Shown: positions 1 through 60,056 of the stretch, in pieces
How positions within the stretch are numbered: position 1 is the first letter of the stretch
Layout of the letters: each line of letters starts with the position of its first letter
DNA from: a virus
Strand: one strand, 5' to 3'
Virus record (IMG/VR): IMGVR_UViG_3300033156_000984
Location: 1-60,056 of that record
Length of the DNA stretch: 60,056 nucleotides
Made by a program: the position numbers and the translations under genes
Notes under the pieces: model-generated
The model's database searches: none
Seen by the model: only the letters and a program-made list of their open reading frames with translations
Told to the model about the DNA's origin: nothing

Positions 1-223
1 TCAGTTCAAAAGTCCGTATATTTTCGGTCTTCAGCCCGTATTGAGATCCTTCGCAAAACCTAATCATTCTATTGAGAAATTTGTTGGGAAAATTATCCGC
101 ATCAATGGAGAATATTTATTTGAAATTGAGATAGAAATTACTCCACCAATTGAGGGAGAAGTTGCTATACAGATGATTGGAGTAAAGGATTTTAAACTAA
201 ATGAATATCTTGTTTCGAAATAA
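1..223 (+). CDS. Small hypothetical protein, 3' part (gene wraps the circle junction)
   Basis: This is the 3' part of an 80-residue gene whose start lies at 59923 near the other end of the window. The reading frame is continuous through the 114-bp terminal overlap, with codons in phase from base 2. The protein reads as beta-rich with an acidic centre (EIEIEITPP) and no recognised family. The ATG at 41 is internal and should not be taken as the start, because the upstream copy has a strong ribosome site (CGGAGGTGA) at 59908-59916. It is followed 23 bp later by another small gene, so both probably belong to the rightward early operon. Confidence 0.75.
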   Translation, partial: QFKSPYIFGLQPVLRSFAKPNHSIEKFVGKIIRINGEYLFEIEIEITPPIEGEVAIQMIGVKDFKLNEYLVSK

Positions 224-246
224 TTAAGAAAAGGGGGGATTTTAAA

Positions 247-513
247 ATGGATAATTTCTATGCAGAGAAGCAGATTGTTATCGAAAAGATTAAGAACCTA
301 AAGAAAGTTTATGAGAGTATGCAAGAAAAATTAGAAATATTCTCAAGGGAAATGAAAGAATTTTTGGAAAAATATGATGAAGTATTGAGGAGAGATATGG
401 AAGATTTGCCAATCTGGCTTGTAATGAATTTAAGCCTTAAGGAGATAGACCAAATCAAAGAAATTTTAAAATTTTTTGACAAAGTAATTGAGTATTTCGA
501 AACCGAGGAATAG
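247..513 (+). CDS. Small coiled-coil hypothetical protein
   Basis: This encodes 88 residues, almost entirely helical and highly charged, with a heptad-like coiled coil over roughly residues 8-50. A GGGGGGA-type ribosome site sits just before the ATG. It is the last gene of the rightward early unit; 855 bp of non-coding DNA follow. No family is recognised. A small regulatory or inhibitor protein is plausible from size and place, but that is inference. Confidence 0.7.
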   Translation: MDNFYAEKQIVIEKIKNLKKVYESMQEKLEIFSREMKEFLEKYDEVLRRDMEDLPIWLVMNLSLKEIDQIKEILKFFDKVIEYFETEE

Positions 514-815
514 AAATTTAACCTATGTATAAACGCTTCTATCTTTGTTTGAAGTATTTGTAAACACTTGGGGAATGAAATTATTGCTCTACTAAAAAAT
601 TTTAAGGTTGGTTGTGGGTGGGTTCACTACTATTAAAAAATTTTAAGTTAATAACTGTTAATAACTTCATCTATATATATATAGAAATCAATCAATCAAT
701 CAATCAATCAATATATATATATAAATAGAAAAATAGAGACTTCCTTATAAAAATATAGAGATATTCCCCAAATACACATAAAAGGTACTTCCCTATAATA
801 TATTTAAACACTCAA

Positions 816-850
816 ATGTGAGAAATATATTACGGAGAAATATCTCACAT
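816..850. repeat. Inverted repeat ATGTGAGA...TCTCACAT
   Basis: Arms at 816-823 and 843-850 are perfect 8-bp complements with a 19-bp centre. The symmetry fits a dimeric regulator site or a small hairpin. No protein partner can be assigned from the sequence. Confidence 0.55.
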
Positions 851-950
851 GTACAAAAACACAACACTTATAATATACAACATATAGTACACAACACACT
901 ACTTAATAATTAACCCCAAAATGAATACCTTTTAAGAATTTAGACCATAA

Positions 951-1010
951 TACTATATTTTAGAAAAAAGCCCTATATTTTACTAAAAATCCCCATATAT
1001 TAAAATACGA
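951..1010. repeat. Iteron set 1: three 20-bp-phased units
   Basis: Three units start at 951, 971 and 991, each beginning with a C(T/C)ATATTTTA-type core (CTATATTTTA, CTATATTTTA, CCATATATTA) at the same offset. The exact 20-bp period is about two helical turns, so proteins bound at each would sit on one face. A second set with the same core and spacing lies at 1276-1335. Confidence 0.6.
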
Positions 1011-1198
1011 TTTGATTAAATATTTATAGAGAAACGATGCACAACAAAAATTAACAGTTATTAACTTTATCCATAAAATATTACAATGCAACAACTTACA
1101 ACCCCCTACTTCAAGAAGAAAAGAATTAAAGAGGCTTCCAAAGCCATACAATATATTGTGTATCAAAAATTAAGGAAAACCTACTAATTTACTGTAGA

Positions 1199-1215
1199 TG
1201 TACAAAAATTGTACA
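1199..1215. promoter_or_regulatory. Perfect 17-bp palindrome, candidate operator
   Basis: TGTACAA-AAA-TTGTACA is a perfect 7+3+7 inverted repeat. Its form fits an operator for a small dimeric HTH regulator. It lies about 150 bp upstream of the operon that begins at 1369. The HTH proteins encoded at 15977 and 55351 are possible partners, by inference only. Confidence 0.45.
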
Positions 1216-1275
1216 CAAATGGAAAGGATTAAATTATTACAGTAGGTCTAAAATCGTAGAGAAATTAAAGCACTT

Positions 1276-1335
1276 TCCTATATATTACCCAACACTGCTA
1301 TATATTAAACAACGACCCTATATATTCACCCAAAT
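1276..1335. repeat. Iteron set 2: three 20-bp-phased units
   Basis: The core TATATATT occurs at 1279, 1299 and 1319, exactly 20 bp apart, each preceded by C and usually followed by an A/C-rich tail containing CAA. The set ends about 34 bp before the start codon at 1369. It resembles set 1 at 951-1010. Spacing and copy number suggest a specific DNA-binding array, either an origin or operator sites for the large operon downstream. Confidence 0.65.
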
Positions 1336-1368
1336 ATTGATCGGAAAATTTTAGAAAGGAGGTCAATA

Positions 1369-1770
1369 ATGAAAGCCTACGATTTCAAGAAAATCGAGTC
1401 AATAAAAGAAGCACTTTCCTATTTAGAGAACCTTCCTGAAGATAAAGATTATTCATTAGTTTTCCCTTTCGAAATACTTCCAAGCGGTCATTCTTTTATG
1501 ATAAAAGTTCGCAGAAAAGGAGATGAATTTATATTTAAAGACAACGGTGATATTATGGCAGGATTATTTTTATCGGGGATAGACACTTCATCACAAAAAT
1601 TTAAAAACAAAATCACATTCCTTTGCAGATTAAACAAAGTATTTTTTGATGAATTGAGGGAAGAATTTATTTATTACACTTCCATAAAAGAATTAGAACC
1701 ATCACTTCTAAAATTCATTATATTTCTAACGATGATTTCCGCTGCGGAAACATGGCTAAGGGCAATATAA
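1369..1770 (+). CDS. Hypothetical protein, weakly DUF1828-like
   Basis: This encodes 133 residues and is the first gene of the long rightward operon, with an ideal ribosome site (AAAGGAGGTC) before its ATG. The central part, about residues 36-70 (GHSFMIKVRRKGDEF, then KDNGD and LSG), recalls the beta-strand pattern of DUF1828 proteins found in phages and plasmids. That match is from memory and weak. There is no signal peptide or membrane segment. The MoxR-type ATPase gene follows after 25 bp, so the two are probably co-transcribed. Confidence 0.7.
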   Translation: MKAYDFKKIESIKEALSYLENLPEDKDYSLVFPFEILPSGHSFMIKVRRKGDEFIFKDNGDIMAGLFLSGIDTSSQKFKNKITFLCRLNKVFFDELREEFIYYTSIKELEPSLLKFIIFLTMISAAETWLRAI

Positions 1771-1795
1771 AATAAACTAAAAGGAGGTATGTAAA

Positions 1796-2908
1796 ATGGC
1801 AAAACTATTAGGAAGGGAACTTGAAAGAAAAGCATTAACAGCAGGAATTGAAGCGGGATTACCAGTACTTTTAATTGGTAAACCCGGAGTAGGAAAAACA
1901 CATTTAGTAAATGAAACACTAAGAAAATATGAAGGGAACAAATTCACTTATCACATAACAAAATTCACAGAAGAAAAAGAAATCTTCCCGATTGATCTAA
2001 AAACCTTCCAAAAAGAAGGCAGGATAAGATATTTAAGGGAAGGAATATTAAACGCAAACTTCATTTATATAGATGAAATCTTTGATGCTTCAGATGCATT
2101 ATTAAGAGCATTTCTTGGAATAATGAATGAAAAGAAATTCATGAAAGAAGAAATTATAGAAGTTCCGTTATATTGCTTCATTGCATCATCGAATTATCAA
2201 AGACTAAATGAAACAACAGAAGCAGTACTTGATCGATTTGTAATCAAAATCCAATTCAAAGAACTAAACGAAAACCAAATAAGAACTTTATTAGAAGAAT
2301 ATAATTTAAAAGATTTCCAAAACGATCTTGAAACCGAAAAAATAACATTAGAAGAACTAGAACAAATAAGAAAAGAAGCAGAAAGTGTATTTGTTCCAAA
2401 AGACATCATTGATTTAATAGTCTTCTCAGATGCTTCGGATAGGAGAAAGCTCCAAGCAAAATATTTATATCAAGTAATGAAACTACGGGGATATACTGAG
2501 AAAGATATGCTAATGATTTTAGCATTTACATTGGATTTCAAAGTAGAAGAGATAGAGAAAGAGATATTAACAAAAATGAGACTAAATGAGCTAAAAGAAA
2601 TCGGAAACTTCTTAGAAGAACTTTCAGTAACATATCTCACACTACTTGAACCAATTGAATTGTATAACCTGCTTGAAAGATTAAAAGAATGTGAAATAAA
2701 ACTCTCACAGAATTATTCAACAGAATTCGATCAACTAATAGAAGAACTAAGAGATAAGATAACAAGCTATCAGAATCAAATTAAGGATATTCTAATCCAC
2801 AAAATTCCTCAATTTTTAACGAAGAAAGAAGAAGAAAAAGAAGAGAAGAAAGATGAAAAGGAAACAAAGAAAGAAGAAGATAACAAAGGAGAAAATCCAT
2901 GGGAATAA
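1796..2908 (+). CDS. MoxR-type AAA+ ATPase
   Basis: This 370-residue AAA+ ATPase has a Walker A motif GKPGVGKT at residues 28-35, Walker B FIYIDEI at 89-95, a sensor-1 Asn in ASSN near 133 and an arginine-finger-like LDRF near 147. Layout and spacing match MoxR-family ATPases, which work as hexameric chaperone-like machines with a VWA partner. The next gene encodes just such a VWA protein. The last 40 residues are a Lys/Glu-rich tail. The ribosome site AAAGGAGG is strong. The pair is known from cellular genomes (RavA-ViaA, CoxD-CoxE); the substrate in this phage is unknown. Confidence 0.9.
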   Translation: MAKLLGRELERKALTAGIEAGLPVLLIGKPGVGKTHLVNETLRKYEGNKFTYHITKFTEEKEIFPIDLKTFQKEGRIRYLREGILNANFIYIDEIFDASDALLRAFLGIMNEKKFMKEEIIEVPLYCFIASSNYQRLNETTEAVLDRFVIKIQFKELNENQIRTLLEEYNLKDFQNDLETEKITLEELEQIRKEAESVFVPKDIIDLIVFSDASDRRKLQAKYLYQVMKLRGYTEKDMLMILAFTLDFKVEEIEKEILTKMRLNELKEIGNFLEELSVTYLTLLEPIELYNLLERLKECEIKLSQNYSTEFDQLIEELRDKITSYQNQIKDILIHKIPQFLTKKEEEKEEKKDEKETKKEEDNKGENPWE

Positions 2909-2934
2909 ATAAAGAAGAGGAGGGAAAGAAAAAA

Positions 2935-3945
2935 ATGATAATCTTAGATAAGAAAGGTCAAGCTATATCAGATAAATTATCAAGATTATTCATGGCAAAC
3001 AAAATAAATCAAGTAGTAGGACTAATGTATGGTGAAGGTATGATATATCCAATGGATGAAACAGAAAACTTTTGGAGAATTTTCCAGAAAAGCAGACTAT
3101 GGGAGATTATAAAAGACTTAAGAATTCCAGAAGAAAACAAAGCAAAATTATTAGCATTTATCTTTGAAAGTTTTGGACCGGGTAGCATGAAAGGTAATCC
3201 TGAGAAACATTTAGGAAACATAGCAACGAAATTAGAAGAGCTACTTAAAGATAGGGAAATAGATGAAGAATTTGTAAAACGATACATTGCAGTAGAATTA
3301 TTTGAAATGAATCTAGAAATAGAACTAGAAGATGAAACAAAAATCTATACAAATGAAGAAATTGATTTAGATGGTTATGATATAACATTCACAAAATATA
3401 AATTAGGCGAGATACCAAACCTAGCAGAAATTTTATTTAGAGGCGACAACTTCATATTAGATGCAATAAACGGAAAAGTGAAGAAACAAAGATTAATAAA
3501 CATAAAACAAGAAGAAAAACATGAAAGTAAGGATTATGTAATTTTATTAGATACTTCAGGCTCAATGGAAGAATTTATAGATGTAGCATTATCAGCAGTG
3601 AGAGCAATATTAAAGAAAACAAATAAAAAAGAAGTGAAGGTATATACCTTCGATGCAAAACTAAGGGATGAATTAATAGTAAATTCAGAAGAACAATTAA
3701 GGAAATTAGCATTTGCGGGCGGTGATACAAACATAGCAAGAAGCTTAGCAGAATTACAAGAAAAATTAGAAGAGGATACGCATGTAATTTTGATATCAGA
3801 TTTCATTGATTCAAGTGTAGAGAATGAAAATACATATTTTGATAAGATAAAACTAACTTGCGTGAAGATTAAATCAGATTGGAGCGAAAATATAAAATTC
3901 AAAGCAAAAAAACTAAAAATTTATGAGGTCGAAAGCGGATTATAA
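2935..3945 (+). CDS. VWA-domain protein, partner of the MoxR ATPase
   Basis: The C-terminal half is a von Willebrand A domain with a complete MIDAS: DTSGSM, then GGDT about 57 residues on, then ISDFID. The N-terminal 180 residues are helical and of unknown fold. MoxR ATPases typically act with such metal-binding VWA proteins, and the gene follows the ATPase directly. I chose the ATG at 2935 because GAGGAGGG lies 10 bp upstream; an earlier ATG at 2899 overlaps the ATPase gene and would add 12 charged residues. The stop codon runs into 19 consecutive A's. Confidence 0.88.
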   Translation: MIILDKKGQAISDKLSRLFMANKINQVVGLMYGEGMIYPMDETENFWRIFQKSRLWEIIKDLRIPEENKAKLLAFIFESFGPGSMKGNPEKHLGNIATKLEELLKDREIDEEFVKRYIAVELFEMNLEIELEDETKIYTNEEIDLDGYDITFTKYKLGEIPNLAEILFRGDNFILDAINGKVKKQRLINIKQEEKHESKDYVILLDTSGSMEEFIDVALSAVRAILKKTNKKEVKVYTFDAKLRDELIVNSEEQLRKLAFAGGDTNIARSLAELQEKLEEDTHVILISDFIDSSVENENTYFDKIKLTCVKIKSDWSENIKFKAKKLKIYEVESGL

Positions 3946-3962
3946 AAAAAAAAAAAAAAAAA
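3944..3962 (+). repeat. A19 homopolymer
   Basis: Nineteen A's run from the stop codon of the VWA gene to just before the ribosome site (GAGGAGGTG) of the next gene. The length may be affected by sequencing or polymerase slippage. It could modulate transcription or leader folding between the ATPase pair and the small-gene cluster. Confidence 0.7.
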
Positions 3963-3981
3963 GAGGAGGTGTAGATTAAAA

Positions 3982-4254
3982 ATGAAGATCGATGCAATTT
4001 TAGTAAAAAAGGATGGTGAACGTGAAGAAATACAACTTGAAATTTTCAAAATCGAGAAAGAAGGAGCTTTCCCAATTAATATTTATATGGAGAAACATCC
4101 AGATATTGAAATCAGTGATGTAATTTATGCAGATATCTTATTGCAAGATATACGATTAGAAATTTCAGGTGAGGTAATAAACATCGAACCTAGAAAAAGT
4201 AATAAGAAATGGTATTCATTAGAAGGAGGAATATGGATTGATTTTAGGAGGTGA
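3982..4254 (+). CDS. Small beta-rich hypothetical protein
   Basis: This encodes 90 residues with alternating hydrophobic residues, which suggests an all-beta fold. It has no cysteines, signal peptide or membrane segment. The ribosome site GAGGAGGTG is strong, and the gene lies 9 bp before the next one. It is the first of a run of small genes after the MoxR/VWA pair. No family is recognised. Confidence 0.7.
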   Translation: MKIDAILVKKDGEREEIQLEIFKIEKEGAFPINIYMEKHPDIEISDVIYADILLQDIRLEISGEVINIEPRKSNKKWYSLEGGIWIDFRR

Positions 4255-4263
4255 ATTTTAAAA

Positions 4264-4614
4264 ATGAGGATTAAAACAAACAAATTCAAGATGAAAAAAT
4301 TACTAGGTAAACATTTCTTAAATCAAGACAAGGATTTCCAGATTGCTTTCCATGATAAGAAGAAAAAACGAATAATAATGGCTGCATCGTTTCCAGAAGA
4401 AGATTTAAAACATGATCTAGAATTATTAAAAGAGCATTTAAAGGAAACAGAAAATGTCGAGATATTTAATTTACCAGACTTCCATGAAATTTTGTCAGAT
4501 TTAGTAATAGGCGATGGTTATACATTTTTCCGAGTAAAAACAAATAAAGGGAATGCTTTGTTAGATATCTGGATGACCTTTGGAGGATTAGATGGAGATA
4601 TTCGGTTTGAATAA
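4264..4614 (+). CDS. Small hypothetical protein
   Basis: This encodes 116 residues: a basic N-terminus, a helical Lys/Glu-rich centre and a beta-rich end with a glycine turn (FGGLDGD). The ribosome site TTAGGAGGTGA overlaps the end of the previous gene. No family is recognised. It belongs to the tightly packed operon of small genes. Confidence 0.7.
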   Translation: MRIKTNKFKMKKLLGKHFLNQDKDFQIAFHDKKKKRIIMAASFPEEDLKHDLELLKEHLKETENVEIFNLPDFHEILSDLVIGDGYTFFRVKTNKGNALLDIWMTFGGLDGDIRFE

Positions 4615-4643
4615 TTATAAAACAAAGAGGAGGTGAATTTAAA

Positions 4644-4937
4644 ATGGCGATATTAAAAACAGAAGATTTAGCACCCATCAAGATCGATACTTTTATATTA
4701 ACAATTACAGATGATAAAGCAACATTAGAAATTCCGCATGGAGAATACTTAAAGAAATATCTAAGTGATTATATCAATGAATACATCTTTGTAGAAGATG
4801 ATAATTTAACCTTCTCAGGACTTCTTCTAAATGGAAGATATTATCACAAACAATATAGCAAATCAAAAAACGATGTACTTGAGTTAGAATTAACAGATAT
4901 TGAATTAGAATATTTCAAATCGAAAGGAGATGATTAA
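4644..4937 (+). CDS. Small acidic hypothetical protein
   Basis: This encodes 97 residues, acidic, with a mixed alpha/beta pattern and an acidic C-terminus (SKGDD). A strong GAGGAGGTGA ribosome site precedes it. The stop codon is coupled to the start of the next gene, which suggests translational coupling. No family is recognised. Confidence 0.7.
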   Translation: MAILKTEDLAPIKIDTFILTITDDKATLEIPHGEYLKKYLSDYINEYIFVEDDNLTFSGLLLNGRYYHKQYSKSKNDVLELELTDIELEYFKSKGDD

Positions 4938-4938
4938 A

Positions 4939-5511
4939 ATGCGGAAACCAACTGAAAAGGAATTAGAATTCTACATGAAACTAATCTCAATCTCAATAAC
5001 TGAAGATGGAGTATTTGCAATGTTAAAGAAGAAAGATAAAGAAAACCTAACATTAGCAGAAGCAGAAGCTTTAGGGATTAGATTTAAAAAGGATGAAAAG
5101 GAACATAGAGAATTTATTTTAGAAGACATAAAATGGAGTGTCAGATTCATAGTTGATGAAGATTTAGAGATTAAAAGACTGAAAACATTCCATTATTTCT
5201 CGCCTCTTCAAGAACGAAAAATATTACTATATAAGGATGATTCGCAGTACAGTGAAATAAAAGCAGAACTACAAATCAAGATAGATTACCCACAAGAAAT
5301 AGAACTAAAAATCTTAATCCCCTCAGAAGAAATGATTAAATCAATCCTTTCAGCAGAAATACTTAAACTTAAAGAAGAAGATATCTATCTTTCAATTCCC
5401 ATGAAAGCTACTTCAATCTATTCTGATTTAAAAGACTTAGAATTAACAATCATTTCTCCATATCCGGAGAATATTATTATTTGGAAAACAGAATGGAGGA
5501 GGGATGAATGA
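4939..5511 (+). CDS. Hypothetical protein
   Basis: This encodes about 190 residues with mixed helices and strands and no recognised motif. I chose the ATG at 4939, which has AAAGGAGATGA about 8 bp upstream; an ATG at 4930 lies inside that ribosome site. The gene overlaps the next start (ATGATG around 5508), as is usual for coupled phage genes. Function is unknown. Confidence 0.7.
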   Translation: MRKPTEKELEFYMKLISISITEDGVFAMLKKKDKENLTLAEAEALGIRFKKDEKEHREFILEDIKWSVRFIVDEDLEIKRLKTFHYFSPLQERKILLYKDDSQYSEIKAELQIKIDYPQEIELKILIPSEEMIKSILSAEILKLKEEDIYLSIPMKATSIYSDLKDLELTIISPYPENIIIWKTEWRRDE

Positions 5512-5921
5512 TGTTATTACAAATTTATCTAAGATTTGAATACCCAAATGAAGATTTAGGAGTTTTAACAAGCAAAATCATAGCAAAACGTGATTTCAGT
5601 AATGAGAAAAGTATGATTGATGTCCCAATTGCAGATATTGCACATGGAGAATTATTAAGGATAGCGAAAGATGTCCCAGAAATAATAATCAAACCATTTT
5701 ATGCAAATCCTTATAGTGCAATTTGGGATCATGATGAATGGATTGAAAAATTTAAAACATTATATCGAGAATTAGTATCAGATTTAAAATCTAATGAAAC
5801 AACAGTTTATTCAAGAGGGGATGAAATAATAATTCATCCCCCAGACTTAGGAATTCTGCAGTTAGTATTAGAAAAAATAATATGGAAATTAGAGGAGGTG
5901 ACTCAAGATGGCAGAAATTAA
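5508..5921 (+). CDS. Hypothetical protein
   Basis: This encodes 137 residues. Start codons at 5508 and 5511 are both possible, and GGAGGAGGG at 5495-5503 serves either. The middle is rich in aromatic residues (FYANPYSAIWDHDEW) and the end is helical. The reading frame ends beyond the start of the next gene, which overlaps it by 14 bp. No family is recognised. Confidence 0.7.
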   Translation: MMLLQIYLRFEYPNEDLGVLTSKIIAKRDFSNEKSMIDVPIADIAHGELLRIAKDVPEIIIKPFYANPYSAIWDHDEWIEKFKTLYRELVSDLKSNETTVYSRGDEIIIHPPDLGILQLVLEKIIWKLEEVTQDGRN

Positions 5922-6159
5922 ATTTGCAAACCTAACAAAAGAAGAAATGGAAAGAGTACATGCAATGTTAGGTGCAGAAGTATTTGTAGTTGATGTAAAA
6001 ACTTCGTCAAGGAAAAAACGTGTATTTTGTGTACCAATTGATGGAGATTGGGTAACAATTTATGGTGGAGGTGGTGAAGAAGATTTACCAGATGAAATAA
6101 TTGAGGAAATCATCGATTGGCTTGAAAATGAATTAAGTAAAGAAAAAGGAGTACATTAG
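5908..6159 (+). CDS. Small hypothetical protein
   Basis: This encodes 83 residues with a central Gly-rich turn (YGGGGEEDL) and a helical acidic end. A GAGGAGGTGA ribosome site lies inside the end of the previous gene. No family is recognised. It is part of the small-gene operon. Confidence 0.7.
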   Translation: MAEIKFANLTKEEMERVHAMLGAEVFVVDVKTSSRKKRVFCVPIDGDWVTIYGGGGEEDLPDEIIEEIIDWLENELSKEKGVH

Positions 6160-6181
6160 AAAAAAAGGAGGTAAAATAAAA

Positions 6182-6436
6182 ATGCCTCGAAAACGAAAAT
6201 TACCGAAGAAGAAAGTTAAAATCTGGAGCGAATTATTAGAAAACTTACAAGGATTAGGTAATGATTTAGAACTTAGAAGTTATCGCACTTGGAGAATAGT
6301 AACTGGAGATAGAGATTTAAAATGGATTATAGGTTTAACATGGAGAATTCAGCAGTGTATTGAAGAAATATTAGAGAATTGGGAAAAGCTTCAGAAAGAG
6401 CTAAAGAATTTAAGAAAGGAGGATAAAGCTAAATGA
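6182..6436 (+). CDS. Small basic hypothetical protein
   Basis: This encodes 84 residues with a strongly basic N-terminus (PRKRKLPKKKVK) followed by Trp-containing helices. The basic stretch could bind nucleic acid, by inference. AAAAGGAGGT precedes the start. The stop overlaps the next start by 4 bp, indicating coupling. Confidence 0.7.
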   Translation: MPRKRKLPKKKVKIWSELLENLQGLGNDLELRSYRTWRIVTGDRDLKWIIGLTWRIQQCIEEILENWEKLQKELKNLRKEDKAK

Positions 6437-7044
6437 AGATAACTAAAGTAATCAAAGACGGCGAATTTAAAAAACTATGGCGAGGTGATGTAAGATTAAT
6501 CTGTATAGAGAATGATCTATATTTTATTTCAAGCTATGTGAAAGATACTATAGAATTAGACCAAGAGATCGATCTAAAGACTGGGAAAATAATTCAACGT
6601 GATAAACCAAAATATCTTCAATTAGAAGAAACAGCATGTTTTTGGGTAGATGAAAATGGTGAACCAATTAGTTTTATGGAGATTTGCTTGATTAAACCAG
6701 AAACCAATTTCCAAATTGAAGAAAGAAAAGAGGATATTAAACTATCCGGTCCGGATCATGATGAAATCTTAGAAATATTAAGAGAAATGAAGAAAGGAGA
6801 ACTGCTTGAGAAATTAAATGAAATAATACTCTCTAAGTTTGAAGAAATATTTGATGTATTTAAATTCCCAGAACTTGAGAAGGCATTGGATATTAAGAAA
6901 CTAACTTGGAAGGAACTTACTGAATTAGGTAAAAAATTAAGAAGGACGTCTGAGGTTATTATGAAGATAAAAGAGGAAGAATTATTAAAATCAGAAGGAG
7001 GCGATAAAAATGAAGGAGATCAAGAAAATAAAGAACGGACTTGA
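6433..7044 (+). CDS. Hypothetical protein
   Basis: This encodes 203 residues. The first 95 look beta-rich and the rest form helices with an acidic tail. The start overlaps the previous stop (ATGA), and AAAGGAGG lies a few bases upstream. The last 35 bp overlap the next gene, which carries its own internal ribosome site. No family is recognised. Confidence 0.7.
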   Translation: MKITKVIKDGEFKKLWRGDVRLICIENDLYFISSYVKDTIELDQEIDLKTGKIIQRDKPKYLQLEETACFWVDENGEPISFMEICLIKPETNFQIEERKEDIKLSGPDHDEILEILREMKKGELLEKLNEIILSKFEEIFDVFKFPELEKALDIKKLTWKELTELGKKLRRTSEVIMKIKEEELLKSEGGDKNEGDQENKERT

Positions 7045-7339
7045 TGCAATCTGGGATATTTTATTCAATGAATATATTGTACCGCATCATCGTGATTGGG
7101 AATATATCAAACAAAAAATTCCCAGAATGCGATTCAATTTAAGGATTTTGAGATACAAATTTAAATTTATGCTCTTCACCACATTAATAATGACATTCTT
7201 TGCAAATTTAGTATTTGCAGTTCTTCAATTTGGAACTTCTGAAATGATATATTGGTTTCTAAGATTAGGTAAAATATTTGTCCCACTTCTTTCATTTGTG
7301 ACAATCTATCTAATGGTCAAAGAAGTAATAATGAATTAA
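7010..7339 (+). CDS. Small membrane protein with two transmembrane segments
   Basis: This encodes 109 residues. A basic N-terminal half is followed by two hydrophobic segments at roughly residues 48-70 and 77-105, each long enough to span a membrane. The ribosome site GAAGGAGGCGAT lies within the end of the previous gene. It is the only clear membrane protein in this operon, so it could be an early host-takeover or superinfection protein. That role is speculation. Confidence 0.75.
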   Translation: MKEIKKIKNGLDAIWDILFNEYIVPHHRDWEYIKQKIPRMRFNLRILRYKFKFMLFTTLIMTFFANLVFAVLQFGTSEMIYWFLRLGKIFVPLLSFVTIYLMVKEVIMN

Positions 7340-7365
7340 AATAAAAAGAAGGGAGTTGGAAGAAT

Positions 7366-7569
7366 ATGAAAATAAGAAGGGAAGAAGCTCTAATCACAGT
7401 ATTATTAGAGGAATTAGAAAACATGAAGAAAGCAATCATGGAACTAAATCAGCTTTTTAAAGATAAGAAACATCAAGAAGTTGAAGAAAAATTTATTGAG
7501 ATAGTAAGAAAAATAGGAGAACTAATAGTGATAATGCAGGATCTTTCAATCAAGATTTATCAGAAATAA
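7366..7569 (+). CDS. Small helical hypothetical protein
   Basis: This encodes 67 residues predicted as two long amphipathic helices with coiled-coil character. A GAAGGGAG ribosome site precedes it. The next gene's ribosome site overlaps its stop region. No family is recognised. Confidence 0.65.
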   Translation: MKIRREEALITVLLEELENMKKAIMELNQLFKDKKHQEVEEKFIEIVRKIGELIVIMQDLSIKIYQK

Positions 7570-7587
7570 AAGGAGGTGAATTTAGAA

Positions 7588-8124
7588 ATGCAAAAACATA
7601 ATGATACCCATATCATTGATATTCTACGAAAATATCCTCCTCCAATTACTTCCCGTAAAGAAGATGAAAATCTTGGACAATCTATCTTTAAATGGTTAAA
7701 CCAAATTGAAGTACCAGAAGAATTTGAGGAATATGATATCGATGAAATTAATGGATACAAATTAAATTTACCTAAAGGTACAAGGAAAGTATTAGGTTAT
7801 ATTTTAGCAGAATTCTTACGAAGCATAAAAATGGATATCGATGGAGTAAGATACTTAAGATTCTATGATGAAACCATCCAAAGCCTGTTATTTCCATTGA
7901 TCATAGCACAAGGTATAACAGATTTTGATTTAGGAAACTATATAACAGAAGTATGGAAGGAAAACTCAACAAAGAAATGCGGATACTTAGGAATAATTAT
8001 TTGGGCATACCAATTCTGGAAGATAATCAATAAAGATCCAGACCAAGCTCGTTTAATTCTGGATAATGTAATTTCCTTATGGTTTATAGCATTCAATGAA
8101 CTTTGGAAATACTTCTGCATTTAA
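7588..8124 (+). CDS. Helical protein, tandem paralogue family member A
   Basis: This encodes about 178 residues. I chose the ATG at 7588 because AAAGGAGGTGA at 7569-7579 is well placed for it; a GTG at 7576 lies inside that site. The protein is helical with aromatic segments (KKCGYLGIIIWAYQF and WFIAFNELW). The order LPKG..., PLIIAQ, CGYLG, then a terminal hydrophobic helix recurs in the next two genes, suggesting tandem duplication. Function is unknown. Confidence 0.7.
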   Translation: MQKHNDTHIIDILRKYPPPITSRKEDENLGQSIFKWLNQIEVPEEFEEYDIDEINGYKLNLPKGTRKVLGYILAEFLRSIKMDIDGVRYLRFYDETIQSLLFPLIIAQGITDFDLGNYITEVWKENSTKKCGYLGIIIWAYQFWKIINKDPDQARLILDNVISLWFIAFNELWKYFCI

Positions 8125-8157
8125 AACATAATTTTAAAACAAAGGAGGTTGAACAAA

Positions 8158-8844
8158 ATGTTTGATATCATGAATGATTTCTTTGAATTCAAACAAAGAT
8201 TAAGTACTTATCCTGATTTAAAAGAATTATTACCAAGAAAACAACTTGAAGAAATGAATAAGGAATTTAATCTAAATCCAACTGAAGATTTATATCCAAT
8301 GAAACTATCAATTGCAGTAATGAGTTCATTAGAAATTGAAGAAGAAATGCTACAAAGATTTCAAGCAAATTTCAGAGAGATATCTTCTGAAATATCTGAT
8401 ACACCTAAAGAGATAGATCTACCATCTAATCTTTTAAAACGAATAATGATATTTACTAATTCATTTTTGAAACATGTATATGTTTCAGTAACTGAAGATA
8501 AGGAAGAATTGATTTTAGATAGTAGAGTACAAGTAATTTTATTAACTCTCCCATATGCACAAGCAATTGATCCAAACTTAATTAAAGATATATTCAAACA
8601 AAGTTTTGCATATCCAATTGAACCCAATTGTGGATTTATGACCTTCTATCCATTAATCTATACAACAATTTCTGGAATGTTATCAAAATCCTCAGATTTA
8701 ACTTTAGAAGATTGTGTATTCACATTACTTTCTGCAGTAAGAATCTCACAAATTATGATTTTAGCATTCAACACAATATTTGAAGAAATAAAAAGGAGGG
8801 ATTATCAATGGATCGCAGAGAATGTACTTTTCAAGAAATCCTAA
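8158..8844 (+). CDS. Helical protein, tandem paralogue family member B
   Basis: This encodes 228 residues from the ATG at 8158, which follows AAAGGAGG; the upstream TTG at 8149 overlaps that site. It shares with its neighbours a LP-x-x-LL segment, a PYAQA segment, a CGFMTFYPLIY segment and a final hydrophobic helix, which I read as divergent paralogy. The last 37 bp overlap gene C. No outside family is recognised. Confidence 0.7.
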   Translation: MFDIMNDFFEFKQRLSTYPDLKELLPRKQLEEMNKEFNLNPTEDLYPMKLSIAVMSSLEIEEEMLQRFQANFREISSEISDTPKEIDLPSNLLKRIMIFTNSFLKHVYVSVTEDKEELILDSRVQVILLTLPYAQAIDPNLIKDIFKQSFAYPIEPNCGFMTFYPLIYTTISGMLSKSSDLTLEDCVFTLLSAVRISQIMILAFNTIFEEIKRRDYQWIAENVLFKKS

Positions 8845-9419
8845 ATTCAATCAATTTCAACAGAACAGTAAAAGAAAATGAATTATTGGATGAACTTGCT
8901 AAACTTTCACCTTCTGAAGAATTAAAGTCATATTTTGATATCTTATTTCAATTAGTATTTCAAGATTATGAATTTTCTGTACCAAAAGAAATTCTATATG
9001 CAGGCGCAGATTATATCTTAGGATTATCCTCCTGTATTGAGGAATTTATCTTTGAGGACAGAATATTTGAATTTGTATCTCCACCATTTATGTTATTTAT
9101 GATACCAATACATACAGCACAAAGGAGAGGAGATAAAGAAAAATTAATCAAATTTTTCGAAGGTGAACACAAGAAATTAATTCAGGAATTTGGGTATATG
9201 TATATCTATGATTTAATATTTCAGTTATATCAGCTTCAGGTACTAAGACTTTCGAATAGAGATAAAAGAATTGCAGAAAATATGAAATTCAAGACTGGAC
9301 TAAATATAGAATTCTCGGAAGAAGATTTAACAAGAATTCTCGAAGGGATTTTGAAAAATATGATGATAATCTATTTAATTGCATTAGATGAAACTTGGAA
9401 GATTACGAAGAATGCATAA
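8808..9419 (+). CDS. Helical protein, tandem paralogue family member C
   Basis: This encodes 203 residues. The VPKE segment, PIHTAQ, EFGYMYIYDLIF and a terminal helix ending ALDETWK align in order with the two genes upstream. The ribosome site AAAAGGAGGG lies within gene B. The protein appears entirely helical and soluble. No function can be assigned. Confidence 0.7.
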   Translation: MDRRECTFQEILNSINFNRTVKENELLDELAKLSPSEELKSYFDILFQLVFQDYEFSVPKEILYAGADYILGLSSCIEEFIFEDRIFEFVSPPFMLFMIPIHTAQRRGDKEKLIKFFEGEHKKLIQEFGYMYIYDLIFQLYQLQVLRLSNRDKRIAENMKFKTGLNIEFSEEDLTRILEGILKNMMIIYLIALDETWKITKNA

Positions 9420-9448
9420 TTCCCAAATAAAAGAGGAGGGATTTAGGG

Positions 9449-9793
9449 ATGGAAAATTACGAAGATCTAAAAAGAATCATAATTTGTAAAACGATTTTCA
9501 AGTTAATGTTTTTAGAACACAGGTTTGATTTATTGAGACAACTTTCGCTTGAGGATTGTAATGATATAGTAATTAGAGTTTTGAATATATTAGATGAATT
9601 AGACGGAAGGTTTGATAAACTGAAAGATGCAATCGACGAAGATTCTATCAAGATGTTGAATATGCTAAACTCCTTGGATTCAGTCCTAAAAATTTATGCA
9701 ATCTTCCTTCATTTAATAAACGGATTTCTGGAATCAAGTTCTCGAGAGGAAATATTTAATAAACTGGAGGTGATGGAGAATGCAATATCATAA
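9449..9793 (+). CDS. Small helical hypothetical protein
   Basis: This encodes 114 residues, all-helical and acidic, with leucine-rich stretches. It is preceded by GAGGAGGG and overlaps the next gene by 14 bp. It may be a distant member of the helical family at 7588-9419, but similarity is not clear by eye. Confidence 0.68.
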   Translation: MENYEDLKRIIICKTIFKLMFLEHRFDLLRQLSLEDCNDIVIRVLNILDELDGRFDKLKDAIDEDSIKMLNMLNSLDSVLKIYAIFLHLINGFLESSSREEIFNKLEVMENAIS

Positions 9794-10322
9794 TTTATAT
9801 ATGGCATTGAAAGATAAAATCAAAAGGGAAGATTTACGCCATATCGCTGATGTCATTAAAGAAATTGATAATAATCTAAATTATATCCATGAGAAGTTAG
9901 ATGAACATTTCGATGGTGGTTATGATGAAGTTATATTGCATGTAATTGCTACATTAAAAGAATTTGGTTTACCTAAAAGGAAACTATTATATGATAGCAT
10001 TTTAAGATATATGGATGATAAATTTTATTCTAAGTATGTAATAATGTATTTAGCTTTTGTTTATTCTTTAAAGAACAAAGAGATTAAGCTTGAAGATGGA
10101 TTAAAGAAATATCTTGAGATGTTTGTTGTATTAGTCTTAAGTGTAGGTTCATTAGCTGATACACCAGATTTAATATTAGAAACATTTAGAGGAGTACAAT
10201 CTTTCATTAAAGATAATTCAACAAACAAACTAGAATCTTCATTTAGATATTATGAAGTAATAATGAAATTAGCAAACCAGCTTCTCGAAAAATATTACAA
10301 CCAATCCAAGGAGGTGCATTAA
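9780..10322 (+). CDS. Helical hypothetical protein
   Basis: This encodes 180 residues, helical, starting inside the previous gene with GGAGGTGATGG as ribosome site. The pattern of a LPKRKLL segment followed by hydrophobic helices recalls the paralogues at 7588-9419 but is too weak to claim. There is no signal peptide or membrane segment. Confidence 0.68.
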   Translation: MQYHNLYMALKDKIKREDLRHIADVIKEIDNNLNYIHEKLDEHFDGGYDEVILHVIATLKEFGLPKRKLLYDSILRYMDDKFYSKYVIMYLAFVYSLKNKEIKLEDGLKKYLEMFVVLVLSVGSLADTPDLILETFRGVQSFIKDNSTNKLESSFRYYEVIMKLANQLLEKYYNQSKEVH

Positions 10323-10325
10323 AGA

Positions 10326-10643
10326 ATGTTATCTGAAAAAATGGATGCATTAATTGAGATTATCGAAGAAACTCCAGCCCCTGAAATTTTCAACAGATTA
10401 GGTTTCAATACTGCTATGGATGTCGATGAAATTTTAGAACAGTATTTTGATGAACCTTTTGATCCTGATAAGTTAAAATTATCAGTCTTGTATTCAATTA
10501 CAATGAAGACAATATTAAGTTTGATGACTATAGAAGACAAAGAAATTCGACTAATGGAATTCAAGAAAATCGAAGCGATAATATTTACCTTGATAGAAGA
10601 GATAGGAAAACTAATCAAGAAAATCAAAGAACAGGAGGTGTAA
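10326..10643 (+). CDS. Small helical acidic protein
   Basis: This encodes 105 acidic helical residues. I took the ATG at 10326, downstream of AAGGAGGTGC. The C-terminal 30 residues (KLIKKIKEQEV end) could form a coiled coil. The next gene follows after 6 bp with its ribosome site inside this one. Confidence 0.68.
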   Translation: MLSEKMDALIEIIEETPAPEIFNRLGFNTAMDVDEILEQYFDEPFDPDKLKLSVLYSITMKTILSLMTIEDKEIRLMEFKKIEAIIFTLIEEIGKLIKKIKEQEV

Positions 10644-10649
10644 ATCAAA

Positions 10650-11249
10650 ATGAAAGAACTAAAATTCAGACCTGATGTGGATGTAATTGTGAAGACTTCG
10701 ATTCAAAAAATTGAGACACCACAAAAGAAAGATACTTCAATAGTTTTTGCTACGATATTATCCCAAAATAGAAAATCAAAAAAACAAGAAGATCTTGATT
10801 GGATTGCAGGAATTTTTCAACCATTTAACCAAGCAAAGATATATAAAGAAAACGGTGAACAATCTGTTGATATTTATCCAGATAATTGGTTTCGCATCTT
10901 ATATGGTCTAAATTTGGAACGCATCTGTGATGGATTTAAATATCTTGGGGAAGGATATACTCAGACAATTTATGATTTTGTGTCAAAGATTTATTACCAA
11001 GCTGATTATCATTTCTTCATTAATAAAGAAGGATACATTTACTTAATCATCGATCATCCTAATTCAAGAATCTGTCAAGTATTCAGAGCTAATTCCAAAG
11101 TATTATTTCAACCATGGATCTATTCTGAATCAGGCGAGAAGATTTTAACGAAAAGATTTAAGAAAGAGATTGAATTTGATGAAATACTAAAGAAAACAGA
11201 AAAATCATTAAGAAGAAAACAAAAGAAGATGAAAAAGGAGGTAAAGTAA
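10650..11249 (+). CDS. Hypothetical protein with basic C-terminus
   Basis: This encodes 199 residues. The centre (about 60-150) is rich in Tyr, Phe and Trp and reads as a mixed alpha/beta domain. The final 35 residues are strongly basic (KSLRRKQKKMKKEVK), suggesting nucleic-acid contact, by inference. ACAGGAGGTG precedes the start. Confidence 0.7.
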   Translation: MKELKFRPDVDVIVKTSIQKIETPQKKDTSIVFATILSQNRKSKKQEDLDWIAGIFQPFNQAKIYKENGEQSVDIYPDNWFRILYGLNLERICDGFKYLGEGYTQTIYDFVSKIYYQADYHFFINKEGYIYLIIDHPNSRICQVFRANSKVLFQPWIYSESGEKILTKRFKKEIEFDEILKKTEKSLRRKQKKMKKEVK

Positions 11250-11250
11250 A

Positions 11251-12048
11251 ATGAAGTACTTCTTAGATTACAAGAATATAATCTATTCTTTAAAGAAGAA
11301 ATCTCTAGATTCAGATGCAATTGAAGAGCCTATTGGTTTTATATATTATAATAAAGACTTACACAACAACAAAGCTTATCTATTAAAAAGAAATAAAATT
11401 ATTTCAGGTGATCATTCAGACATTTCAGTTAAGATTGTAGAAGAAACATATCCAGATTTAGAAGAATTTTGTATTTTAACGGGTGATGCTTCTGAGATTT
11501 TTAAGTTGAAGGATTTTATCGTATGGATGGATCCAGCAAGTTTTGAAATTAAAGATTTAAATTCCGGGGAAAAGATTAACATCTGGATTTCAGAATCAAC
11601 TTCAAAACTTCCACTCGAAGATCCCAATTTTTTGAAGAATATTTGCAATAAAGTACGATTATTCTTGAAAGATAGGGAAAAAATTGATGAATTCAAACGA
11701 AATAATCCAATACACTTCTTCAAGATTTCAGAAAACAAATTCCTAGTACATCTGATCTGGAATGATGAAGAATATTTTTCTTGGGGAAATTCAGATCAAA
11801 TTTTAACTTTTCTCTTTACAAAAACTCCATTGAAAGATTATAATATCGATGAAAGACGTGGCATATTCTATGCTCCATTTGACAATCAATTGAAATTAAA
11901 ACTGGTATTAAAATCCATTGAGCAGGATATTTATCTAAATACTTACGGGATCATGGTTGAAAAATTAAAAGGACGTGAGATAATTATACATTCAGAACAA
12001 AGATATTTAGATTGGGTGCCCAAATCAGACAAATTATATAAATTTTAA
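11251..12048 (+). CDS. Hypothetical protein
   Basis: This encodes 265 residues, the largest product in this small-gene stretch after the VWA protein. It is mixed alpha/beta with no motif recognised. AAAAGGAGG precedes the ATG, and only one base separates it from the previous gene. It is soluble by composition. Function is unknown. Confidence 0.72.
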   Translation: MKYFLDYKNIIYSLKKKSLDSDAIEEPIGFIYYNKDLHNNKAYLLKRNKIISGDHSDISVKIVEETYPDLEEFCILTGDASEIFKLKDFIVWMDPASFEIKDLNSGEKINIWISESTSKLPLEDPNFLKNICNKVRLFLKDREKIDEFKRNNPIHFFKISENKFLVHLIWNDEEYFSWGNSDQILTFLFTKTPLKDYNIDERRGIFYAPFDNQLKLKLVLKSIEQDIYLNTYGIMVEKLKGREIIIHSEQRYLDWVPKSDKLYKF

Positions 12049-12070
12049 AACCAGAAAGGAGGGATTAAGA

Positions 12071-12508
12071 TTGAAAACCAACCAATTCGATTTGACTAAG
12101 ATTATCAAAACTATCGACAAACTCTCACATACTCTAAGAAGAGCAATGGAAAGATTAGAACCTGAAGAAGTAGAAGAAATTTTCAATACAAAAGTAGAAG
12201 ATCCAAATATAATAATTAAGCAAATGCGAGACAGGATAGTATATTCACTTCAAAATTTTGCTCTTAATGAAAAAGCAAATCCTGATCCATCCCCAATAAT
12301 AAGAGTAATTGATAAGATGTCACATTCCTTAAGACGTGCTTCTGAGAAATTAGATACCGAAGATTTAATTGAAGTTTTCTCAGAAGATGTTGAAAATCCT
12401 AATGAAATAATCAAGAAAATCCGTGATCGTTCTGTTTTCCTTATCCAAGGACTCGCTCTCTCGGTTTCCCTTATGCGCTACAAGGAAAAATTCATGGAAG
12501 AAGATTAA
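12071..12508 (+). CDS. Protein made of two tandem 55-residue repeats
   Basis: This encodes 145 residues from a TTG start 10 bp after AAAGGAGGG. Residues about 8-64 and 75-131 repeat the same helical unit: IDKLSHTLRRA/IDKMSHSLRRA, then VEDPN/VENPN, then MRDR/IRDR. The first repeat has LEPEEVEEIF where the second has LDTEDLIEVF. Internal duplication is therefore clear. Each unit could be a small helical bundle binding the same partner. It closes the operon that begins at 1369; a new promoter follows. Confidence 0.75.
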   Translation: MKTNQFDLTKIIKTIDKLSHTLRRAMERLEPEEVEEIFNTKVEDPNIIIKQMRDRIVYSLQNFALNEKANPDPSPIIRVIDKMSHSLRRASEKLDTEDLIEVFSEDVENPNEIIKKIRDRSVFLIQGLALSVSLMRYKEKFMEED

Positions 12509-12516
12509 TTTTTTTC

Positions 12517-12545
12517 TTGACATTTGTGATTTGATGTGGTAATAT
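12517..12545 (+). promoter_or_regulatory. Consensus sigma-70-type promoter for the replication operon
   Basis: TTGACA at 12517-12522 and TAATAT at 12540-12545 are separated by 17 bp, which is near-perfect for a housekeeping promoter. It lies in the only sizeable gap (83 bp) between the small-gene cluster and the replication genes. Transcription would begin near 12552, upstream of the gene at 12592. Confidence 0.75.
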
Positions 12546-12591
12546 TCCTTTGGAATTAAGAGGATGTTAATAATTAAGGAGGAAGTTTAAA

Positions 12592-12774
12592 GTGCTGGTA
12601 AAACATATTGACAAAGACTGGATTGCGATATCATCCAATGAGGAATTATCAATATTTTATAAAGATTTAGAGCTGGTGAGAATCTCCTCAAATCCTTTTA
12701 ATATATCAGTTAATCGGAAAGAGATTAAAAAATTAAGGAGGGGACAACATGAAAAGTTTAAGAGCAAAAAATAA
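12592..12774 (+). CDS. Small hypothetical protein (GTG start)
   Basis: This encodes 60 residues starting with GTG after AAGGAGGAAG. It is beta-rich at the N-terminus and basic at the end (KKLRRGQHEKFKSKK). It overlaps the next gene by 26 bp. It is the first gene after the promoter at 12517. Function is unknown. Confidence 0.62.
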   Translation: MLVKHIDKDWIAISSNEELSIFYKDLELVRISSNPFNISVNRKEIKKLRRGQHEKFKSKK

Positions 12775-13243
12775 GGGATATGATTTTCATCGAATTTGTC
12801 AATTCATGGGATTTTATCAACCACCCAGAATGACAAAGTATATTGAAATGGGATTTGATGAATTACTTGATTCACTTCCAAATTTATTCATTGGGCAAGA
12901 GGAAATTGAAGAGGATGCTATTCAGGTTTTAATTGAAGAAATTTCAAATTTAGTCGGTAAGGATGCAACTGAAATCTTATATAGTATTGGCTTCTATTTA
13001 AATAAGGTTAAGCATAAGAGAAGATTTATTTTACTACTCCTTGCATTACGCAGATATGCAAGACTTAATTATATGCAGGAACTTGAAATGCTTATCAATT
13101 CAAAACTAGAAGAGATAGGATTTTATGATTATACTTCATTAAAATCTACAACCAGAAGAAGAATCTCAATACATGATCCAATAAATAACAATGACATGGA
13201 TAGAAATCAGAAGACAATGCAAAAAGAGACTGAATCCGAATAA
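12749..13243 (+). CDS. Hypothetical protein, replication operon
   Basis: This encodes 164 residues, helical, with a strong AAGGAGGGG ribosome site. It has no recognised motif. It sits at the head of the operon encoding helicase, primase and resolvase, so a role in replication start or its regulation is possible. A short overlapping reading frame (13191-13358) covers its end. Confidence 0.7.
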   Translation: MKSLRAKNKGYDFHRICQFMGFYQPPRMTKYIEMGFDELLDSLPNLFIGQEEIEEDAIQVLIEEISNLVGKDATEILYSIGFYLNKVKHKRRFILLLLALRRYARLNYMQELEMLINSKLEEIGFYDYTSLKSTTRRRISIHDPINNNDMDRNQKTMQKETESE

Positions 13244-13358
13244 TAAAATCAGCAAAGTAGATGAAGTCGAAGAATTTCTCAAAGAATTATTTGCTGATGA
13301 AGAAGAAATATTGCCTCAGATAGAGGATGATAATGATGAAATTACAAGTATCATTTGA
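13191..13358 (+). CDS. Possible small overlapping gene (55 residues)
   Basis: An open frame of 55 codons bridges the 83-bp gap between two genes and overlaps both. The product would be basic at first (RRQCKKRLNPNNK) and acidic later (DEVEEFLKELFADEEE), which looks like real protein. There is no clear ribosome site before its ATG, so it could instead be read by frameshift from the gene upstream. This is a tentative call. Confidence 0.35.
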   Translation: MTWIEIRRQCKKRLNPNNKISKVDEVEEFLKELFADEEEILPQIEDDNDEITSII

Positions 13359-13854
13359 CGAAATTGAAAGCAAAGCTTTAGAAGATGCAAGTTTAATTAC
13401 TGGTCTTGAACCAGAAGATTTTGTTAAGATAGCTACTTTAAACGAACTTAGAATTTTCAATTCAGAATTCTTGTGGATGTATAGATTTATTAATCTAGAA
13501 TTTTTAGCTGAAGCGATGAATTTACCTTTGATCGATTTAGAAACTATATTTGAAGATTTAGGTGTTAGAATTTATAATATCAATAATCGAAAATATGTTC
13601 TGGAACCTTTTCTTGATTCATTCTTCGATATCTTATCTAGCCAATCTGAAAGCGATTCATTAAATGAAATTAAAGAGAAAGTTAAAAAGCTTCAATTGAA
13701 ATATACCCCAATCAGAATCTTTAGATTTTCAAAGGATTTCATCCAAATGATTTATGATATTGCAAAGACAAAGAATGTATCTCCTGAGGAACTTATAGAA
13801 TTTTATACAATGAAGGGAATGAGTTCTGATGAGATTAACACGCTCTCAGATTGA
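13333..13854 (+). CDS. Hypothetical protein, possible HTH
   Basis: This encodes about 173 residues. Several ATGs (13327, 13333, 13336) follow a weak AGAGGATG site; 13333 or 13336 gives better spacing. A LEFLAEAMNLPLIDLETIF segment near residues 55-75 resembles a small winged-helix entry (helix, turn, helix). The C-terminal 40 residues are helical. It overlaps the next gene. Confidence 0.68.
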   Translation: MMKLQVSFDEIESKALEDASLITGLEPEDFVKIATLNELRIFNSEFLWMYRFINLEFLAEAMNLPLIDLETIFEDLGVRIYNINNRKYVLEPFLDSFFDILSSQSESDSLNEIKEKVKKLQLKYTPIRIFRFSKDFIQMIYDIAKTKNVSPEELIEFYTMKGMSSDEINTLSD

Positions 13855-14392
13855 TGAAATGAAAGTAAAATATCTAAATGGAGTTTCCTTATTTACGATT
13901 TCAAAAGAGTACAAGATTCCAATGATAGAACTAATTAGGATTGTATATCAAGAAGGATGGTTAAAAGAACGAAGAATTAAGGATGATTTATTATTTCTCC
14001 TAAAACTAGATGAATTTAGACGACGATTTTTAGCGAAATATCCTGAGATAATGGAAAAAATATTCTCATTAACAACCGAAGATTATATCTTGATAGCGGA
14101 AAGATTACGTGATGAAGTTTCTACATTAAACCCAAGAGATTTACATTTTGTATCTTCTGCTTTAGAGAAAACTTCAAATGCAATGAAAAACGCTATTCCG
14201 AATTTCACAAATCTTCATTCCACAATATTTGAAATCGGTGATTTCCAACTTGAACGTGAACATCTTCAGGAAGCTTTACAGCATTTCAAGAGAAAAGCAA
14301 TAGAATATAATGCAGAGGAAGAACTTGAAGATGCTGCATTTACAATAATAGATTCAAAATTGGAGGATCAACAAAATGCTAGTGAGAGTTGA
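13829..14392 (+). CDS. Putative HTH DNA-binding protein
   Basis: This encodes 187 residues. The N-terminus (ITRSQ-type start, KYLNGVSLFTISKEYKIPM, then LIRIVYQEGWLKERR) has the helix-turn-helix pattern of phage and transposon DNA-binding proteins, with 'VSLFTISKEYKIP' as the core. The rest is helical and of unknown role. It starts inside the previous gene and overlaps the helicase gene. It could recruit the helicase or primase to the origin, by inference from its place. Confidence 0.7.
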   Translation: MRLTRSQIDEMKVKYLNGVSLFTISKEYKIPMIELIRIVYQEGWLKERRIKDDLLFLLKLDEFRRRFLAKYPEIMEKIFSLTTEDYILIAERLRDEVSTLNPRDLHFVSSALEKTSNAMKNAIPNFTNLHSTIFEIGDFQLEREHLQEALQHFKRKAIEYNAEEELEDAAFTIIDSKLEDQQNASES

Positions 14393-15980
14393 TGAAACTG
14401 ATCAGATAATCAAAATTCATCCTTTTGATGTAAAGGAAGCTTTAGAGATAAGGAAATTAGGCGGAGTTTGGCAAAGTTCTTTAGGATATTTTATCCTACC
14501 AATTTCATCCTTACAGAGAATAAAATCTCTTAATTATCCAAAAGTAATCAAACAAGAAGGACTTCCTTATAATATCAAATTTAAAACTCAGCCTTATACT
14601 CATCAAATTGAAGGATTGAAAAGAGTTCTCAGTTCAAATTTCTTTGCATTATTTTGGGAAGTCGGTACTGGTAAGACTAAAGTAATTCTTGATTGTATTT
14701 CTTATCTGAAAGAACGTGATGAGATTAAATATGCATTAGTTATGTGTCCAGTCTCTGTGATAAAAACATGGGAAGATGAAATTAGAAAACATTCTGATTT
14801 ATCATATGCTGTATTATATGGGACTAAATCACAAAGATTGAAGAATTTGAAGCTAGAGAGGGATATCTATATAATAAACTATGATGGATTACGGGTTATA
14901 GAAGATGCGTTATTAGAAAAGAAATTTGATTTAATAGTCGCCGATGAAAGTCATCATATCAAAAATATATTTGCGAAACGTACAAGAGCTGCATTAAGAT
15001 TATCTAAAAATGCAAAATATAGATATATTTTAACAGGTACTCCAGTACTTAATGATTTGCTTGAGATATTTCCCCAGATTCTATTTCTAGATCACGGACT
15101 TACATTTGGTAGATCCTATGTAGCATTCAGAAACAGATATTTTGAACCAATCCAGTTTACCAACTTTACTAAATGGGTTATTTCAAAACATAATGCTAAT
15201 CTGATATTTCAGAAATTATTACCAATTTCATCCAGAGTGCTTAAGAAGGATTGTCTTGATTTGCCAGAGAAGATTTATTTAACCAGATATATTCCAATGA
15301 GTAAAGAGCAAGAGAAATTATATTCCGAGATATCAGAGAAGATACTAGTTGAAATCGAAGAAATAGAGAAAGAAAAGGATAAAAAATATGTACTGAAAAT
15401 AAGAAATGCTTTAACTAAATTGACTAAGTTATCACAGATTACAAGTGGATTTCTTTATACAGAAAACGGAGTTTATAGATTAAATCCAAATCCTAAATTG
15501 AATGACTTAATTGAATTGCTGAAAGAGCTTTCAGGTAAAATAGTTATATGGTGTGTATTCCAAGAAGAGATTAAGATTATTGAAGAAGCTTTAAGCAATT
15601 TAGGTTATACAGTTTATTCAATTTCAGGTTCGACTTCATTAAATACACGTAAAGAGATTCTAGATCAAATGAATAAATCGAATGATCAAGATATATTGAT
15701 AGCCCAAATAAAGACTTTAAGTCAAGGCATGAATTTACAATTTATCAATAATGCTATCTTTTATTCTAATTCATTTTCATTTGGAGCAAGAGAACAAGCT
15801 GAAGGAAGGATTCATAGAATTGGTTCATCGAAAGTTACTTACATTGATTTGGTTATTCCTAATAGTATTGATATTTCAATCTTAAAAAGTTTGCAACGAA
15901 AACGAGATTTAGCTGAGTTTGTATCAGGAGATACTTTGAAGACTTCATTAGAAAAAATGATGCGAGGTGAACTACGATGA
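14376..15980 (+). CDS. SNF2-type superfamily 2 DNA helicase/translocase
   Basis: This 534-residue superfamily 2 protein carries the SNF2 motif set: Gln of the Q-motif near 76, motif I EVGTGKT at 95-101, motif II DESHH at 190-194, motif III LTGTP at 219-223 and motif VI GRIHRIG near 476-482. SNF2-like helicases in phages are usually remodelling or replication-fork proteins such as those with annealing activity. It lies directly before HTH and primase genes, supporting a replication or recombination role. Length is typical of phage SNF2 proteins that lack accessory domains. Confidence 0.93.
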   Translation: MLVRVDETDQIIKIHPFDVKEALEIRKLGGVWQSSLGYFILPISSLQRIKSLNYPKVIKQEGLPYNIKFKTQPYTHQIEGLKRVLSSNFFALFWEVGTGKTKVILDCISYLKERDEIKYALVMCPVSVIKTWEDEIRKHSDLSYAVLYGTKSQRLKNLKLERDIYIINYDGLRVIEDALLEKKFDLIVADESHHIKNIFAKRTRAALRLSKNAKYRYILTGTPVLNDLLEIFPQILFLDHGLTFGRSYVAFRNRYFEPIQFTNFTKWVISKHNANLIFQKLLPISSRVLKKDCLDLPEKIYLTRYIPMSKEQEKLYSEISEKILVEIEEIEKEKDKKYVLKIRNALTKLTKLSQITSGFLYTENGVYRLNPNPKLNDLIELLKELSGKIVIWCVFQEEIKIIEEALSNLGYTVYSISGSTSLNTRKEILDQMNKSNDQDILIAQIKTLSQGMNLQFINNAIFYSNSFSFGAREQAEGRIHRIGSSKVTYIDLVIPNSIDISILKSLQRKRDLAEFVSGDTLKTSLEKMMRGELR

Positions 15981-16330
15981 TATTCACTAGATTAAGCGAA
16001 GTTTTTGGAATACCTTATGAAAATATTGCTAGATTCTTTGAATTTTCTCCTCAAAGATTGAAAAACATGGAACTTAATATGGAAGATAAAGAGATTATTG
16101 AATTTATTCCAAGAAATAAATTACTTAGATTTATCGGAATATTTTTAGATGTTGAAGAGAGCATTGGGAAAAGATTATTACAATGGAGATTAGAGAAAGG
16201 ATTTTCAAGAAGCGATGTAGCTGAAATGTTAAATGTTTCAGTAGTATCAATCTGGAAATGGGAAATTGGAGAAGGTAAACCCAATCCTGAAAATTATCGT
16301 AAAATTGCAGAACTAATATCATCAAGTTAA
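15977..16330 (+). CDS. XRE-family HTH protein
   Basis: This encodes 117 residues and overlaps the helicase stop by 4 bp. Residues about 68-112 form a classic Cro/C1-type helix-turn-helix (WRLEKGFSRSDVAEMLNVSV, then SIWKWEIGEGKPNP). The first half may be a degenerate second HTH (VFGIPYENIARFFEFSPQRL). It could control the replication operon or bind the origin repeats, by inference. No repressor-style cleavage domain is present. Confidence 0.85.
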   Translation: MIFTRLSEVFGIPYENIARFFEFSPQRLKNMELNMEDKEIIEFIPRNKLLRFIGIFLDVEESIGKRLLQWRLEKGFSRSDVAEMLNVSVVSIWKWEIGEGKPNPENYRKIAELISSS

Positions 16331-16349
16331 ATGAGGAGGTGATTCCATA

Positions 16350-16748
16350 ATGGAAAACTCTATGGAATATCTAACAAAAGAACTCGAATATCTACAACAT
16401 CTTAGAGATGAAAAACGAAGGCATGAGGAGATTATTTCTCAGATTAATAAACGTATCGAAGAAATTGAGAAGTTTGTAAGTATGAAGATGGCAGAATGGA
16501 ATATTAATTCTATTCAACATAATGGATATACGTTTTATATCCGTAAACAATGTTTCCCTCGAATAGTTGATAGGGAAAAATTCTTTGAGTTCTTGAAGGA
16601 AAGGGGTGATGAATCAATAATCTCAATGACAGTACATCATCAAACTTTAAGGAGGTGGTATAATCAGTTGCAATTATTAGAAGAAAATACTGAAGTACCG
16701 GGGTTAGAAATCTTTGAAAAGATCGGAATTGGAATACGAAAATCTTAA
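16350..16748 (+). CDS. Gp157-like phage replication-associated protein
   Basis: This encodes 132 residues. The first 50 form a coiled coil. Then comes a beta segment (GYTFYIRKQCFPRIVD) and a helical segment with HHQTLRRWY. This order recalls siphovirus Gp157-type proteins that sit beside primase or ssDNA-binding genes, though the match is from memory. AGGAGGTGATTCC precedes the start. It lies between the HTH gene and a putative ssDNA-binding protein. Confidence 0.65.
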   Translation: MENSMEYLTKELEYLQHLRDEKRRHEEIISQINKRIEEIEKFVSMKMAEWNINSIQHNGYTFYIRKQCFPRIVDREKFFEFLKERGDESIISMTVHHQTLRRWYNQLQLLEENTEVPGLEIFEKIGIGIRKS

Positions 16749-16762
16749 GGAGGTGAATTTAA

Positions 16763-17470
16763 ATGGCTAACAAGAAGATTCAAGATAATGAAAATCTGCT
16801 TCAGGTGAGATTTGAAAATAATTTACCTGTAAGTAATGCTGATGCTGATCCACTGCTAATGGAAAATATCCAAAGTTTAATGTCTCTTGGTATTAGACTT
16901 CCAAGGATTAGAATTACAACTTCTGGAGAATTTGAATATGTTTCTGATGAGATGTCTGAAAGATTCGAAGAATTTGAAGCTAAAGTAATCCACTTCCATG
17001 TTATGAATATGTATTGGGCAACTGGATATAAAGCTAATGAAATTCGACCACCTGATTGTATTTCTTATGATGGGATTACTTCTATAGATGGTAAAAATTG
17101 TCGTACCTGTGAGTATAATCAATTTGGTTCTGATCCAATTACTGGTAAAGGAAAAGCTTGTAAAAATGTAATTAGGCTTTTCCTTAAGGTTACTGATGAA
17201 CATGTATTGCCAACTATTTTGTGTATTCCACCAGCATCTATTAATGCGTTTATGAAATATACAACTGGGACATTATTTGTCAGAGGAAAATCTATTCAAT
17301 CTGTAGTTACTAGGTTTACTGCAACTTTGGAGGAATATCCTAGAATTAAATTCTCTGTGGTTAGGGATTTAACTCCAGAAGAATATGAACAAATAATTAA
17401 AGAAAAATCTGTGGTAGAGCAACTATTGGCTGAGCCAGTTATTTCTGAATTTGGTGAAGAAGAAATTTAA
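16763..17470 (+). CDS. Cys-rich phage protein, putative ssDNA-binding or replication accessory
   Basis: This encodes 235 residues. Residues about 100-140 carry conserved cysteines (C, then CRTCEYNQFGSDP, then GKGKACKN), probably a metal site. The pattern of CxxC, NQFGSD, GKGKxC and a later LPxxLxIPP-like stretch (ILCIPPASINAFMKY) is familiar from a phage family found beside primases, with unknown biochemistry. A single-strand DNA-binding role is a guess from context. AAGGAGGTGA precedes it, and the primase-helicase gene follows. Confidence 0.7.
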   Translation: MANKKIQDNENLLQVRFENNLPVSNADADPLLMENIQSLMSLGIRLPRIRITTSGEFEYVSDEMSERFEEFEAKVIHFHVMNMYWATGYKANEIRPPDCISYDGITSIDGKNCRTCEYNQFGSDPITGKGKACKNVIRLFLKVTDEHVLPTILCIPPASINAFMKYTTGTLFVRGKSIQSVVTRFTATLEEYPRIKFSVVRDLTPEEYEQIIKEKSVVEQLLAEPVISEFGEEEI

Positions 17471-17532
17471 ATACAACTGTGAAATTCAGAAAATAAAGTT
17501 AAGGACAATAATCTAGAAGGGATGGTTCAGCC

Positions 17533-20500
17533 ATGCTGAATTATTATATAGATGATTTCGAAGGGAGGTTCATTTATGTAGATATTTACACAAATAAATT
17601 AGGATGGAAACGCATTCGTATTTCAGAAGCACGAGAAGAAGTTCAAAAATACACAAGTGATGTATATGCTACTATACAACAATGGGAGAAATCTAAATTT
17701 GATGAAGGGGAGTTGGAATATACTCCCCTTTATTTTGATCTAGATGGAAAATTTGAAGAAACCTTAGAAGATGCAAAGAAGATAATTCAGTTCTTTGAAG
17801 AAACCTTAGAACTTAAACAACCAGCTTATCAAATTTTCTTCAGCGGATGTAAAGGATTTCATATAATAATCCATCAGAAAGTATTTGGAATTCTGCCATC
17901 TAATAATCTAACTTACATTCATAAGGATATCGCACAGTTTTTAACAGAAGTATTAAACTTAAAAACTTTAGATGAACGAGTTTATTCTAGAAGAAGACAA
18001 CTCAGAGTCTTAAATACAAAACATTCAAAATCAAAGCTTTATAAAGTAGAAATCTCAAGGGAAGAATTATTTGAGATAACTTCGTTTAATGATATCTCTG
18101 CTATTTCTTCAAAGCCTAGAAATCCTTTATTTGGTCTAGAAAGTTTTGAAATCTTATCACAATTTCCATTAGCATGTACTTGGTTTCAATCGTTTGTGAA
18201 AGCTTATCAAGAAAAAGAAAGATTAAGACGTTTCCAACCTATTGAAAAATTAGAATTTCAAGGTGAGCATCCTCCATGTGTTGAGCAATTATTAAATGAG
18301 CATATCCAGAAAGAGAATACTCGTAATATGGCAACGTTAGCATTAGCAACATACTTTAAAGATATAGGAACTTCTCCTGAAGAAACTTTAAGAATTTTAA
18401 TCGATTGGATTCTTAAAATTCCAAGACATTTAACTTCTAAGAAGACAGATCGTGAGTTAATTGCAGCAACTAAATCTGTTGTAGATACTGTATATAGATA
18501 CCCAGAAAGATATCATTTCATCTGTGCTGTAATGAAAAATCTAGGTATGGAATGTAATATTTTAAATTGTCCAGTAATAAAACATGAACAAAAACTTCAA
18601 CCTATTTCCTTATCCTTGAAAGATGCATTCTCTGCTGATTATGTAGGAATTCCTTCCTTAATTTCTATCATTCCTATTGGTCGTTCTGATACTAATTATG
18701 TATATCCTAAAAGTGTAAGATTTACTTGCCAAATGCAGAATTCACAGAAGACCTGTAGTATATGCCCAATGATGGATAAGGATGAATTAATAATTGAAGT
18801 TCCTCAAGAAAATATTGTCAGTTTAATTAAGATATCTGATTCAGGATTAGAGAAATATCTAAGAGGACTTGCAAGGATTCCTAATTGTAAATATGTTAAA
18901 GCTCAAATCTTAGAGTTCGGTGATGCAATTGAAATGGAAGCAGTTGAAAACATCAATCCTTTAAATGATTCGAGTTCATTATCATCTTCAGAAAGTATAG
19001 TACGTCCAATAATTTATCTTAATAAAACGTTCCCATACTCAGAAGAAATTATGTTACAAGGAAGAACTGTACGTAATCCTAAAGATCAATCTATAATCTA
19101 TATCGCTGATTCTGTAATTTCTACTTCATCAACAATCTCAAGCTTTGAGTTATCTGAAGAAGATATCGAAGCTTTAACTATTTTCCAAGCTGGCGGGAAT
19201 ATTAACAATATCCAGAAGAAACTAGATGAAATTTATGAAGATTTAGAAAACAATATAATTAATATCTATGAAAGACGAGATATGTTAATAGCGATTGATC
19301 TTATATTTCATACTCCATTATTCTTTAGATTAGATAACAGAAATCATAAAGGATGGGGGGAATTATTTATCTTAGGTGATACAGGATCAGGTAAAACTTC
19401 TGCGATAGAAGCATTCATAAAATTTTATGGATTAGGAGTAAGAGTATCAGGCGAATCTTCTAAACGTACAGGGTTAGCATGGACTTATTATAAGTATGGC
19501 GATCAATGGAGAATTAGATTTGGAATAATTCCAATGAATGATAGAAAATTAGTTGTGATAGATGAATTTTCTGGAATACCTGAAGAAGAATTTAAGAAAT
19601 TAACTGATATGAGGAGTTCAGGTATAGCAGATGCTAGAGGTGGAGTAGTTTCAGGTATTGCTTATGCAAGAACTAGATTAATCTATATTTCTAATCCCAA
19701 ATCAGGTTTATCATTAAATCATTATACTTTCCCAATATCTGCATTAAAAGAATTAATGCCAAGGAAAGAAGATATCAGAAGATTAGATTTAGTAATTGGT
19801 GCAAGAACTGAAGATGTTGATGTTGAAATTCTACATAGTTTTGAAAAGAAAGATGTTGAGCATAATTATGAAAACGAATTATGCAGGAAACTCATACTTT
19901 GGATATGGTCAAGAAACCCAGAACAGATTATAATTAAAGAAGAAGCGTTAAAGAAAGTTGAGACATGGGCAAGATATCTATCTAATAGATATTCAGTTGA
20001 TATACCTTTGTGTATGGCTTCAGATTTAAAACTAAAGATTATTAGACTTTCTTTAGGATTAGCAGGAAGATTATTTTCGACTGATGATGGAGAAAACTTA
20101 ATTCTTGAACCTGAACATGTTGAGTTTATTGGTACTTTCCTGAAGAAAATTTATGATTCTCCTTCATTAGATTTCTTAGGATATTCACATGCACATTTTG
20201 ATACACTTCAACCTAGCGAAGAGTTTTTGAAAGAAATAATCGGAGAGATTATCATAATACCGAATTCTATCCAAATGGCTAATTTCTTATTGATTACACC
20301 AAGATTTAATAAATCTACAATCTGCGAAATGCTTGGTTGGGATGGGGATGAGTTTAAAGAAGCAATGCGAAAGATGGCGAAATTTAAGCTAATTGAAGCT
20401 TCTAAAAATAGAGGATATCGTATTACACCATTTGGAATTTTGGTAATGAAAAGATTATTAGAAAAAGAAGATGAATTACAAAAAATTCAAGAACAAACAA

Positions 20501-20550
20501 AGTCAGAGATTGAAAGGAAGGGAGATGAAAAATGGTGGGAAGAAATTTAA
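17533..20550 (+). CDS. AEP primase fused to MCM-like AAA+ helicase
   Basis: This is a 1005-residue fusion. Residues 1-180 form an archaeo-eukaryotic primase: YFDLDG at 68-72 gives the catalytic acidic pair, SGCKGFH at 104-110 is the nucleotide-binding motif, and DERVYSRRRQLRV supplies the later Asp/Arg. Residues about 330-360 hold several cysteines as in PriCT-like or iron-sulfur linkers. The C-terminal half is an MCM-like AAA+ motor with GDTGSGKT near 615-622, VVIDEFSG near 674-681, and sensor ISNPKSG near 718-724, then REDIRRLDL-like arginine region. A similar primase-MCM fusion is known from Bacillus cereus mobile elements. It is the likely replication initiator. Confidence 0.93.
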   Translation: MLNYYIDDFEGRFIYVDIYTNKLGWKRIRISEAREEVQKYTSDVYATIQQWEKSKFDEGELEYTPLYFDLDGKFEETLEDAKKIIQFFEETLELKQPAYQIFFSGCKGFHIIIHQKVFGILPSNNLTYIHKDIAQFLTEVLNLKTLDERVYSRRRQLRVLNTKHSKSKLYKVEISREELFEITSFNDISAISSKPRNPLFGLESFEILSQFPLACTWFQSFVKAYQEKERLRRFQPIEKLEFQGEHPPCVEQLLNEHIQKENTRNMATLALATYFKDIGTSPEETLRILIDWILKIPRHLTSKKTDRELIAATKSVVDTVYRYPERYHFICAVMKNLGMECNILNCPVIKHEQKLQPISLSLKDAFSADYVGIPSLISIIPIGRSDTNYVYPKSVRFTCQMQNSQKTCSICPMMDKDELIIEVPQENIVSLIKISDSGLEKYLRGLARIPNCKYVKAQILEFGDAIEMEAVENINPLNDSSSLSSSESIVRPIIYLNKTFPYSEEIMLQGRTVRNPKDQSIIYIADSVISTSSTISSFELSEEDIEALTIFQAGGNINNIQKKLDEIYEDLENNIINIYERRDMLIAIDLIFHTPLFFRLDNRNHKGWGELFILGDTGSGKTSAIEAFIKFYGLGVRVSGESSKRTGLAWTYYKYGDQWRIRFGIIPMNDRKLVVIDEFSGIPEEEFKKLTDMRSSGIADARGGVVSGIAYARTRLIYISNPKSGLSLNHYTFPISALKELMPRKEDIRRLDLVIGARTEDVDVEILHSFEKKDVEHNYENELCRKLILWIWSRNPEQIIIKEEALKKVETWARYLSNRYSVDIPLCMASDLKLKIIRLSLGLAGRLFSTDDGENLILEPEHVEFIGTFLKKIYDSPSLDFLGYSHAHFDTLQPSEEFLKEIIGEIIIIPNSIQMANFLLITPRFNKSTICEMLGWDGDEFKEAMRKMAKFKLIEASKNRGYRITPFGILVMKRLLEKEDELQKIQEQTKSEIERKGDEKWWEEI

Positions 20551-21026
20551 GCGAAGATTTAGTTATGGGTATCGATCCAGATTCAAAGAAATGTGGTGTT
20601 GTAATCTTAGATCCCTATAATGAAAGGAAAGTAGTATATGCAACTACATACAAAACACAATTTGAGGATGAAGTAGAACGATTAAATGATATAGCTACTT
20701 CAATAGAAGTCTTATTACTGAAATATCATCCTGAATATATAGTCTGCGAGATGTATCATAATACCCTTCCATTCAGATTTGTGAAGATTATTTTTAAATT
20801 GCTTGGTATGATAGAAAAAACAGTCTATGAATTTGGTAGTAAAATGATTTATATCACAGGAACTAGAGCGAAGAAAAAAATTGGATTAAGAGGAAATGCA
20901 TCAAAAGAAGAAGTTAAACGAAGGATGGAAGAAATCTTAAAATTTAATTTCGAAACCTTGGATGAATCAGATGCAGCTTTAGTTGCATATGCATTTACAT
21001 TAGAACTCAATGGAGATCAAGCTTAA
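20532..21026 (+). CDS. RuvC-like Holliday junction resolvase
   Basis: This encodes 164 residues of RNase H fold. GIDPDSKKCG (residues 13-22) gives the first catalytic Asp, CEMY (72-75) the Glu, and LDESDAALVAYA (143-154) the final Asp pair, the RuvC signature. Length matches RuvC. It starts within the end of the primase-helicase gene after AAGGAAGGGAG, and it closes the replication operon. It would resolve branched DNA before packaging. Its 3' end overlaps the convergent gene at 21000 by 27 bp. Confidence 0.9.
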   Translation: MVGRNLSEDLVMGIDPDSKKCGVVILDPYNERKVVYATTYKTQFEDEVERLNDIATSIEVLLLKYHPEYIVCEMYHNTLPFRFVKIIFKLLGMIEKTVYEFGSKMIYITGTRAKKKIGLRGNASKEEVKRRMEEILKFNFETLDESDAALVAYAFTLELNGDQA

Positions 21027-21371
21027 TCCAATTCCTAGAATCCATTCTTCATCCTGGAAATTATAACCTGAGCATATTATAACTTTAATATCAATAAAAT
21101 CAGGTAGGTATTCCCAATTAAATTTCTCAGATAGATTTAATAATGAAACTCCTAATCCAGCTAGAATATCATTATCATCAGCTCCACCTATTAGCTCAAG
21201 ATAATCATTGAATTTTACAACTGGTATTATTGGAGAAGCTTTAATCTCGTCGCTTACAAAATCATAATAAGAATAAAGTTGTAATTTTGCTTCCCATTCA
21301 GGAATTTCTTTAGCATTAATTATAGGGATCAATAAACTCAGGATTAAAGTAATCAATATGAATCTTATCAT
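21000..21371 (-). CDS. Exported small protein, possibly outer-membrane-like
   Basis: This encodes 123 residues with a clear Sec signal peptide (hydrophobic residues 3-18, AKE cleavage region). The mature part alternates hydrophobic residues and aromatic ends (LQLYSYYDF, LGIGLSLISIEF), as in small beta-barrel or periplasmic beta proteins. This fits a diderm host. GGAGGTGG precedes the ATG. It is last in the late operon, next to a membrane coiled-coil protein, so lysis or envelope exclusion is plausible. No family is recognised. Confidence 0.7.
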   Translation of the reverse strand: MIRFILITLILSLLIPIINAKEIPEWEAKLQLYSYYDFVSDEIKASPIIPVVKFNDYLELIGGADDNDILAGLGVSLLNLSEKFNWEYLPDFIDIKVIICSGYNFQDEEWILGIGLSLISIEF

Positions 21372-21703
21372 TCGTTCCCACCTCCATCACCGTTTCCTAG
21401 AATAGTTAGCACCTCATTTAAGGAAGAATTTGTCTCATTCAATGCTGCTCCTATTATTCTTAATTGCTTTTCTATCAAATCAATCTTATATCGTATTTCC
21501 TGCAGATTGTCTTCCATCTCATTCATTCTATCAGAATTATTTTCTATCATCACAGAATGTGTATTTAATCGTTCTCCATAGGATTTAATCTTCTCATCAA
21601 TTCTATAATATCCTCCACTGACTACTGCTATCAAAATGATTAGATAAACCAAGCTATTTAGATATCCCTTCTTAATAAAGAAATCCATTAAGATATCTCT
21701 CAT
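21368..21703 (-). CDS. Membrane-anchored coiled-coil protein, possible holin or lysis accessory
   Basis: This encodes about 111 residues from the ATG at 21703, which follows GGGAGGG; a GTG five codons upstream lies in that site. One membrane segment (residues about 12-32) is followed by a long coiled coil (about 40-95) and a Gly-rich tail. This shape is seen in phage lysis accessory proteins such as XhlA-like haemolysin proteins. The position at the end of the tail module, where lysis genes commonly sit, supports this. It is inference only. Confidence 0.65.
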   Translation of the reverse strand: MRDILMDFFIKKGYLNSLVYLIILIAVVSGGYYRIDEKIKSYGERLNTHSVMIENNSDRMNEMEDNLQEIRYKIDLIEKQLRIIGAALNETNSSLNEVLTILGNGDGGGNE

Positions 21704-22929
21704 TATAATCCCTCCCACATCACATAGTTGAAATAATTTTCATAATAAATCGCATCAGCCGTCACCATTGAATTATTAATGAAGCTTGCATCTATACTTG
21801 TGAAAGTACAATTACTTCTACTATCATTTAATTTCATATCAGATAATGATCCCATATAAACATTTCCAATGAAATCAGCTGAAATCATACTACTTTCATT
21901 AATTATACATTTTGAAAATGAGTTGGGAATATTTTCCTCACTACCAAGTTCAATGATTGAATCATTAATTATAACATTTTCATAATTGGTCCATGCCCAA
22001 AGCTCATTCTTTAATCTACTCTTATTAATTATTCCACTTGAATTTTCTTCATTAAAAATTCTTGTAATATATTCTAATTCGCAATTATCAAATATAGCAA
22101 AATTATATAAATGAGTATCCCCAAATGAACCGCTTAGAAATACATTTCTTAGCCGACAATTCTCAAAAAATATTGGTGAATAACTTACTTGACGAATAAT
22201 CAAATTACTAATATCACAATTTTTAAATTTTACGCTTTTTGGATAGTAAAATGTGATGGTATTATTAAGTCCATCTATTTTACAATTTTCGAAGTAATAT
22301 TCCCCAGTTTCAAATATTGCATATCCCGGAATATAGTTCGTATCATTACTCCAGACATGTTCTTTCCCTTGATAATTATCTACATATGAAGCCATATTAC
22401 AAGTTTCATATAGATAAAAAGTTACATCGATAGTATCATCATATTCATGATATACGTAATTCTTTACACTAAACAGTAATCTATTTGCGACAATATATCT
22501 TACATTTGCTAAATCATTAGTCGTGAAAGTGCTACCACTTCCGTTTGCATAATTTTTCCTAGGTTCAACATCAAATAAGACTATATCTGTCCCTAATCTT
22601 CCGCTTGCTCCTAATGTAATATTAGAATTTATGATTACCGTAGGTGGACTCTCCCACCCAATTATAGAAAAATCTTGTCCTACAATACTTGAATCGATAG
22701 TAATTAAGGTATGTGTGGTATATCCGTAATCTTTATTCAAATTAAAAACCCAGATTGCGGGAGCTGAATTTTCATTTATAATATATTTCCCAACCTGTCC
22801 TTGAAATAGATAATGCTCTTCTAAAGCTTCAAGGATATTCATGTTATTTAATAAATCACGAAAATTTTCTCTGATATATTTCGCAAACTGACTTATTCCG
22901 ATTGGCGGATAATATTCTTTAAAGCTCAT
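21703..22929 (-). CDS. Tail fibre/spike protein, beta-helix
   Basis: This encodes 408 residues. After an N-terminal helical segment of about 45 residues, repeated short strand-turn units (FENCRLRNVFLSG, IFDNCELEYITR, KFKNCDISNLIIR) make a right-handed parallel beta-helix as in phage tailspikes and polysaccharide lyases. The catalytic residues of such enzymes cannot be judged by eye. It directly follows a second beta-helix protein on the same strand. Host-surface recognition or depolymerisation is the likely role. Confidence 0.78.
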   Translation of the reverse strand: MSFKEYYPPIGISQFAKYIRENFRDLLNNMNILEALEEHYLFQGQVGKYIINENSAPAIWVFNLNKDYGYTTHTLITIDSSIVGQDFSIIGWESPPTVIINSNITLGASGRLGTDIVLFDVEPRKNYANGSGSTFTTNDLANVRYIVANRLLFSVKNYVYHEYDDTIDVTFYLYETCNMASYVDNYQGKEHVWSNDTNYIPGYAIFETGEYYFENCKIDGLNNTITFYYPKSVKFKNCDISNLIIRQVSYSPIFFENCRLRNVFLSGSFGDTHLYNFAIFDNCELEYITRIFNEENSSGIINKSRLKNELWAWTNYENVIINDSIIELGSEENIPNSFSKCIINESSMISADFIGNVYMGSLSDMKLNDSRSNCTFTSIDASFINNSMVTADAIYYENYFNYVMWEGL

Positions 22930-22932
22930 AAG

Positions 22933-24213
22933 CTAGTATCCCTCCTTGTTATTAAATATCATATTATCCGACCCCGAAATTACCAATGAAGTTGTAACCA
23001 TCGCACCAATTTTAAATTCATTGCCATAGACGATATTCTTATTTCCTAATTTAAGATAATATCTTTCCGTTGGATATTGAAAATCACTTCCATAAGTGGG
23101 TACGTAACCTTCTGAAAATTCATTCCCATAGATTAAACATTGATTACATAATGGTCCCTTTGTAACATAAATAATATTACCGCTTAATAATGCATTAGTT
23201 AAAGCGCCAAAATTTTCTAGTAGCATAATTGAATTACCAACGATCTTAGCTCTTCCATCAGTGATATTAAATCCGGAAGATGAATCTTCAAACCTATTTC
23301 CAATTACTTCCAATAAAGTTCCCGCTGAATTCATACTGATATCAAGATTATTACCACCAAATACACAACCTAATACACTTACTTGATATCCCGAAACAAC
23401 TTCGATAGCTGTTGCACAATGATAAAACCTACAATTCTTGAATATACAGTTCTTTATATTACTTAGTCTTACACCATTAGCATTGCCATATCCATTGAAT
23501 TCACAATTTATGAAGATATAATTTCCGCCTATTAAGTTCAGGAATACTCCATCTGGCTCACCATAGAACTTGATATTTTCAAAGATAATATTATTACGAT
23601 GATCTTCAATTACATATTCCGAACCAAAATATCCATAACTCCAATTAGCAAATTCAACAACAATAGTAGTAGCATTTACTACTGAAGCTATAGTTCTATC
23701 TCCACCTTGAGTACGAATAGTAGAACCCTCCATTGAAGAATCCCAATCTGTTCCTATTCCAACTACTGTAACTGAAGATTCATTCTCAATTGAAATACTT
23801 CCGATATCATAAGGATCGTTTGCATGAGTATATAATCTTCCCCCATAAAAACCTATTGAATGATCTGTTTCCATATGTCCATAAATTCTTAATGAATGAG
23901 TCATCAAAGTATCTTGTGTAATACTAAGACTTTCAACGATATAAGTTCCGGGAACTGAGAATACTATTGGATGTCTAAAGATTTGGGTAGTGACAACTTC
24001 CCATCCTGTATCTGCATCATAGATTTTTAATTGAGAATTTGAGGTATCATACCATAGAATACCATATCTTTCATCGGAAGGTACATTCATTGAAGCTAAA
24101 TCAGGTTCAGTAGGTCCTGCAAGACATGTAAATATACTTCTGAAATTATTTTGTATTTCAGCTACCCAATTAGTTGATGTATCTGATGGAGCATTCCAAT
24201 CAAACGATTGCAT
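22933..24213 (-). CDS. Tail spike protein, beta-helix
   Basis: This encodes 426 residues. The N-terminal 90 residues (QNNFRSIFTCLAG, then a YGILWYDTSNSQLKIYDADT segment) are like the virion-attachment part of many tail fibres. From about residue 100 on, repeats with asparagine and cysteine ladders (IFINCEFNGYGN, IFKNCRFYHCATA) indicate a parallel beta-helix. It sits after the J-like tip protein, the usual place for receptor-binding proteins. The neighbour at 21703 has the same fold but little sequence likeness. Confidence 0.8.
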   Translation of the reverse strand: MQSFDWNAPSDTSTNWVAEIQNNFRSIFTCLAGPTEPDLASMNVPSDERYGILWYDTSNSQLKIYDADTGWEVVTTQIFRHPIVFSVPGTYIVESLSITQDTLMTHSLRIYGHMETDHSIGFYGGRLYTHANDPYDIGSISIENESSVTVVGIGTDWDSSMEGSTIRTQGGDRTIASVVNATTIVVEFANWSYGYFGSEYVIEDHRNNIIFENIKFYGEPDGVFLNLIGGNYIFINCEFNGYGNANGVRLSNIKNCIFKNCRFYHCATAIEVVSGYQVSVLGCVFGGNNLDISMNSAGTLLEVIGNRFEDSSSGFNITDGRAKIVGNSIMLLENFGALTNALLSGNIIYVTKGPLCNQCLIYGNEFSEGYVPTYGSDFQYPTERYYLKLGNKNIVYGNEFKIGAMVTTSLVISGSDNMIFNNKEGY

Positions 24214-24227
24214 GAATATCCACCTCG

Positions 24228-26909
24228 CTATAATTCATAAACCATGAATCTAATTAATGCATTAGTTATATTCCAGTTTCTATCATAAGTATAAATTCTT
24301 TTATTTGAATAGTCAATACTTACAATATTATTCGATTCAAAATGCGCTCGTATTAAGTACATAACTGAATCGTTGACATAACTTGAGTAATCAAATGAAC
24401 CATTTACTTCTATTAATGAAGAATGTACTAATTCAGTATCTAAAGTAAACCATGCAATTATAGAATCAAAGAATTGAATCATATTAGAAGCTAATGAACA
24501 AGTTAATTTAAATGAAATAGAATTAGTTTCTAACTCAGAAGAATATCCCAATTCCCAATCTGAATATGAACCGGCTGGAATTCTTACTAAGGTCACATCA
24601 TCATTAAGTAAAGTCATATCTATCATATAATCATTTCTTTTAGCATAATCAAATTCACCGTTTGGTTTAAAAGTTATGGTATTAGGCAATGAAACATTAT
24701 CAAACGTAATCATATAACTTTCTGAATGCGGCAAACCCCATCTTGAGGTATTCCAAGTAATTGAATCAAATTGTATACTTGGATTCGGAAAAATTCCTCG
24801 TTCTTCAGTTTCACTTTGATGGGGTTTCAATACCAAAGAACATGTAACTAAATATGGAGTTAATGAGTACGAAGTAGCTAAACTTGGATTATGATGTATT
24901 ATATCTAGATAAGCATTATCATACTGAGCTGGATTATATGTAAATTTCATCACAGTATTTTCAATGAATGAGAATTTCCATTGTATTAACAAATAATGTA
25001 TATCATCCTTAACAGTATTCTGGAACATAGCTTTACCATCATTCGATACAACTGAAACTTCTTTAAGTTTGAATGGGAGCTTAAGATACCTAATTCCATG
25101 TCCTCTAACTCTATCATCTGTATTTGGTAAAAGTCTCACTAACCAATAAGCACGATCAATAGAGACAGAATAATATGAACTATCTATTATATCTAAACTC
25201 TCATCTAATACAGTAACTATCCTAGTATTTTCTAAAGTTCCCCAAACTATTTGAGGAAACCGAATTCTAAATTCAAGAACATCATATTCATCTATACTGA
25301 TATCTAAGATTTCTAACTCAAGTTCAAAATCTGAATATACATCTAAAAGCTCTTCAACTGTAGGTACAATTACTTCATGAGTATAACATCTTGATTGACT
25401 AAAGATAGGTTCATCACCTAAATACGGAATTAAAGTAACTAAATATCTTCCAGGATTTAAACCTATCGTAATACTAGTTCGATTAGTTGAATATTGAACT
25501 GAGCCAACCTTCAATACATATCTCCATCCAGCAGTTTGTGATCTCCATTTAAATTGTACTTGTGGTACAATCATTCCTTCTTCTGAAATTCCTAAACCCA
25601 AAATCTTGAATGTAAAATCAGGAGGTTCATACATGTCCGATATTGAAAATGATGATTCATATACATAATCAATGTTATAAAAATCTTCCCAGTTTGGTAT
25701 ATCCTCTCTGAGATAAATATCTGGAGAATATTCTATTGCTTCAATAGATAAAATGTCTCCTTCTTCATGTGAGATAGAAACAACTCTGAAAGATTTCTCA
25801 ACTCCGTTACCAAATGATGGATGCGAGATATTAATTACTTGACCAGGTAAGATATCTTGAAACTTAGCTAAAGGTACTTTAAATGATGCCTTCCATCTAA
25901 CATATTCCATGGATCGTAACAATGTTGTTCCAATCAACATCGCATGTTCTTTCTTAGTGATAGATTTCAAATCCATCTCAGAAATCCTAATATTTTCTCC
26001 TTGTCTTAATGGACCCTTATTCCTTAATTCAATTGTAGCTCTCTCATAGTTTTCATCTACATCTAAGAATGATATCCTAAGTACATTAGCTTTCTGAAAC
26101 TCTTCAAAAGTTGATACACTGAATTCTCTAATATCATTTTCATCAAAAGTAGCAACTGGTACTTCATATTTCTCACATCCAAGATAAATTTTACCATTCA
26201 TCCAATAAAGAAATCCCATGAATGAAGCACATATATTTTTGATTACATCTGATGATTTGGATTTCTGATCAACTACATAATTACATTCAAATCTAAGATG
26301 CCATTTATCTAAAGGTGGACAATAAACTACCTTATTACAATATTTTGCTACTTCAATAAACGAATCAGTATCAATCTGCGATGGATCTATTACATTACCA
26401 AGTCCATATCTCTTTGAAGTAAGGAAATCGTATAAACAATAAGCTGGATTACTAAACCAATGTCGTAGCCTAAATCTATCACAAGCTTGAGCAATATATG
26501 CAGGTGGTGATGGAAATAAATATATGTAAACATTATCCCCATCCTCAATTACATTTTTAATATAATATATCGCTCCAGTTTCTCCCCAAGGAATAACAGT
26601 AATTACTTCACCTTCCTTAATAATAATTCCTGCGTTATCTAATTCTGTTTTTGATGCTCTGATATAATATTCATTAGAATATTTCCATTCTAGTATCCTA
26701 ACCGATTTACGTGGATATGTGGATGTATTCAAATTCAAATTCAAAACTGGAATTCCTGTAGCCACTATTTTAATATTAGGGATATTGAGGGTATTGGATT
26801 CAGAACGAACTATAACTCCCTCAACAGCAGTACCAACGAAATTGAACTCTTCGCTAGGATATACTACTTGTATAGATTCCAACCATGTAGCAACTACGTA
26901 CTTACTCAC
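24228..26909 (-). CDS. Tail tip/host-specificity protein, lambda J-like (C-terminal part)
   Basis: This encodes 893 residues with a GTG start. Residues about 150-180 (SNPAYCLYDFLTSKRYGLG) are the hallmark of the tail-tip J/gp37-type hub family. Later fibronectin-like beta domains (residues about 430-640) and C-terminal strands suit a central fibre. It overlaps the preceding gene by 4 bp; that gene supplies the N-terminal J-like region, so the J function seems split over two genes. It probably forms the tail tip that contacts the host. Confidence 0.85.
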   Translation of the reverse strand: MSKYVVATWLESIQVVYPSEEFNFVGTAVEGVIVRSESNTLNIPNIKIVATGIPVLNLNLNTSTYPRKSVRILEWKYSNEYYIRASKTELDNAGIIIKEGEVITVIPWGETGAIYYIKNVIEDGDNVYIYLFPSPPAYIAQACDRFRLRHWFSNPAYCLYDFLTSKRYGLGNVIDPSQIDTDSFIEVAKYCNKVVYCPPLDKWHLRFECNYVVDQKSKSSDVIKNICASFMGFLYWMNGKIYLGCEKYEVPVATFDENDIREFSVSTFEEFQKANVLRISFLDVDENYERATIELRNKGPLRQGENIRISEMDLKSITKKEHAMLIGTTLLRSMEYVRWKASFKVPLAKFQDILPGQVINISHPSFGNGVEKSFRVVSISHEEGDILSIEAIEYSPDIYLREDIPNWEDFYNIDYVYESSFSISDMYEPPDFTFKILGLGISEEGMIVPQVQFKWRSQTAGWRYVLKVGSVQYSTNRTSITIGLNPGRYLVTLIPYLGDEPIFSQSRCYTHEVIVPTVEELLDVYSDFELELEILDISIDEYDVLEFRIRFPQIVWGTLENTRIVTVLDESLDIIDSSYYSVSIDRAYWLVRLLPNTDDRVRGHGIRYLKLPFKLKEVSVVSNDGKAMFQNTVKDDIHYLLIQWKFSFIENTVMKFTYNPAQYDNAYLDIIHHNPSLATSYSLTPYLVTCSLVLKPHQSETEERGIFPNPSIQFDSITWNTSRWGLPHSESYMITFDNVSLPNTITFKPNGEFDYAKRNDYMIDMTLLNDDVTLVRIPAGSYSDWELGYSSELETNSISFKLTCSLASNMIQFFDSIIAWFTLDTELVHSSLIEVNGSFDYSSYVNDSVMYLIRAHFESNNIVSIDYSNKRIYTYDRNWNITNALIRFMVYEL

Positions 26910-28015
26910 CAGAACTTCAGTCCCCTCTTTCTAATATCCTTACTTCTCCAACAATAATCTATCCAGACCATTAATTCATATTGCCCAGCTTCAGGAAATT
27001 CAACTAGTATAGAAGTACGATATGATTCTTGTACCCTTGCTTCAAGATAAAACTTTTCCTCTACCCAACCATAATCTGGTGAATCACAAATTTGATCGTT
27101 AGTTACTCCAAGTTTACGATATCTAATTACGAAATGCATATATACTGTTTCAATATCCCCATCATCACAAATATAGAATATCCCACTTGGGCTTTGCAAA
27201 TTTAATATCACTGCTTCATAATCTCGTGAAGTAGATATTTCAAAGGTATGAGGTTCCCCATGTACTGGTTCGCTAGATTCAACCAACTGCTCATTAATTT
27301 CAATATATTCGGTATCATTAAATCTATTCCATTCCTTAAGAATTACCTCAGGATTCTTTTCGCTAACACTATAAGTAACATTTTTCTGAGTTGAGACACC
27401 AACTATCTCATATGTATCATTATCCACTTCTCTTCTATCAACAGAATAAATCGCTTCACCAATTCCATAAAGTGCCAGGATATAATTACTAGGTTTACCA
27501 CTAACCCTGACCTGTTCCCAAAATGGAATAATTTCTTCCTGTATCCTGCGTTTTCTATTAACTAAACCTCTATATTCAGTCTTTAAGCTAGTACGATCTT
27601 GCCATCTATCTATAGAAGTTATTTCTGCTATCCTTGCATTAATATATTCTAATTCATCATACAAGGATGTTAAATCCTTTTTCCTTTCACCAATCAAATC
27701 ACCAGAAGTAAATGTATAATTAAGAATCTGCGCACCTACCTTACAGGTACCATATATTATTGGTATTGGAGAATTCTTTGCTAATCTTGCATTTATTCCT
27801 CTACTTGAATATACTGATTCTTGTACTTCTATATCTCCAAATGTACTACGTTGAATTTCACGATATTGAAAATAGCCACCAACTAAAAATCCAATGGAAG
27901 CGCCAGTAGCAACTGCTGTAGCTAATGATACAGTTGCTGGTAACCATCCAACACCAAAGGTTGCTGCACCTAATATTGCACCTAAAATTGTCGCACCTAA
28001 AGCTTTCCTACCCAT
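26906..28015 (-). CDS. Tail tip protein, lambda I/J N-terminal-like
   Basis: This encodes 369 residues. The N-terminus has a Gly/Ala-rich hydrophobic stretch (residues 7-50) that could span or insert in a membrane, as in tail-tip proteins of GTA-like and lambda-like phages. The NSPIPIIYGTCKVGAQIL segment near residue 80 matches the start of J-type proteins (PVVYG-x-x-VGG). A coiled coil near 115-145 follows. It lies between the Fe-S hub gene and the J-like gene, in line with tail-tip assembly order. Confidence 0.72.
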   Translation of the reverse strand: MGRKALGATILGAILGAATFGVGWLPATVSLATAVATGASIGFLVGGYFQYREIQRSTFGDIEVQESVYSSRGINARLAKNSPIPIIYGTCKVGAQILNYTFTSGDLIGERKKDLTSLYDELEYINARIAEITSIDRWQDRTSLKTEYRGLVNRKRRIQEEIIPFWEQVRVSGKPSNYILALYGIGEAIYSVDRREVDNDTYEIVGVSTQKNVTYSVSEKNPEVILKEWNRFNDTEYIEINEQLVESSEPVHGEPHTFEISTSRDYEAVILNLQSPSGIFYICDDGDIETVYMHFVIRYRKLGVTNDQICDSPDYGWVEEKFYLEARVQESYRTSILVEFPEAGQYELMVWIDYCWRSKDIRKRGLKFW

Positions 28016-28304
28016 TCTTGAATCTCCTAAATATTAATCTTGGACGAATGTCTTTTATAATTCTAAATTTACCGAACCTATCAAGAATTTCAATTAAGTT
28101 ATTATCATATCCTTTACCAAACTGAATCTTACCTACTCGTAATAATATTACTATATCATCAACATGAAGCTGGTTTTCAATCTCATAATGCTTAATCAAT
28201 TCCCTTAAATCATTGATTGCATTAATCCATTTATAGCAATCCAGATCATTCAAGCTGAGGAAATCCTCCAAAATTTTTTGTATTTTTATGAGCAAGACAT
28301 CCAT
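28008..28304 (-). CDS. Small tail-tip-region protein
   Basis: This encodes about 98 residues. I chose the ATG at 28304, preceded by ACGGAGGT; an earlier start would lie deeper in the overlapping hub gene. It is alpha-rich first and basic beta later (RPRLIFRRF). In lambda the K gene (tail hydrolase) is in this position, but no NlpC/P60 or JAB motif is present, so that is not claimed. Function is unknown. Confidence 0.65.
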   Translation of the reverse strand: MDVLLIKIQKILEDFLSLNDLDCYKWINAINDLRELIKHYEIENQLHVDDIVILLRVGKIQFGKGYDNNLIEILDRFGKFRIIKDIRPRLIFRRFKNG

Positions 28305-29103
28305 TTGGACCTCCGTAAGTTTTATCACATTCAGTCATACTAGCTGAAGGAAAATTAGTTAAATCTATAGTATTTGATCCTTCAGGAGTACCAAATTTAC
28401 AATTTTCATCTCCGAAGTTCCATGGACAGAAATCTCTAATATAGTATCTCAATGGGAATGAAGCATCAAAGAATCCCAGTACTGATGATAGATCTACTTC
28501 AATTCTTTCATCAGAAATCGAGATCATTTTAATGAAATATTCTTCTGATATCCCAGCACTTAATCCTGATGCTATGAAATCTTCTAGATATCCATGATAA
28601 ATTTTAATTTTCTTGCCTTCTAACTTATAAGCGTGAAATAAGCTTGAGAATGCAGGATTTAGATTCGAAACATCTAATCTTAATGAAGGTAACGAATCCT
28701 TAATGACACGCTCGAATGCACCTCTAGTGAATGCAAACGGTGAAAATGTGATATTTGATATTACTTGTGTCTCAGCAATATCTATGAAATTATACATATC
28801 AACATAATCATTATAATCCAAAGTAGTGTTAATATTTCCTTCATATAAAATCTCATTCGAAGTAAGTGAATATACAGTAATTTGATAACTACCATCAGGA
28901 GAAATAACAATATTATCCAAATACTCAAACCAAGTATCAGTAGTTATAACATCTGATGATGGATAAATATTTTCAGTAATTCCACTCCTCATTGCTGAAT
29001 TACCACTGATAGTAACTGTAGTATTAGAATATGGACTTAATCTAATCTCTAATCTTCCACCAACCTTAACCTGAATTAGTTCAACTACTGTGTATTCACT
29101 CAT
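28246..29103 (-). CDS. Tail tip hub protein, lambda L-like with four cysteines
   Basis: This encodes 285 residues. The C-terminal third has four cysteines in the lambda gpL/GTA pattern: RDFCPWNFGDENCKFG, then TECDKTYGG, NGCLAHKN and finally NFGGFPQLE. In lambda gpL and relatives these bind an iron-sulfur cluster. The N-terminal part is beta-rich and ring-forming in the family. The neighbours (M-like upstream, J-like downstream) agree with lambda order M-L-(K)-I-J. The cluster itself is inferred from the spacing. Confidence 0.82.
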   Translation of the reverse strand: MSEYTVVELIQVKVGGRLEIRLSPYSNTTVTISGNSAMRSGITENIYPSSDVITTDTWFEYLDNIVISPDGSYQITVYSLTSNEILYEGNINTTLDYNDYVDMYNFIDIAETQVISNITFSPFAFTRGAFERVIKDSLPSLRLDVSNLNPAFSSLFHAYKLEGKKIKIYHGYLEDFIASGLSAGISEEYFIKMISISDERIEVDLSSVLGFFDASFPLRYYIRDFCPWNFGDENCKFGTPEGSNTIDLTNFPSASMTECDKTYGGPNGCLAHKNTKNFGGFPQLE

Positions 29104-30044
29104 ACCTTAACCTCCACTAAAGGTAATTCAAACTCATCAATTACTTCAGGAATATAATCATGATAAGGAATCTCAATTGTATCAGAATCAATCCTAACTC
29201 TAAATAATGGAAGATATCTTATATGATATACTCCATTGGCATCAAAGGTAATAATCTTATTTTCATAATCTATACTGTAATTCTCATAAGGATCTCCGTT
29301 ATCATCATATACATTTTCAGAATGTGGCATTATCATATGTGACAATGTAACTCCTGAGCCAGAATAATTAATTGTTTCGATTATATAATCTTGTAGAGGA
29401 TCGAAGAACAGGAAATCCTCATATTTACCATATGATATACTAATCATTCTTCGTATCTCATCACCATATTTTTCCTCGAGTAGTTGTGGTACTTTAATAG
29501 TCCATGATTTAATAGAAGAACTCCATCGTCTTGCACGATGCTCAACACCACCATCTGAGACAAATACTAATGTTTTATAATTATCACTTGGTACAATATT
29601 AGCAAATGGAATGACGAAGAAATAATCCCAGAAATAGAAACTTCTAACATTTTCTCGATAAACTATTTTTCCTGAAGGATCAGTATCATGTACACGGAAT
29701 TCAATATTAATCTGTCCATAATCAAAGAACGCTGTAAATACATATTTCTTAAGTTTGAATTTACCATATCCATTATTAACTGATGCGGAAGGAAGCTCCC
29801 CCCAATAAGTACCTTCAGTATGGAAATCCCAAACAAATCTAGTTGTATTAGAAGATGAATTAAACTGAACTGTGCTATCTTTTTGTTGCATTATCACTGA
29901 ATATGCATACGATGATACTCCAGAAATCTCAGGTACATTAAATATAGTATCAGAATAATTTTCAGCAGAAATCACTTCACATTGATTTTTTATATGTGAA
30001 TTAAAATGATATACATTATGCCAACCTGAAGAGTTCCAACTCAT
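29100..30044 (-). CDS. Distal tail protein, lambda M/DUF2460-like
   Basis: This encodes 314 residues. The mid segment (PQLLEEKYGDEIRRMISISY, then YEDFLFFDPLQDY) has the DUF2460/gpM pattern of a helix followed by F-x-F-x-DP. The end (FRVRIDSDTIEIPYHDYIPE, then LPLVEVKV) ends like this family too. The long N-terminal beta-rich region (1-190) is an addition. It overlaps the tape-measure C-terminal frame and the L-like gene by 4 bp each, and probably forms the first ring of the tail tip. Confidence 0.7.
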   Translation of the reverse strand: MSWNSSGWHNVYHFNSHIKNQCEVISAENYSDTIFNVPEISGVSSYAYSVIMQQKDSTVQFNSSSNTTRFVWDFHTEGTYWGELPSASVNNGYGKFKLKKYVFTAFFDYGQINIEFRVHDTDPSGKIVYRENVRSFYFWDYFFVIPFANIVPSDNYKTLVFVSDGGVEHRARRWSSSIKSWTIKVPQLLEEKYGDEIRRMISISYGKYEDFLFFDPLQDYIIETINYSGSGVTLSHMIMPHSENVYDDNGDPYENYSIDYENKIITFDANGVYHIRYLPLFRVRIDSDTIEIPYHDYIPEVIDEFELPLVEVKV

Positions 30045-30319
30045 CGTACTTTCCTCCGTATAGCTTGAATTGTTGGACCATTACGTAATACATCCGCAGT
30101 AACTGTATTCACTACAACATCAGGATGATATTTCAATGATTCAGCAACAAATTCTGGTGTTATAACATTAACAAGCACAGTATTAGAAGTTGGTACTATT
30201 TCAGGAATTTTCTCCAATGGAATTACAGCTTCAGGACCACGTTCTGCAATTTGCGCAATAGTTGGTGAGGTTACAATTCCTCCTTTCTGCAAAGGTATCT
30301 CAAACCAAGAAGCTGGTAA
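30041..30319 (-). CDS. Tape measure protein C-terminus in the -1 frame
   Basis: This frame encodes the ending expected of many tape measure proteins: QKGGIVTSPTIAQIAERG followed by PEAVIPL. It is open back to the T5 run at 30318-30322. Reading -1 there joins the tape measure to FLPASWFEIPLQKGG and gives a protein of about 1305 residues. There is no ATG or ribosome site for a separate gene, so it is read as an extension by frameshifting or as evidence of a one-base sequence error in the T run. Confidence 0.7.
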   Translation of the reverse strand, partial: LPASWFEIPLQKGGIVTSPTIAQIAERGPEAVIPLEKIPEIVPTSNTVLVNVITPEFVAESLKYHPDVVVNTVTADVLRNGPTIQAIRRKVR

Positions 30320-33300
30320 AAATCTCCTTTAAATGCTTCCTTTACACTTCCTACTCCAGTAATCCAATTATAAATAGCATCACCAAATGCTTTATCTATA
30401 TTCATTATAGCATAAATTGCTGTATCCATTAATACCCACCAAGACTTATATTGTTCAGTCCAGTATCTACCTCGCCGACGCCATAACTCATATTCAGCTT
30501 CTTGTTCTGATTTCTTACCAGTCATAACTTCTTGTGCTAAATTTTTATATCGTTCCTGAAGTTCTCTTATATTATTACCACTTAGCTGCATTAAATTATT
30601 TATATCACTTATAGCATCCTCTACAATTCTAAATTGTTCAGCAGAAAATGCTTCTGGTGTAATTTCCTGTATAACTTTCATCTGTAGATAAAGTGCATGT
30701 AATGCATCATAAGTTTGAAGTATCGATTCAATTGAATCTGATAGATTCATTAGTTTGCTTAAATCTGGAATTCCAAATAATTGATTACCAAGTGAATATA
30801 CTTCTTTTCTTACATTTCTGACATCAACAATAATTGATTTGATATTCTTAATCAACTCGAGTCTCTCATTTTCTTTCATTGTCTCATAAGTCTTTTTCAC
30901 ATGTTCAAGTATGATAGAATGTAATTCCTCAATAGCTTTCAATTTAGCTTCATTCTCAATTAATTCAGCACGTATCTTTACAATAGCATCTTTACCATTT
31001 TGTAGTTGAGTGAGAATTTCACCAATGATTTGTGAAGCCTTCTGGGGATTTTCTACTAAAGAACGTCCAAGTTCTTCAAAGTTGCCAATGAATTTCTCAA
31101 CCATGGTATTGGCATATTTAAGTCGCATGGATTCGATTAAATCAGCTCGAGCAGCTTCATCGCTCAAATTTTGTATCATTAAGATTAAATCGTCTATACT
31201 CATTCCCATTGTGAGCATGGATGAAGTTGTTAATGCTAAGAATCTAGCGAACTCATTATCCTGAACTGATTTTCTTAGTTGCATTAAATCCTTGCTCATT
31301 CCAACTATTACTTCATGAATGCGTCGATTGAGTACTTCACTCCTATCTATAATCTCATCTATATTTTGTGAGATATTTTGGAATAACTGCGGAATCCCAC
31401 GTAAACTAATATATCTTTGAACTTGAATACCTAAATTTTGTAAGATAGTGATTTGTTCTTTAGATAACTTAATTCTCTCTCGTTGCATATCAGACCATTT
31501 GCTTTCTATACCAAGTAATTCGACTCTTCGTGCTATACTTGAGCGTATGAATTTTGCATCAGCTTTCTCGATTTCATATCTGAGACGTTTTCTTTCTTCA
31601 TCAAGTTCACTTTCTTTTTCAATCAAATCTAAGTATGTTTCCATCATATAATTAATTCCGTTAATCGCACTAGCCAGCTTAATTTCTGATTTAATTCTTA
31701 ATATAGTATTAGCAATTAATAACTTCTCCCATTGACTAAGTTCTTTAGAACGTTCAACTATCTCATCTAAAGAATCCAGATATACCTGCATAAATCTTTG
31801 TGAGGTCTTAGATACCGATGTGAATAGATTATCCATTGCTTTAAATACATTTTCACCCAGATCATAAAATGTTCCGCTTAGTTTTTCTGCTAATACATCA
31901 CCAACTGATGCAGCTTTACTCATACTCATGACTAAAGTTTCAATTTGTTGATTTAGATTCTTTAATCGTTCTTCATTTTCTGATATTGTCTCTAAAGCTT
32001 CATCAAATTCTCTAGCTTGTTGGGGCGCTTCAGTTAACGCTCCAATGACAGAGATTAAAAACGTAGCTGCGGTAATTGCAACTCCTATCCAACCTAAAAA
32101 TTTTAATGCTCCCGCTGCAAATCCAACCATAGTTGCTTTAGCACCTGTCATAGCTGCTCCAAGAGTACCAGCTGCTGTTGCTGCACTTAGCATTTGCATT
32201 TTCATTTGATTTAGTTGTGCTGATATTCTCGTTATTCCTGAACCCAAGATTGATATTATACCTATCATTGCTGATAATGCTATTGAGAGGACTGCTACTT
32301 TAGCAGGTAGTCCATGGAGGATAGTGGAGAACTTTATGATTATAGAGATGAAAAACATGAATGTTTTTAATAATCCTTCAACAGCAGGAGCGATTTGTCT
32401 AGCAATTTGGAGTCTAAATGCGGAGAAGGCAGCACGGATTTTGCTTAAATTAATATAAAATGTATTTTGTGCTTCTTGCCATTTTAGATATACATCCTCA
32501 AACTTGATTGCTCGAATTTTGCGGAGTATTCTACCAAACTCCTCCCAATTAGCTACTAGGATTTTGATAGCAGTAGCTTGGCGTACACCGGGGAATATCC
32601 TTTGTAAACCAGTCAAATCAAGTTTAGAAAGTTCTCTAAATACATTTTCTAGTCCCACTGCTGAGACATATACGGGATCTAGTGATAATGAAAGTACTCC
32701 AAAATAATCTGCAGTCTGTAATGCTGCACGTGCAGTATCTGAAATATCACCACCTAAAGCTCTAAACATATTTCTTAATGCTGTTGTTACTTTCGCTGCA
32801 TTTGGTAGCACTCTTGTCATTGTTGCATATGCTGCTAAAAGTTCATCTAATGAAACACCTAAAAGCGCAGCTTCTTCAGCTACAGTACCAATAGATTTAG
32901 CTAAATCTTCCATTGTGCCACGACCATATTGTATCGTGGCAAATAATTTTGCTAATACATCCCCAGCTTCTTCAGCAGGTATCTTAAATGCTTGCATTAA
33001 TGTTATCATTGCTGATGTGAGTGTTTTAATAGGAGTAACAGTTGCTTGCGCTGTTACTGCTAATGCTCGCATCATATTTATTGATTCATCCATTGAATAT
33101 CCTGCTGAAATTAAATCATATATACCTTGTAAGATATCATCTAAAGCCGCACCTGTTTGTACTGACATTTGTTCGAATGCTTCCGTATATTGCCATACTG
33201 AAGTTTGTCCTTCTCTTAACAGAGAACCGATTTCAATTATTCGTTTTTCATACTTATATAGTGCATCAACAAATGGTGATAAGAATCTAAAGAACATATA

Positions 33301-33957
33301 TGATTGCATTACTGCATAGAATACATCTCTACCAAGTGTTTTAAATGCATTAGATAATGTTTCAATATAAAACGTCCATTTCTGTACATTAGCCATACCA
33401 GCTGTTGTAACTAATCGTGCTTCAATTCCAAGCTGATGTAATAGTTCGATGAATTTTTCAATATCCCTTGCAACTTCTGGAGAAATTCGTAAGGCACGTT
33501 CTAATCTACCAGATAACCCCTCAGGGATAGCTGTTGTGATTCTTTGTGCATATCGACCAAGTTGCATTACCACTCCTGCTGGTAATGCTCTAATTGTACG
33601 CTCAAATTCTGGACCAAACTCTTTTAATGTTTTACCAGTTATAATTTTAAGTGTTTGATCTATCATCTGGAAATTACGTTGTAAAGTTCTAGCTGATACT
33701 GATGCTGCACGTTCTGATTCAGCCATTGTAGTTAATGCTTCAGCTGTTAGTAATACACTAGAAGTCATCTCACGCCAAATCATTGAAGTTGTTCCTGATT
33801 GCTGAATTACATTATCTAGAATTTTGCTTAAGGTTTGTAATGCATGCCCAGCATTAAGGAAATGAGTTCTCCATGTTTTAATAATTCCAGCTAGCTCTTT
33901 AGAACGTGAAATAATCTCCTGAATATTCGGAAATTCAAATTCCATACCTTCAGCCAT
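30271..33957 (-). CDS. Tail tape measure protein
   Basis: This encodes 1228 residues in the main frame. Residues about 215-400 are a TP901-type tape measure domain (EQMSVQTGAALDDI, YDLISAGYSMDESINMM, then GTMEDLAKSIGTVAEEAALLG). Hydrophobic segments near 530-580 and 610-650 and long coiled coils after 650 are typical. The length predicts a tail of very roughly 180 nm, using about 1.5 angstrom per residue. It follows the tail chaperone, as in lambda. Its C-terminal motif lies in the -1 frame (see 30041-30319). Confidence 0.95.
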   Translation of the reverse strand: MAEGMEFEFPNIQEIISRSKELAGIIKTWRTHFLNAGHALQTLSKILDNVIQQSGTTSMIWREMTSSVLLTAEALTTMAESERAASVSARTLQRNFQMIDQTLKIITGKTLKEFGPEFERTIRALPAGVVMQLGRYAQRITTAIPEGLSGRLERALRISPEVARDIEKFIELLHQLGIEARLVTTAGMANVQKWTFYIETLSNAFKTLGRDVFYAVMQSYMFFRFLSPFVDALYKYEKRIIEIGSLLREGQTSVWQYTEAFEQMSVQTGAALDDILQGIYDLISAGYSMDESINMMRALAVTAQATVTPIKTLTSAMITLMQAFKIPAEEAGDVLAKLFATIQYGRGTMEDLAKSIGTVAEEAALLGVSLDELLAAYATMTRVLPNAAKVTTALRNMFRALGGDISDTARAALQTADYFGVLSLSLDPVYVSAVGLENVFRELSKLDLTGLQRIFPGVRQATAIKILVANWEEFGRILRKIRAIKFEDVYLKWQEAQNTFYINLSKIRAAFSAFRLQIARQIAPAVEGLLKTFMFFISIIIKFSTILHGLPAKVAVLSIALSAMIGIISILGSGITRISAQLNQMKMQMLSAATAAGTLGAAMTGAKATMVGFAAGALKFLGWIGVAITAATFLISVIGALTEAPQQAREFDEALETISENEERLKNLNQQIETLVMSMSKAASVGDVLAEKLSGTFYDLGENVFKAMDNLFTSVSKTSQRFMQVYLDSLDEIVERSKELSQWEKLLIANTILRIKSEIKLASAINGINYMMETYLDLIEKESELDEERKRLRYEIEKADAKFIRSSIARRVELLGIESKWSDMQRERIKLSKEQITILQNLGIQVQRYISLRGIPQLFQNISQNIDEIIDRSEVLNRRIHEVIVGMSKDLMQLRKSVQDNEFARFLALTTSSMLTMGMSIDDLILMIQNLSDEAARADLIESMRLKYANTMVEKFIGNFEELGRSLVENPQKASQIIGEILTQLQNGKDAIVKIRAELIENEAKLKAIEELHSIILEHVKKTYETMKENERLELIKNIKSIIVDVRNVRKEVYSLGNQLFGIPDLSKLMNLSDSIESILQTYDALHALYLQMKVIQEITPEAFSAEQFRIVEDAISDINNLMQLSGNNIRELQERYKNLAQEVMTGKKSEQEAEYELWRRRGRYWTEQYKSWWVLMDTAIYAIMNIDKAFGDAIYNWITGVGSVKEAFKGDFYQLLGLRYLCRKEEL

Positions 33958-34333
33958 TCTTCTTCACCGCCACTCCAGGTAGTTTACCACCTGATTTGGT
34001 GTAATTCAAAAATTGTTTAAAACTAAATTCTTGCACTTCTCGTGATGTGGATAATGGCGAGCTGATTGAACGACGTGGTGAATAGGATGGAATTTTGGAA
34101 TATTGTTTCTCTATCTCCTTGAATTGCACACTCAGCTCTTCAGCTAATGCTACCAATGCTGGGAAGGTTAATTGTCCAACTTGCTCAGGTGTCCATCCAA
34201 AATGATATGCAAAGAATAAAAAAAATCTTGTTACTTGTCTTCTGATAAATTCATCTGAGTCTCTAAGTTTGGCAATGACATCTCTAGGAGTCCACTCATC
34301 ACTTGGTTTATATTGTTCATGAATAATATGAAG
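33950..34333 (-). CDS. Tail assembly chaperone, frameshifted extension (lambda T-like)
   Basis: This frame is reached by -1 slippage at CCCTTTC (34339-34333) in the upstream chaperone gene and gives 127 more residues. It reads as good protein throughout (EQYKPSDEWTPRDVIAKL, AYHFGWTPEQVGQL, PALVALAEEL) and ends 4 bp into the tape measure gene. The frame is open to just upstream of the slip site and has no ribosome site of its own before 34156. The fused product of 232 residues corresponds to lambda gpGT. Confidence 0.85.
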   Translation of the reverse strand, partial: LHIIHEQYKPSDEWTPRDVIAKLRDSDEFIRRQVTRFFLFFAYHFGWTPEQVGQLTFPALVALAEELSVQFKEIEKQYSKIPSYSPRRSISSPLSTSREVQEFSFKQFLNYTKSGGKLPGVAVKKNG

Positions 34334-34647
34334 AAAGGGACTATTACCTTAAGAATATCTGTTAAATTACAATTTTCTTCTACCCATTTTAATGGTTTAT
34401 TTAAAATGAGAGACGCAGCCCTCTGTAACTCATCCGGGGCGCTCGTCAGTATCTTGATCACAATTTCTATCCCCTGAGTTGGCGAGAGCTGCGTCTCTTC
34501 CAAATTAATATCTTTAAGTCCTTTCTTGAGCATTTTTTGTACAATATTCAAGAATTGAACTTCTTGTTTGAATGTTAAACGTTCAGGTATCTCAATAGTC
34601 TCACCAGCTATTTCAATTGATTTCATGCTTGGATAAAATCTATCCAT
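34231..34647 (-). CDS. Tail assembly chaperone (lambda G-like)
   Basis: This encodes 138 helical residues (SIEIAGETIEIPERLTFKQ, then long helices) and lies between the tail tube and tape measure genes, the standard place for the chaperone pair. It contains the slippery heptamer CCCTTTC in the correct phase, 105 codons from the start. Most ribosomes would end at 34231 and a fraction would shift to the extension. The ribosome site GGAGGGAGG precedes it. Confidence 0.88.
   Translation of the reverse strand: MDRFYPSMKSIEIAGETIEIPERLTFKQEVQFLNIVQKMLKKGLKDINLEETQLSPTQGIEIVIKILTSAPDELQRAASLILNKPLKWVEENCNLTDILKVIVPFFILFMNNINQVMSGLLEMSLPNLETQMNLSEDK
34333..34339 (-). promoter_or_regulatory. -1 ribosomal frameshift site CCCTTTC
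   Basis: On the minus strand the bases read C CCT TTC in the zero frame, matching the X XXY YYZ rule; both tRNAs can re-pair on CCC and TTT after a -1 slip. The -1 frame is blocked by a TAA only a few codons upstream and is open for 127 codons downstream. The lambda equivalent is GGGAAAG. A clear downstream hairpin was not found by eye. Confidence 0.82.
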
Positions 34648-34706
34648 AACTTGACCTCCCTCCTTTAAGGAGCTTTAGAGTCTTTCCTAGAATTATTTTA
34701 AGAGAT

Positions 34707-35324
34707 TTATTCAAGTCCTTCAATAGTAAGAGTAAGGTAACTTAGATTATAAGAAGCTGCGGGGTTACCCCACCAGTCCTGTGATACAGGTATTGGAGTC
34801 AATTCAAGATTCATTGCAATTACATCATCAGTTGGGAATGGTATATCAAACGATGCTAACATTTCAGCCTTCCAAATATAGATTGTGATGACATTATCTT
34901 CAGTTTCTTTATGTCGTATAATAGCTCGCACCTCAGGCACTGAATATGTTGCTCCATGCGATAGAATATTTTGAGTTGTAGCAAAATTAGCAATATCATT
35001 CATCGTTACATTTTCAGTAACTTCACCTAATCCACCAAATAATGCTAGATTGACATTTTTAAGATCCCATTCAAAAACCTGTAATGTAATTCTAAAAGTT
35101 TCTTCTGTTACCCATTTCTTTTGTACTAGCATAGGTTTACCTGCTCTGAATTCAAAGAAGCTTCTGTCGCATGCAATAGAGAAATCACCTACATAACCTA
35201 CCCAATCTCCAGTATCGGGAAACGTATCGGCAGTAGTACCAACAGCTGCTGAGGTTGTTATTGCTATTTCTGGTCTTCCAGATCGCAATTTATCCGGATC
35301 GCCTGTGTAAGATACTATCGGCAT
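34707..35324 (-). CDS. Major tail (tube) protein
   Basis: This encodes 205 residues, beta-rich, with an AAAGGAGGGG ribosome site. The pattern of N-terminal strand-loop (PDKLRSGRPEIAITTSAAVG) and later antiparallel strands fits tail tube proteins. The location, directly before the frameshifted chaperone and after tail terminator-like genes, is the standard one. A short intergenic gap of about 60 bp follows on the way to the chaperone. No sheath gene is present, so the tail is non-contractile. Confidence 0.82.
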   Translation of the reverse strand: MPIVSYTGDPDKLRSGRPEIAITTSAAVGTTADTFPDTGDWVGYVGDFSIACDRSFFEFRAGKPMLVQKKWVTEETFRITLQVFEWDLKNVNLALFGGLGEVTENVTMNDIANFATTQNILSHGATYSVPEVRAIIRHKETEDNVITIYIWKAEMLASFDIPFPTDDVIAMNLELTPIPVSQDWWGNPAASYNLSYLTLTIEGLE

Positions 35325-35520
35325 TTAATACCCCTCCTTTCTGAATCTCAATCTCGTGTAATTTACCACAGCTCCAGCATGTTATAAGTATGTTACCATA
35401 GATGATTTGAATATAGATATCTTTGTGCTTAATACTAAATCTTCCATCTGTTAATAACTTTCCCAATAATGCATTACATTCTGAACATCTAAATTCAGTG
35501 ATTTTACTCCGGAATTGCAC
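35290..35520 (-). CDS. Mu Com-like zinc ribbon protein
   Basis: This encodes 76 residues with two Cys pairs, FRCSECN near the N-terminus and CWSCGK near residue 60, forming a zinc ribbon. Phage Mu Com has this arrangement and acts on an mRNA to allow translation of the mom DNA-modification gene. Here it sits between tail terminator and tail tube genes, so the RNA-binding analogy is tentative. It overlaps both neighbours (17 and 35 bp). Confidence 0.68.
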   Translation of the reverse strand: MQFRSKITEFRCSECNALLGKLLTDGRFSIKHKDIYIQIIYGNILITCWSCGKLHEIEIQKGGVLNADSILHRRSG

Positions 35521-35893
35521 TAAGAATCACTCTCCATGATGATTGAATATAATATAAATCTCCTTCTAGAATTTCTCCTTCGCTATGTCCATCATATGAG
35601 ATTCTCCATATAAAATTATCTGTTGAAAATTTTGAATTGTCAAGCAAATTATATAATTCAGAAAATACTTCAAGCGCTTCATTTAATGAATGTTTACTGA
35701 CAACAGTTAATTGCAAAGTTGAATGGAAATTTGGTCCTGATATTATTTTTGATACATAGATATTTCTTATTAGGACCATTGGATAATCCTGCTCTTTTTT
35801 AATTTCCCACATTGTTTGAATATAACATCCTTTAAGTTCCGGAATATTTCTTAATAAATATTTTCTTAATTCTTCATATGCTTCACTGAACAT
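35504..35893 (-). CDS. Tail terminator/completion-like protein
   Basis: This encodes 129 residues of alpha/beta type (LTVVSKHSLNEALEVFSELYNL in pattern), similar to tail terminator or completion proteins such as lambda U and HK97 gp10-type neighbours. The evidence is mostly position: two genes before the tail tube and after the neck genes. AAAGGAGGAAT precedes the ATG. The N-terminus overlaps the previous gene. Confidence 0.65.
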   Translation of the reverse strand: MFSEAYEELRKYLLRNIPELKGCYIQTMWEIKKEQDYPMVLIRNIYVSKIISGPNFHSTLQLTVVSKHSLNEALEVFSELYNLLDNSKFSTDNFIWRISYDGHSEGEILEGDLYYIQSSWRVILSAIPE

Positions 35894-36401
35894 CGATTAT
35901 TCCTCCTTTTGTATATAATCTAACTTTAGGTGTAACTTCTTTACCTAATAATCTTCTTGATAAAGCTCGTGAGAAATTATTTATTTCTTGTAGTTTTAGA
36001 TCAAGAAATTCTTTGAAGGTATTACGTCCCAACATCTTTGAACTCCCTGTAATAACAGCTTCAATATATTTGAATTTATTTAAATCATTATCAGAAAATC
36101 CAATGAAGAATTTGTCTGAGATATTATTTTCAAATTGTGCTAACTCTCTCATTACAGAATGTGACCATGCTAAATGTTGATAAGCTTTACCAGTTTTGCG
36201 ATGTACATACCCAAATGGATGTTCAGATGTTATTAGATGAGGTTTTGGGTGTTGTCTGGAATATGGATGATGTTTTTTAATCCATTTTTGAGTATGTGAA
36301 CAATTTGGGTTAAACCACGATAGAACTGAATTATGGATATATCTAGCAAATTCTCGTTTGAATTGTAGTAATTTCTCAAGATGACGGCGGCTTAGTGGCA
36401 T
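35883..36401 (-). CDS. Neck/head-tail joining-type protein
   Basis: This encodes about 172 residues from the ATG at 36401, preceded by AGAGGTGAGG. It is rich in His and aromatic residues (residues 30-70: HHPYSRQHPKPH) with helical flanks. HK97 gp10-like or minor-tail proteins occupy this place in relatives. The motif is not specific, so the assignment rests on context. It overlaps the large glycosyltransferase gene upstream. Confidence 0.6.
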   Translation of the reverse strand: MPLSRRHLEKLLQFKREFARYIHNSVLSWFNPNCSHTQKWIKKHHPYSRQHPKPHLITSEHPFGYVHRKTGKAYQHLAWSHSVMRELAQFENNISDKFFIGFSDNDLNKFKYIEAVITGSSKMLGRNTFKEFLDLKLQEINNFSRALSRRLLGKEVTPKVRLYTKGGIIDVQ

Positions 36402-38700
36402 CTTCCTCACCTCTTTGATGTAATTTCACTTCAGTTGCACTTTCTAATTTTTCGAGGAGTTGCCTTAGACTTCTAGTAATTATATGCCTACCTCGCTCAG
36501 CGTCTTTAATAGCTTTCCTTATACTTTCTTTAGCTAATGCCAAATATGCTAATCCTCTTTGTTCCCAATAATACACATTTACATTTCCTTTAGCATATTT
36601 CTCACAATTGTCTAGAGCTTTTAAAGCTTCTTGAGCATTTCCTTGTTCTAATAATTGTACCGCATAATTATACCATGCTCTATAATTAGTTGGGTCTTTC
36701 TTAAGTTCTTCTTGAGTTACCTTAATATACAATTCTTTATTTCTAATATATTCTTCTTTATCCATTAAACCTAGATTAATTCCTTTAATTGGACAGTCAC
36801 AGAGGGTATATTTTAGTTCTTTCAAAGAGTCATCCACACATTCATGTACTTTTCCATAAAATTTAATTTCTGGATGATGTTTCCAAATTCTTACAGTAGA
36901 AGAAGGGATTGCTTTGCCATCCCATTTCAAATTAAGGAATTCTATTAACATGGCATCAGCAGGACACAATCTTATGATTTTAGATAGATTCAAAATGTTT
37001 TCATAATGCTCATCTGGATCCATATACATCACCCATCTGGTTCTAATTAATTTCAATCCATCATTGCGACATTTTGAAAAATCTTGTTCTAGCGGTGAGT
37101 GGATATATTCAAATTCTAATAGTTGGGAAATTTGGAATAGCTCATCAAACGGTTGTAGTGAAGTATCCACTAAAACTACTTGATCAAATAGAGTATAATA
37201 ACCCCGGAGAATGAATCTGATAAACTCTTCAAAATTTTCTTTACCAGCCAGGAGTAATAATCCAACACTATGATCTTCTTCTAGATCATTGATATAAATT
37301 TTACAGGGTTTAACACTGAAGAAAATTTTTTCATATGAATCGGTTCCAAGAAATACATAGTTAGGATTTGGATCTATATTTTTATAAAACTCATATTTAC
37401 GTTTTACCTCTTCTTTATTATACGCCCAAAAATGAGCTATAGAATGATTAGAGGCAAAAATTCCATTCAGAATACGCTGGAGTGGATGCTGGATGGAATG
37501 AACCTGAACTTCATTATCGGGACCAAAAACATAATTATTGGGAAAAACTCGACTTCCTCGATAAGCAATTTCATCGAATTTAAATTGTATAATGAAATCT
37601 GAATGAAAAACCATCCAAGGAAAAGCATGCACTAGCTGAGATGGAAGCGCTGTTCTCAATACTTTGCGGAAAGAATCCTCATTCCCTAACATTATTTCAT
37701 CATCATCAAGACAAAATCTCCAAGGTATATTGCATTCCAAGGAGTAATCGATTTCCCATTGGAATATCTCTCTGAAATTAATTTTTTTGTCCCAGTTAAC
37801 TAATTTAATCTTATTATATTTTCTTGAATATTCCTCTATAAGTTCCTTGGAGCCGTCTTTTGATTCATTATCTATTACTACTATCTCATCAGCATACTTC
37901 AATGCATTATTAAGAGTTTTCTCCAATAATTTCTTTCTATTATGAGATTGAATGAAAAAAATATTACGATCTGAGTTTTGTGGAATGTGTTTCTTAAGGT
38001 ATTTTATTCCATCTTCGCAATTAATATGCGAATTTCGAGTTTTGTGTTTAACTATTAAATATCTTGTAAGGTAAACACTATAACCACTTTGCCACATTCT
38101 AATGAAGAGATCATTGTCATTAAAATGATATGAGAATTGAGTATCAAATCCTCCCAATTTTTCAAATACATTTTTCTTAACATAAAAACAATAACTAGCG
38201 GCGAGCATAATTTCCTGAACTCTTGGTTCGCAATTACGTTGAAGATCATTAATATCTATTTCTTCCCACCCCTTTTTTAAAGAAGTCTGAGCAGGATTGC
38301 CCACATATCCAACCCCCGAAGCTATTATGGCGGCAACAGGTCCAAATTTATCTTTAGTAAATTCACTAGCTAATGCATAGGAAAACTGAAATCTTTCAAT
38401 TAAATCTTGAGGGACTTCTATATCAGCATCCATACATATTACTTCAGGAAATTTGGCCAGTTTTACTGCATAGTTCATCCCAATTTGATATCTATCGGAT
38501 TCGATTTTCTCATATCGCAAAAAATCCTTTTTCTTCTTTAAAAAACCACGTATGAACTCTCGAGTCCCATCCTGTGAATTTGTATCTATGACAATAATTT
38601 CTAAATTATCTTTATACTTTTCTTTAATTGGAGTTAATTGTTTGAGTAGATTATATAAATGATTTAGTTGGTTATGAGTTACAATGCAAATTGAGTACAT
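36376..38700 (-). CDS. Multi-domain glycosyltransferase (three GT2-like domains plus TPR)
   Basis: This encodes about 774 residues from the ATG at 38700 (ribosome site GAAGGAGGG). Three GT-A-like units follow one another: IVIDTNSQDGT with MDADIEV, then VVIDNESKDGS with CLDDDEIML, then VLVDTSLQPF with YMDPDEHYE. Each shows a nucleotide-sugar pocket Asp and a DxD-like metal motif. TPR-like helices follow at about 665-740 (AWYNYAVQLLEQGNAQEALK). It is embedded between connector and neck genes, so glycosylation of capsid, tail or host surface is possible. The target is unknown. Confidence 0.85.
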   Translation of the reverse strand: MYSICIVTHNQLNHLYNLLKQLTPIKEKYKDNLEIIVIDTNSQDGTREFIRGFLKKKKDFLRYEKIESDRYQIGMNYAVKLAKFPEVICMDADIEVPQDLIERFQFSYALASEFTKDKFGPVAAIIASGVGYVGNPAQTSLKKGWEEIDINDLQRNCEPRVQEIMLAASYCFYVKKNVFEKLGGFDTQFSYHFNDNDLFIRMWQSGYSVYLTRYLIVKHKTRNSHINCEDGIKYLKKHIPQNSDRNIFFIQSHNRKKLLEKTLNNALKYADEIVVIDNESKDGSKELIEEYSRKYNKIKLVNWDKKINFREIFQWEIDYSLECNIPWRFCLDDDEIMLGNEDSFRKVLRTALPSQLVHAFPWMVFHSDFIIQFKFDEIAYRGSRVFPNNYVFGPDNEVQVHSIQHPLQRILNGIFASNHSIAHFWAYNKEEVKRKYEFYKNIDPNPNYVFLGTDSYEKIFFSVKPCKIYINDLEEDHSVGLLLLAGKENFEEFIRFILRGYYTLFDQVVLVDTSLQPFDELFQISQLLEFEYIHSPLEQDFSKCRNDGLKLIRTRWVMYMDPDEHYENILNLSKIIRLCPADAMLIEFLNLKWDGKAIPSSTVRIWKHHPEIKFYGKVHECVDDSLKELKYTLCDCPIKGINLGLMDKEEYIRNKELYIKVTQEELKKDPTNYRAWYNYAVQLLEQGNAQEALKALDNCEKYAKGNVNVYYWEQRGLAYLALAKESIRKAIKDAERGRHIITRSLRQLLEKLESATEVKLHQRGEEDATKPPSS

Positions 38701-38719
38701 CCAAAATCCCTCCTTCAAT

Positions 38720-39289
38720 TTATTTTAGTTGAAATACAAAATCTTCTCCTAATGGCTCAATTCTACAAGTATAATATTTCATCCCATGCTCTAATGTATT
38801 CAAGGAAACAATTTTATAATAATTATCATTTGAATAGATTATATCTCCAACTGAAAGATTCTTATAAGTCTTGATATAAGCAACTGGACCTTGCTGTTCA
38901 ATCATTCCAAATGGAGTAGTGAAAATTTCTGATTCACGAATAGTCAATAAAACAGAAGCTTCGAGGCTTAATGTCGGGATTCGCTCACCTATTGGATTAA
39001 TTAACTGTGTTTCAAAATTCACGGTTTGGATTGTGAATAACTGAGAGATTCCAGAATATGCATTCTCTGATTCTCCAACTGAAGAATTATCAATCGTAAT
39101 AACCTCTGAGATTAAATTTAAATTTTCGTCCAATCCCTGAATTGAAATCGTAATCAAATCCCAGTCCTGAGTAGATACAAATCTTAGATATGAAACCGTA
39201 GCTAATTCAAGATCCAAATCTATTTGAGGGAGGGAATCAAAAAGACTTGGGCTAAATGAATATAATTGACCAGACTGAAAAATTCTCAT
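38720..39289 (-). CDS. Head-tail connector region protein
   Basis: This encodes 189 beta-rich residues with no recognised motif. It follows the gp6-like connector gene by 1 bp and precedes the glycosyltransferase. Stopper or adaptor proteins sit here in HK97-like phages. The family is not recognised directly; the role is inferred from order. Confidence 0.55.
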   Translation of the reverse strand: MRIFQSGQLYSFSPSLFDSLPQIDLDLELATVSYLRFVSTQDWDLITISIQGLDENLNLISEVITIDNSSVGESENAYSGISQLFTIQTVNFETQLINPIGERIPTLSLEASVLLTIRESEIFTTPFGMIEQQGPVAYIKTYKNLSVGDIIYSNDNYYKIVSLNTLEHGMKYYTCRIEPLGEDFVFQLK

Positions 39290-39290
39290 T

Positions 39291-39836
39291 TTATCTCACC
39301 CTGATGGAATTAGAATCTATTATTGATTTAATAAATGGTGGAATACCATATTGATAAATTTTCTCTAACGTCATATCACCTATCTTTAATCTTCGAATAT
39401 CGAATTCTCCTTTGTTATTTATAATATATCCAGAAAGCTCAAGAATTGCAAACTTTAAATCATCAGGAACAGTGAATGAGGTATAACCTGCTCTATATTG
39501 AACTTCCCAGAAATGAGGAATGATTGTATTTAAAGAATTTTTGCATCTAATCATTCCACTCTTCTCAATAATGTAGAACTGATCTAGATTCCAAGAAATA
39601 TCATCTATCGTGATGGTTGAAATAGTCGCTACCGGGATACTTGATAAATATACTGTATTCTTCTTCGTAAAGAATTTATCTATGATATCTTCTCCATCAT
39701 CTTCCAATTTAGAGTAACCACATAATCGTTCTATAATCTTTTGAGAATAACCAATCACATTAGATAACGCTGAATCAGAAATAAAATCTGTTGAATAGCC
39801 AAAATATTCCCGTACTGTGGAAACATCTATCAGCAT
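39291..39836 (-). CDS. Head-tail connector, HK97 gp6-like
   Basis: This encodes about 181 residues from the ATG at 39836. It has the gp6 pattern: an N-terminal helix set (VSTVREYFGY, then NVIGYSQKIIERLCGY), a central beta part and the signature WEVQYRAGY followed by DDLKFAILEL. HK97 gp6 forms a 12-13 subunit ring under the portal. The position after the capsid gene agrees with this call. Confidence 0.85.
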   Translation of the reverse strand: MLIDVSTVREYFGYSTDFISDSALSNVIGYSQKIIERLCGYSKLEDDGEDIIDKFFTKKNTVYLSSIPVATISTITIDDISWNLDQFYIIEKSGMIRCKNSLNTIIPHFWEVQYRAGYTSFTVPDDLKFAILELSGYIINNKGEFDIRRLKIGDMTLEKIYQYGIPPFIKSIIDSNSIRVR

Positions 39837-39854
39837 ATTCAACTACCTTCCTCA

Positions 39855-40103
39855 TCACTTAGATTTCTTCCTTTTCTTTTTCTTAGTGGTTTTGGTTTTA
39901 GTCGTGGAAGACTCTGCTACTTTAACCTTTTCTTCTTCAGGAATCAATTCAACATCAAACTTAGGACGTATCATGAAATGATTAGCAATATTTGGATCGT
40001 CAGTAATGAATTCCCCATTCTCAAACATTACAGGACCAAAAGGTGTAGCAACATATTGACGATAACTTAAATAACGAGTTGATTTAATTCTCCATTTAGA
40101 CAT
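39855..40103 (-). CDS. Small protein with Lys/Thr-rich tail, post-capsid
   Basis: This encodes 82 residues: a beta-like N-terminal half (RQYVATPFGPVMFENGEF) and a final stretch of Ser/Thr/Lys. Similar small genes often sit between the capsid and connector genes (for example head-decoration or head-tail spacer proteins). It follows the hairpin at 40141-40165 and shows GAGGTGATTT before its ATG. Function is unknown. Confidence 0.6.
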   Translation of the reverse strand: MSKWRIKSTRYLSYRQYVATPFGPVMFENGEFITDDPNIANHFMIRPKFDVELIPEEEKVKVAESSTTKTKTTKKKKRKKSK

Positions 40104-40140
40104 TGCTAAATCACCTCAGAATTTTAAAAAATTGGGGGTG

Positions 40141-40165
40141 GGGAGGGAAGATAATCTTCCCTCCC
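40141..40165 (-). terminator. Hairpin after the capsid gene, possible attenuator
   Basis: An 11-bp perfect stem (GGGAGGGAAGA pairs with TCTTCCCTCCC around TAA/TTA) lies about 20 bp after the capsid stop on the minus strand, with a T run about 13 bases further on. A weak terminator here would give the capsid gene more transcript than the connectors and tail. This is a common late-gene arrangement. Confidence 0.6.
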
Positions 40166-40185
40166 GATTCAATTTTAAATTTATG

Positions 40186-41202
40186 TTACAAGGTGCGCTT
40201 CACACCAACCAGAGCAGCTATACCATAAGGATCATTCACTACAAGTACACTACGCTCATATACTTCGAACTCTTCAACCTGCGCTGAAGTCTTACCTAAT
40301 GACTCTTTCTTAAGTGGTACCAAATCAACGAAGAATACATTATCAAGATTCACGCAGAAGAATGCAGTTGAGTCTCCACCCCAGAGCTGATATCTAGTAA
40401 GACCACTAGCTGCAGCACTTGATATTAGACCATTAGGATCAAGTGTTATAGTATCAGGTATTGCAGAAGTTACAAAGATGGGGACACCTTCATAAGAAGG
40501 AACTTTGATACCGGGATCAACTTCAGTTGTATTTAATGATAGATAACCATATACCAATCCTTTAAGCTCACGGAGTCCACCCTCAGAACAGAATATTGCT
40601 TTCTTCTTACCCTTCACTGAAGATATTAGCTCATCAAGTTTAGTCAATGTTAGTGTAGCTGCATTAGCATCGCTTCCCATCTGGATAACCCTATCATCAC
40701 CGATATTGAACTCAGTAGTAGCATTAGCACAGTAATAGTACAGACCACTCATCTCAGTTATTGCAGTAGTAGCATCAGCACGTCCCCAGAACATTAGCCA
40801 TGTCTCACGCTCAACTATTCGATTTATTATGAATTGTATTTCATCCTGTAATAGGTCAGTCTTTTCTTTTCCTTTATCAATATCTGCCTGATATACTTTA
40901 CCTTTCATACCAAAGTTCACATAGTTAAAGCTCTTGAGATATACAGTACCTGTTTCCTCATCAAGCGAAGTATCGTCATCTGCAAATTCTGCTAGTAATG
41001 ATTGAGTTGTATAAGGATCGGTCTGTGATACATGATAACGTACATCATAACCACGACCGCTACCACGCTTACGTGGCACAACTGCCCGCACTTCATTGAT
41101 ATAGCGTGCATAGTCACGTAGCTGTTCGTCTTCTAAAGCACCCCAATCGACAGAGGAATCCATATTAAGATCTTTCAATACTTCGATGGGATCTACCTGC
41201 AT
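40186..41202 (-). CDS. Major capsid protein, HK97 fold
   Basis: This encodes 338 residues. It lies directly after the prohead protease and before the connectors, and its composition (E-loop-like charged part near 75-110, Thr/Ala-rich P-domain, end VVNDPYGIAALVGVKRTL) fits HK97-type capsid proteins. Codon use is less AT-extreme (more GTA, CGT, ACC) than in neighbours, as for strongly expressed genes. The terminator-like hairpin after it supports high expression. The protease may remove part of the N-terminus. Confidence 0.85.
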   Translation of the reverse strand: MQVDPIEVLKDLNMDSSVDWGALEDEQLRDYARYINEVRAVVPRKRGSGRGYDVRYHVSQTDPYTTQSLLAEFADDDTSLDEETGTVYLKSFNYVNFGMKGKVYQADIDKGKEKTDLLQDEIQFIINRIVERETWLMFWGRADATTAITEMSGLYYYCANATTEFNIGDDRVIQMGSDANAATLTLTKLDELISSVKGKKKAIFCSEGGLRELKGLVYGYLSLNTTEVDPGIKVPSYEGVPIFVTSAIPDTITLDPNGLISSAAASGLTRYQLWGGDSTAFFCVNLDNVFFVDLVPLKKESLGKTSAQVEEFEVYERSVLVVNDPYGIAALVGVKRTL

Positions 41203-41208
41203 GCGTCA

Positions 41209-42459
41209 TCACCTCTCATATCGTTCTTTCAACTCAAGGATTGTACGTAACCTTTCTTCAGGTGTCAGTTCTTTTAGTCTTTCTCTTATTTCTTTTATTA
41301 CGTCTTTAGTTTCGGGTTTGTCGTCACGAGGCTGTAACCCTTTCCTAACGGGTACAGATTCGGCGACATCTTCAATTAATTGTGTCATTTTTGTTTCAAA
41401 TGCTTTAATCTTTTCATCTATTTTATTGAGAATATCCTTAGTTACTTCCTCAATATCGAGTTCTTTGGTTGGATAAGGATATGGATAACCATACTCCTCA
41501 CTGAGTTTCCGAAGCTCTTCAATCATCGCATCAATCTTGTCCTTAAGTTTCTTATCATCAATTTTACCTTTGAGTGTCTTTAGAAGTGCTATCACTTTCT
41601 GTATAGTATCTGCACTCTTTATAACCAAATCTTTTAGTTTTTCTATTTCAGTATCATCTGTGTTTTCATTATCTTCCTTTGTATCATCTTCTCTGGAATT
41701 ATCTACTTCTTTCGTCTGATCTTTAGTTTCATTAGTCGTATCCTGATCCTTTGCATCAGCAGATTTCTGAGTATCCTTAGCACCCTGAGAAGCATTCTGT
41801 GGCTCATCTCCTTCATTAGTAGGATTATCCACAATGGTGTCATCAGTATCTTTAGTTACATCCTTAGTCTGCTCATCCTCATCCTTCTTTTTCTTAAGAT
41901 CATCATCACGATTACCAACAACCATATCATCCACCTCCAATGCCTTCGATACATAATAACTCATTATCTTTGATAATGGTTGAGCTGGTAATGAAACTAA
42001 TGAGATTTCAAATATTTCTAAGTCATCACATACAAGGATTGTTCTACTGAGTTCTTCATTCCATTCCTCATGATATCTTACTCGGCCTCTGTATGAGAAT
42101 GAATTAATTATACCTTGAGTGATTTGATTCCAAATCCAATCATTATATTTATCTATCATAATTTTAACTCTAATTCCTTTATCGTCAAGTTTAAACTCTA
42201 AAAGTTTGCCTATAGGATAATTTTTTTCATGATTAAATAATACGGTATTACAGAATTTTAATGACTCTAATGCTCGTTCTGCTGCTTTCTTAGAGATAAT
42301 TTCAAATTCTCTATCAGGTGTTTCAACCATTAAGATATATCCCTCAACTATTCTATCTCCTTTCTCTTCATCTTTCTTAGTTTCGGATTCATAGCTTCGT
42401 ACTATATCAAAATATCCTTCGAATTCTTTTGTTCTAACTTCGTTAACAGTTATGCCCAT
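41209..42459 (-). CDS. Prohead protease fused to scaffold-like domain
   Basis: This encodes about 416 residues from the ATG at 42459 (AAAGGGGGTGAG). Residues about 1-170 are a U35-type prohead protease: FNHEKNYPIG contains the catalytic His, SFSYRG the Ser, and EIFEISLVSLPAQP the conserved end. Then come about 100 acidic, Asp/Thr/Lys-rich residues and a C-terminal coiled coil (about 280-415), typical of a fused scaffold or delta domain. It would cleave itself and the capsid protein during maturation. The overlapping gene upstream is the LigD-like ligase. Confidence 0.92.
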   Translation of the reverse strand: MGITVNEVRTKEFEGYFDIVRSYESETKKDEEKGDRIVEGYILMVETPDREFEIISKKAAERALESLKFCNTVLFNHEKNYPIGKLLEFKLDDKGIRVKIMIDKYNDWIWNQITQGIINSFSYRGRVRYHEEWNEELSRTILVCDDLEIFEISLVSLPAQPLSKIMSYYVSKALEVDDMVVGNRDDDLKKKKDEDEQTKDVTKDTDDTIVDNPTNEGDEPQNASQGAKDTQKSADAKDQDTTNETKDQTKEVDNSREDDTKEDNENTDDTEIEKLKDLVIKSADTIQKVIALLKTLKGKIDDKKLKDKIDAMIEELRKLSEEYGYPYPYPTKELDIEEVTKDILNKIDEKIKAFETKMTQLIEDVAESVPVRKGLQPRDDKPETKDVIKEIRERLKELTPEERLRTILELKERYER

Positions 42460-42463
42460 GAAC

Positions 42464-45400
42464 TCACCCCCTTTCAGAGCCAGGCGATTTCTCAACCTTC
42501 TTCATAAACCAAGCTTCACCTTTCTTTTCAAATAAGAATACACCTTCTACACGATTTCCCTTGAACTCAATCTTCTTGATTCCTACTGAATCTTCATAAA
42601 TTATTATACCCCCACTATCAAGTTTTTCAACAAACATTTCAGTGTTTTTAGTTTCATTAGCAGGATGATTGGGTGGTATGTAACCATGAAGATTTGAATA
42701 ATCTTCTTTTTCTTTTCTGATATATACCTCATCACCGCCAAATCTAACGACATCTTCGATTTTATTTGGAAGTATTATCGCATAATGATTATTGCCAACC
42801 GAATATCTAATAGCCCAATACCTAAGCGACGGTGAAACTCTAACCACTAATGGACCTTTGTAATAGATGTACTGATAAACAAATCGTCCTTTAACTTGAC
42901 AAACTATCTCTTTTGATTTACTTCGCTCATATTCAATTTGAATTTCACCTTTCTTAATTAATTCAACTAATTCATTCCTTACAGTTAAAGCACCTTCTAA
43001 ATTACCTACAGTCCAATATCTATATTCTTTGGGTATCTGTCTTCTAATATATCTAGGTAAAGCTGAGAATCCTACTGGTGGCATCCAACCTTCATCTACA
43101 GCACGTTTTGATAATACATAAGGTTCTTGATCATCTGGTTTTATTGCTAACCATCCATATTCACCACGTCCAAATTCTCCTTCTGAAGGTGGTAAGACCT
43201 CTTCAGCTAATTTCTCTAATTCTTCCAGAATCTCATTTCTATAGAATGGTAACTCATCTTCGGAATACAATTTATTATAATCAAACTCAAGCACTTCAAG
43301 GATATCTTCGGGTATATCTAATGATTTAAATTTTTCATTCTCTAAAGCTTTCCAGATATTTTTAATCCTTCTGAATACTAATCTATAATTCATTACTTTA
43401 CCATCAAGGAAATATTCATGAAACCATGGTTTTTGCGCACCATATTCCACATATCCTCGATCTATGATATGAAATACACCGGGATAATTTTTTGTGGCAC
43501 CAACTTTGCCGGGAGGTACTACTCCTTCAAATTCTAACCATTCAAATGGTTCCGGTGCAGCTTTCACAGCTGCTATCTCAACATTAACTAATTTTGAATC
43601 ACGTTTACGTTTTTTCCATTCACCTGTCTGCCAATTTATTTTAAAATATTTTTCCGATTCAGCATCAATTTTCTTAGCCTGCTCAAGTGTTAATACAGGT
43701 TCTTTTATAGTATCTTTGATTAAGTCCGCTAGCGTGAATTTAATTAAAACTTCATTTTTAACTAACTCAAATCGTGGATCGGTATGGCAAGTACGTCCTC
43801 TGAAATGATGTTGTGCTACATACTTGCATCGTTTATCTTCATCTGGTAATCTCATATATGGATCACTGGGTGTGAGATAATCTTTAGTGATATCCAAATC
43901 TTTAGCTTTCAAATCTTTCGGAATTTTGAATGTACAAACCAGATACCAATCATATCCAGTTCTTGCGTGAATTGCACCTAGCCAGTTTCTTCTATCACCA
44001 AATATAACTAAACCTAGTTTGGTATTTGGAGGAAGCTCAAATCGTTTGCGATTGATTATCTTAAGGATAGATTCACGATCTAGTTCAATGAAATCATCTG
44101 CTATCTCAAACAATACTTCTAAGAAGATTTTTCGTGAAACTGGTTTCATTTTTTCAGGATGGAAAGTAGTATTTCTCCTTGAAATTAATTCTTCCATAAT
44201 CTGTTTCAGCAATCTTTTAACTTTAGCTTTTGTTATTCCAGATATTACTTCTCCTTGTTCTAATCTGCTATACCAAGCTAATGCAATTCTGAAATCATCT
44301 CGTAATTGTTCGGTTTGTAATCTTTCTGGATTATATTTATCTATTTCTTGAATCTTTTCTGAGAAATGGGATTGTAATAATCTGATAACCTCCTTGAAAT
44401 TCTTTGGTTGTATAAATTTAATCTCATCCTTACGAGTGATTAGTTTCATCACTAATACCTCATTCTTGTATGCTTCCTCAAGTGCATTAACTAAATTAGA
44501 AGTACGCCTCTTTGTGGTATCTATAATTCTAGGCGCCCATATCCCAATATCGAATTTTCCCTTAATATTATCAATTATTAAGTTCATTTGTTCTCCTTCG
44601 ATTATGATTCTATCACCTTTCTTTAGTTTGACATCTGTATTAAAAGTTCGTCCGATTACTATTTTGCCATCTTGTACATCCTCGAAGTAATCCGAGTACT
44701 TCGAAGTTAATCCAATAGTATAATTATAAACTCCTTTTGTCTTTGTTTCATGTACATCTAAAATTTCAACTACTACAAGGAATGCTTTATGCCATTTAAG
44801 CCATCCGTTTCTTGAATTTACATCTAAATAATATTTTGCATTATGTTTTTTTATCACGACACCTTCAGAACCAGGCTTATGCGATAATTCTTCACATATT
44901 TCTTTAAATTTATCAAAATCATAATCTTCTAATTCGATATTAGGTACCTCATTTAATTTATGATTTTTTACATCCGGAATTTCTAAAGTTGAATATCCAA
45001 TACCTAATTTACGTAAGTATTCCTGCCGAACCTCTTCAAATGCACGATGTAAATCTCCAATTTTGCCATAGTACAAGCAAGTAAATACATTAGCTATGAA
45101 ATTAGAATCATCAACCTCTCCAAGTCTGTGTACATAAGCTGCTACAGCTTCACGTGGTTGATGTTCACCGTTTATCCAGCATTCAATCTCTGCATCAAGA
45201 ATGAATTGCTCAACCTTGAGTTTTAATAATTCCTTCACCATATTTGGGAATTTTCTTGTATGATCAGTTCCATCTTCAGAAATTATCTTGACTTTATTTT
45301 TATCTCTAAAAATCAAGACTCGATATCCATCATATTTCTTTGATATATAAATAGGCATATCGTCTTCCTTGATTAATTCCCATACAGCTTCCAAACTTTG

Positions 45401-45568
45401 TGGTTCGCCTTTAACTGTTACTCTTACAGGTTTCATTCCATAGAAGAATCGATTTAGTTTAATTCTATCTTCTTCTTTAGATTTTTCAGCTTGATCTTTG
45501 AAACGTTCAGCAAGGTATTTGGTTTTGTATCCCTGAATTGTAGCTAACGTACATTTCAGGAAATCCAT
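42464..45568 (-). CDS. ATP-dependent DNA ligase with tandem LigD-like phosphoesterase domains
   Basis: This encodes 1034 residues. Residues about 40-350 form an ATP-dependent DNA ligase core: KKYDGYR at 77-83 (adenylated Lys78), DAEIEC at 125-130, EGVVIK at 235-240, WLKWHK at 256-261, then an OB-fold ending IWAPRIID. Residues about 515-740 resemble the LigD 3'-phosphoesterase: QHHFRGRTCHTDPRFE retains H595-x-D597-x-R599, and FEGVVPPGKVGA follows; an expected His before this seems to be Glu673. Residues about 890-1030 look like a second, degenerate copy. The gene lies between portal and protease genes, so it may be virion-associated, which is inference. Confidence 0.88.
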   Translation of the reverse strand: MDFLKCTLATIQGYKTKYLAERFKDQAEKSKEEDRIKLNRFFYGMKPVRVTVKGEPQSLEAVWELIKEDDMPIYISKKYDGYRVLIFRDKNKVKIISEDGTDHTRKFPNMVKELLKLKVEQFILDAEIECWINGEHQPREAVAAYVHRLGEVDDSNFIANVFTCLYYGKIGDLHRAFEEVRQEYLRKLGIGYSTLEIPDVKNHKLNEVPNIELEDYDFDKFKEICEELSHKPGSEGVVIKKHNAKYYLDVNSRNGWLKWHKAFLVVVEILDVHETKTKGVYNYTIGLTSKYSDYFEDVQDGKIVIGRTFNTDVKLKKGDRIIIEGEQMNLIIDNIKGKFDIGIWAPRIIDTTKRRTSNLVNALEEAYKNEVLVMKLITRKDEIKFIQPKNFKEVIRLLQSHFSEKIQEIDKYNPERLQTEQLRDDFRIALAWYSRLEQGEVISGITKAKVKRLLKQIMEELISRRNTTFHPEKMKPVSRKIFLEVLFEIADDFIELDRESILKIINRKRFELPPNTKLGLVIFGDRRNWLGAIHARTGYDWYLVCTFKIPKDLKAKDLDITKDYLTPSDPYMRLPDEDKRCKYVAQHHFRGRTCHTDPRFELVKNEVLIKFTLADLIKDTIKEPVLTLEQAKKIDAESEKYFKINWQTGEWKKRKRDSKLVNVEIAAVKAAPEPFEWLEFEGVVPPGKVGATKNYPGVFHIIDRGYVEYGAQKPWFHEYFLDGKVMNYRLVFRRIKNIWKALENEKFKSLDIPEDILEVLEFDYNKLYSEDELPFYRNEILEELEKLAEEVLPPSEGEFGRGEYGWLAIKPDDQEPYVLSKRAVDEGWMPPVGFSALPRYIRRQIPKEYRYWTVGNLEGALTVRNELVELIKKGEIQIEYERSKSKEIVCQVKGRFVYQYIYYKGPLVVRVSPSLRYWAIRYSVGNNHYAIILPNKIEDVVRFGGDEVYIRKEKEDYSNLHGYIPPNHPANETKNTEMFVEKLDSGGIIIYEDSVGIKKIEFKGNRVEGVFLFEKKGEAWFMKKVEKSPGSERG

Positions 45569-45569
45569 A

Positions 45570-46067
45570 TCAATATTCCCCTTTCAATTTAAGGAATGGA
45601 GCATTCTCCCATTTATCAGGGGTTAAATAATCTTCTACTTTGATATCCATACCTGCATACTTGAAAGCCTCTGCCATACCTTCAGTACAAGTATATTTAT
45701 CTTTTAGATTAATTTTGAATATTATCGAAAAAGGAATTTTTAATACTATTCCAATTCCTGTAACGATTAAGAGTAGAAAATCATATTTACGTTTTTCAGC
45801 AATCTTTTTCTCGAAGAACTCAACTATTTTTTCTTCGAAACCTTCTGGTGCATTTTCAATTTCATATATTCTTATTTTGTATAAAGTGAGAGGTCCAATC
45901 TTCTTATATCTAAATCTTTCAGTAGAAGATGTCTTCCTAAATCCAAACCATCCAACCTCATAGATAGTATCAGATGATAGATAAGCTATATGATTACCCC
46001 AAGAATTACATATTTGTCGAATTGCAGTTCCAACAGGGGAATACTCATCTCGAAAGATTACTATCAT
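45570..46067 (-). CDS. Permuted papain-like (NlpC/P60-type) hydrolase
   Basis: This encodes 165 residues. The order of a His in GNHIAYLSSD near residue 25 and a Cys in YTCTEGMAEAF near 128 matches circularly permuted NlpC/P60 (YiiX-like) enzymes, where the His precedes the nucleophile Cys. Such enzymes cleave amide or ester bonds in peptidoglycan or lipids. AAAGGAGGA precedes the ATG, and the ligase gene follows by 1 bp. It could be a virion lytic enzyme or an envelope-related protein; the substrate is unknown. Confidence 0.72.
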   Translation of the reverse strand: MIVIFRDEYSPVGTAIRQICNSWGNHIAYLSSDTIYEVGWFGFRKTSSTERFRYKKIGPLTLYKIRIYEIENAPEGFEEKIVEFFEKKIAEKRKYDFLLLIVTGIGIVLKIPFSIIFKINLKDKYTCTEGMAEAFKYAGMDIKVEDYLTPDKWENAPFLKLKGEY

Positions 46068-46086
46068 TGCAATTAATCCTCCTTTC

Positions 46087-47436
46087 TCATGCTAATTTAT
46101 TCTTCTGACATCCAAACACATACTCATAATGTCCATCAAATTTACTTAAAAAGTTCCATAACATTCTAAATACTCTCCAACCATATGGAAATTCCCAAGC
46201 ATCATGCATGTGGAAATTATCTGCATCCATGAAAGGTGTTTCATTATAAACTAGCGCTTTGGTTTGACTCAGAACCAAATCTTCGATATCATATGCTTCC
46301 TCATAACCATTTAATTCAACACCTAGTCTGGGTGAACCATAAATATAAAGATTGCGTAATCGAGTATCCACAGTCTTTATTGGATGAACTTCTTTTAATT
46401 TTGATTCACGTTCACCATTATAGGGCATAATTTTAGTAGCGTTAACTGAATTGACATCGTATTTCCTCAAAATTTCAGCCATACTGGGTGAAATAATGCA
46501 ATGTGGAGCTATCCAGTGACGACCTAATAAATCCTGTAAATTTACTTGATATATTTTAGAGATGTCTTTAAGATAATTTTCTTCGGTTCCTTGAAAATCA
46601 TGTATTTCAAACTGAAAAGCAAAATCCATATAAATATGTAATCTAAAATTTTGATAATGCTCTTTGATATATTTCCGAATTTCTTCTATTACTTTCTCAT
46701 TTAGGATAATAGTTTCAGCAATAGCGCAAGTAAATTTCATACCTTTGCTTATAGCTTCTTTGAAAAATTCAATAATATAAATATTTTCATTTTCATCCTT
46801 TAATTGAGAAAGAGAAGCAAAAGCCATTGGAAATCCCTCAATATCAAATGCAAATCGTATCTTACTTAAGTTACCAAATTGTTCCGGGAACATTTCAACT
46901 AAGTATTTTCTTAAAAATAACAAACCCGGATCACATGATAGTTCTGGATTATTAGTCCAATCATGGAAATAATATGCTTGACCAAACCCCTCCCACCCTT
47001 CAGCAGTCCCTACCATACCTGCAATGATATATGTATTGGATTCTTGATTTGTGGTCAACCATGGTATGATGTTGCTATAACCTTCTACATTAATAATTGC
47101 ACCCCCCCAAAGAGGATCAGAATAATATCCCCAATCCTCATCTGAATTATAAAAATAGCCTACAGAGGGTGGATATACGTTCCAAGGAATAAAGTGAAAA
47201 ATTGGTATATTTCCTCGTAAATTTCGTAAACGTTCTTCGGAGTTTTCACCTAAAATCTCCCCAAATGTTATTAACATATCTACTTCAGGGATATTCCTTA
47301 ATTGAAATGGGAGTTCAACAAAAACTACTTTATACCCATTTTCTTGAAAATATTTTGCTAATCTACTACATACTAATTTTGCAAGTTCAGCTATATCAAC
47401 ATATGAAATTTTTACTCCAATCCTGAGAAGCTGCAT
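46087..47436 (-). CDS. Possible polysaccharide deacetylase-like (NodB fold) protein
   Basis: This encodes 449 residues. A FAFDIEGFPM segment (near 200) is like the catalytic Asp strand of NodB-type deacetylases, and later FQFEIHDFQG and HWIAPHCIISPSMAEILRKY are in the places of the metal-His and barrel motifs. The match is partial and I rate it low. The rest is alpha/beta with many aromatics. It is one of several non-standard genes between portal and protease, perhaps a virion surface enzyme acting on glycans. Confidence 0.5.
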   Translation of the reverse strand: MQLLRIGVKISYVDIAELAKLVCSRLAKYFQENGYKVVFVELPFQLRNIPEVDMLITFGEILGENSEERLRNLRGNIPIFHFIPWNVYPPSVGYFYNSDEDWGYYSDPLWGGAIINVEGYSNIIPWLTTNQESNTYIIAGMVGTAEGWEGFGQAYYFHDWTNNPELSCDPGLLFLRKYLVEMFPEQFGNLSKIRFAFDIEGFPMAFASLSQLKDENENIYIIEFFKEAISKGMKFTCAIAETIILNEKVIEEIRKYIKEHYQNFRLHIYMDFAFQFEIHDFQGTEENYLKDISKIYQVNLQDLLGRHWIAPHCIISPSMAEILRKYDVNSVNATKIMPYNGERESKLKEVHPIKTVDTRLRNLYIYGSPRLGVELNGYEEAYDIEDLVLSQTKALVYNETPFMDADNFHMHDAWEFPYGWRVFRMLWNFLSKFDGHYEYVFGCQKNKLA

Positions 47437-47442
47437 GATGAA

Positions 47443-47841
47443 TCACCTACCAAACAACCTAATTGTATATGTCACAACACCGCTGACTTCAATTACTAAT
47501 GCTGGATATAAACTTTCCGATTCAGTATATTCCCAAGCTGATGTTGCGCTTACTGTATCTGAGGTGATAAAAATCGTATATGGTGATGTTAAATCCCATT
47601 TTGAAAGTGTGACTAAAGCATCTGTCCCTTCTTCATTATCGAATTTCAACCAATATTTAGAATAATCTGAAACATTTATAGTGATTAAACTAGCTGAAGT
47701 CTCGATCGAAACCCCAGATAATGGCATTGTAGGATTAACAGGTAAATATGTATTACTTGCAAACCAATCGCTTAAGGTTTTCACACCTTCAACATTTAAT
47801 TTTTCAAAGAATTCTCGCCATTCATCTAGTGTATTGAACAT
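47443..47841 (-). CDS. Beta-sandwich virion-type protein
   Basis: This encodes 132 residues: an amphipathic N-terminal helix (DEWREFFEKLNVEGVKTLSDW) then Ser/Thr-rich strands ending TYTIRLFGR, as in a small beta-sandwich. The helix-then-sandwich layout is shared with the product of 49168-49644. These could be decoration or fibre proteins. No specific family is recognised. Confidence 0.6.
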   Translation of the reverse strand: MFNTLDEWREFFEKLNVEGVKTLSDWFASNTYLPVNPTMPLSGVSIETSASLITINVSDYSKYWLKFDNEEGTDALVTLSKWDLTSPYTIFITSDTVSATSAWEYTESESLYPALVIEVSGVVTYTIRLFGR

Positions 47842-47868
47842 CCTAGCTCACTCCCTCTTTCCATCGAA

Positions 47869-49155
47869 TCAAAATAACTCAGAAACTATCCTTTCATAAA
47901 ATTTCCAAATATCTTCTAATCTAACTGGGATCCATCCTGATTTTTTTATGGTTTCAATTACCTTATCAAATTCATAATCAAATACAGAAAATTCCGCTTC
48001 CCCCAAATTAGAAATTGAATCCGCAATTCCTGGAATCACTATACTTGCTATTCCGGTTAGATTTTTCAAGATTATCAGATATTGTTTTAGAAAATCCAAT
48101 TTTCCATTATCTTCTATCCCTTTAACCGTTAAGTGAGATTCATCTATCTCCCAAGGTTTTTCTTTAGAAGCGAGTAATTGCCCTAATTGAAATACATATT
48201 TGTTTGCAAAATGTTGATTCACTAGATTAATCCAATGTCTATTGGTATTTACTGAATTTAAAGACAAATCATATTGAAATCCGTTATCACGAACGCTTTC
48301 GATTTTAGAAAAATCAGGATGGGTAGTTATTGCTTGGGTGGGGCTTGTAATTCGCTTTTTATCATCTTTGATATATCGATCACTTTCCATTTCATAAGTG
48401 CTAGAATATCCATAAACTCGATGAAAAGATTCTTGTAAATCTTTTATCGTGAAAATATCCCATTTGGGTTCCTGATAAATCTCGATAGGTCTAAGAGAGA
48501 GAGAACATCTTCTACGTAATTTAGATTTTATTCTATTTGCAGTTTTTTCTCCATTATATTCCATAACTTCAGGAAAATGTACTATTATTCCTAAAATAGG
48601 TATAAAATTATCTAATTTGACAAGGAAGAAATTTGTATAATCAAATTGAGCAGCGGTATTGCGAACATTTTGCTGAAAGCCAATGTAACCTTTAAAATGT
48701 CCAATATTTTTGAAACATACAGCTGAAACTTGGAATTCATTCTCTACACGCGGTAAGGAACGTAATTTATAAGTAGAATAATCACAATTCGGTGGGTCAT
48801 AATTATGGAACCTATTCGTAAATTCTGTATAATTCACAGATATGTGATTATCATCAAAAGTTCTCAATCTATCGTTTCTAAAACGAACTTTAAGTCCTGT
48901 GTGATAAGTATTTTCAGCTTCCGAAAAATCCCATCGAGTTTGGCAACCGATAACATAATACCCCGGCTCAAGTTCTATATATTGATATATACCAAAACCT
49001 ATAGTTTGATTCTTTACTCTAATGAAATTCTTTCCGTTTTCCGATAGGAGATTAATTGAGCTTTGATTCCAACCACTCCATCCGTTTAAACCATCACTTA
49101 AATCACCATTGGTGAAATAATTATCAGAAATCTGAATCCTTTTAAGAGATTTCAT
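47869..49155 (-). CDS. Carbohydrate-binding-like protein with extra C-terminal domain
   Basis: This encodes 428 residues. The first 180 (NYFTNGDLSDGLNGWSGW, with long antiparallel strands ending YTNFFLVKLD) look like a CBM4/9-type jelly-roll carbohydrate-binding domain. The C-terminal half starts GIIVHFPEVMEYNGE and ends with helices (VIETIKKSGWIPVRLEDIW); it faintly resembles polysaccharide deacetylase ends, without clear metal ligands. It fits a virion protein that binds a cell-surface glycan. The assignment of the second domain is weak. Confidence 0.6.
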   Translation of the reverse strand: MKSLKRIQISDNYFTNGDLSDGLNGWSGWNQSSINLLSENGKNFIRVKNQTIGFGIYQYIELEPGYYVIGCQTRWDFSEAENTYHTGLKVRFRNDRLRTFDDNHISVNYTEFTNRFHNYDPPNCDYSTYKLRSLPRVENEFQVSAVCFKNIGHFKGYIGFQQNVRNTAAQFDYTNFFLVKLDNFIPILGIIVHFPEVMEYNGEKTANRIKSKLRRRCSLSLRPIEIYQEPKWDIFTIKDLQESFHRVYGYSSTYEMESDRYIKDDKKRITSPTQAITTHPDFSKIESVRDNGFQYDLSLNSVNTNRHWINLVNQHFANKYVFQLGQLLASKEKPWEIDESHLTVKGIEDNGKLDFLKQYLIILKNLTGIASIVIPGIADSISNLGEAEFSVFDYEFDKVIETIKKSGWIPVRLEDIWKFYERIVSELF

Positions 49156-49167
49156 AGTACATCACCT

Positions 49168-49644
49168 TCATGAAGTGAACGAAAAATCCCAAATCATTTT
49201 AACGAAATCTATAATCAAAGTACAGTTTGTATCTAGATAGAAAGTAAATTGAATTCCTGTTGGATAATATTCATTCATAATATTTCCCCAACTCGTAGAA
49301 TCACTTCTAAGGGTTGCATCATAACCATCTGAAAGGGTTACAGTCCTATACAGTAAACTATTAGTAGATGGATTGTAAAGAAATTCTACTGTTATTACTA
49401 CATCAGTTGCGCCTGTATAAATAAATCTTACATCATATTCAATAGCATCTGATAAATCCAATGTAATACAAAATTCACCTGATTCATCAAAACTCCATCC
49501 TGTATAAGTTCTTTGAGGTTTAGAAATCCATTTTTCTAATTCTGAGACTGGTAATCCACCATTTAATGCTTCAACATCATAATCCCAATTTCCTCGAGTA
49601 ATTCCTTCAAGGAATTTAATTAATAAATCATTTATATTAGGCAT
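49168..49644 (-). CDS. Beta-sandwich virion-type protein
   Basis: This encodes 158 residues: a short helical start (INDLLIKFLEGITRG) followed by about ten predicted strands with Tyr/Thr/Asp turns. It shares layout but not clear sequence with the product of 47443-47841. GAGGGAGG precedes the start. It follows the nucleotidyltransferase-like gene by 2 bp. A decoration or fibre role is likely but not shown. Confidence 0.6.
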   Translation of the reverse strand: MPNINDLLIKFLEGITRGNWDYDVEALNGGLPVSELEKWISKPQRTYTGWSFDESGEFCITLDLSDAIEYDVRFIYTGATDVVITVEFLYNPSTNSLLYRTVTLSDGYDATLRSDSTSWGNIMNEYYPTGIQFTFYLDTNCTLIIDFVKMIWDFSFTS

Positions 49645-49646
49645 CT

Positions 49647-50135
49647 TTAAAAACCTCCCTCTATTTCCTCCTCATCAAAAACTGAATCATAATTACGTAA
49701 TTTTAGTTCTCGTTTGATTAATTCTTCTAGGAATAATAATTCCTCCTTACTTAAATTGGATAAATCCAATCCGTCAGTAGAGTTATATGATAATTCTATT
49801 ATTTTACTATCATCTATTCGTTCTAATTTCAATCTATATAATGGATAATATGATGTAAACGGTCCATGAAACCTATCATATATGAAATGCGCACGTAGTG
49901 CTAGTTCCTTCGGCATATTACGCAGTATCCTAAATTTAATTGGTATATCTAAATCTTCTGGTAATGATTCGCTTCTAATCAAGAAATCTATATCACCTGT
50001 TGTACCTTCCTTATCATAAACGATCCCGCCTGTTAGATATACAAAAGGATCCTTAACAATGAATGATTCAAAATAATGTAGTATATCATTCAATTTAATT
50101 CGTTTACCTAAATTTTCGCCTGAATGCTGCATCAT
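49647..50135 (-). CDS. Nucleotidyltransferase-fold (Pol beta superfamily) protein
   Basis: This encodes 162 residues. Residues 33-54 contain YLTGGIVYDKEGTTGDIDFLI: a Gly-Gly pair followed by a D-x-D in a hydrophobic strand, the core signature of Pol beta-type nucleotidyltransferases. A third carboxylate could be in the RLKLERID strand near 105. It is small, like minimal nucleotidyltransferases. It is next to the portal gene and close to the LigD-like ligase, so it might transfer a nucleotide to DNA ends, RNA or protein. Substrate is unknown. Confidence 0.65.
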   Translation of the reverse strand: MMQHSGENLGKRIKLNDILHYFESFIVKDPFVYLTGGIVYDKEGTTGDIDFLIRSESLPEDLDIPIKFRILRNMPKELALRAHFIYDRFHGPFTSYYPLYRLKLERIDDSKIIELSYNSTDGLDLSNLSKEELLFLEELIKRELKLRNYDSVFDEEEIEGGF

Positions 50136-51314
50136 TCATTCAGCTCCATCCTTTACTTCTTCAATCGGTAATTTTTCAATCTTATTACCAAGTATCATGA
50201 TATTCCTATCCCCATCCTCTACCTCAGGTAGATTAATACCATAAATCCTAGATAATATTCTACGTGATTCGTTAATTGTAATTGCACCATAACGTATTGC
50301 ATCAGATATACTACGTAAAATAATTTCATCCTCACCCGGTGATGAGACTAGGAATTTTAATGAATATTCTTCACCAAATGATGGTACTATCAACTGATTA
50401 GTTAATTTACGTGCTATAATACTTAATAATGGTTTAATAGTACGTTCAGTAGTTATCTTTACAGAGAACGGTAGGTTAGTTTTAGAAGTAGTTTCAGTTG
50501 CATAACCAAAATCACCGGGATTAATACCGAAATTCTGAAATACAATTGATTCAAGCTGTAATTTCACTTCTGGATATGATTTATAATCAAATTTACTAGC
50601 AAGCTCAATCCATGATACGTCATCTGAGGTTACACCACGCATGATAGGTATTTCTTGCGCTTCCTCAAGCTGTTGTTTTAGTTTTTCGTATTCTTCATCA
50701 TTTAAATAAGGTACTAACAAGATACCATCAGGTGTGGTACCACCTAAGTAATCCATTAAATTACGTGAAGCTAATACTAATGAAGCAACCTCAACCTCGA
50801 TTGTATTTAATATTGGAAATCCCCAAATTTTGTTGCTACGTGTATGATAAACCATATGAATAATTTCATTACGCTTAAATTTAATTTCCTTACCTTCAAT
50901 TTTTTGAATATATGATAGAATCCTGCCGTGGTCATCAACCTCAATCTCGAAATGATGCGGCGCACGTACCCATAGCTCTACAATTTCATGTCCTCTAGTA
51001 CGTACTATTTCAATGAATGAAATATCATATAAGACTAAATCGAATACGATTTTCTGTACTAGATCATTTAAATCTTCATAGTTTACATTGATTGCTTTCA
51101 ACCAATCTTCGATTTCTTTACATGCTGAAGGATCGGGTCCTGCAACAAACCATATAGCTTCACCAGCTAGTTTACTTAGGAAATCTACACATTGACGTAC
51201 TATAGCTACCTTCTCATAAATTGTTTCAATTAATGGGAATGATAATCTACCTGCGGGTTTTAATTTATTAGTAAATAATCTATCAGTAGTTACCGTACCT
51301 TTAGGCGTAGGCAT
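50136..51314 (-). CDS. Portal protein, HK97-type
   Basis: This encodes about 392 residues from the ATG at 51314 (AAAGGTGG upstream). The order of motifs fits HK97/GTA-like portals: QCVDFLSKLAG near the start, then LVLYDISFIEIVR, a FKRNEIIHMVYHTRS segment followed by WGFPILNTI, and a long helical stem with FGINPGDFGY. It follows the terminase by 24 bp. It forms the dodecameric DNA gate. Confidence is high from both motif and place. Confidence 0.93.
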   Translation of the reverse strand: MPTPKGTVTTDRLFTNKLKPAGRLSFPLIETIYEKVAIVRQCVDFLSKLAGEAIWFVAGPDPSACKEIEDWLKAINVNYEDLNDLVQKIVFDLVLYDISFIEIVRTRGHEIVELWVRAPHHFEIEVDDHGRILSYIQKIEGKEIKFKRNEIIHMVYHTRSNKIWGFPILNTIEVEVASLVLASRNLMDYLGGTTPDGILLVPYLNDEEYEKLKQQLEEAQEIPIMRGVTSDDVSWIELASKFDYKSYPEVKLQLESIVFQNFGINPGDFGYATETTSKTNLPFSVKITTERTIKPLLSIIARKLTNQLIVPSFGEEYSLKFLVSSPGEDEIILRSISDAIRYGAITINESRRILSRIYGINLPEVEDGDRNIMILGNKIEKLPIEEVKDGAE

Positions 51315-51338
51315 TTTTATCCTAACCACCTTTCTTCA

Positions 51339-52769
51339 TCATGTAAATACCTTAATTACCTTGGGTTTCATTTGGATTGTTTCAATCTTGATAGGTGGGC
51401 GAAATGTGCGTTCTGATATACCTTCAAGAGCATAGTATAACGCATCTACACAATCATCATGCTTTGAATGTGGGAAGGTTAATAATTGTGTAAACATTTT
51501 ATCCCAATCTATTTCCTCATTAAATATTATGTGTCCATTCTCAAATTTTGTCAAATATTTTGTAAACCTCATTACCTTGCTTTCTGATGCTATACTACCT
51601 TTAATATCGAAACCATCTTGTAATAACTGATCATGTAACATTTTGAAACCTGTTACTTCCATATTAATGAATTTTGTATTCCATTTATGCTCAAGATTAA
51701 TTAAATGTGATTTAATCTGTTCATAACTAAATTTGCCTGCTAAATAATCAAGTATATATACCTTCTCAGGGTAATCTGGATTAATACCTACTACAACGAA
51801 ACATGTTTCATCAGGTCCTGAACCTGAAGCTGGATCTATGCCTATACCAGTTAACCAGGTTGATCTATCGAAATCAGTTCTATCTGTTATCAACCAGTAT
51901 GGCGAGATGATATTACCTTCCAGCTGTGAGAAATCCATCTGGTATTCAAGATTAAATCTTAAAGTACCCATGATACGTTTCCTACGTAGTAATTCTTCCG
52001 TTGGGAAGAATGATTCCCAAATTGAGTGTGGTTTACCTTCTGAATCGTAGTATAAAGCTTTAATTTTTAATGTTTTCATTAGTTTGTTTTTCATAATGTA
52101 AGCATGTAAATCTTCGGGTGAATGTGTTGTACCATTTACATGAATTCTACCACCTGCTAGCATCATTGGTAAGATTTCGTTAATGAATGTTTCAATTGTA
52201 CGTACAGCTGCTATACCTCTGCAATTATTTTTATCAACCAAATCATCGCATACTATTAAATCAACATGCCTTGCTCTGATGGTTGATTCCAAACCCAATG
52301 CTGTTAATGTTGGTGTATCCAATATTTTAGTTCGTTTTTTAACAGTGAACCTTAACTGATCCCATTGTAAATCTCGTGAGTACCATTCACCAAAAAATGA
52401 AATAAATACTGGATCTTGGAAATGTAGTTTCATTACGTTAGGTTGTAGTTTAGCTTGCGCTAATGTTTTTGATACAACTACTAATCTGATATCTGGATTT
52501 TTTAATATATTCCATAATACAAAAGCTCTATTACAAATCCAGCTTTTACCAAATCCTCTCGGTCCTAAGACTAATGTTTCTTTATTATCTAATTGAAATT
52601 TGAACATTTTCCTATGAAATGGTTGCAAATCCATCCTCAATACTATCATTATGAACATTTCCCATAGATTTTCTGATAGGATTAATTCGCCTGCTTCAAG
52701 ATATAATTCTCGTTCTATCAACTGGCATACCTTATCTTCAGCTTTACGTTTACGAGCTAAATTCACCAT
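51339..52769 (-). CDS. Terminase large subunit
   Basis: This encodes about 476 residues from the ATG at 52769, preceded by GAGGGAG; an upstream TTG at 52814 overlaps the previous gene. The ATPase has Walker A LGPRGFGKSW, Walker B LIVCDDLVD and coupling motif VNGTTHS. The RNase H-like nuclease has GIGIDPASGSG and, at the end, HDDCVDALYYALEG with the last catalytic Asp. It drives DNA into the prohead together with the portal next door. A small terminase subunit was not recognised. Confidence 0.95.
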   Translation of the reverse strand: MVNLARKRKAEDKVCQLIERELYLEAGELILSENLWEMFIMIVLRMDLQPFHRKMFKFQLDNKETLVLGPRGFGKSWICNRAFVLWNILKNPDIRLVVVSKTLAQAKLQPNVMKLHFQDPVFISFFGEWYSRDLQWDQLRFTVKKRTKILDTPTLTALGLESTIRARHVDLIVCDDLVDKNNCRGIAAVRTIETFINEILPMMLAGGRIHVNGTTHSPEDLHAYIMKNKLMKTLKIKALYYDSEGKPHSIWESFFPTEELLRRKRIMGTLRFNLEYQMDFSQLEGNIISPYWLITDRTDFDRSTWLTGIGIDPASGSGPDETCFVVVGINPDYPEKVYILDYLAGKFSYEQIKSHLINLEHKWNTKFINMEVTGFKMLHDQLLQDGFDIKGSIASESKVMRFTKYLTKFENGHIIFNEEIDWDKMFTQLLTFPHSKHDDCVDALYYALEGISERTFRPPIKIETIQMKPKVIKVFT

Positions 52770-52780
52770 TTTACCTAGAA

Positions 52781-53134
52781 CTACTCCCTCATTGGATACA
52801 TTAATACCTCCCAACCTGTGCCTCTACCATCTGATTTAATTAGTTCATAGCTCCATGAATTGATTGGATTGCCTTTTGAATCGTTTTCGTACCATCGCAT
52901 TAGGATATCATATTCGTTTGAAGTAATTAGATATATAACCCGATCACTGCAATGGAATTCATCTAATCCAATTATATTATACCTCTTATTTAAGGATTCT
53001 ATCACATTAATTGCATTTAATTTTTGTTCTAATGTTAGGTTATCTAATTGCATGATTCGTGGTTCTACTAAATTAACTGCACAGGATTGTAGAAATATTA
53101 ATAATATTAAACTACTATGGCGCAGGAGCTTCAT
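52781..53134 (-). CDS. Small lipoprotein-like protein
   Basis: This encodes 117 residues. The N-terminus is a lipoprotein-type signal peptide: basic MKLLR, hydrophobic LILLIF, then LQSC as a lipobox. The mature part is small and alpha/beta. Phage lipoproteins serve as outer spanins or superinfection exclusion factors; the location just before the terminase gene does not decide this. It overlaps the terminase ORF only in the alternative TTG start, and overlaps the previous gene by 20 bp. Confidence 0.7.
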   Translation of the reverse strand: MKLLRHSSLILLIFLQSCAVNLVEPRIMQLDNLTLEQKLNAINVIESLNKRYNIIGLDEFHCSDRVIYLITSNEYDILMRWYENDSKGNPINSWSYELIKSDGRGTGWEVLMYPMRE

Positions 53135-53453
53135 CCTTACCTAGATTATTTAGGTATTCAATCATAGCGTTCCATGTTGATAAACCTAATTCAAAACCTA
53201 GAATACCTTGAAGTACTAATAATCCGTTTGATACTAAGACCATAGGTGATTCTGTTTCGTCATACATCATGCTGAAATAAATTGCATAGCTGCGGTTATC
53301 ATCCTCGGTTATGATATCAGCTTTGAATTGAAGTGTGATATCTTGGTATGGGATATAGAAGAACACTGAATCATCATAAATATCTACATCTACCTTCAAA
53401 GCGGATGGATTATAGACTACTATCTCATGATTACTTATTACATAATCACGCAT
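53115..53453 (-). CDS. Small beta-rich hypothetical protein
   Basis: This encodes about 112 residues from the ATG at 53453, with AAGGAGGTG 10 bp upstream. It is mainly beta in the first half (VDVDIYDDSVFFYIPYQD) and helical with Pro at the end (KDEAPAP). It lies between the structured element at 53490-53721 and the lipoprotein gene. No family is recognised; a small terminase subunit would be expected to have an HTH, which is not evident. Confidence 0.65.
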   Translation of the reverse strand: MRDYVISNHEIVVYNPSALKVDVDIYDDSVFFYIPYQDITLQFKADIITEDDNRSYAIYFSMMYDETESPMVLVSNGLLVLQGILGFELGLSTWNAMIEYLNNLGKDEAPAP

Positions 53454-53489
53454 TGGTTCTAACACCTCCTTATTTTATTTTAGAACATT

Positions 53490-53721
53490 AAAGGAAGGAG
53501 GATGCTAAATCACAGGCAAGGTGGTATATGTGTGGTGATGCACTTTAATTTATTCCTGAAGAAGGGAGGGATGTGGAAGGCAAGTAAGCGAGCGAAAGGC
53601 AGGCGGCATACACCACACATATACTTTTGAGCGATATTCAGTTGTCCGAGTGAGGGAATGTGGGTTGGAGGTGATGGGCATATTCCCTCATCCTTTGAAT
53701 TTCTAGCATCCTCCTTCCTTT
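53490..53721 (-). ncRNA. Structured non-coding element (about 232 nt), candidate novel RNA
   Basis: The ends pair over 18 perfect base pairs (53490-53507 with 53704-53721). Inside, 53524-53537 pairs perfectly with 53611-53624 (14 bp, continued by ATGC/GCAT across one bulge), and 53651-53659 with 53682-53690 (9 bp), the latter enclosed by ATTCA/TGAAT at 53636-53640 and 53696-53700. This gives a closed junction with two arms. GC content is visibly higher than around it. A 71-codon frame on the minus strand covers it but reads unlike a protein. The strand is inferred from the leftward operon. No known RNA class was matched. Confidence 0.7.
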
Positions 53722-53725
53722 TCAT

Positions 53726-54982
53726 TTATTTATTGTGGAATAATCCAAATTCCTGTTCTAATCGTTTATTAGCGATTTCTATATAATCTGGATTTAATTC
53801 TATGCCAATCCAATTTCTACCTAATCGTTGTGCTACTATAGCTACTGTACCTGAACCCATGAATGGATCAAGTACAATACCAGCTTCCCAGCCTGCATTG
53901 CAACCACAATCAGTCCAGCCGATGCATTTACGTATCGCTACTGCATGTAAGGTACTATCATATGTCCCATGTGTTATAAATTCGGTATCAGCAGTATAAG
54001 GTTTGGGTTCGCTTTGTTTAATTACTTTAGTTCTTTCAATTATTCGTTCACGTGGTTTACCACATTTCTTGCAAACCCATCTTGGACAGCTTGATTTAAT
54101 CATTGGTTCAATTAATCTAGGTGGAAAGGTTGCAAAATGCGCATCCTTGAAAGGTTGTACTGGTATTGTCCATAAATCGCCTGGGTTTTTGCCGATGATG
54201 AATTCTTCTGAATTATGTCCGTTCAGTAGTTCTATCATAGTATCCGATTCATATTCGACCCTTACAGCATCTAGATCAAACCAGTATTTTTTATTTTTAA
54301 CCAGCATAAATATGGGTTCATATGCTCTGGTGAACCTATCCTTCACGCTGTCCGGTAAATGGTTTGGTTTATACCAAATTACTATGTTACGTAATATCCA
54401 GTCTTGCTCGTCGATCATGCGTAATATTAACCTATAATTTTGTAGCGCTAAGCATTTTGGTTTTAGTTTCGATTGCGGGGAAGGTTTGTATCTATATAAT
54501 TCAGATCTTGAAATGCTTGCAGTCTCACGCCAATCATATCTGCCGCAGTTGCTGCCACCATAACAATCACCATGATTCCAGTACATTACTCCTGTATCCT
54601 TTAATACACGTTTCAATTCAGCGGTTATTTGTAATAGATGATCAATATACATTTCTAATGTTGGTTCTAATCCTAATTGACCATACCATGCACCACATTT
54701 TTTACAGAATGCAAATCGTTGCGTGAAATGTAGGTGATCCTTAAAGTTGCCTATGCTGTTTTTTGTACCACCACGATATCGCATTCCTTCCTGGAATTGC
54801 CATTCGTGTTCACAGTTCGGATCACCATCCCATACCTTGAAAGTGCTTTCCCCATAGTACCTTAAACCCCAGTACGGAGGTGAGGTTATTATGCAATCTA
54901 CAAAATTGTCTGGCATTTGTTTTAGTACCTCTAATGCATCACCTTGATGAATCTTGTTTAGCCAGTCTGACTTTGTCTTCAT
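53726..54982 (-). CDS. DNA methyltransferase (N4-cytosine/N6-adenine type)
   Basis: This encodes 418 residues. Catalytic motif IV TSPPYWGLRYYG is at about 33-44, and the SAM-binding motif I DPFMGSGT with IGIELNPDY lies near the C-terminus, the beta-class order. SPPYW is typical of N4-cytosine enzymes, though N6-adenine activity is possible. Two zinc-ribbon-like Cys pairs (CKKCG twice) lie between. No restriction enzyme is nearby, so it is an orphan enzyme that probably protects phage DNA or marks packaging. It ends just before the structured element. Confidence 0.93.
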   Translation of the reverse strand: MKTKSDWLNKIHQGDALEVLKQMPDNFVDCIITSPPYWGLRYYGESTFKVWDGDPNCEHEWQFQEGMRYRGGTKNSIGNFKDHLHFTQRFAFCKKCGAWYGQLGLEPTLEMYIDHLLQITAELKRVLKDTGVMYWNHGDCYGGSNCGRYDWRETASISRSELYRYKPSPQSKLKPKCLALQNYRLILRMIDEQDWILRNIVIWYKPNHLPDSVKDRFTRAYEPIFMLVKNKKYWFDLDAVRVEYESDTMIELLNGHNSEEFIIGKNPGDLWTIPVQPFKDAHFATFPPRLIEPMIKSSCPRWVCKKCGKPRERIIERTKVIKQSEPKPYTADTEFITHGTYDSTLHAVAIRKCIGWTDCGCNAGWEAGIVLDPFMGSGTVAIVAQRLGRNWIGIELNPDYIEIANKRLEQEFGLFHNK

Positions 54983-55115
54983 TATTAATCATTGTCCTCC
55001 TTCCATTATTATACAATTTTATGGTGATGATTTCAAAATAACGTAAGCCTCGGCTTTTACTACGTAGCTCACGCCATGTGTAGGGGTTGTCTAAATCACC
55101 ATAGTTTATCATCAT
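54939..55115 (-). CDS. Possible small protein (58 residues) overlapping the methyltransferase start
   Basis: An open frame starts with ATGATG at 55115/55112, overlapping the stop of the small gene upstream as coupled genes do, and ends inside the methyltransferase. The product would read MMINYGDLDNPYTWRELRSK and on, basic and plausible in its first 40 residues. The methyltransferase start has its own GGAAGGAGG site. This gene is tentative. Confidence 0.42.
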   Translation of the reverse strand: MMINYGDLDNPYTWRELRSKSRGLRYFEIITIKLYNNGRRTMINNEDKVRLAKQDSSR

Positions 55116-55291
55116 ATCCTTACACCATATTTGTCAAATATTACTAGGATCCTGTCAGCTAGGTTGTAATAATCCGTTAGTTCAAATTCATTCAACTCCT
55201 CAAATTCTTTGCGTGATTCGTTTTCTTTCGTTAGTTCATTATACATTAATCGTGCTAGTTCTTCACGTATTACATGACGTAGCATGTACAT
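55112..55291 (-). CDS. Small acidic helical protein (59 residues)
   Basis: This gene starts at ATG 55291 with a perfect AAAGGAGGC ribosome site 8-10 bp upstream and ends at 55112. The product is helical and acidic (EELARLMYNELTKENESR, then EELNEFELTDYY). It fills the gap between the HTH gene and the methyltransferase. Function is unknown; it may regulate or assist one of its neighbours. Confidence 0.68.
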   Translation of the reverse strand: MYMLRHVIREELARLMYNELTKENESRKEFEELNEFELTDYYNLADRILVIFDKYGVRI

Positions 55292-55342
55292 GGTTTTTTG
55301 TTGCCTCCTTTCTACTCATAATTTTTTCAACAATTAGTTCTT

Positions 55343-55366
55343 CTATACTTCTATACTTCTATACTT
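55343..55366. repeat. Three tandem copies of CTATACTT
   Basis: The 8-bp unit repeats exactly three times over the stop codon of the HTH gene at 55351. Slippage at this site would change the C-terminus by a few residues (RSIEV would be repeated). It is a possible phase-variable or simply a slippage-prone site. Confidence 0.6.
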
Positions 55367-55875
55367 CTGTGACCTATCAGGATCTTAGATTTTAATGAAG
55401 TAATATCAATGTCTAGCTCTGGGAATTTTTTTCTTAGTTTTATGATTACATTCTCTATGTCTTCATCAGATATTTGACCTTTTAATAAATAAGCATCTAG
55501 GTACCATTTTAGTTCACGCCAGATTACCTTCGATTTGCTATAGTTGGGTAGCCTTATCATGTTTTTCCAAGTTGTTATAGTGAAGGGGGCTACCTTTAAT
55601 AAATTGCTTAGTCTCTTGGTTCCTCCTATGGGAGATAATACATTGATTAATACCGATGCTTTGATGCGAAGGGAATAGTCGTCTAAAAGTTCTTGAAGTT
55701 TTTCGATTGCATTATCAAGCTGAAGTCTGGATATCTTCCCTCGGGTTAGCCACCTGGAAACGCCTGCTTCAGTTACATCTAGACGATCTGCTAGCTCTTG
55801 TAATGTGAAGCCTCGGCATTTCAATAAATATCTCAGGTTCTCAAGTACCCAGTTTTGTTTTTGCATGTGCAGCAC
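55351..55875 (-). CDS. HTH DNA-binding protein, possible small terminase or regulator
   Basis: This encodes 174 residues. Residues 10-45 form an XRE-type helix-turn-helix (FTLQELADRLDVTEAGVSRW), and a second similar segment follows near 75-100 (TKRLSNLLKVAPFTITTW). The last 60 residues are helical. Small terminase subunits have an N-terminal HTH and similar length, and this gene lies four genes before the large terminase; but a transcription regulator is equally possible. No ribosome site stronger than AGGAGTGC was seen. Confidence 0.75.
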   Translation of the reverse strand: MLHMQKQNWVLENLRYLLKCRGFTLQELADRLDVTEAGVSRWLTRGKISRLQLDNAIEKLQELLDDYSLRIKASVLINVLSPIGGTKRLSNLLKVAPFTITTWKNMIRLPNYSKSKVIWRELKWYLDAYLLKGQISDEDIENVIIKLRKKFPELDIDITSLKSKILIGHRSIEV

Positions 55876-55957
55876 TCCTCTCTTATGGGGTTTAATCTTT
55901 AATACTGCTTCAGGGTAACGACTAAAGCTTTACCATAAAAAGAAGTATATTTATCGC

Positions 55958-56458
55958 TCATTGTATTCCTTCTTTGATTAAAATTTGTTTCACTTGAGTT
56001 GATGAAAGATGAGGTTTTAACGCTGTGATACCTTGTATTATGGATTGTATATTAATGTTGGGTCTTAAGGTGCGTAGATACATGGCTGTCGTTATTACGA
56101 ATAGCTCTTGAATCATGAAATTGCCATATCTATCTACTATAGTATCAAGCATCGCTCGATCTTTATTCGATAATCTATACGATGATTCTTTCTTGGTATG
56201 ATGAAAGTAGCCTCTCAAAGGATCCCATTTCGATGTAATTAATTCTGCAGAATTCGCTGCTGCTATATAGTATCCTATTAAATGAGAATATATGCCTCTG
56301 TGATATAGCTCATAACGATAATCTTCATGCATCTTTCTTTCAAATATATACATTAAGTATTGTATGGTCGATTCTCCTATCTGTTTGCCAGGATATTTCT
56401 CTTCTAATTTTTTTACTAAATAATATATAATGTTTATCATGCGTAAGGTTTCTTTCAT
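55958..56458 (-). CDS. Panacea/SocA-like hypothetical protein
   Basis: This encodes about 166 residues from the ATG at 56458 (GAGGT upstream). The pattern of N-terminal helices, then RGIYSHLIGYYIAAANSAELI and a YFHHTKKESSYRLS segment resembles the YwgA/SocA 'Panacea' domain (DUF4065-type), which occurs in antitoxins and phage proteins. The likeness is by eye and modest. It is second in the leftward operon, so it is expected early in that unit. A host-interaction or anti-defence role is possible. Confidence 0.55.
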   Translation of the reverse strand: MKETLRMINIIYYLVKKLEEKYPGKQIGESTIQYLMYIFERKMHEDYRYELYHRGIYSHLIGYYIAAANSAELITSKWDPLRGYFHHTKKESSYRLSNKDRAMLDTIVDRYGNFMIQELFVITTAMYLRTLRPNINIQSIIQGITALKPHLSSTQVKQILIKEGIQ

Positions 56459-56482
56459 GTTTTGATACCTCAACTTTCTACT

Positions 56483-56740
56483 TTATATAATGGCTTCTTG
56501 TGGTTCATTATATATTTCTATCGGTTCTTCAAAGTGCTTTATGAGCTGAAGTGCTAGCGATACCGCAGACCTTATTTCGGGATAACGGAATTCCTGAATT
56601 GAGATGATTTTTTCTTTGCCTTCTTTAACTACTTTGTTCACAGCTTCTTTGTCTTCTTTCTTTTTAACCTCGCTTACCATTAAGCTCCAAGTTGCAGTAT
56701 TTGGATAACGACTTATGACTATCCTTATGTCTTTGTTCAT
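56483..56740 (-). CDS. Small hypothetical protein, first gene of the leftward operon
   Basis: This encodes 85 residues: a beta-like N-terminus with a Trp, a basic coiled-coil middle (KKKEDKEAVNKVVKEGKEK) and a helical end. AAAGGAGTG precedes the ATG. It is the first gene after the leftward promoter at 56784-56812. No family is recognised. Confidence 0.68.
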   Translation of the reverse strand: MNKDIRIVISRYPNTATWSLMVSEVKKKEDKEAVNKVVKEGKEKIISIQEFRYPEIRSAVSLALQLIKHFEEPIEIYNEPQEAII

Positions 56741-56783
56741 TATTTAACACTCCTTTCTTTGAGAATTTTCTTCTTCTGATATT

Positions 56784-56812
56784 ATTTAATAATAAGATGA
56801 TTGGGATGTCAA
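56784..56812 (-). promoter_or_regulatory. Leftward promoter for the late unit
   Basis: On the minus strand TTGACA (56812-56807) and TTAAAT (56789-56784) are 17 bp apart. The -35 box is perfect and the -10 matches 4 of 6. It lies about 45 bp before the first leftward gene and faces the rightward promoter. Confidence 0.65.
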
Positions 56813-56866
56813 GAAAAAAATGATGAAAAGAAGAAATTTTTTTAAGGAAGTGGTGTGGATATTGGG

Positions 56867-56892
56867 GTTGGGTGCTGAGGTTGGGTGCTGAG
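56867..56892. repeat. Tandem 13-bp repeat GTTGGGTGCTGAG
   Basis: Two exact copies stand head to tail at 56867-56879 and 56880-56892. They are G-rich in a very AT-rich setting and lie upstream of both divergent promoters. A regulator-binding site or a G-quadruplex-type element is possible. Confidence 0.65.
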
Positions 56893-57129
56893 TGCGTTGA
56901 ATTGGATTTTTAGGAAAAATTTGTGGCAAGTCTAGTGCCACGCCCAGCAGGGTTTGATTTTTTCTGATAGGGTTTAAATTCAATGACGCCAAAATATTCT
57001 TATTAAGATAAAAATTCATCTATACCAAAAAATTATCACTATGACAATAATTCTGCTAAAATTAAGTTTTTCAAGATATGCTAAATTGTGGTGGTGAACT
57101 GGATTATCCGGCAATAGTGCATTTTTTTA

Positions 57130-57159
57130 TTGACAAATAGGGTGGTAGCGTGGTATAGT
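57130..57159 (+). promoter_or_regulatory. Rightward early promoter
   Basis: TTGACA at 57130-57135 and TATAGT at 57154-57159 are separated by 18 bp. Both boxes are strong. It precedes the AAGGC repeat leader and the gene at 57220. Transcription would start near 57166, at or just before the repeats. Confidence 0.75.
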
Positions 57160-57167
57160 ATATACAG

Positions 57168-57195
57168 GGCAAGGCAAGGCAAGGCAAGGCAAGGC
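57168..57195 (+). repeat. Pentanucleotide repeat (GGC then five AAGGC)
   Basis: Five exact AAGGC units form the 5' untranslated leader of the gene at 57220. Three reverse-complementary TGCCT units lie just after that gene (57449-57465). The 17-nt run at the 3' side pairs perfectly with the leader. Length changes by slippage would alter pairing. Confidence 0.85.
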
Positions 57196-57219
57196 TAACA
57201 CAAAAAGGGGGGTGTAAAT

Positions 57220-57438
57220 ATGATAAGAGATAAGATCAAGCAGGTAAAAGAGGATAAGGATAATGTAAAAAAGATATGGAAAACACTACTTCAAATAGCA
57301 AGAGATCAAGGGTATAAAAATAATCCAGATATTGCCGCGTTTATGCTTCAAATAAGAGCAACCCTTACCAAAAAAGAGATTGTCGATTGGATAAAAGCAA
57401 ATCTTCAGCAAGGATCAGCACCGGATAACATAATATAA
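57220..57438 (+). CDS. First early protein, small helical
   Basis: This encodes 72 residues, helical and basic (DKIKQVKEDKDNVKKIWKTL), with AAAGGGGGGTG as ribosome site. It is the first gene of the rightward early unit and is flanked by complementary repeats. Its composition suits a small inhibitor or DNA-binding protein. No family is recognised. Confidence 0.72.
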   Translation: MIRDKIKQVKEDKDNVKKIWKTLLQIARDQGYKNNPDIAAFMLQIRATLTKKEIVDWIKANLQQGSAPDNII

Positions 57439-57448
57439 AAACAAAAAT

Positions 57449-57465
57449 CTTGCCTTGCCTTGCCT
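57449..57465 (+). repeat. Pentanucleotide repeat complementary to the leader
   Basis: CTTGCCTTGCCTTGCCT is the exact reverse complement of 17 nt of the repeat at 57168-57195. It lies 11 bp after the stop of the gene at 57220 and just before the next ribosome site. In RNA the two could form a long-range stem that brings the two ends of the first cistron together. Confidence 0.85.
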
Positions 57466-57494
57466 CAAAAATTAAAAAAAGGAGGTAATTAAAA

Positions 57495-57704
57495 ATGAGG
57501 ATCACAAAAATAGGGAATTTAACAGATCAACCGGACAAAACCCTATACCAAATTAACTTGTGGGGTATTGAGTTAGAGGTTGCTGTTGATTATGATAATT
57601 TAGGTATAGAGATTGCAACCTTTAATATTGGCAATACTGATATTATGGATATATTTTGCGCTATGAAGGATCTAAACATAACGGATTGCATCATAGAAAT
57701 ATAA
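57495..57704 (+). CDS. Small hypothetical protein, paralogue of the next gene
   Basis: This encodes 69 residues with a beta-rich core and a helical end (DIMDIFCAMKDLNITDCIIEI). The end and the YDNLG turn resemble YDPLAG and DIDLLEYIGNLIELG of the next gene, so the two look like tandem duplicates. AAAGGAGGTAAT precedes it. Function is unknown. Confidence 0.72.
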   Translation: MRITKIGNLTDQPDKTLYQINLWGIELEVAVDYDNLGIEIATFNIGNTDIMDIFCAMKDLNITDCIIEI

Positions 57705-57720
57705 AAAAGGAGGTATAAAA

Positions 57721-57930
57721 ATGATCCAAATCTTAAGGGACGGCCGGCAAGGGGATTTGGAAATAGTAGAAATTTCCGTTGCACCAAAACTATTTATAAC
57801 TTTTGGCTATGATCCTCTTGCTGGAGAAAACGGACAAATTAAATTGTTAGAATGCAAGATTGCCGATATTGATCTTTTGGAGTATATTGGCAATCTTATT
57901 GAATTGGGTATTATGGAGGCATATATATAA
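57721..57930 (+). CDS. Small hypothetical protein, paralogue of the previous gene
   Basis: This encodes 69 residues with the same strand-turn-strand-helix order as the gene at 57495. AAAAAGGAGGT precedes the ATG. A strong terminator follows 6 bp after its stop. Such pairs of small early proteins are common in phages as host-takeover factors, by inference only. Confidence 0.72.
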   Translation: MIQILRDGRQGDLEIVEISVAPKLFITFGYDPLAGENGQIKLLECKIADIDLLEYIGNLIELGIMEAYI

Positions 57931-57936
57931 TCTTAC

Positions 57937-57965
57937 ATAGCCGGCTTTTGCCGGCTATCTTTTTG
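57937..57965 (+). terminator. Rho-independent terminator
   Basis: ATAGCCGGC pairs perfectly with GCCGGCTAT around a TTTT loop (57937-57958), followed by CTTTTTG. It ends the first three early genes. Confidence 0.88.
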
Positions 57966-58101
57966 CCCTATAATTTTAGTAAAATTAAATAATTTTTTGG
58001 TGATATTATGATTAAAAAAATATTTTCCCAAAATTGCAAGTATAATACAAAATATACTAAAAATTGCGCTTGTCAGATTGCGCTATATAAAGAGATCTCA
58101 C

Positions 58102-58135
58102 CGCACCCTATATATCTATATAGGGTGCGTTTTTT
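58102..58135 (+). terminator. Rho-independent terminator
   Basis: CGCACCCTATATA and TATATAGGGTGCG (58102-58114 and 58117-58129) form a 13-bp perfect stem followed by six T's. It stands about 140 bp after the terminator at 57937, so something may be transcribed between them. Confidence 0.82.
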
Positions 58136-58148
58136 AATTTTAAAAAAT

Positions 58149-58180
58149 AATCCTAAATCCTTGCAACAGGATTTAGGATT
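58149..58180. repeat. 12-bp perfect hairpin
   Basis: AATCCTAAATCC (58149-58160) pairs with GGATTTAGGATT (58169-58180) around an 8-base loop. The arm contains the AATCCTAA motif that recurs across the region. Confidence 0.8.
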
Positions 58181-58196
58181 TTCAAAAAAATATTTT

Positions 58197-58241
58197 TATA
58201 ATAGCGTTAAAATAGAAAATCCCAAATTTAGCGCTATTATA
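58197..58241. repeat. 10-bp inverted repeat
   Basis: TATAATAGCG (58197-58206) pairs with CGCTATTATA (58232-58241) with a 25-base loop. It is AT-rich like the other hairpins here. Confidence 0.7.
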
Positions 58242-58258
58242 AATAATTTTTCTATTGA

Positions 58259-58286
58259 CGCTAAAATAGTATATCCTATTTTAGCG
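58259..58286. repeat. 11-bp perfect hairpin
   Basis: CGCTAAAATAG (58259-58269) pairs with CTATTTTAGCG (58276-58286) around six bases. It is the fourth strong hairpin within 190 bp. Confidence 0.8.
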
Positions 58287-58461
58287 CTAACACAAAAAAT
58301 TTTCTATATAAATCCTAAAGATAAATATCCTTATTTAGAATTTATAAAGAAAATTTTCTTAATAAATCCTAAAGAGGATTTCTCCTTTTTAGGATATTCT
58401 AAAATCTTAACAATAGTTAGGATTGTTAATAATTTTTGGATTGTTAGGAAAATTATACTTG

Positions 58462-58515
58462 TTAGGATTTTTAAGATTTTTAGGATTGTTGGGATTGTTA
58501 GGATTGTTGGGATAA
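58462..58515 (+). repeat. Six tandem 9-bp units (TTAGGATTG-type)
   Basis: The units TTAGGATTT, TTAAGATTT, TTAGGATTG, TTGGGATTG, TTAGGATTG, TTGGGATAA follow one another exactly. TTAGGATT also occurs at 58417 and as its complement AATCCTAA upstream. Because 9 bp is three codons, translation would only give a repeating R/G-I-V/F peptide. Confidence 0.8.
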
Positions 58516-58615
58516 TTAGAGATTTAAAATATATCCTCCTTAACTGGCTTCAAAAAATTGCAAAAAATTTTCTGATTTTAGAAAAGAAAAAAAATCACAA
58601 AAGGAGGGATTTAAA

Positions 58616-59050
58616 ATGAAGAAAACAAATTTCGAAAAGGAGGTAGAAAGAATTGTGGAAGATTTTGAAAAATTGAAAGAATTGCATCGGAAATTTCTAA
58701 AATGGAAAGAATTGGAAAAGGAATTTCAAAATGAAGAATATATTTCTCCAAAAGAAGTAAAACTTTTCTCGGAAATATGCCAACAATTAAAAAATAGAGG
58801 ATTAGACAACTTTGTAGTTTTTCTTGGAGGTTTTTTGGAAAAAAGATATCGTTGTGAACATCCTATAAGTTATCAAAAATTTTATTGGAAAGATGGTTTA
58901 AAAGAAGAAGGAGTTTTAGTATGTCTTGCTTGTGGAAGAATTCTCCAAAAATTTGGAGATGTTTATCCGGAAAGAAATTTCCGAAAATTTAAAAAATTCC
59001 CCAAAAAGATCCAACTTCGTCTAACAAAACCTGAGGATATTGAATTGTAA
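58616..59050 (+). CDS. Putative zinc-binding protein
   Basis: This encodes 144 residues. A charged coiled-coil-like N-terminus (about 1-55) precedes a metal-site-like segment with RCEHP and, 25 residues later, CLACGR. The end is basic (RKFKKFPKKIQLR). AAAGGAGGGAT precedes the start. It looks like a small nucleic-acid-binding zinc protein, with no named family. Confidence 0.75.
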   Translation: MKKTNFEKEVERIVEDFEKLKELHRKFLKWKELEKEFQNEEYISPKEVKLFSEICQQLKNRGLDNFVVFLGGFLEKRYRCEHPISYQKFYWKDGLKEEGVLVCLACGRILQKFGDVYPERNFRKFKKFPKKIQLRLTKPEDIEL

Positions 59051-59121
59051 AAAAAAAAAGAGAGAATAAAAAAAAGAAAATAAAAAAAGAAAATAAAAGA
59101 AAAAAAAGAAAGAAAATAAAA
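59049..59121 (+). repeat. C-free A-rich tract
   Basis: This 73-nt tract contains only A, G and four T's. Units like AAATAAAAAAAG recur. It separates the zinc-protein gene from the hairpin at 59122. Confidence 0.7.
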
Positions 59122-59150
59122 TAGCGGGGAAATGGGAAATTTCCTCGCTA
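59122..59150 (+). terminator. 12-bp hairpin after the A-rich tract
   Basis: TAGCGGGGAAAT pairs with ATTTCCTCGCTA (one G-T pair) around GGGAA. The 3' side is AATAATTAG and not T-rich, so as a plus-strand terminator it is weak. On the minus strand the C-free tract becomes a T-rich tail, so it would act best for leftward transcripts. Confidence 0.5.
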
Positions 59151-59189
59151 AATAATTAGTATATAAGAAAATTAAAGAGCTTCATAAAT

Positions 59190-59471
59190 TTGATAATAAA
59201 TCTTCAATTGCCACACATGAAAGCAGGAACTTTAAGACAAATCTTTTCTCCATTTTTCCCAAAAGAAATTGATAGTATTTTGGGAACTTTTGAAGATAAG
59301 GAAACTTCGCTTAGAAAAGTCAGGATTAAAGATGGAAATCAATTTAAAGAGATGATTATAATTAAATTCAATGATCTTCGTTTCCAAGAAAAGAAAATAG
59401 AATTAGAAGGAGGTGATGTAATTTGGATCAAAAAAGATAGAATAATATTTTTAAGACATGTAGCAAATTAA
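59190..59471 (+). CDS. Small hypothetical protein
   Basis: This encodes about 93 residues from a TTG at 59190, or 84 from the ATG at 59217; neither has a good ribosome site. It is beta-rich (REMIIIKFNDLRFQEKKIELEGG-type strands) with basic residues. The coding signal is fair but the start is uncertain. A small membrane protein gene follows. Confidence 0.55.
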   Translation: MIINLQLPHMKAGTLRQIFSPFFPKEIDSILGTFEDKETSLRKVRIKDGNQFKEMIIIKFNDLRFQEKKIELEGGDVIWIKKDRIIFLRHVAN

Positions 59472-59491
59472 AAAAAAGAGAGGTGATTAAA

Positions 59492-59590
59492 ATGAAATTC
59501 TTAAACATCATTAAACTAATCGGCTGGACATTTATTTATTTCACTATATGTTTTATGCTTGCAACTATTATTGTTTTGTATTGGAGGTGA
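59492..59590 (+). CDS. 32-residue membrane peptide
   Basis: ATG at 59492 follows AGAGGTGA at good spacing. The product is almost wholly one transmembrane segment (LIGWTFIYFTICFMLATIIV). Its end contains the ribosome site of the next gene (GGAGGTGA), so the two are coupled. It may be a small membrane regulator. Confidence 0.62.
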   Translation: MKFLNIIKLIGWTFIYFTICFMLATIIVLYWR

Positions 59591-59595
59591 AAAAT

Positions 59596-59790
59596 GTGAA
59601 CAAAATTGAAAAAATTTGTCAGGAAATTCAGTTTTGGTTTACAATGCTGATGGTTTTGCTTGCAATTGGGTGTTTTGGAGGATTGATTTATTATACGATT
59701 TGGGATTATTTTCATACTTCTGAATTTGAATATCACATAAAACTATATGAAACAGCAGATAAATATGCAGATTTCATACTAAATAAATAG
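59596..59790 (+). CDS. Small membrane protein (GTG start)
   Basis: This encodes about 64 residues from a GTG at 59596 that follows GGAGGTGA; an upstream ATG in the same frame lies inside the previous gene. One transmembrane segment (residues about 11-33, WFTMLMVLLAIGCFGGLIYY) is followed by a charged helix. Its stop lies in the stem of a terminator. Function is unknown. Confidence 0.65.
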   Translation: MNKIEKICQEIQFWFTMLMVLLAIGCFGGLIYYTIWDYFHTSEFEYHIKLYETADKYADFILNK

Positions 59791-59820
59791 GGAGCAGATT
59801 TTCTGCTCCCTATTTTCTTT
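59787..59820 (+). terminator. Rho-independent terminator
   Basis: ATAGGGAGCAGA and TCTGCTCCCTAT (59787-59798 and 59802-59813) form a 12-bp perfect stem around TTT, followed by TTTCTTT. It overlaps the stop codon of the gene before it. Confidence 0.88.
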
Positions 59821-59922
59821 GTCTTCATTGCGCAATTTTTTCAGAAATTATTTGCAGAGATTTGAGCATTTTTTTTGAAATTTAAGTGCCAAAAAATATT
59901 CCCAAAACGGAGGTGAAATACG

Positions 59923-60056
59923 ATGAAACAAAAAATTAAAATTCAGTTCAAAAGTCCGTATATTTTCGGTCTTCAGCCCGTATTGAGATCCTTCGCAAAA
60001 CCTAATCATTCTATTGAGAAATTTGTTGGGAAAATTATCCGCATCAATGGAGAATA
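59923..60056 (+). CDS. Small hypothetical protein, 5' part (continues at base 2)
   Basis: The ATG at 59923 follows CGGAGGTGA and opens a frame that continues across the repeated ends into 2-223, giving 80 residues (MKQKIKIQFKSPYIFGLQPV and on). The N-terminus is basic and beta-like. It stands alone after a terminator, about 100 bp upstream, so it may have its own weak promoter, which I could not identify. Confidence 0.72.
   Translation, partial: MKQKIKIQFKSPYIFGLQPVLRSFAKPNHSIEKFVGKIIRINGE
59943..60056. repeat. 114-bp terminal repeat identical to 1-114
   Basis: These bases equal the first 114 exactly and end the contig in the middle of a gene. This is the usual sign of a circular assembly graph or of a circularly permuted genome, not proof of a physical terminal repeat. 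A headful packaging strategy would also give this. Confidence 0.95.

Follow-up and report, generated by a model that had tools for sequence, protein, structure and literature searches.

Why should a virus encode a LigD-like ligase and phosphoesterase, together with a nucleotidyltransferase, among its head genes instead of with its replication genes? The question is raised by the window analysed here, the whole 60,056-nucleotide stretch of IMG/VR virus record IMGVR_UViG_3300033156_000984, whose virus is tailed and probably has an archaeon as its host. The first-pass annotation had placed a 1034-residue LigD-like protein and a small nucleotidyltransferase (NTase) between the portal and prohead protease genes. 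That position is correct, and the capsid protein gene follows the protease (Table 1). Both open reading frames lie on the minus strand, which was absent from that annotation, and the window's replication genes are on the plus strand, in its other half. The true start of the protease is probably an ATG near 42459, 5 nt past the ligase stop. Profile searches assigned no family to the five late genes between the NTase and the ligase, and PADLOC found no defence family. We lean towards the answer that the ligase/phosphoesterase protein is part of a conserved module for DNA end healing and sealing, and acts as a virion-carried polyvalent repair protein.

Table 1. Features of the head-gene region and domains of the module protein in the window.
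Feature	Coordinates	Strand	Evidence
Major capsid protein	40186..41202	-	PF17236 E=6.6e-6
Prohead serine protease S78	41209..42495	-	PF04586 E=2.3e-15
LigD-like polyprotein gene, 1034 aa (ligase, helical region, PE1, linker, PE2)	42464..45568	-	
Degenerate second copy of the phosphoesterase (PE2), residues 889-1034	42467..42904	-	hhalign + motif count
Conserved linker region, residues 736-888	42905..43363	-	alignment of relatives
PE1, LigD-type 3'-phosphoesterase domain, residues 565-735	43364..43876	-	hhalign + Foldseek + conserved residues
Segment separating the ligase from PE1, residues 385-560	43889..44416	-	blastp of segment
ATP-dependent ligase region, residues 20-380	44429..45511	-	PF01068 + motif conservation + NCBIfam
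Five late genes (165, 449, 132, 428, 158 aa) between NTase and ligase	45570..49644	-	
Predicted minimal nucleotidyltransferase, 162 aa (GG...GDIDF)	49647..50135	-	
Portal protein, 5' neighbour of NTase gene	50136..51329	-	PF04860 E=4.1e-18
Terminase large subunit	51339..52814	-	PHROG 38 E=6.4e-64

The complete ATP-dependent ligase core claimed for the 1034-residue protein is borne out. PF01068 matches residues 61-258 (E=1.5e-18), motif I reads KKYDGYR (K78) and motif IV EGVVIK (E235, K240), and the adenylation core carries motifs I, III, IV and V within residues 20-380, the C-terminal part of this region being read by eye as an OB domain. LigD-type NCBIfam models are among the best-scoring for the protein. 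Across 57 relatives the ligase residues are kept almost throughout (K78 in 56/56, E127, E235 and K258 in 57/57, K240 in 55/57). Motif I keeps R83 in just 33/57, and motif V has frequently lost its second lysine, so the preferred substrate could be DNA or RNA. The region that follows the ligase, residues 385-560, is a separate gene in one relative, L014 (blastp of the segment). A DSGGF motif gives the N-terminal part of L014 a likeness, by eye, to TGT/DpdA-like enzymes; this part had no Pfam or PDB match.

The protein also carries HTDPR (residue 595) and FEGVVPPGK (residue 680), and the motif string of this first phosphoesterase domain (PE1) is HHFRGRTCHTDPR ... FEG ... QKPWFHEYF. Against the LigD-PE model TIGR02777, a single-sequence HMM search stayed below threshold (E=0.059 for the whole protein, E=0.0088 for the segment). 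Profile-profile comparison (hhalign) with 44 cellular LigD-PE sequences gave a probability of 95.8% (E=7.7e-9), column-shuffled control profiles scoring at most 1.1. Structure searching agreed: at E<=1e-3 Foldseek found six PDB matches for PE1, every one a phosphoesterase chain of LigD, with 3p4h, 3p43, 3n9b and 5dmp among the matches; the alignment of relatives for structure prediction left out the ANMV-1 sequence. A sequence profile search of the PDB with PE and with NTase gave no useful match, and a BFVD fold search a single poor one. The predicted metal-ligand residues H588, H595 and D597 are kept in 64/64 relatives and R599 in 63/64. The His that precedes FEG in LigD PE, which we take to be H84 in P. 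aeruginosa, is not conserved among the relatives, so PE1 activity may differ from that of LigD PE.

Beyond a conserved linker (consensus W..IKPDDQ.PYVL..AV...W.PP.G.SALP), the C-terminal 140 residues, PE2, match cellular LigD-PE at a probability of 97.5% (E=8.7e-12). The HxDxR motif is missing in the window, lost in 50/67 relatives and intact in 17/67. Thus both the LigD phosphoesterase segment and the degenerate second copy noticed in the first-pass annotation stand. A direct hhalign comparison of PE1 with PE2 was not significant (2.5%); their common origin is suggested because each matches cellular PE.

The 162-residue protein has the GG...GDIDF motif on which it had been called a small nucleotidyltransferase-fold protein, and by this catalytic motif it is a predicted minimal Pol-beta/MNT-like NTase. 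All 52 relatives compared keep G36, D48 and D50. Its Pfam match to NTP_transf_2 (PF01909) is subthreshold (E=0.042), and its best fold matches are MNT proteins, at weak scores (E>=0.6). The GG..DxD motif and family searches led us to reject the alternative that it is the LigD POL domain, an AEP polymerase; Pfam and NCBIfam gave no match to LigD polymerase in either the 1034- or the 162-residue protein. The suggestion that the locus gathers the three activities of bacterial LigD is therefore not borne out as stated. Since the NTase is Pol-beta/MNT-like by motif and not an AEP polymerase, the likeness is one of analogy only.

When the same gene order was sought in relatives, the linkage with head genes proved strongly conserved, as did the catalytic residues in close homologues. 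Relatives on 75 independent contigs, ANMV-1 included, show one collinear module in the order portal, NTase, (DNA methyltransferases), ligase, PE1, PE2, prohead protease. The proposed link of NTase to ligase is seen directly in 47/75 contigs, where the two are fused; the NTase of the window is a stand-alone form of the same domain. The portal gene lies upstream on the same strand in 38/38 cases. The protease, which scores above the Pfam cut-off, shares the strand of the module in 56/56 and is fused to it or no more than 1.5 kb away in 55. PE-protease fusions, with the module N-terminal of the protease, occur in 32 contigs, and Pfam confirmed fusion to XkdF (E 1e-28 class). In the 30 complete portal-to-protease loci, NTase and ligase are both present in 21, both missing in 7 and discordant in 2 (Fisher p=3e-5, uncorrected for phylogeny). 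All seven loci without them keep PE1; PE, not the full set, is therefore the constant part, and sealing is not a universal function. DNA methyltransferases of the D12 (N6-A) and C5 types are found in 24/75 contigs, and further cargo includes an MBL fold and a 2H phosphoesterase. Several enzymatic domains thus share one polypeptide, in combinations that vary among relatives. Inteins interrupt active-site motifs of ligase and PE1 (ligase KKYDG^, PE HxDxR, and PE APEP^ and GAQK^PWFHEY); such insertions are typical of functional nucleic-acid enzymes. A search of 50,697 phage records found PE or NTase relatives in ANMV-1 alone, and plasmids yielded none.

How does this module compare with known systems? 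An ATP ligase core and a 3'-phosphoesterase fold with H...HxDxR are shared with LigD and stand-alone archaeal PE (3p4h, 3p43, 5dmp, 3n9b). Unlike in LigD, the viral ligase comes before the PE, which is in tandem with long insertions, has the family motifs RG and QKPWFHEY and lacks a conserved His before FEG; the module is without AEP polymerase and Ku, and sits in a head operon. The viral protein is not a LigD orthologue, nor is this ordinary NHEJ. Ku (PF02735) was found in 0/49 virus records, many of them fragments, making canonical NHEJ unlikely, and we rejected a Ku-based pathway encoded by these viruses. According to PMC7719229, which cites Pitcher et al. 2006, the Ku-encoding mycobacteriophages Omega and Corndog recruit host LigD, so that LigD-type end joining is likewise used on the incoming phage genome. 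Those phages bring Ku and borrow LigD, whereas here the virus brings the LigD-like protein, without Ku, in its head operon.

A further parallel is offered by the polyvalent proteins that Iyer et al. 2017 (PMC5512222) described in phages and conjugative elements. These are likewise multidomain, late, predicted to be packaged and encoded in portal-terminase phages, with methyltransferase, 2H and NTase domains; the present module is similarly encoded among the head and packaging genes of portal-terminase viruses. The class is defined by context and not by any single domain, and the D12/C5 methyltransferase, MBL-fold and 2H cargo resembles that of its known members. The polyvalent markers ArdC-N, zincin peptidase and MuF are absent from the Pfam matches of the window protein and the relatives scanned, where divergent forms could escape. 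The module differs in being fused directly to a prohead protease and in occurring in likely archaeal viruses, for which PMC5512222 reported a paucity; that paper names no LigD or XkdF, and its few mentions of ligases are of RNA ligases. The same protease domains serve as phage prohead proteases (Peptidase_S78 and XkdF; PF04586, PF14550), whereas here their N-terminus bears nucleic-acid enzymes that can total about 1600 residues. ANMV-1 virus, whose host is likely ANME, likewise has an NTase-ligase-PE1-PE2 protein adjoining the portal (AJP62006; KP703175, PMC4372165), with one HxDxR arginine replaced (HGDLM). It is annotated just as an ATP-dependent DNA ligase and is not discussed in PMC4372165. 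Our search of the literature on LigD or ligase with a prohead protease or an archaeal virus found no description of the module.

Near-invariant catalytic residues, together with the inteins, make catalytic competence the best reading of the module protein. From gene order and fusion we infer its packaging and delivery. Made late, the module would enter the prohead with, or fused to, the maturation protease, which would cut it free; it would stay in the capsid and pass, along with the DNA, into the next cell. There PE1 could remove 3'-phosphate or other blocked 3' termini and the ligase seal nicks or join ends, NTase and ligase working together on one substrate, while the optional N6-A or C5 methyltransferases would mark DNA. 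The overall role would be that of polyvalent virion cargo that repairs and protects the genome on its arrival.

Gene order and protease fusion also fit a module that works in the producing cell, within the prohead or at the portal, where it heals and seals nicks and gaps that would stall the packaging motor, and that is dispensable after injection. Packaging motors are sensitive to nicks (T4), and the module ligase is the only one of these viruses, no second ligase gene being found in 26 large virus records. The cargo of DNA methyltransferase, 2H and MBL fold is better explained by a role in protecting DNA that enters a cell, and we regard this alternative as unlikely, if the least so of those considered. 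The lack of a second ligase would also suit ordinary cytoplasmic replication or repair enzymes merely placed in a late operon. That reading is considerably less probable given the direct protease fusions, the fixed place beside the protease (55/56), the distant, plus-strand replication genes and the seven complete loci with PE and no ligase.

Only marginally less doubtful is a role in RNA repair or as a host-directed effector: NTase, ligase and PE would mend tRNAs that defence nucleases have cleaved, or a host protein would be nucleotidylated by the NTase. In its favour are weak RNA_ligase matches (E=0.021 for the window protein, E=0.0033 for relative L024), the frequent replacement of R83, a 2H domain in relatives L055 and L072, and the prediction in PMC5512222 of protein modification by the minimal NTases of polyvalent proteins; against this, the PF01068 DNA ligase score is far better, LigD-type models rank among the best and DNA methyltransferases recur in the module. 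A purely structural LigD-derived protein without catalysis, as the first-pass annotation had allowed, would accord with the frequent loss of HxDxR in PE2 and with the one degenerate ligase among the relatives (L014). We consider it very improbable: catalytic residues are nearly invariant in ligase, PE1 and NTase, and inteins sit in active-site motifs of the first two.

Virion-carried end healing and sealing thus remains our preferred reading. Extending it, we tentatively propose, at somewhat less than an even chance, a hitherto undescribed class of polyproteins that travel in the virion, process themselves, and repair and protect DNA. They would combine LigD-type PE with ligase, NTase, methyltransferases and prohead protease in many uncultivated tailed viruses, and provide Ku-independent strand-break repair that restores, and perhaps circularises, the genome on entry. 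The direct protein fusion links LigD-type end-healing chemistry to capsid assembly, and the polyvalent-protein idea is extended to likely archaeal viruses. Since the PE or NTase parts occur, among the phage records searched, in the uncultivated ANMV-1 alone, this biology is invisible in model phages. The set, often protease-fused, recurs in dozens of uncultivated viruses, which suggests that their particles may hold a DNA-mending kit. The finding also suggests that DNA repair enzymes can travel in virions, where they would matter most for particles that last long from one infection to the next or face break-making defences.

The window is a 60,056-base viral record from IMG/VR. Both open reading frames claimed by the first-pass annotation are present on the minus strand, encoding a 1034-residue ligase/phosphoesterase protein and a 162-residue nucleotidyltransferase (NTase).

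Virion gene block of the window, in order of transcription
Gene	Position	Strand
Terminase	51339-52814	-
Portal	50136-51329	-
NTase	49647-50135	-
Five unassigned late genes	between NTase and 1034-residue protein	-
1034-residue ligase/phosphoesterase protein	42464-45568	-
Prohead protease (S78)	41209-42495	-
Major capsid protein	40186-41202	-

Immediately upstream of the ligase gene, a 165-residue protein (45570-46067) matched only PHROG 1128 (E=9.8e-6) and by eye resembles a permuted NlpC/P60 (YiiX-like) enzyme. A 780-residue protein within the block (36376-38718), which contains TPR and three stretches of GT2 glycosyltransferase type, may decorate the particle. Ahead of the terminase gene lies one for an N6/N4 DNA methylase (53726-54982), which may be the stand-alone equivalent of the methyltransferases that relatives carry as fusions, and the left part of the record holds paired MoxR AAA ATPase and VWA-domain genes (1796-3945).

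Residues 61-258 of the 1034-residue protein match PF01068 (E=1.5e-18); among NCBIfam models, PRK09632, an ATP-dependent ligase, ranks top, followed by two LigD-type models. Catalytic residues are kept in relatives (57 compared): the motif I lysine in 56/56, the motif III and IV glutamates and motif V lysine each in 57/57, and the motif IV lysine in 55/57. Because these are retained, whereas the arginine of motif I (33/57) and the second lysine of motif V are poorly kept, we assign this part to the DNA ligase family and take either DNA or RNA as its possible substrate. The module ligase occurs in 20 of 26 large virus records, none of which has a second ligase.

Downstream lie two LigD-type 3′-phosphoesterase copies, PE1 and PE2. 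Single-sequence HMM matches to TIGR02777 are weak (E=0.059 and 0.0088), so annotation pipelines detect the ligase alone. Compared with a profile of 44 extracted cellular LigD phosphoesterase domains, PE1 scored 95.8% (E=7.7e-9) and PE2 97.5% (E=8.7e-12), against ≤2.1% for seven unrelated profiles and ≤6% for 20 column shuffles per query. Residues 555-1034 were modelled with AlphaFold (mean pLDDT 84.7); the model matched six PDB chains at E≤1e-3, all LigD phosphoesterases (3p4h, TM 0.79 by target), the copy aligned not being distinguished. In PE1, H588, H595 and D597 are conserved in 64/64 relatives and R599 in 63/64; the LigD histidine preceding FEG is absent, and the family conserves a QKPWFHEYF motif of its own. 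The profile match bears out the suggestion that PE2 is a second copy; it is degenerate in the window, where HxDxR is gone, and the motif is kept in 17/67 relatives.

NTase residues G36, D48 and D50 are invariant across 52 relatives. Its family match (E=0.042) and fold matches to MNT antitoxins (E≥0.6) are weak, and one relative (L072) matches DUF6932 at this position. Identity as an AEP polymerase was rejected, no test run having supported it.

These parts form a homologous, conserved and collinear module with fusions among its members. IMG/VR and GTDB contig searches gave more than 80 loci, reduced to 75 PE1-containing contigs after duplicate removal; these are fragments, their independence judged by contig name and near-identity. 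By iterated profiles, which merged the protease families S78 and XkdF, 59 contigs carry ligase, 56 NTase and 24 a D12 methyltransferase, with NTase-ligase fused in 47, ligase-phosphoesterase in 47 and phosphoesterase-protease in 32. In all 38 contigs whose retrieved stretch includes a portal gene, that gene precedes the module in the same orientation; the protease shares the module's strand in 56/56 contigs and in 55 is either fused to it or no more than 1.5 kb away. With Pfam, the module-fused protease was confirmed as XkdF in those relatives that were checked; the window protease and most of the stand-alone neighbours checked matched S78 or XkdF. Among 30 complete portal-to-protease loci, 21 have both NTase and ligase, seven neither and two are discordant (Fisher p=3e-5, uncorrected for relatedness).

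Some relatives add a C5-cytosine methyltransferase (L008, L042), metallo-beta-lactamase (MBL) fold (L024, L029, L067) or 2H phosphoesterase (L055, L072). In L024 (4578-8234), an Archaeoglobales MAG contig, the MBL-fold domain is fused to the N-terminal side of NTase and ligase, recalling MBL nuclease-ligase pairs of DNA repair operons. An N-terminal DSGGF domain in L002 (1307-2370) and L014 (9074-10000) resembles, by eye, TGT/DpdA-type enzymes; it lacks a Pfam match in both and a PDB match in L014.

The first-pass annotation also offered a structural protein derived from LigD. Conserved active-site motifs of working enzymes are preferred intein sites, and inteins occupy several independent positions here: directly after KKYDG in the ligase (L039), and in PE1 immediately ahead of the HxDxR histidine (L067, L025), at APEP (L066) and at GAQK/PWFHEY (L075). 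Pfam matched the intein domain in L039, L066 and L075; the inteins of L067 and L025 were read from the motif split. Inteins within active-site motifs speak against a purely structural role. Of the three LigD activities proposed for this set, two are shared, but the POL domain and Ku that define LigD are missing (no Ku in 49 virus records), so we do not class the protein as LigD. Its architecture and context resemble those of the polyvalent proteins described in PMC5512222; that account reports few of them in archaea and mentions neither LigD nor XkdF, and ligases only as RNA ligases. Fusion with the protease would carry the module into the prohead, where cleavage would release it for delivery together with the DNA; PE1 could then clean 3′ ends and the ligase seal them. 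Alternatively, the module may act at the packaging stage.

ANMV-1 is the only one of 50,697 phage records to have phosphoesterase or NTase parts; none were found in the plasmids searched. The ANMV-1 paper does not discuss its NTase-ligase-phosphoesterase gene. The product of the gene upstream of it, AJP62005.1 (L018 1913-3193), annotated as a MutT-like phage hydrolase, is a portal protein by Pfam (PF06381, E=3.2e-22), so ANMV-1 shares the order portal, NTase-ligase-phosphoesterase. In the window, a 1005-residue fused archaeal-type replication protein (17533-20550), matching primase small subunit, primase large subunit (-like) and MCM helicase, points to an archaeal host. Some relatives' records carry a DnaB-type rather than MCM helicase, and the module therefore probably ranges beyond archaeal viruses too.
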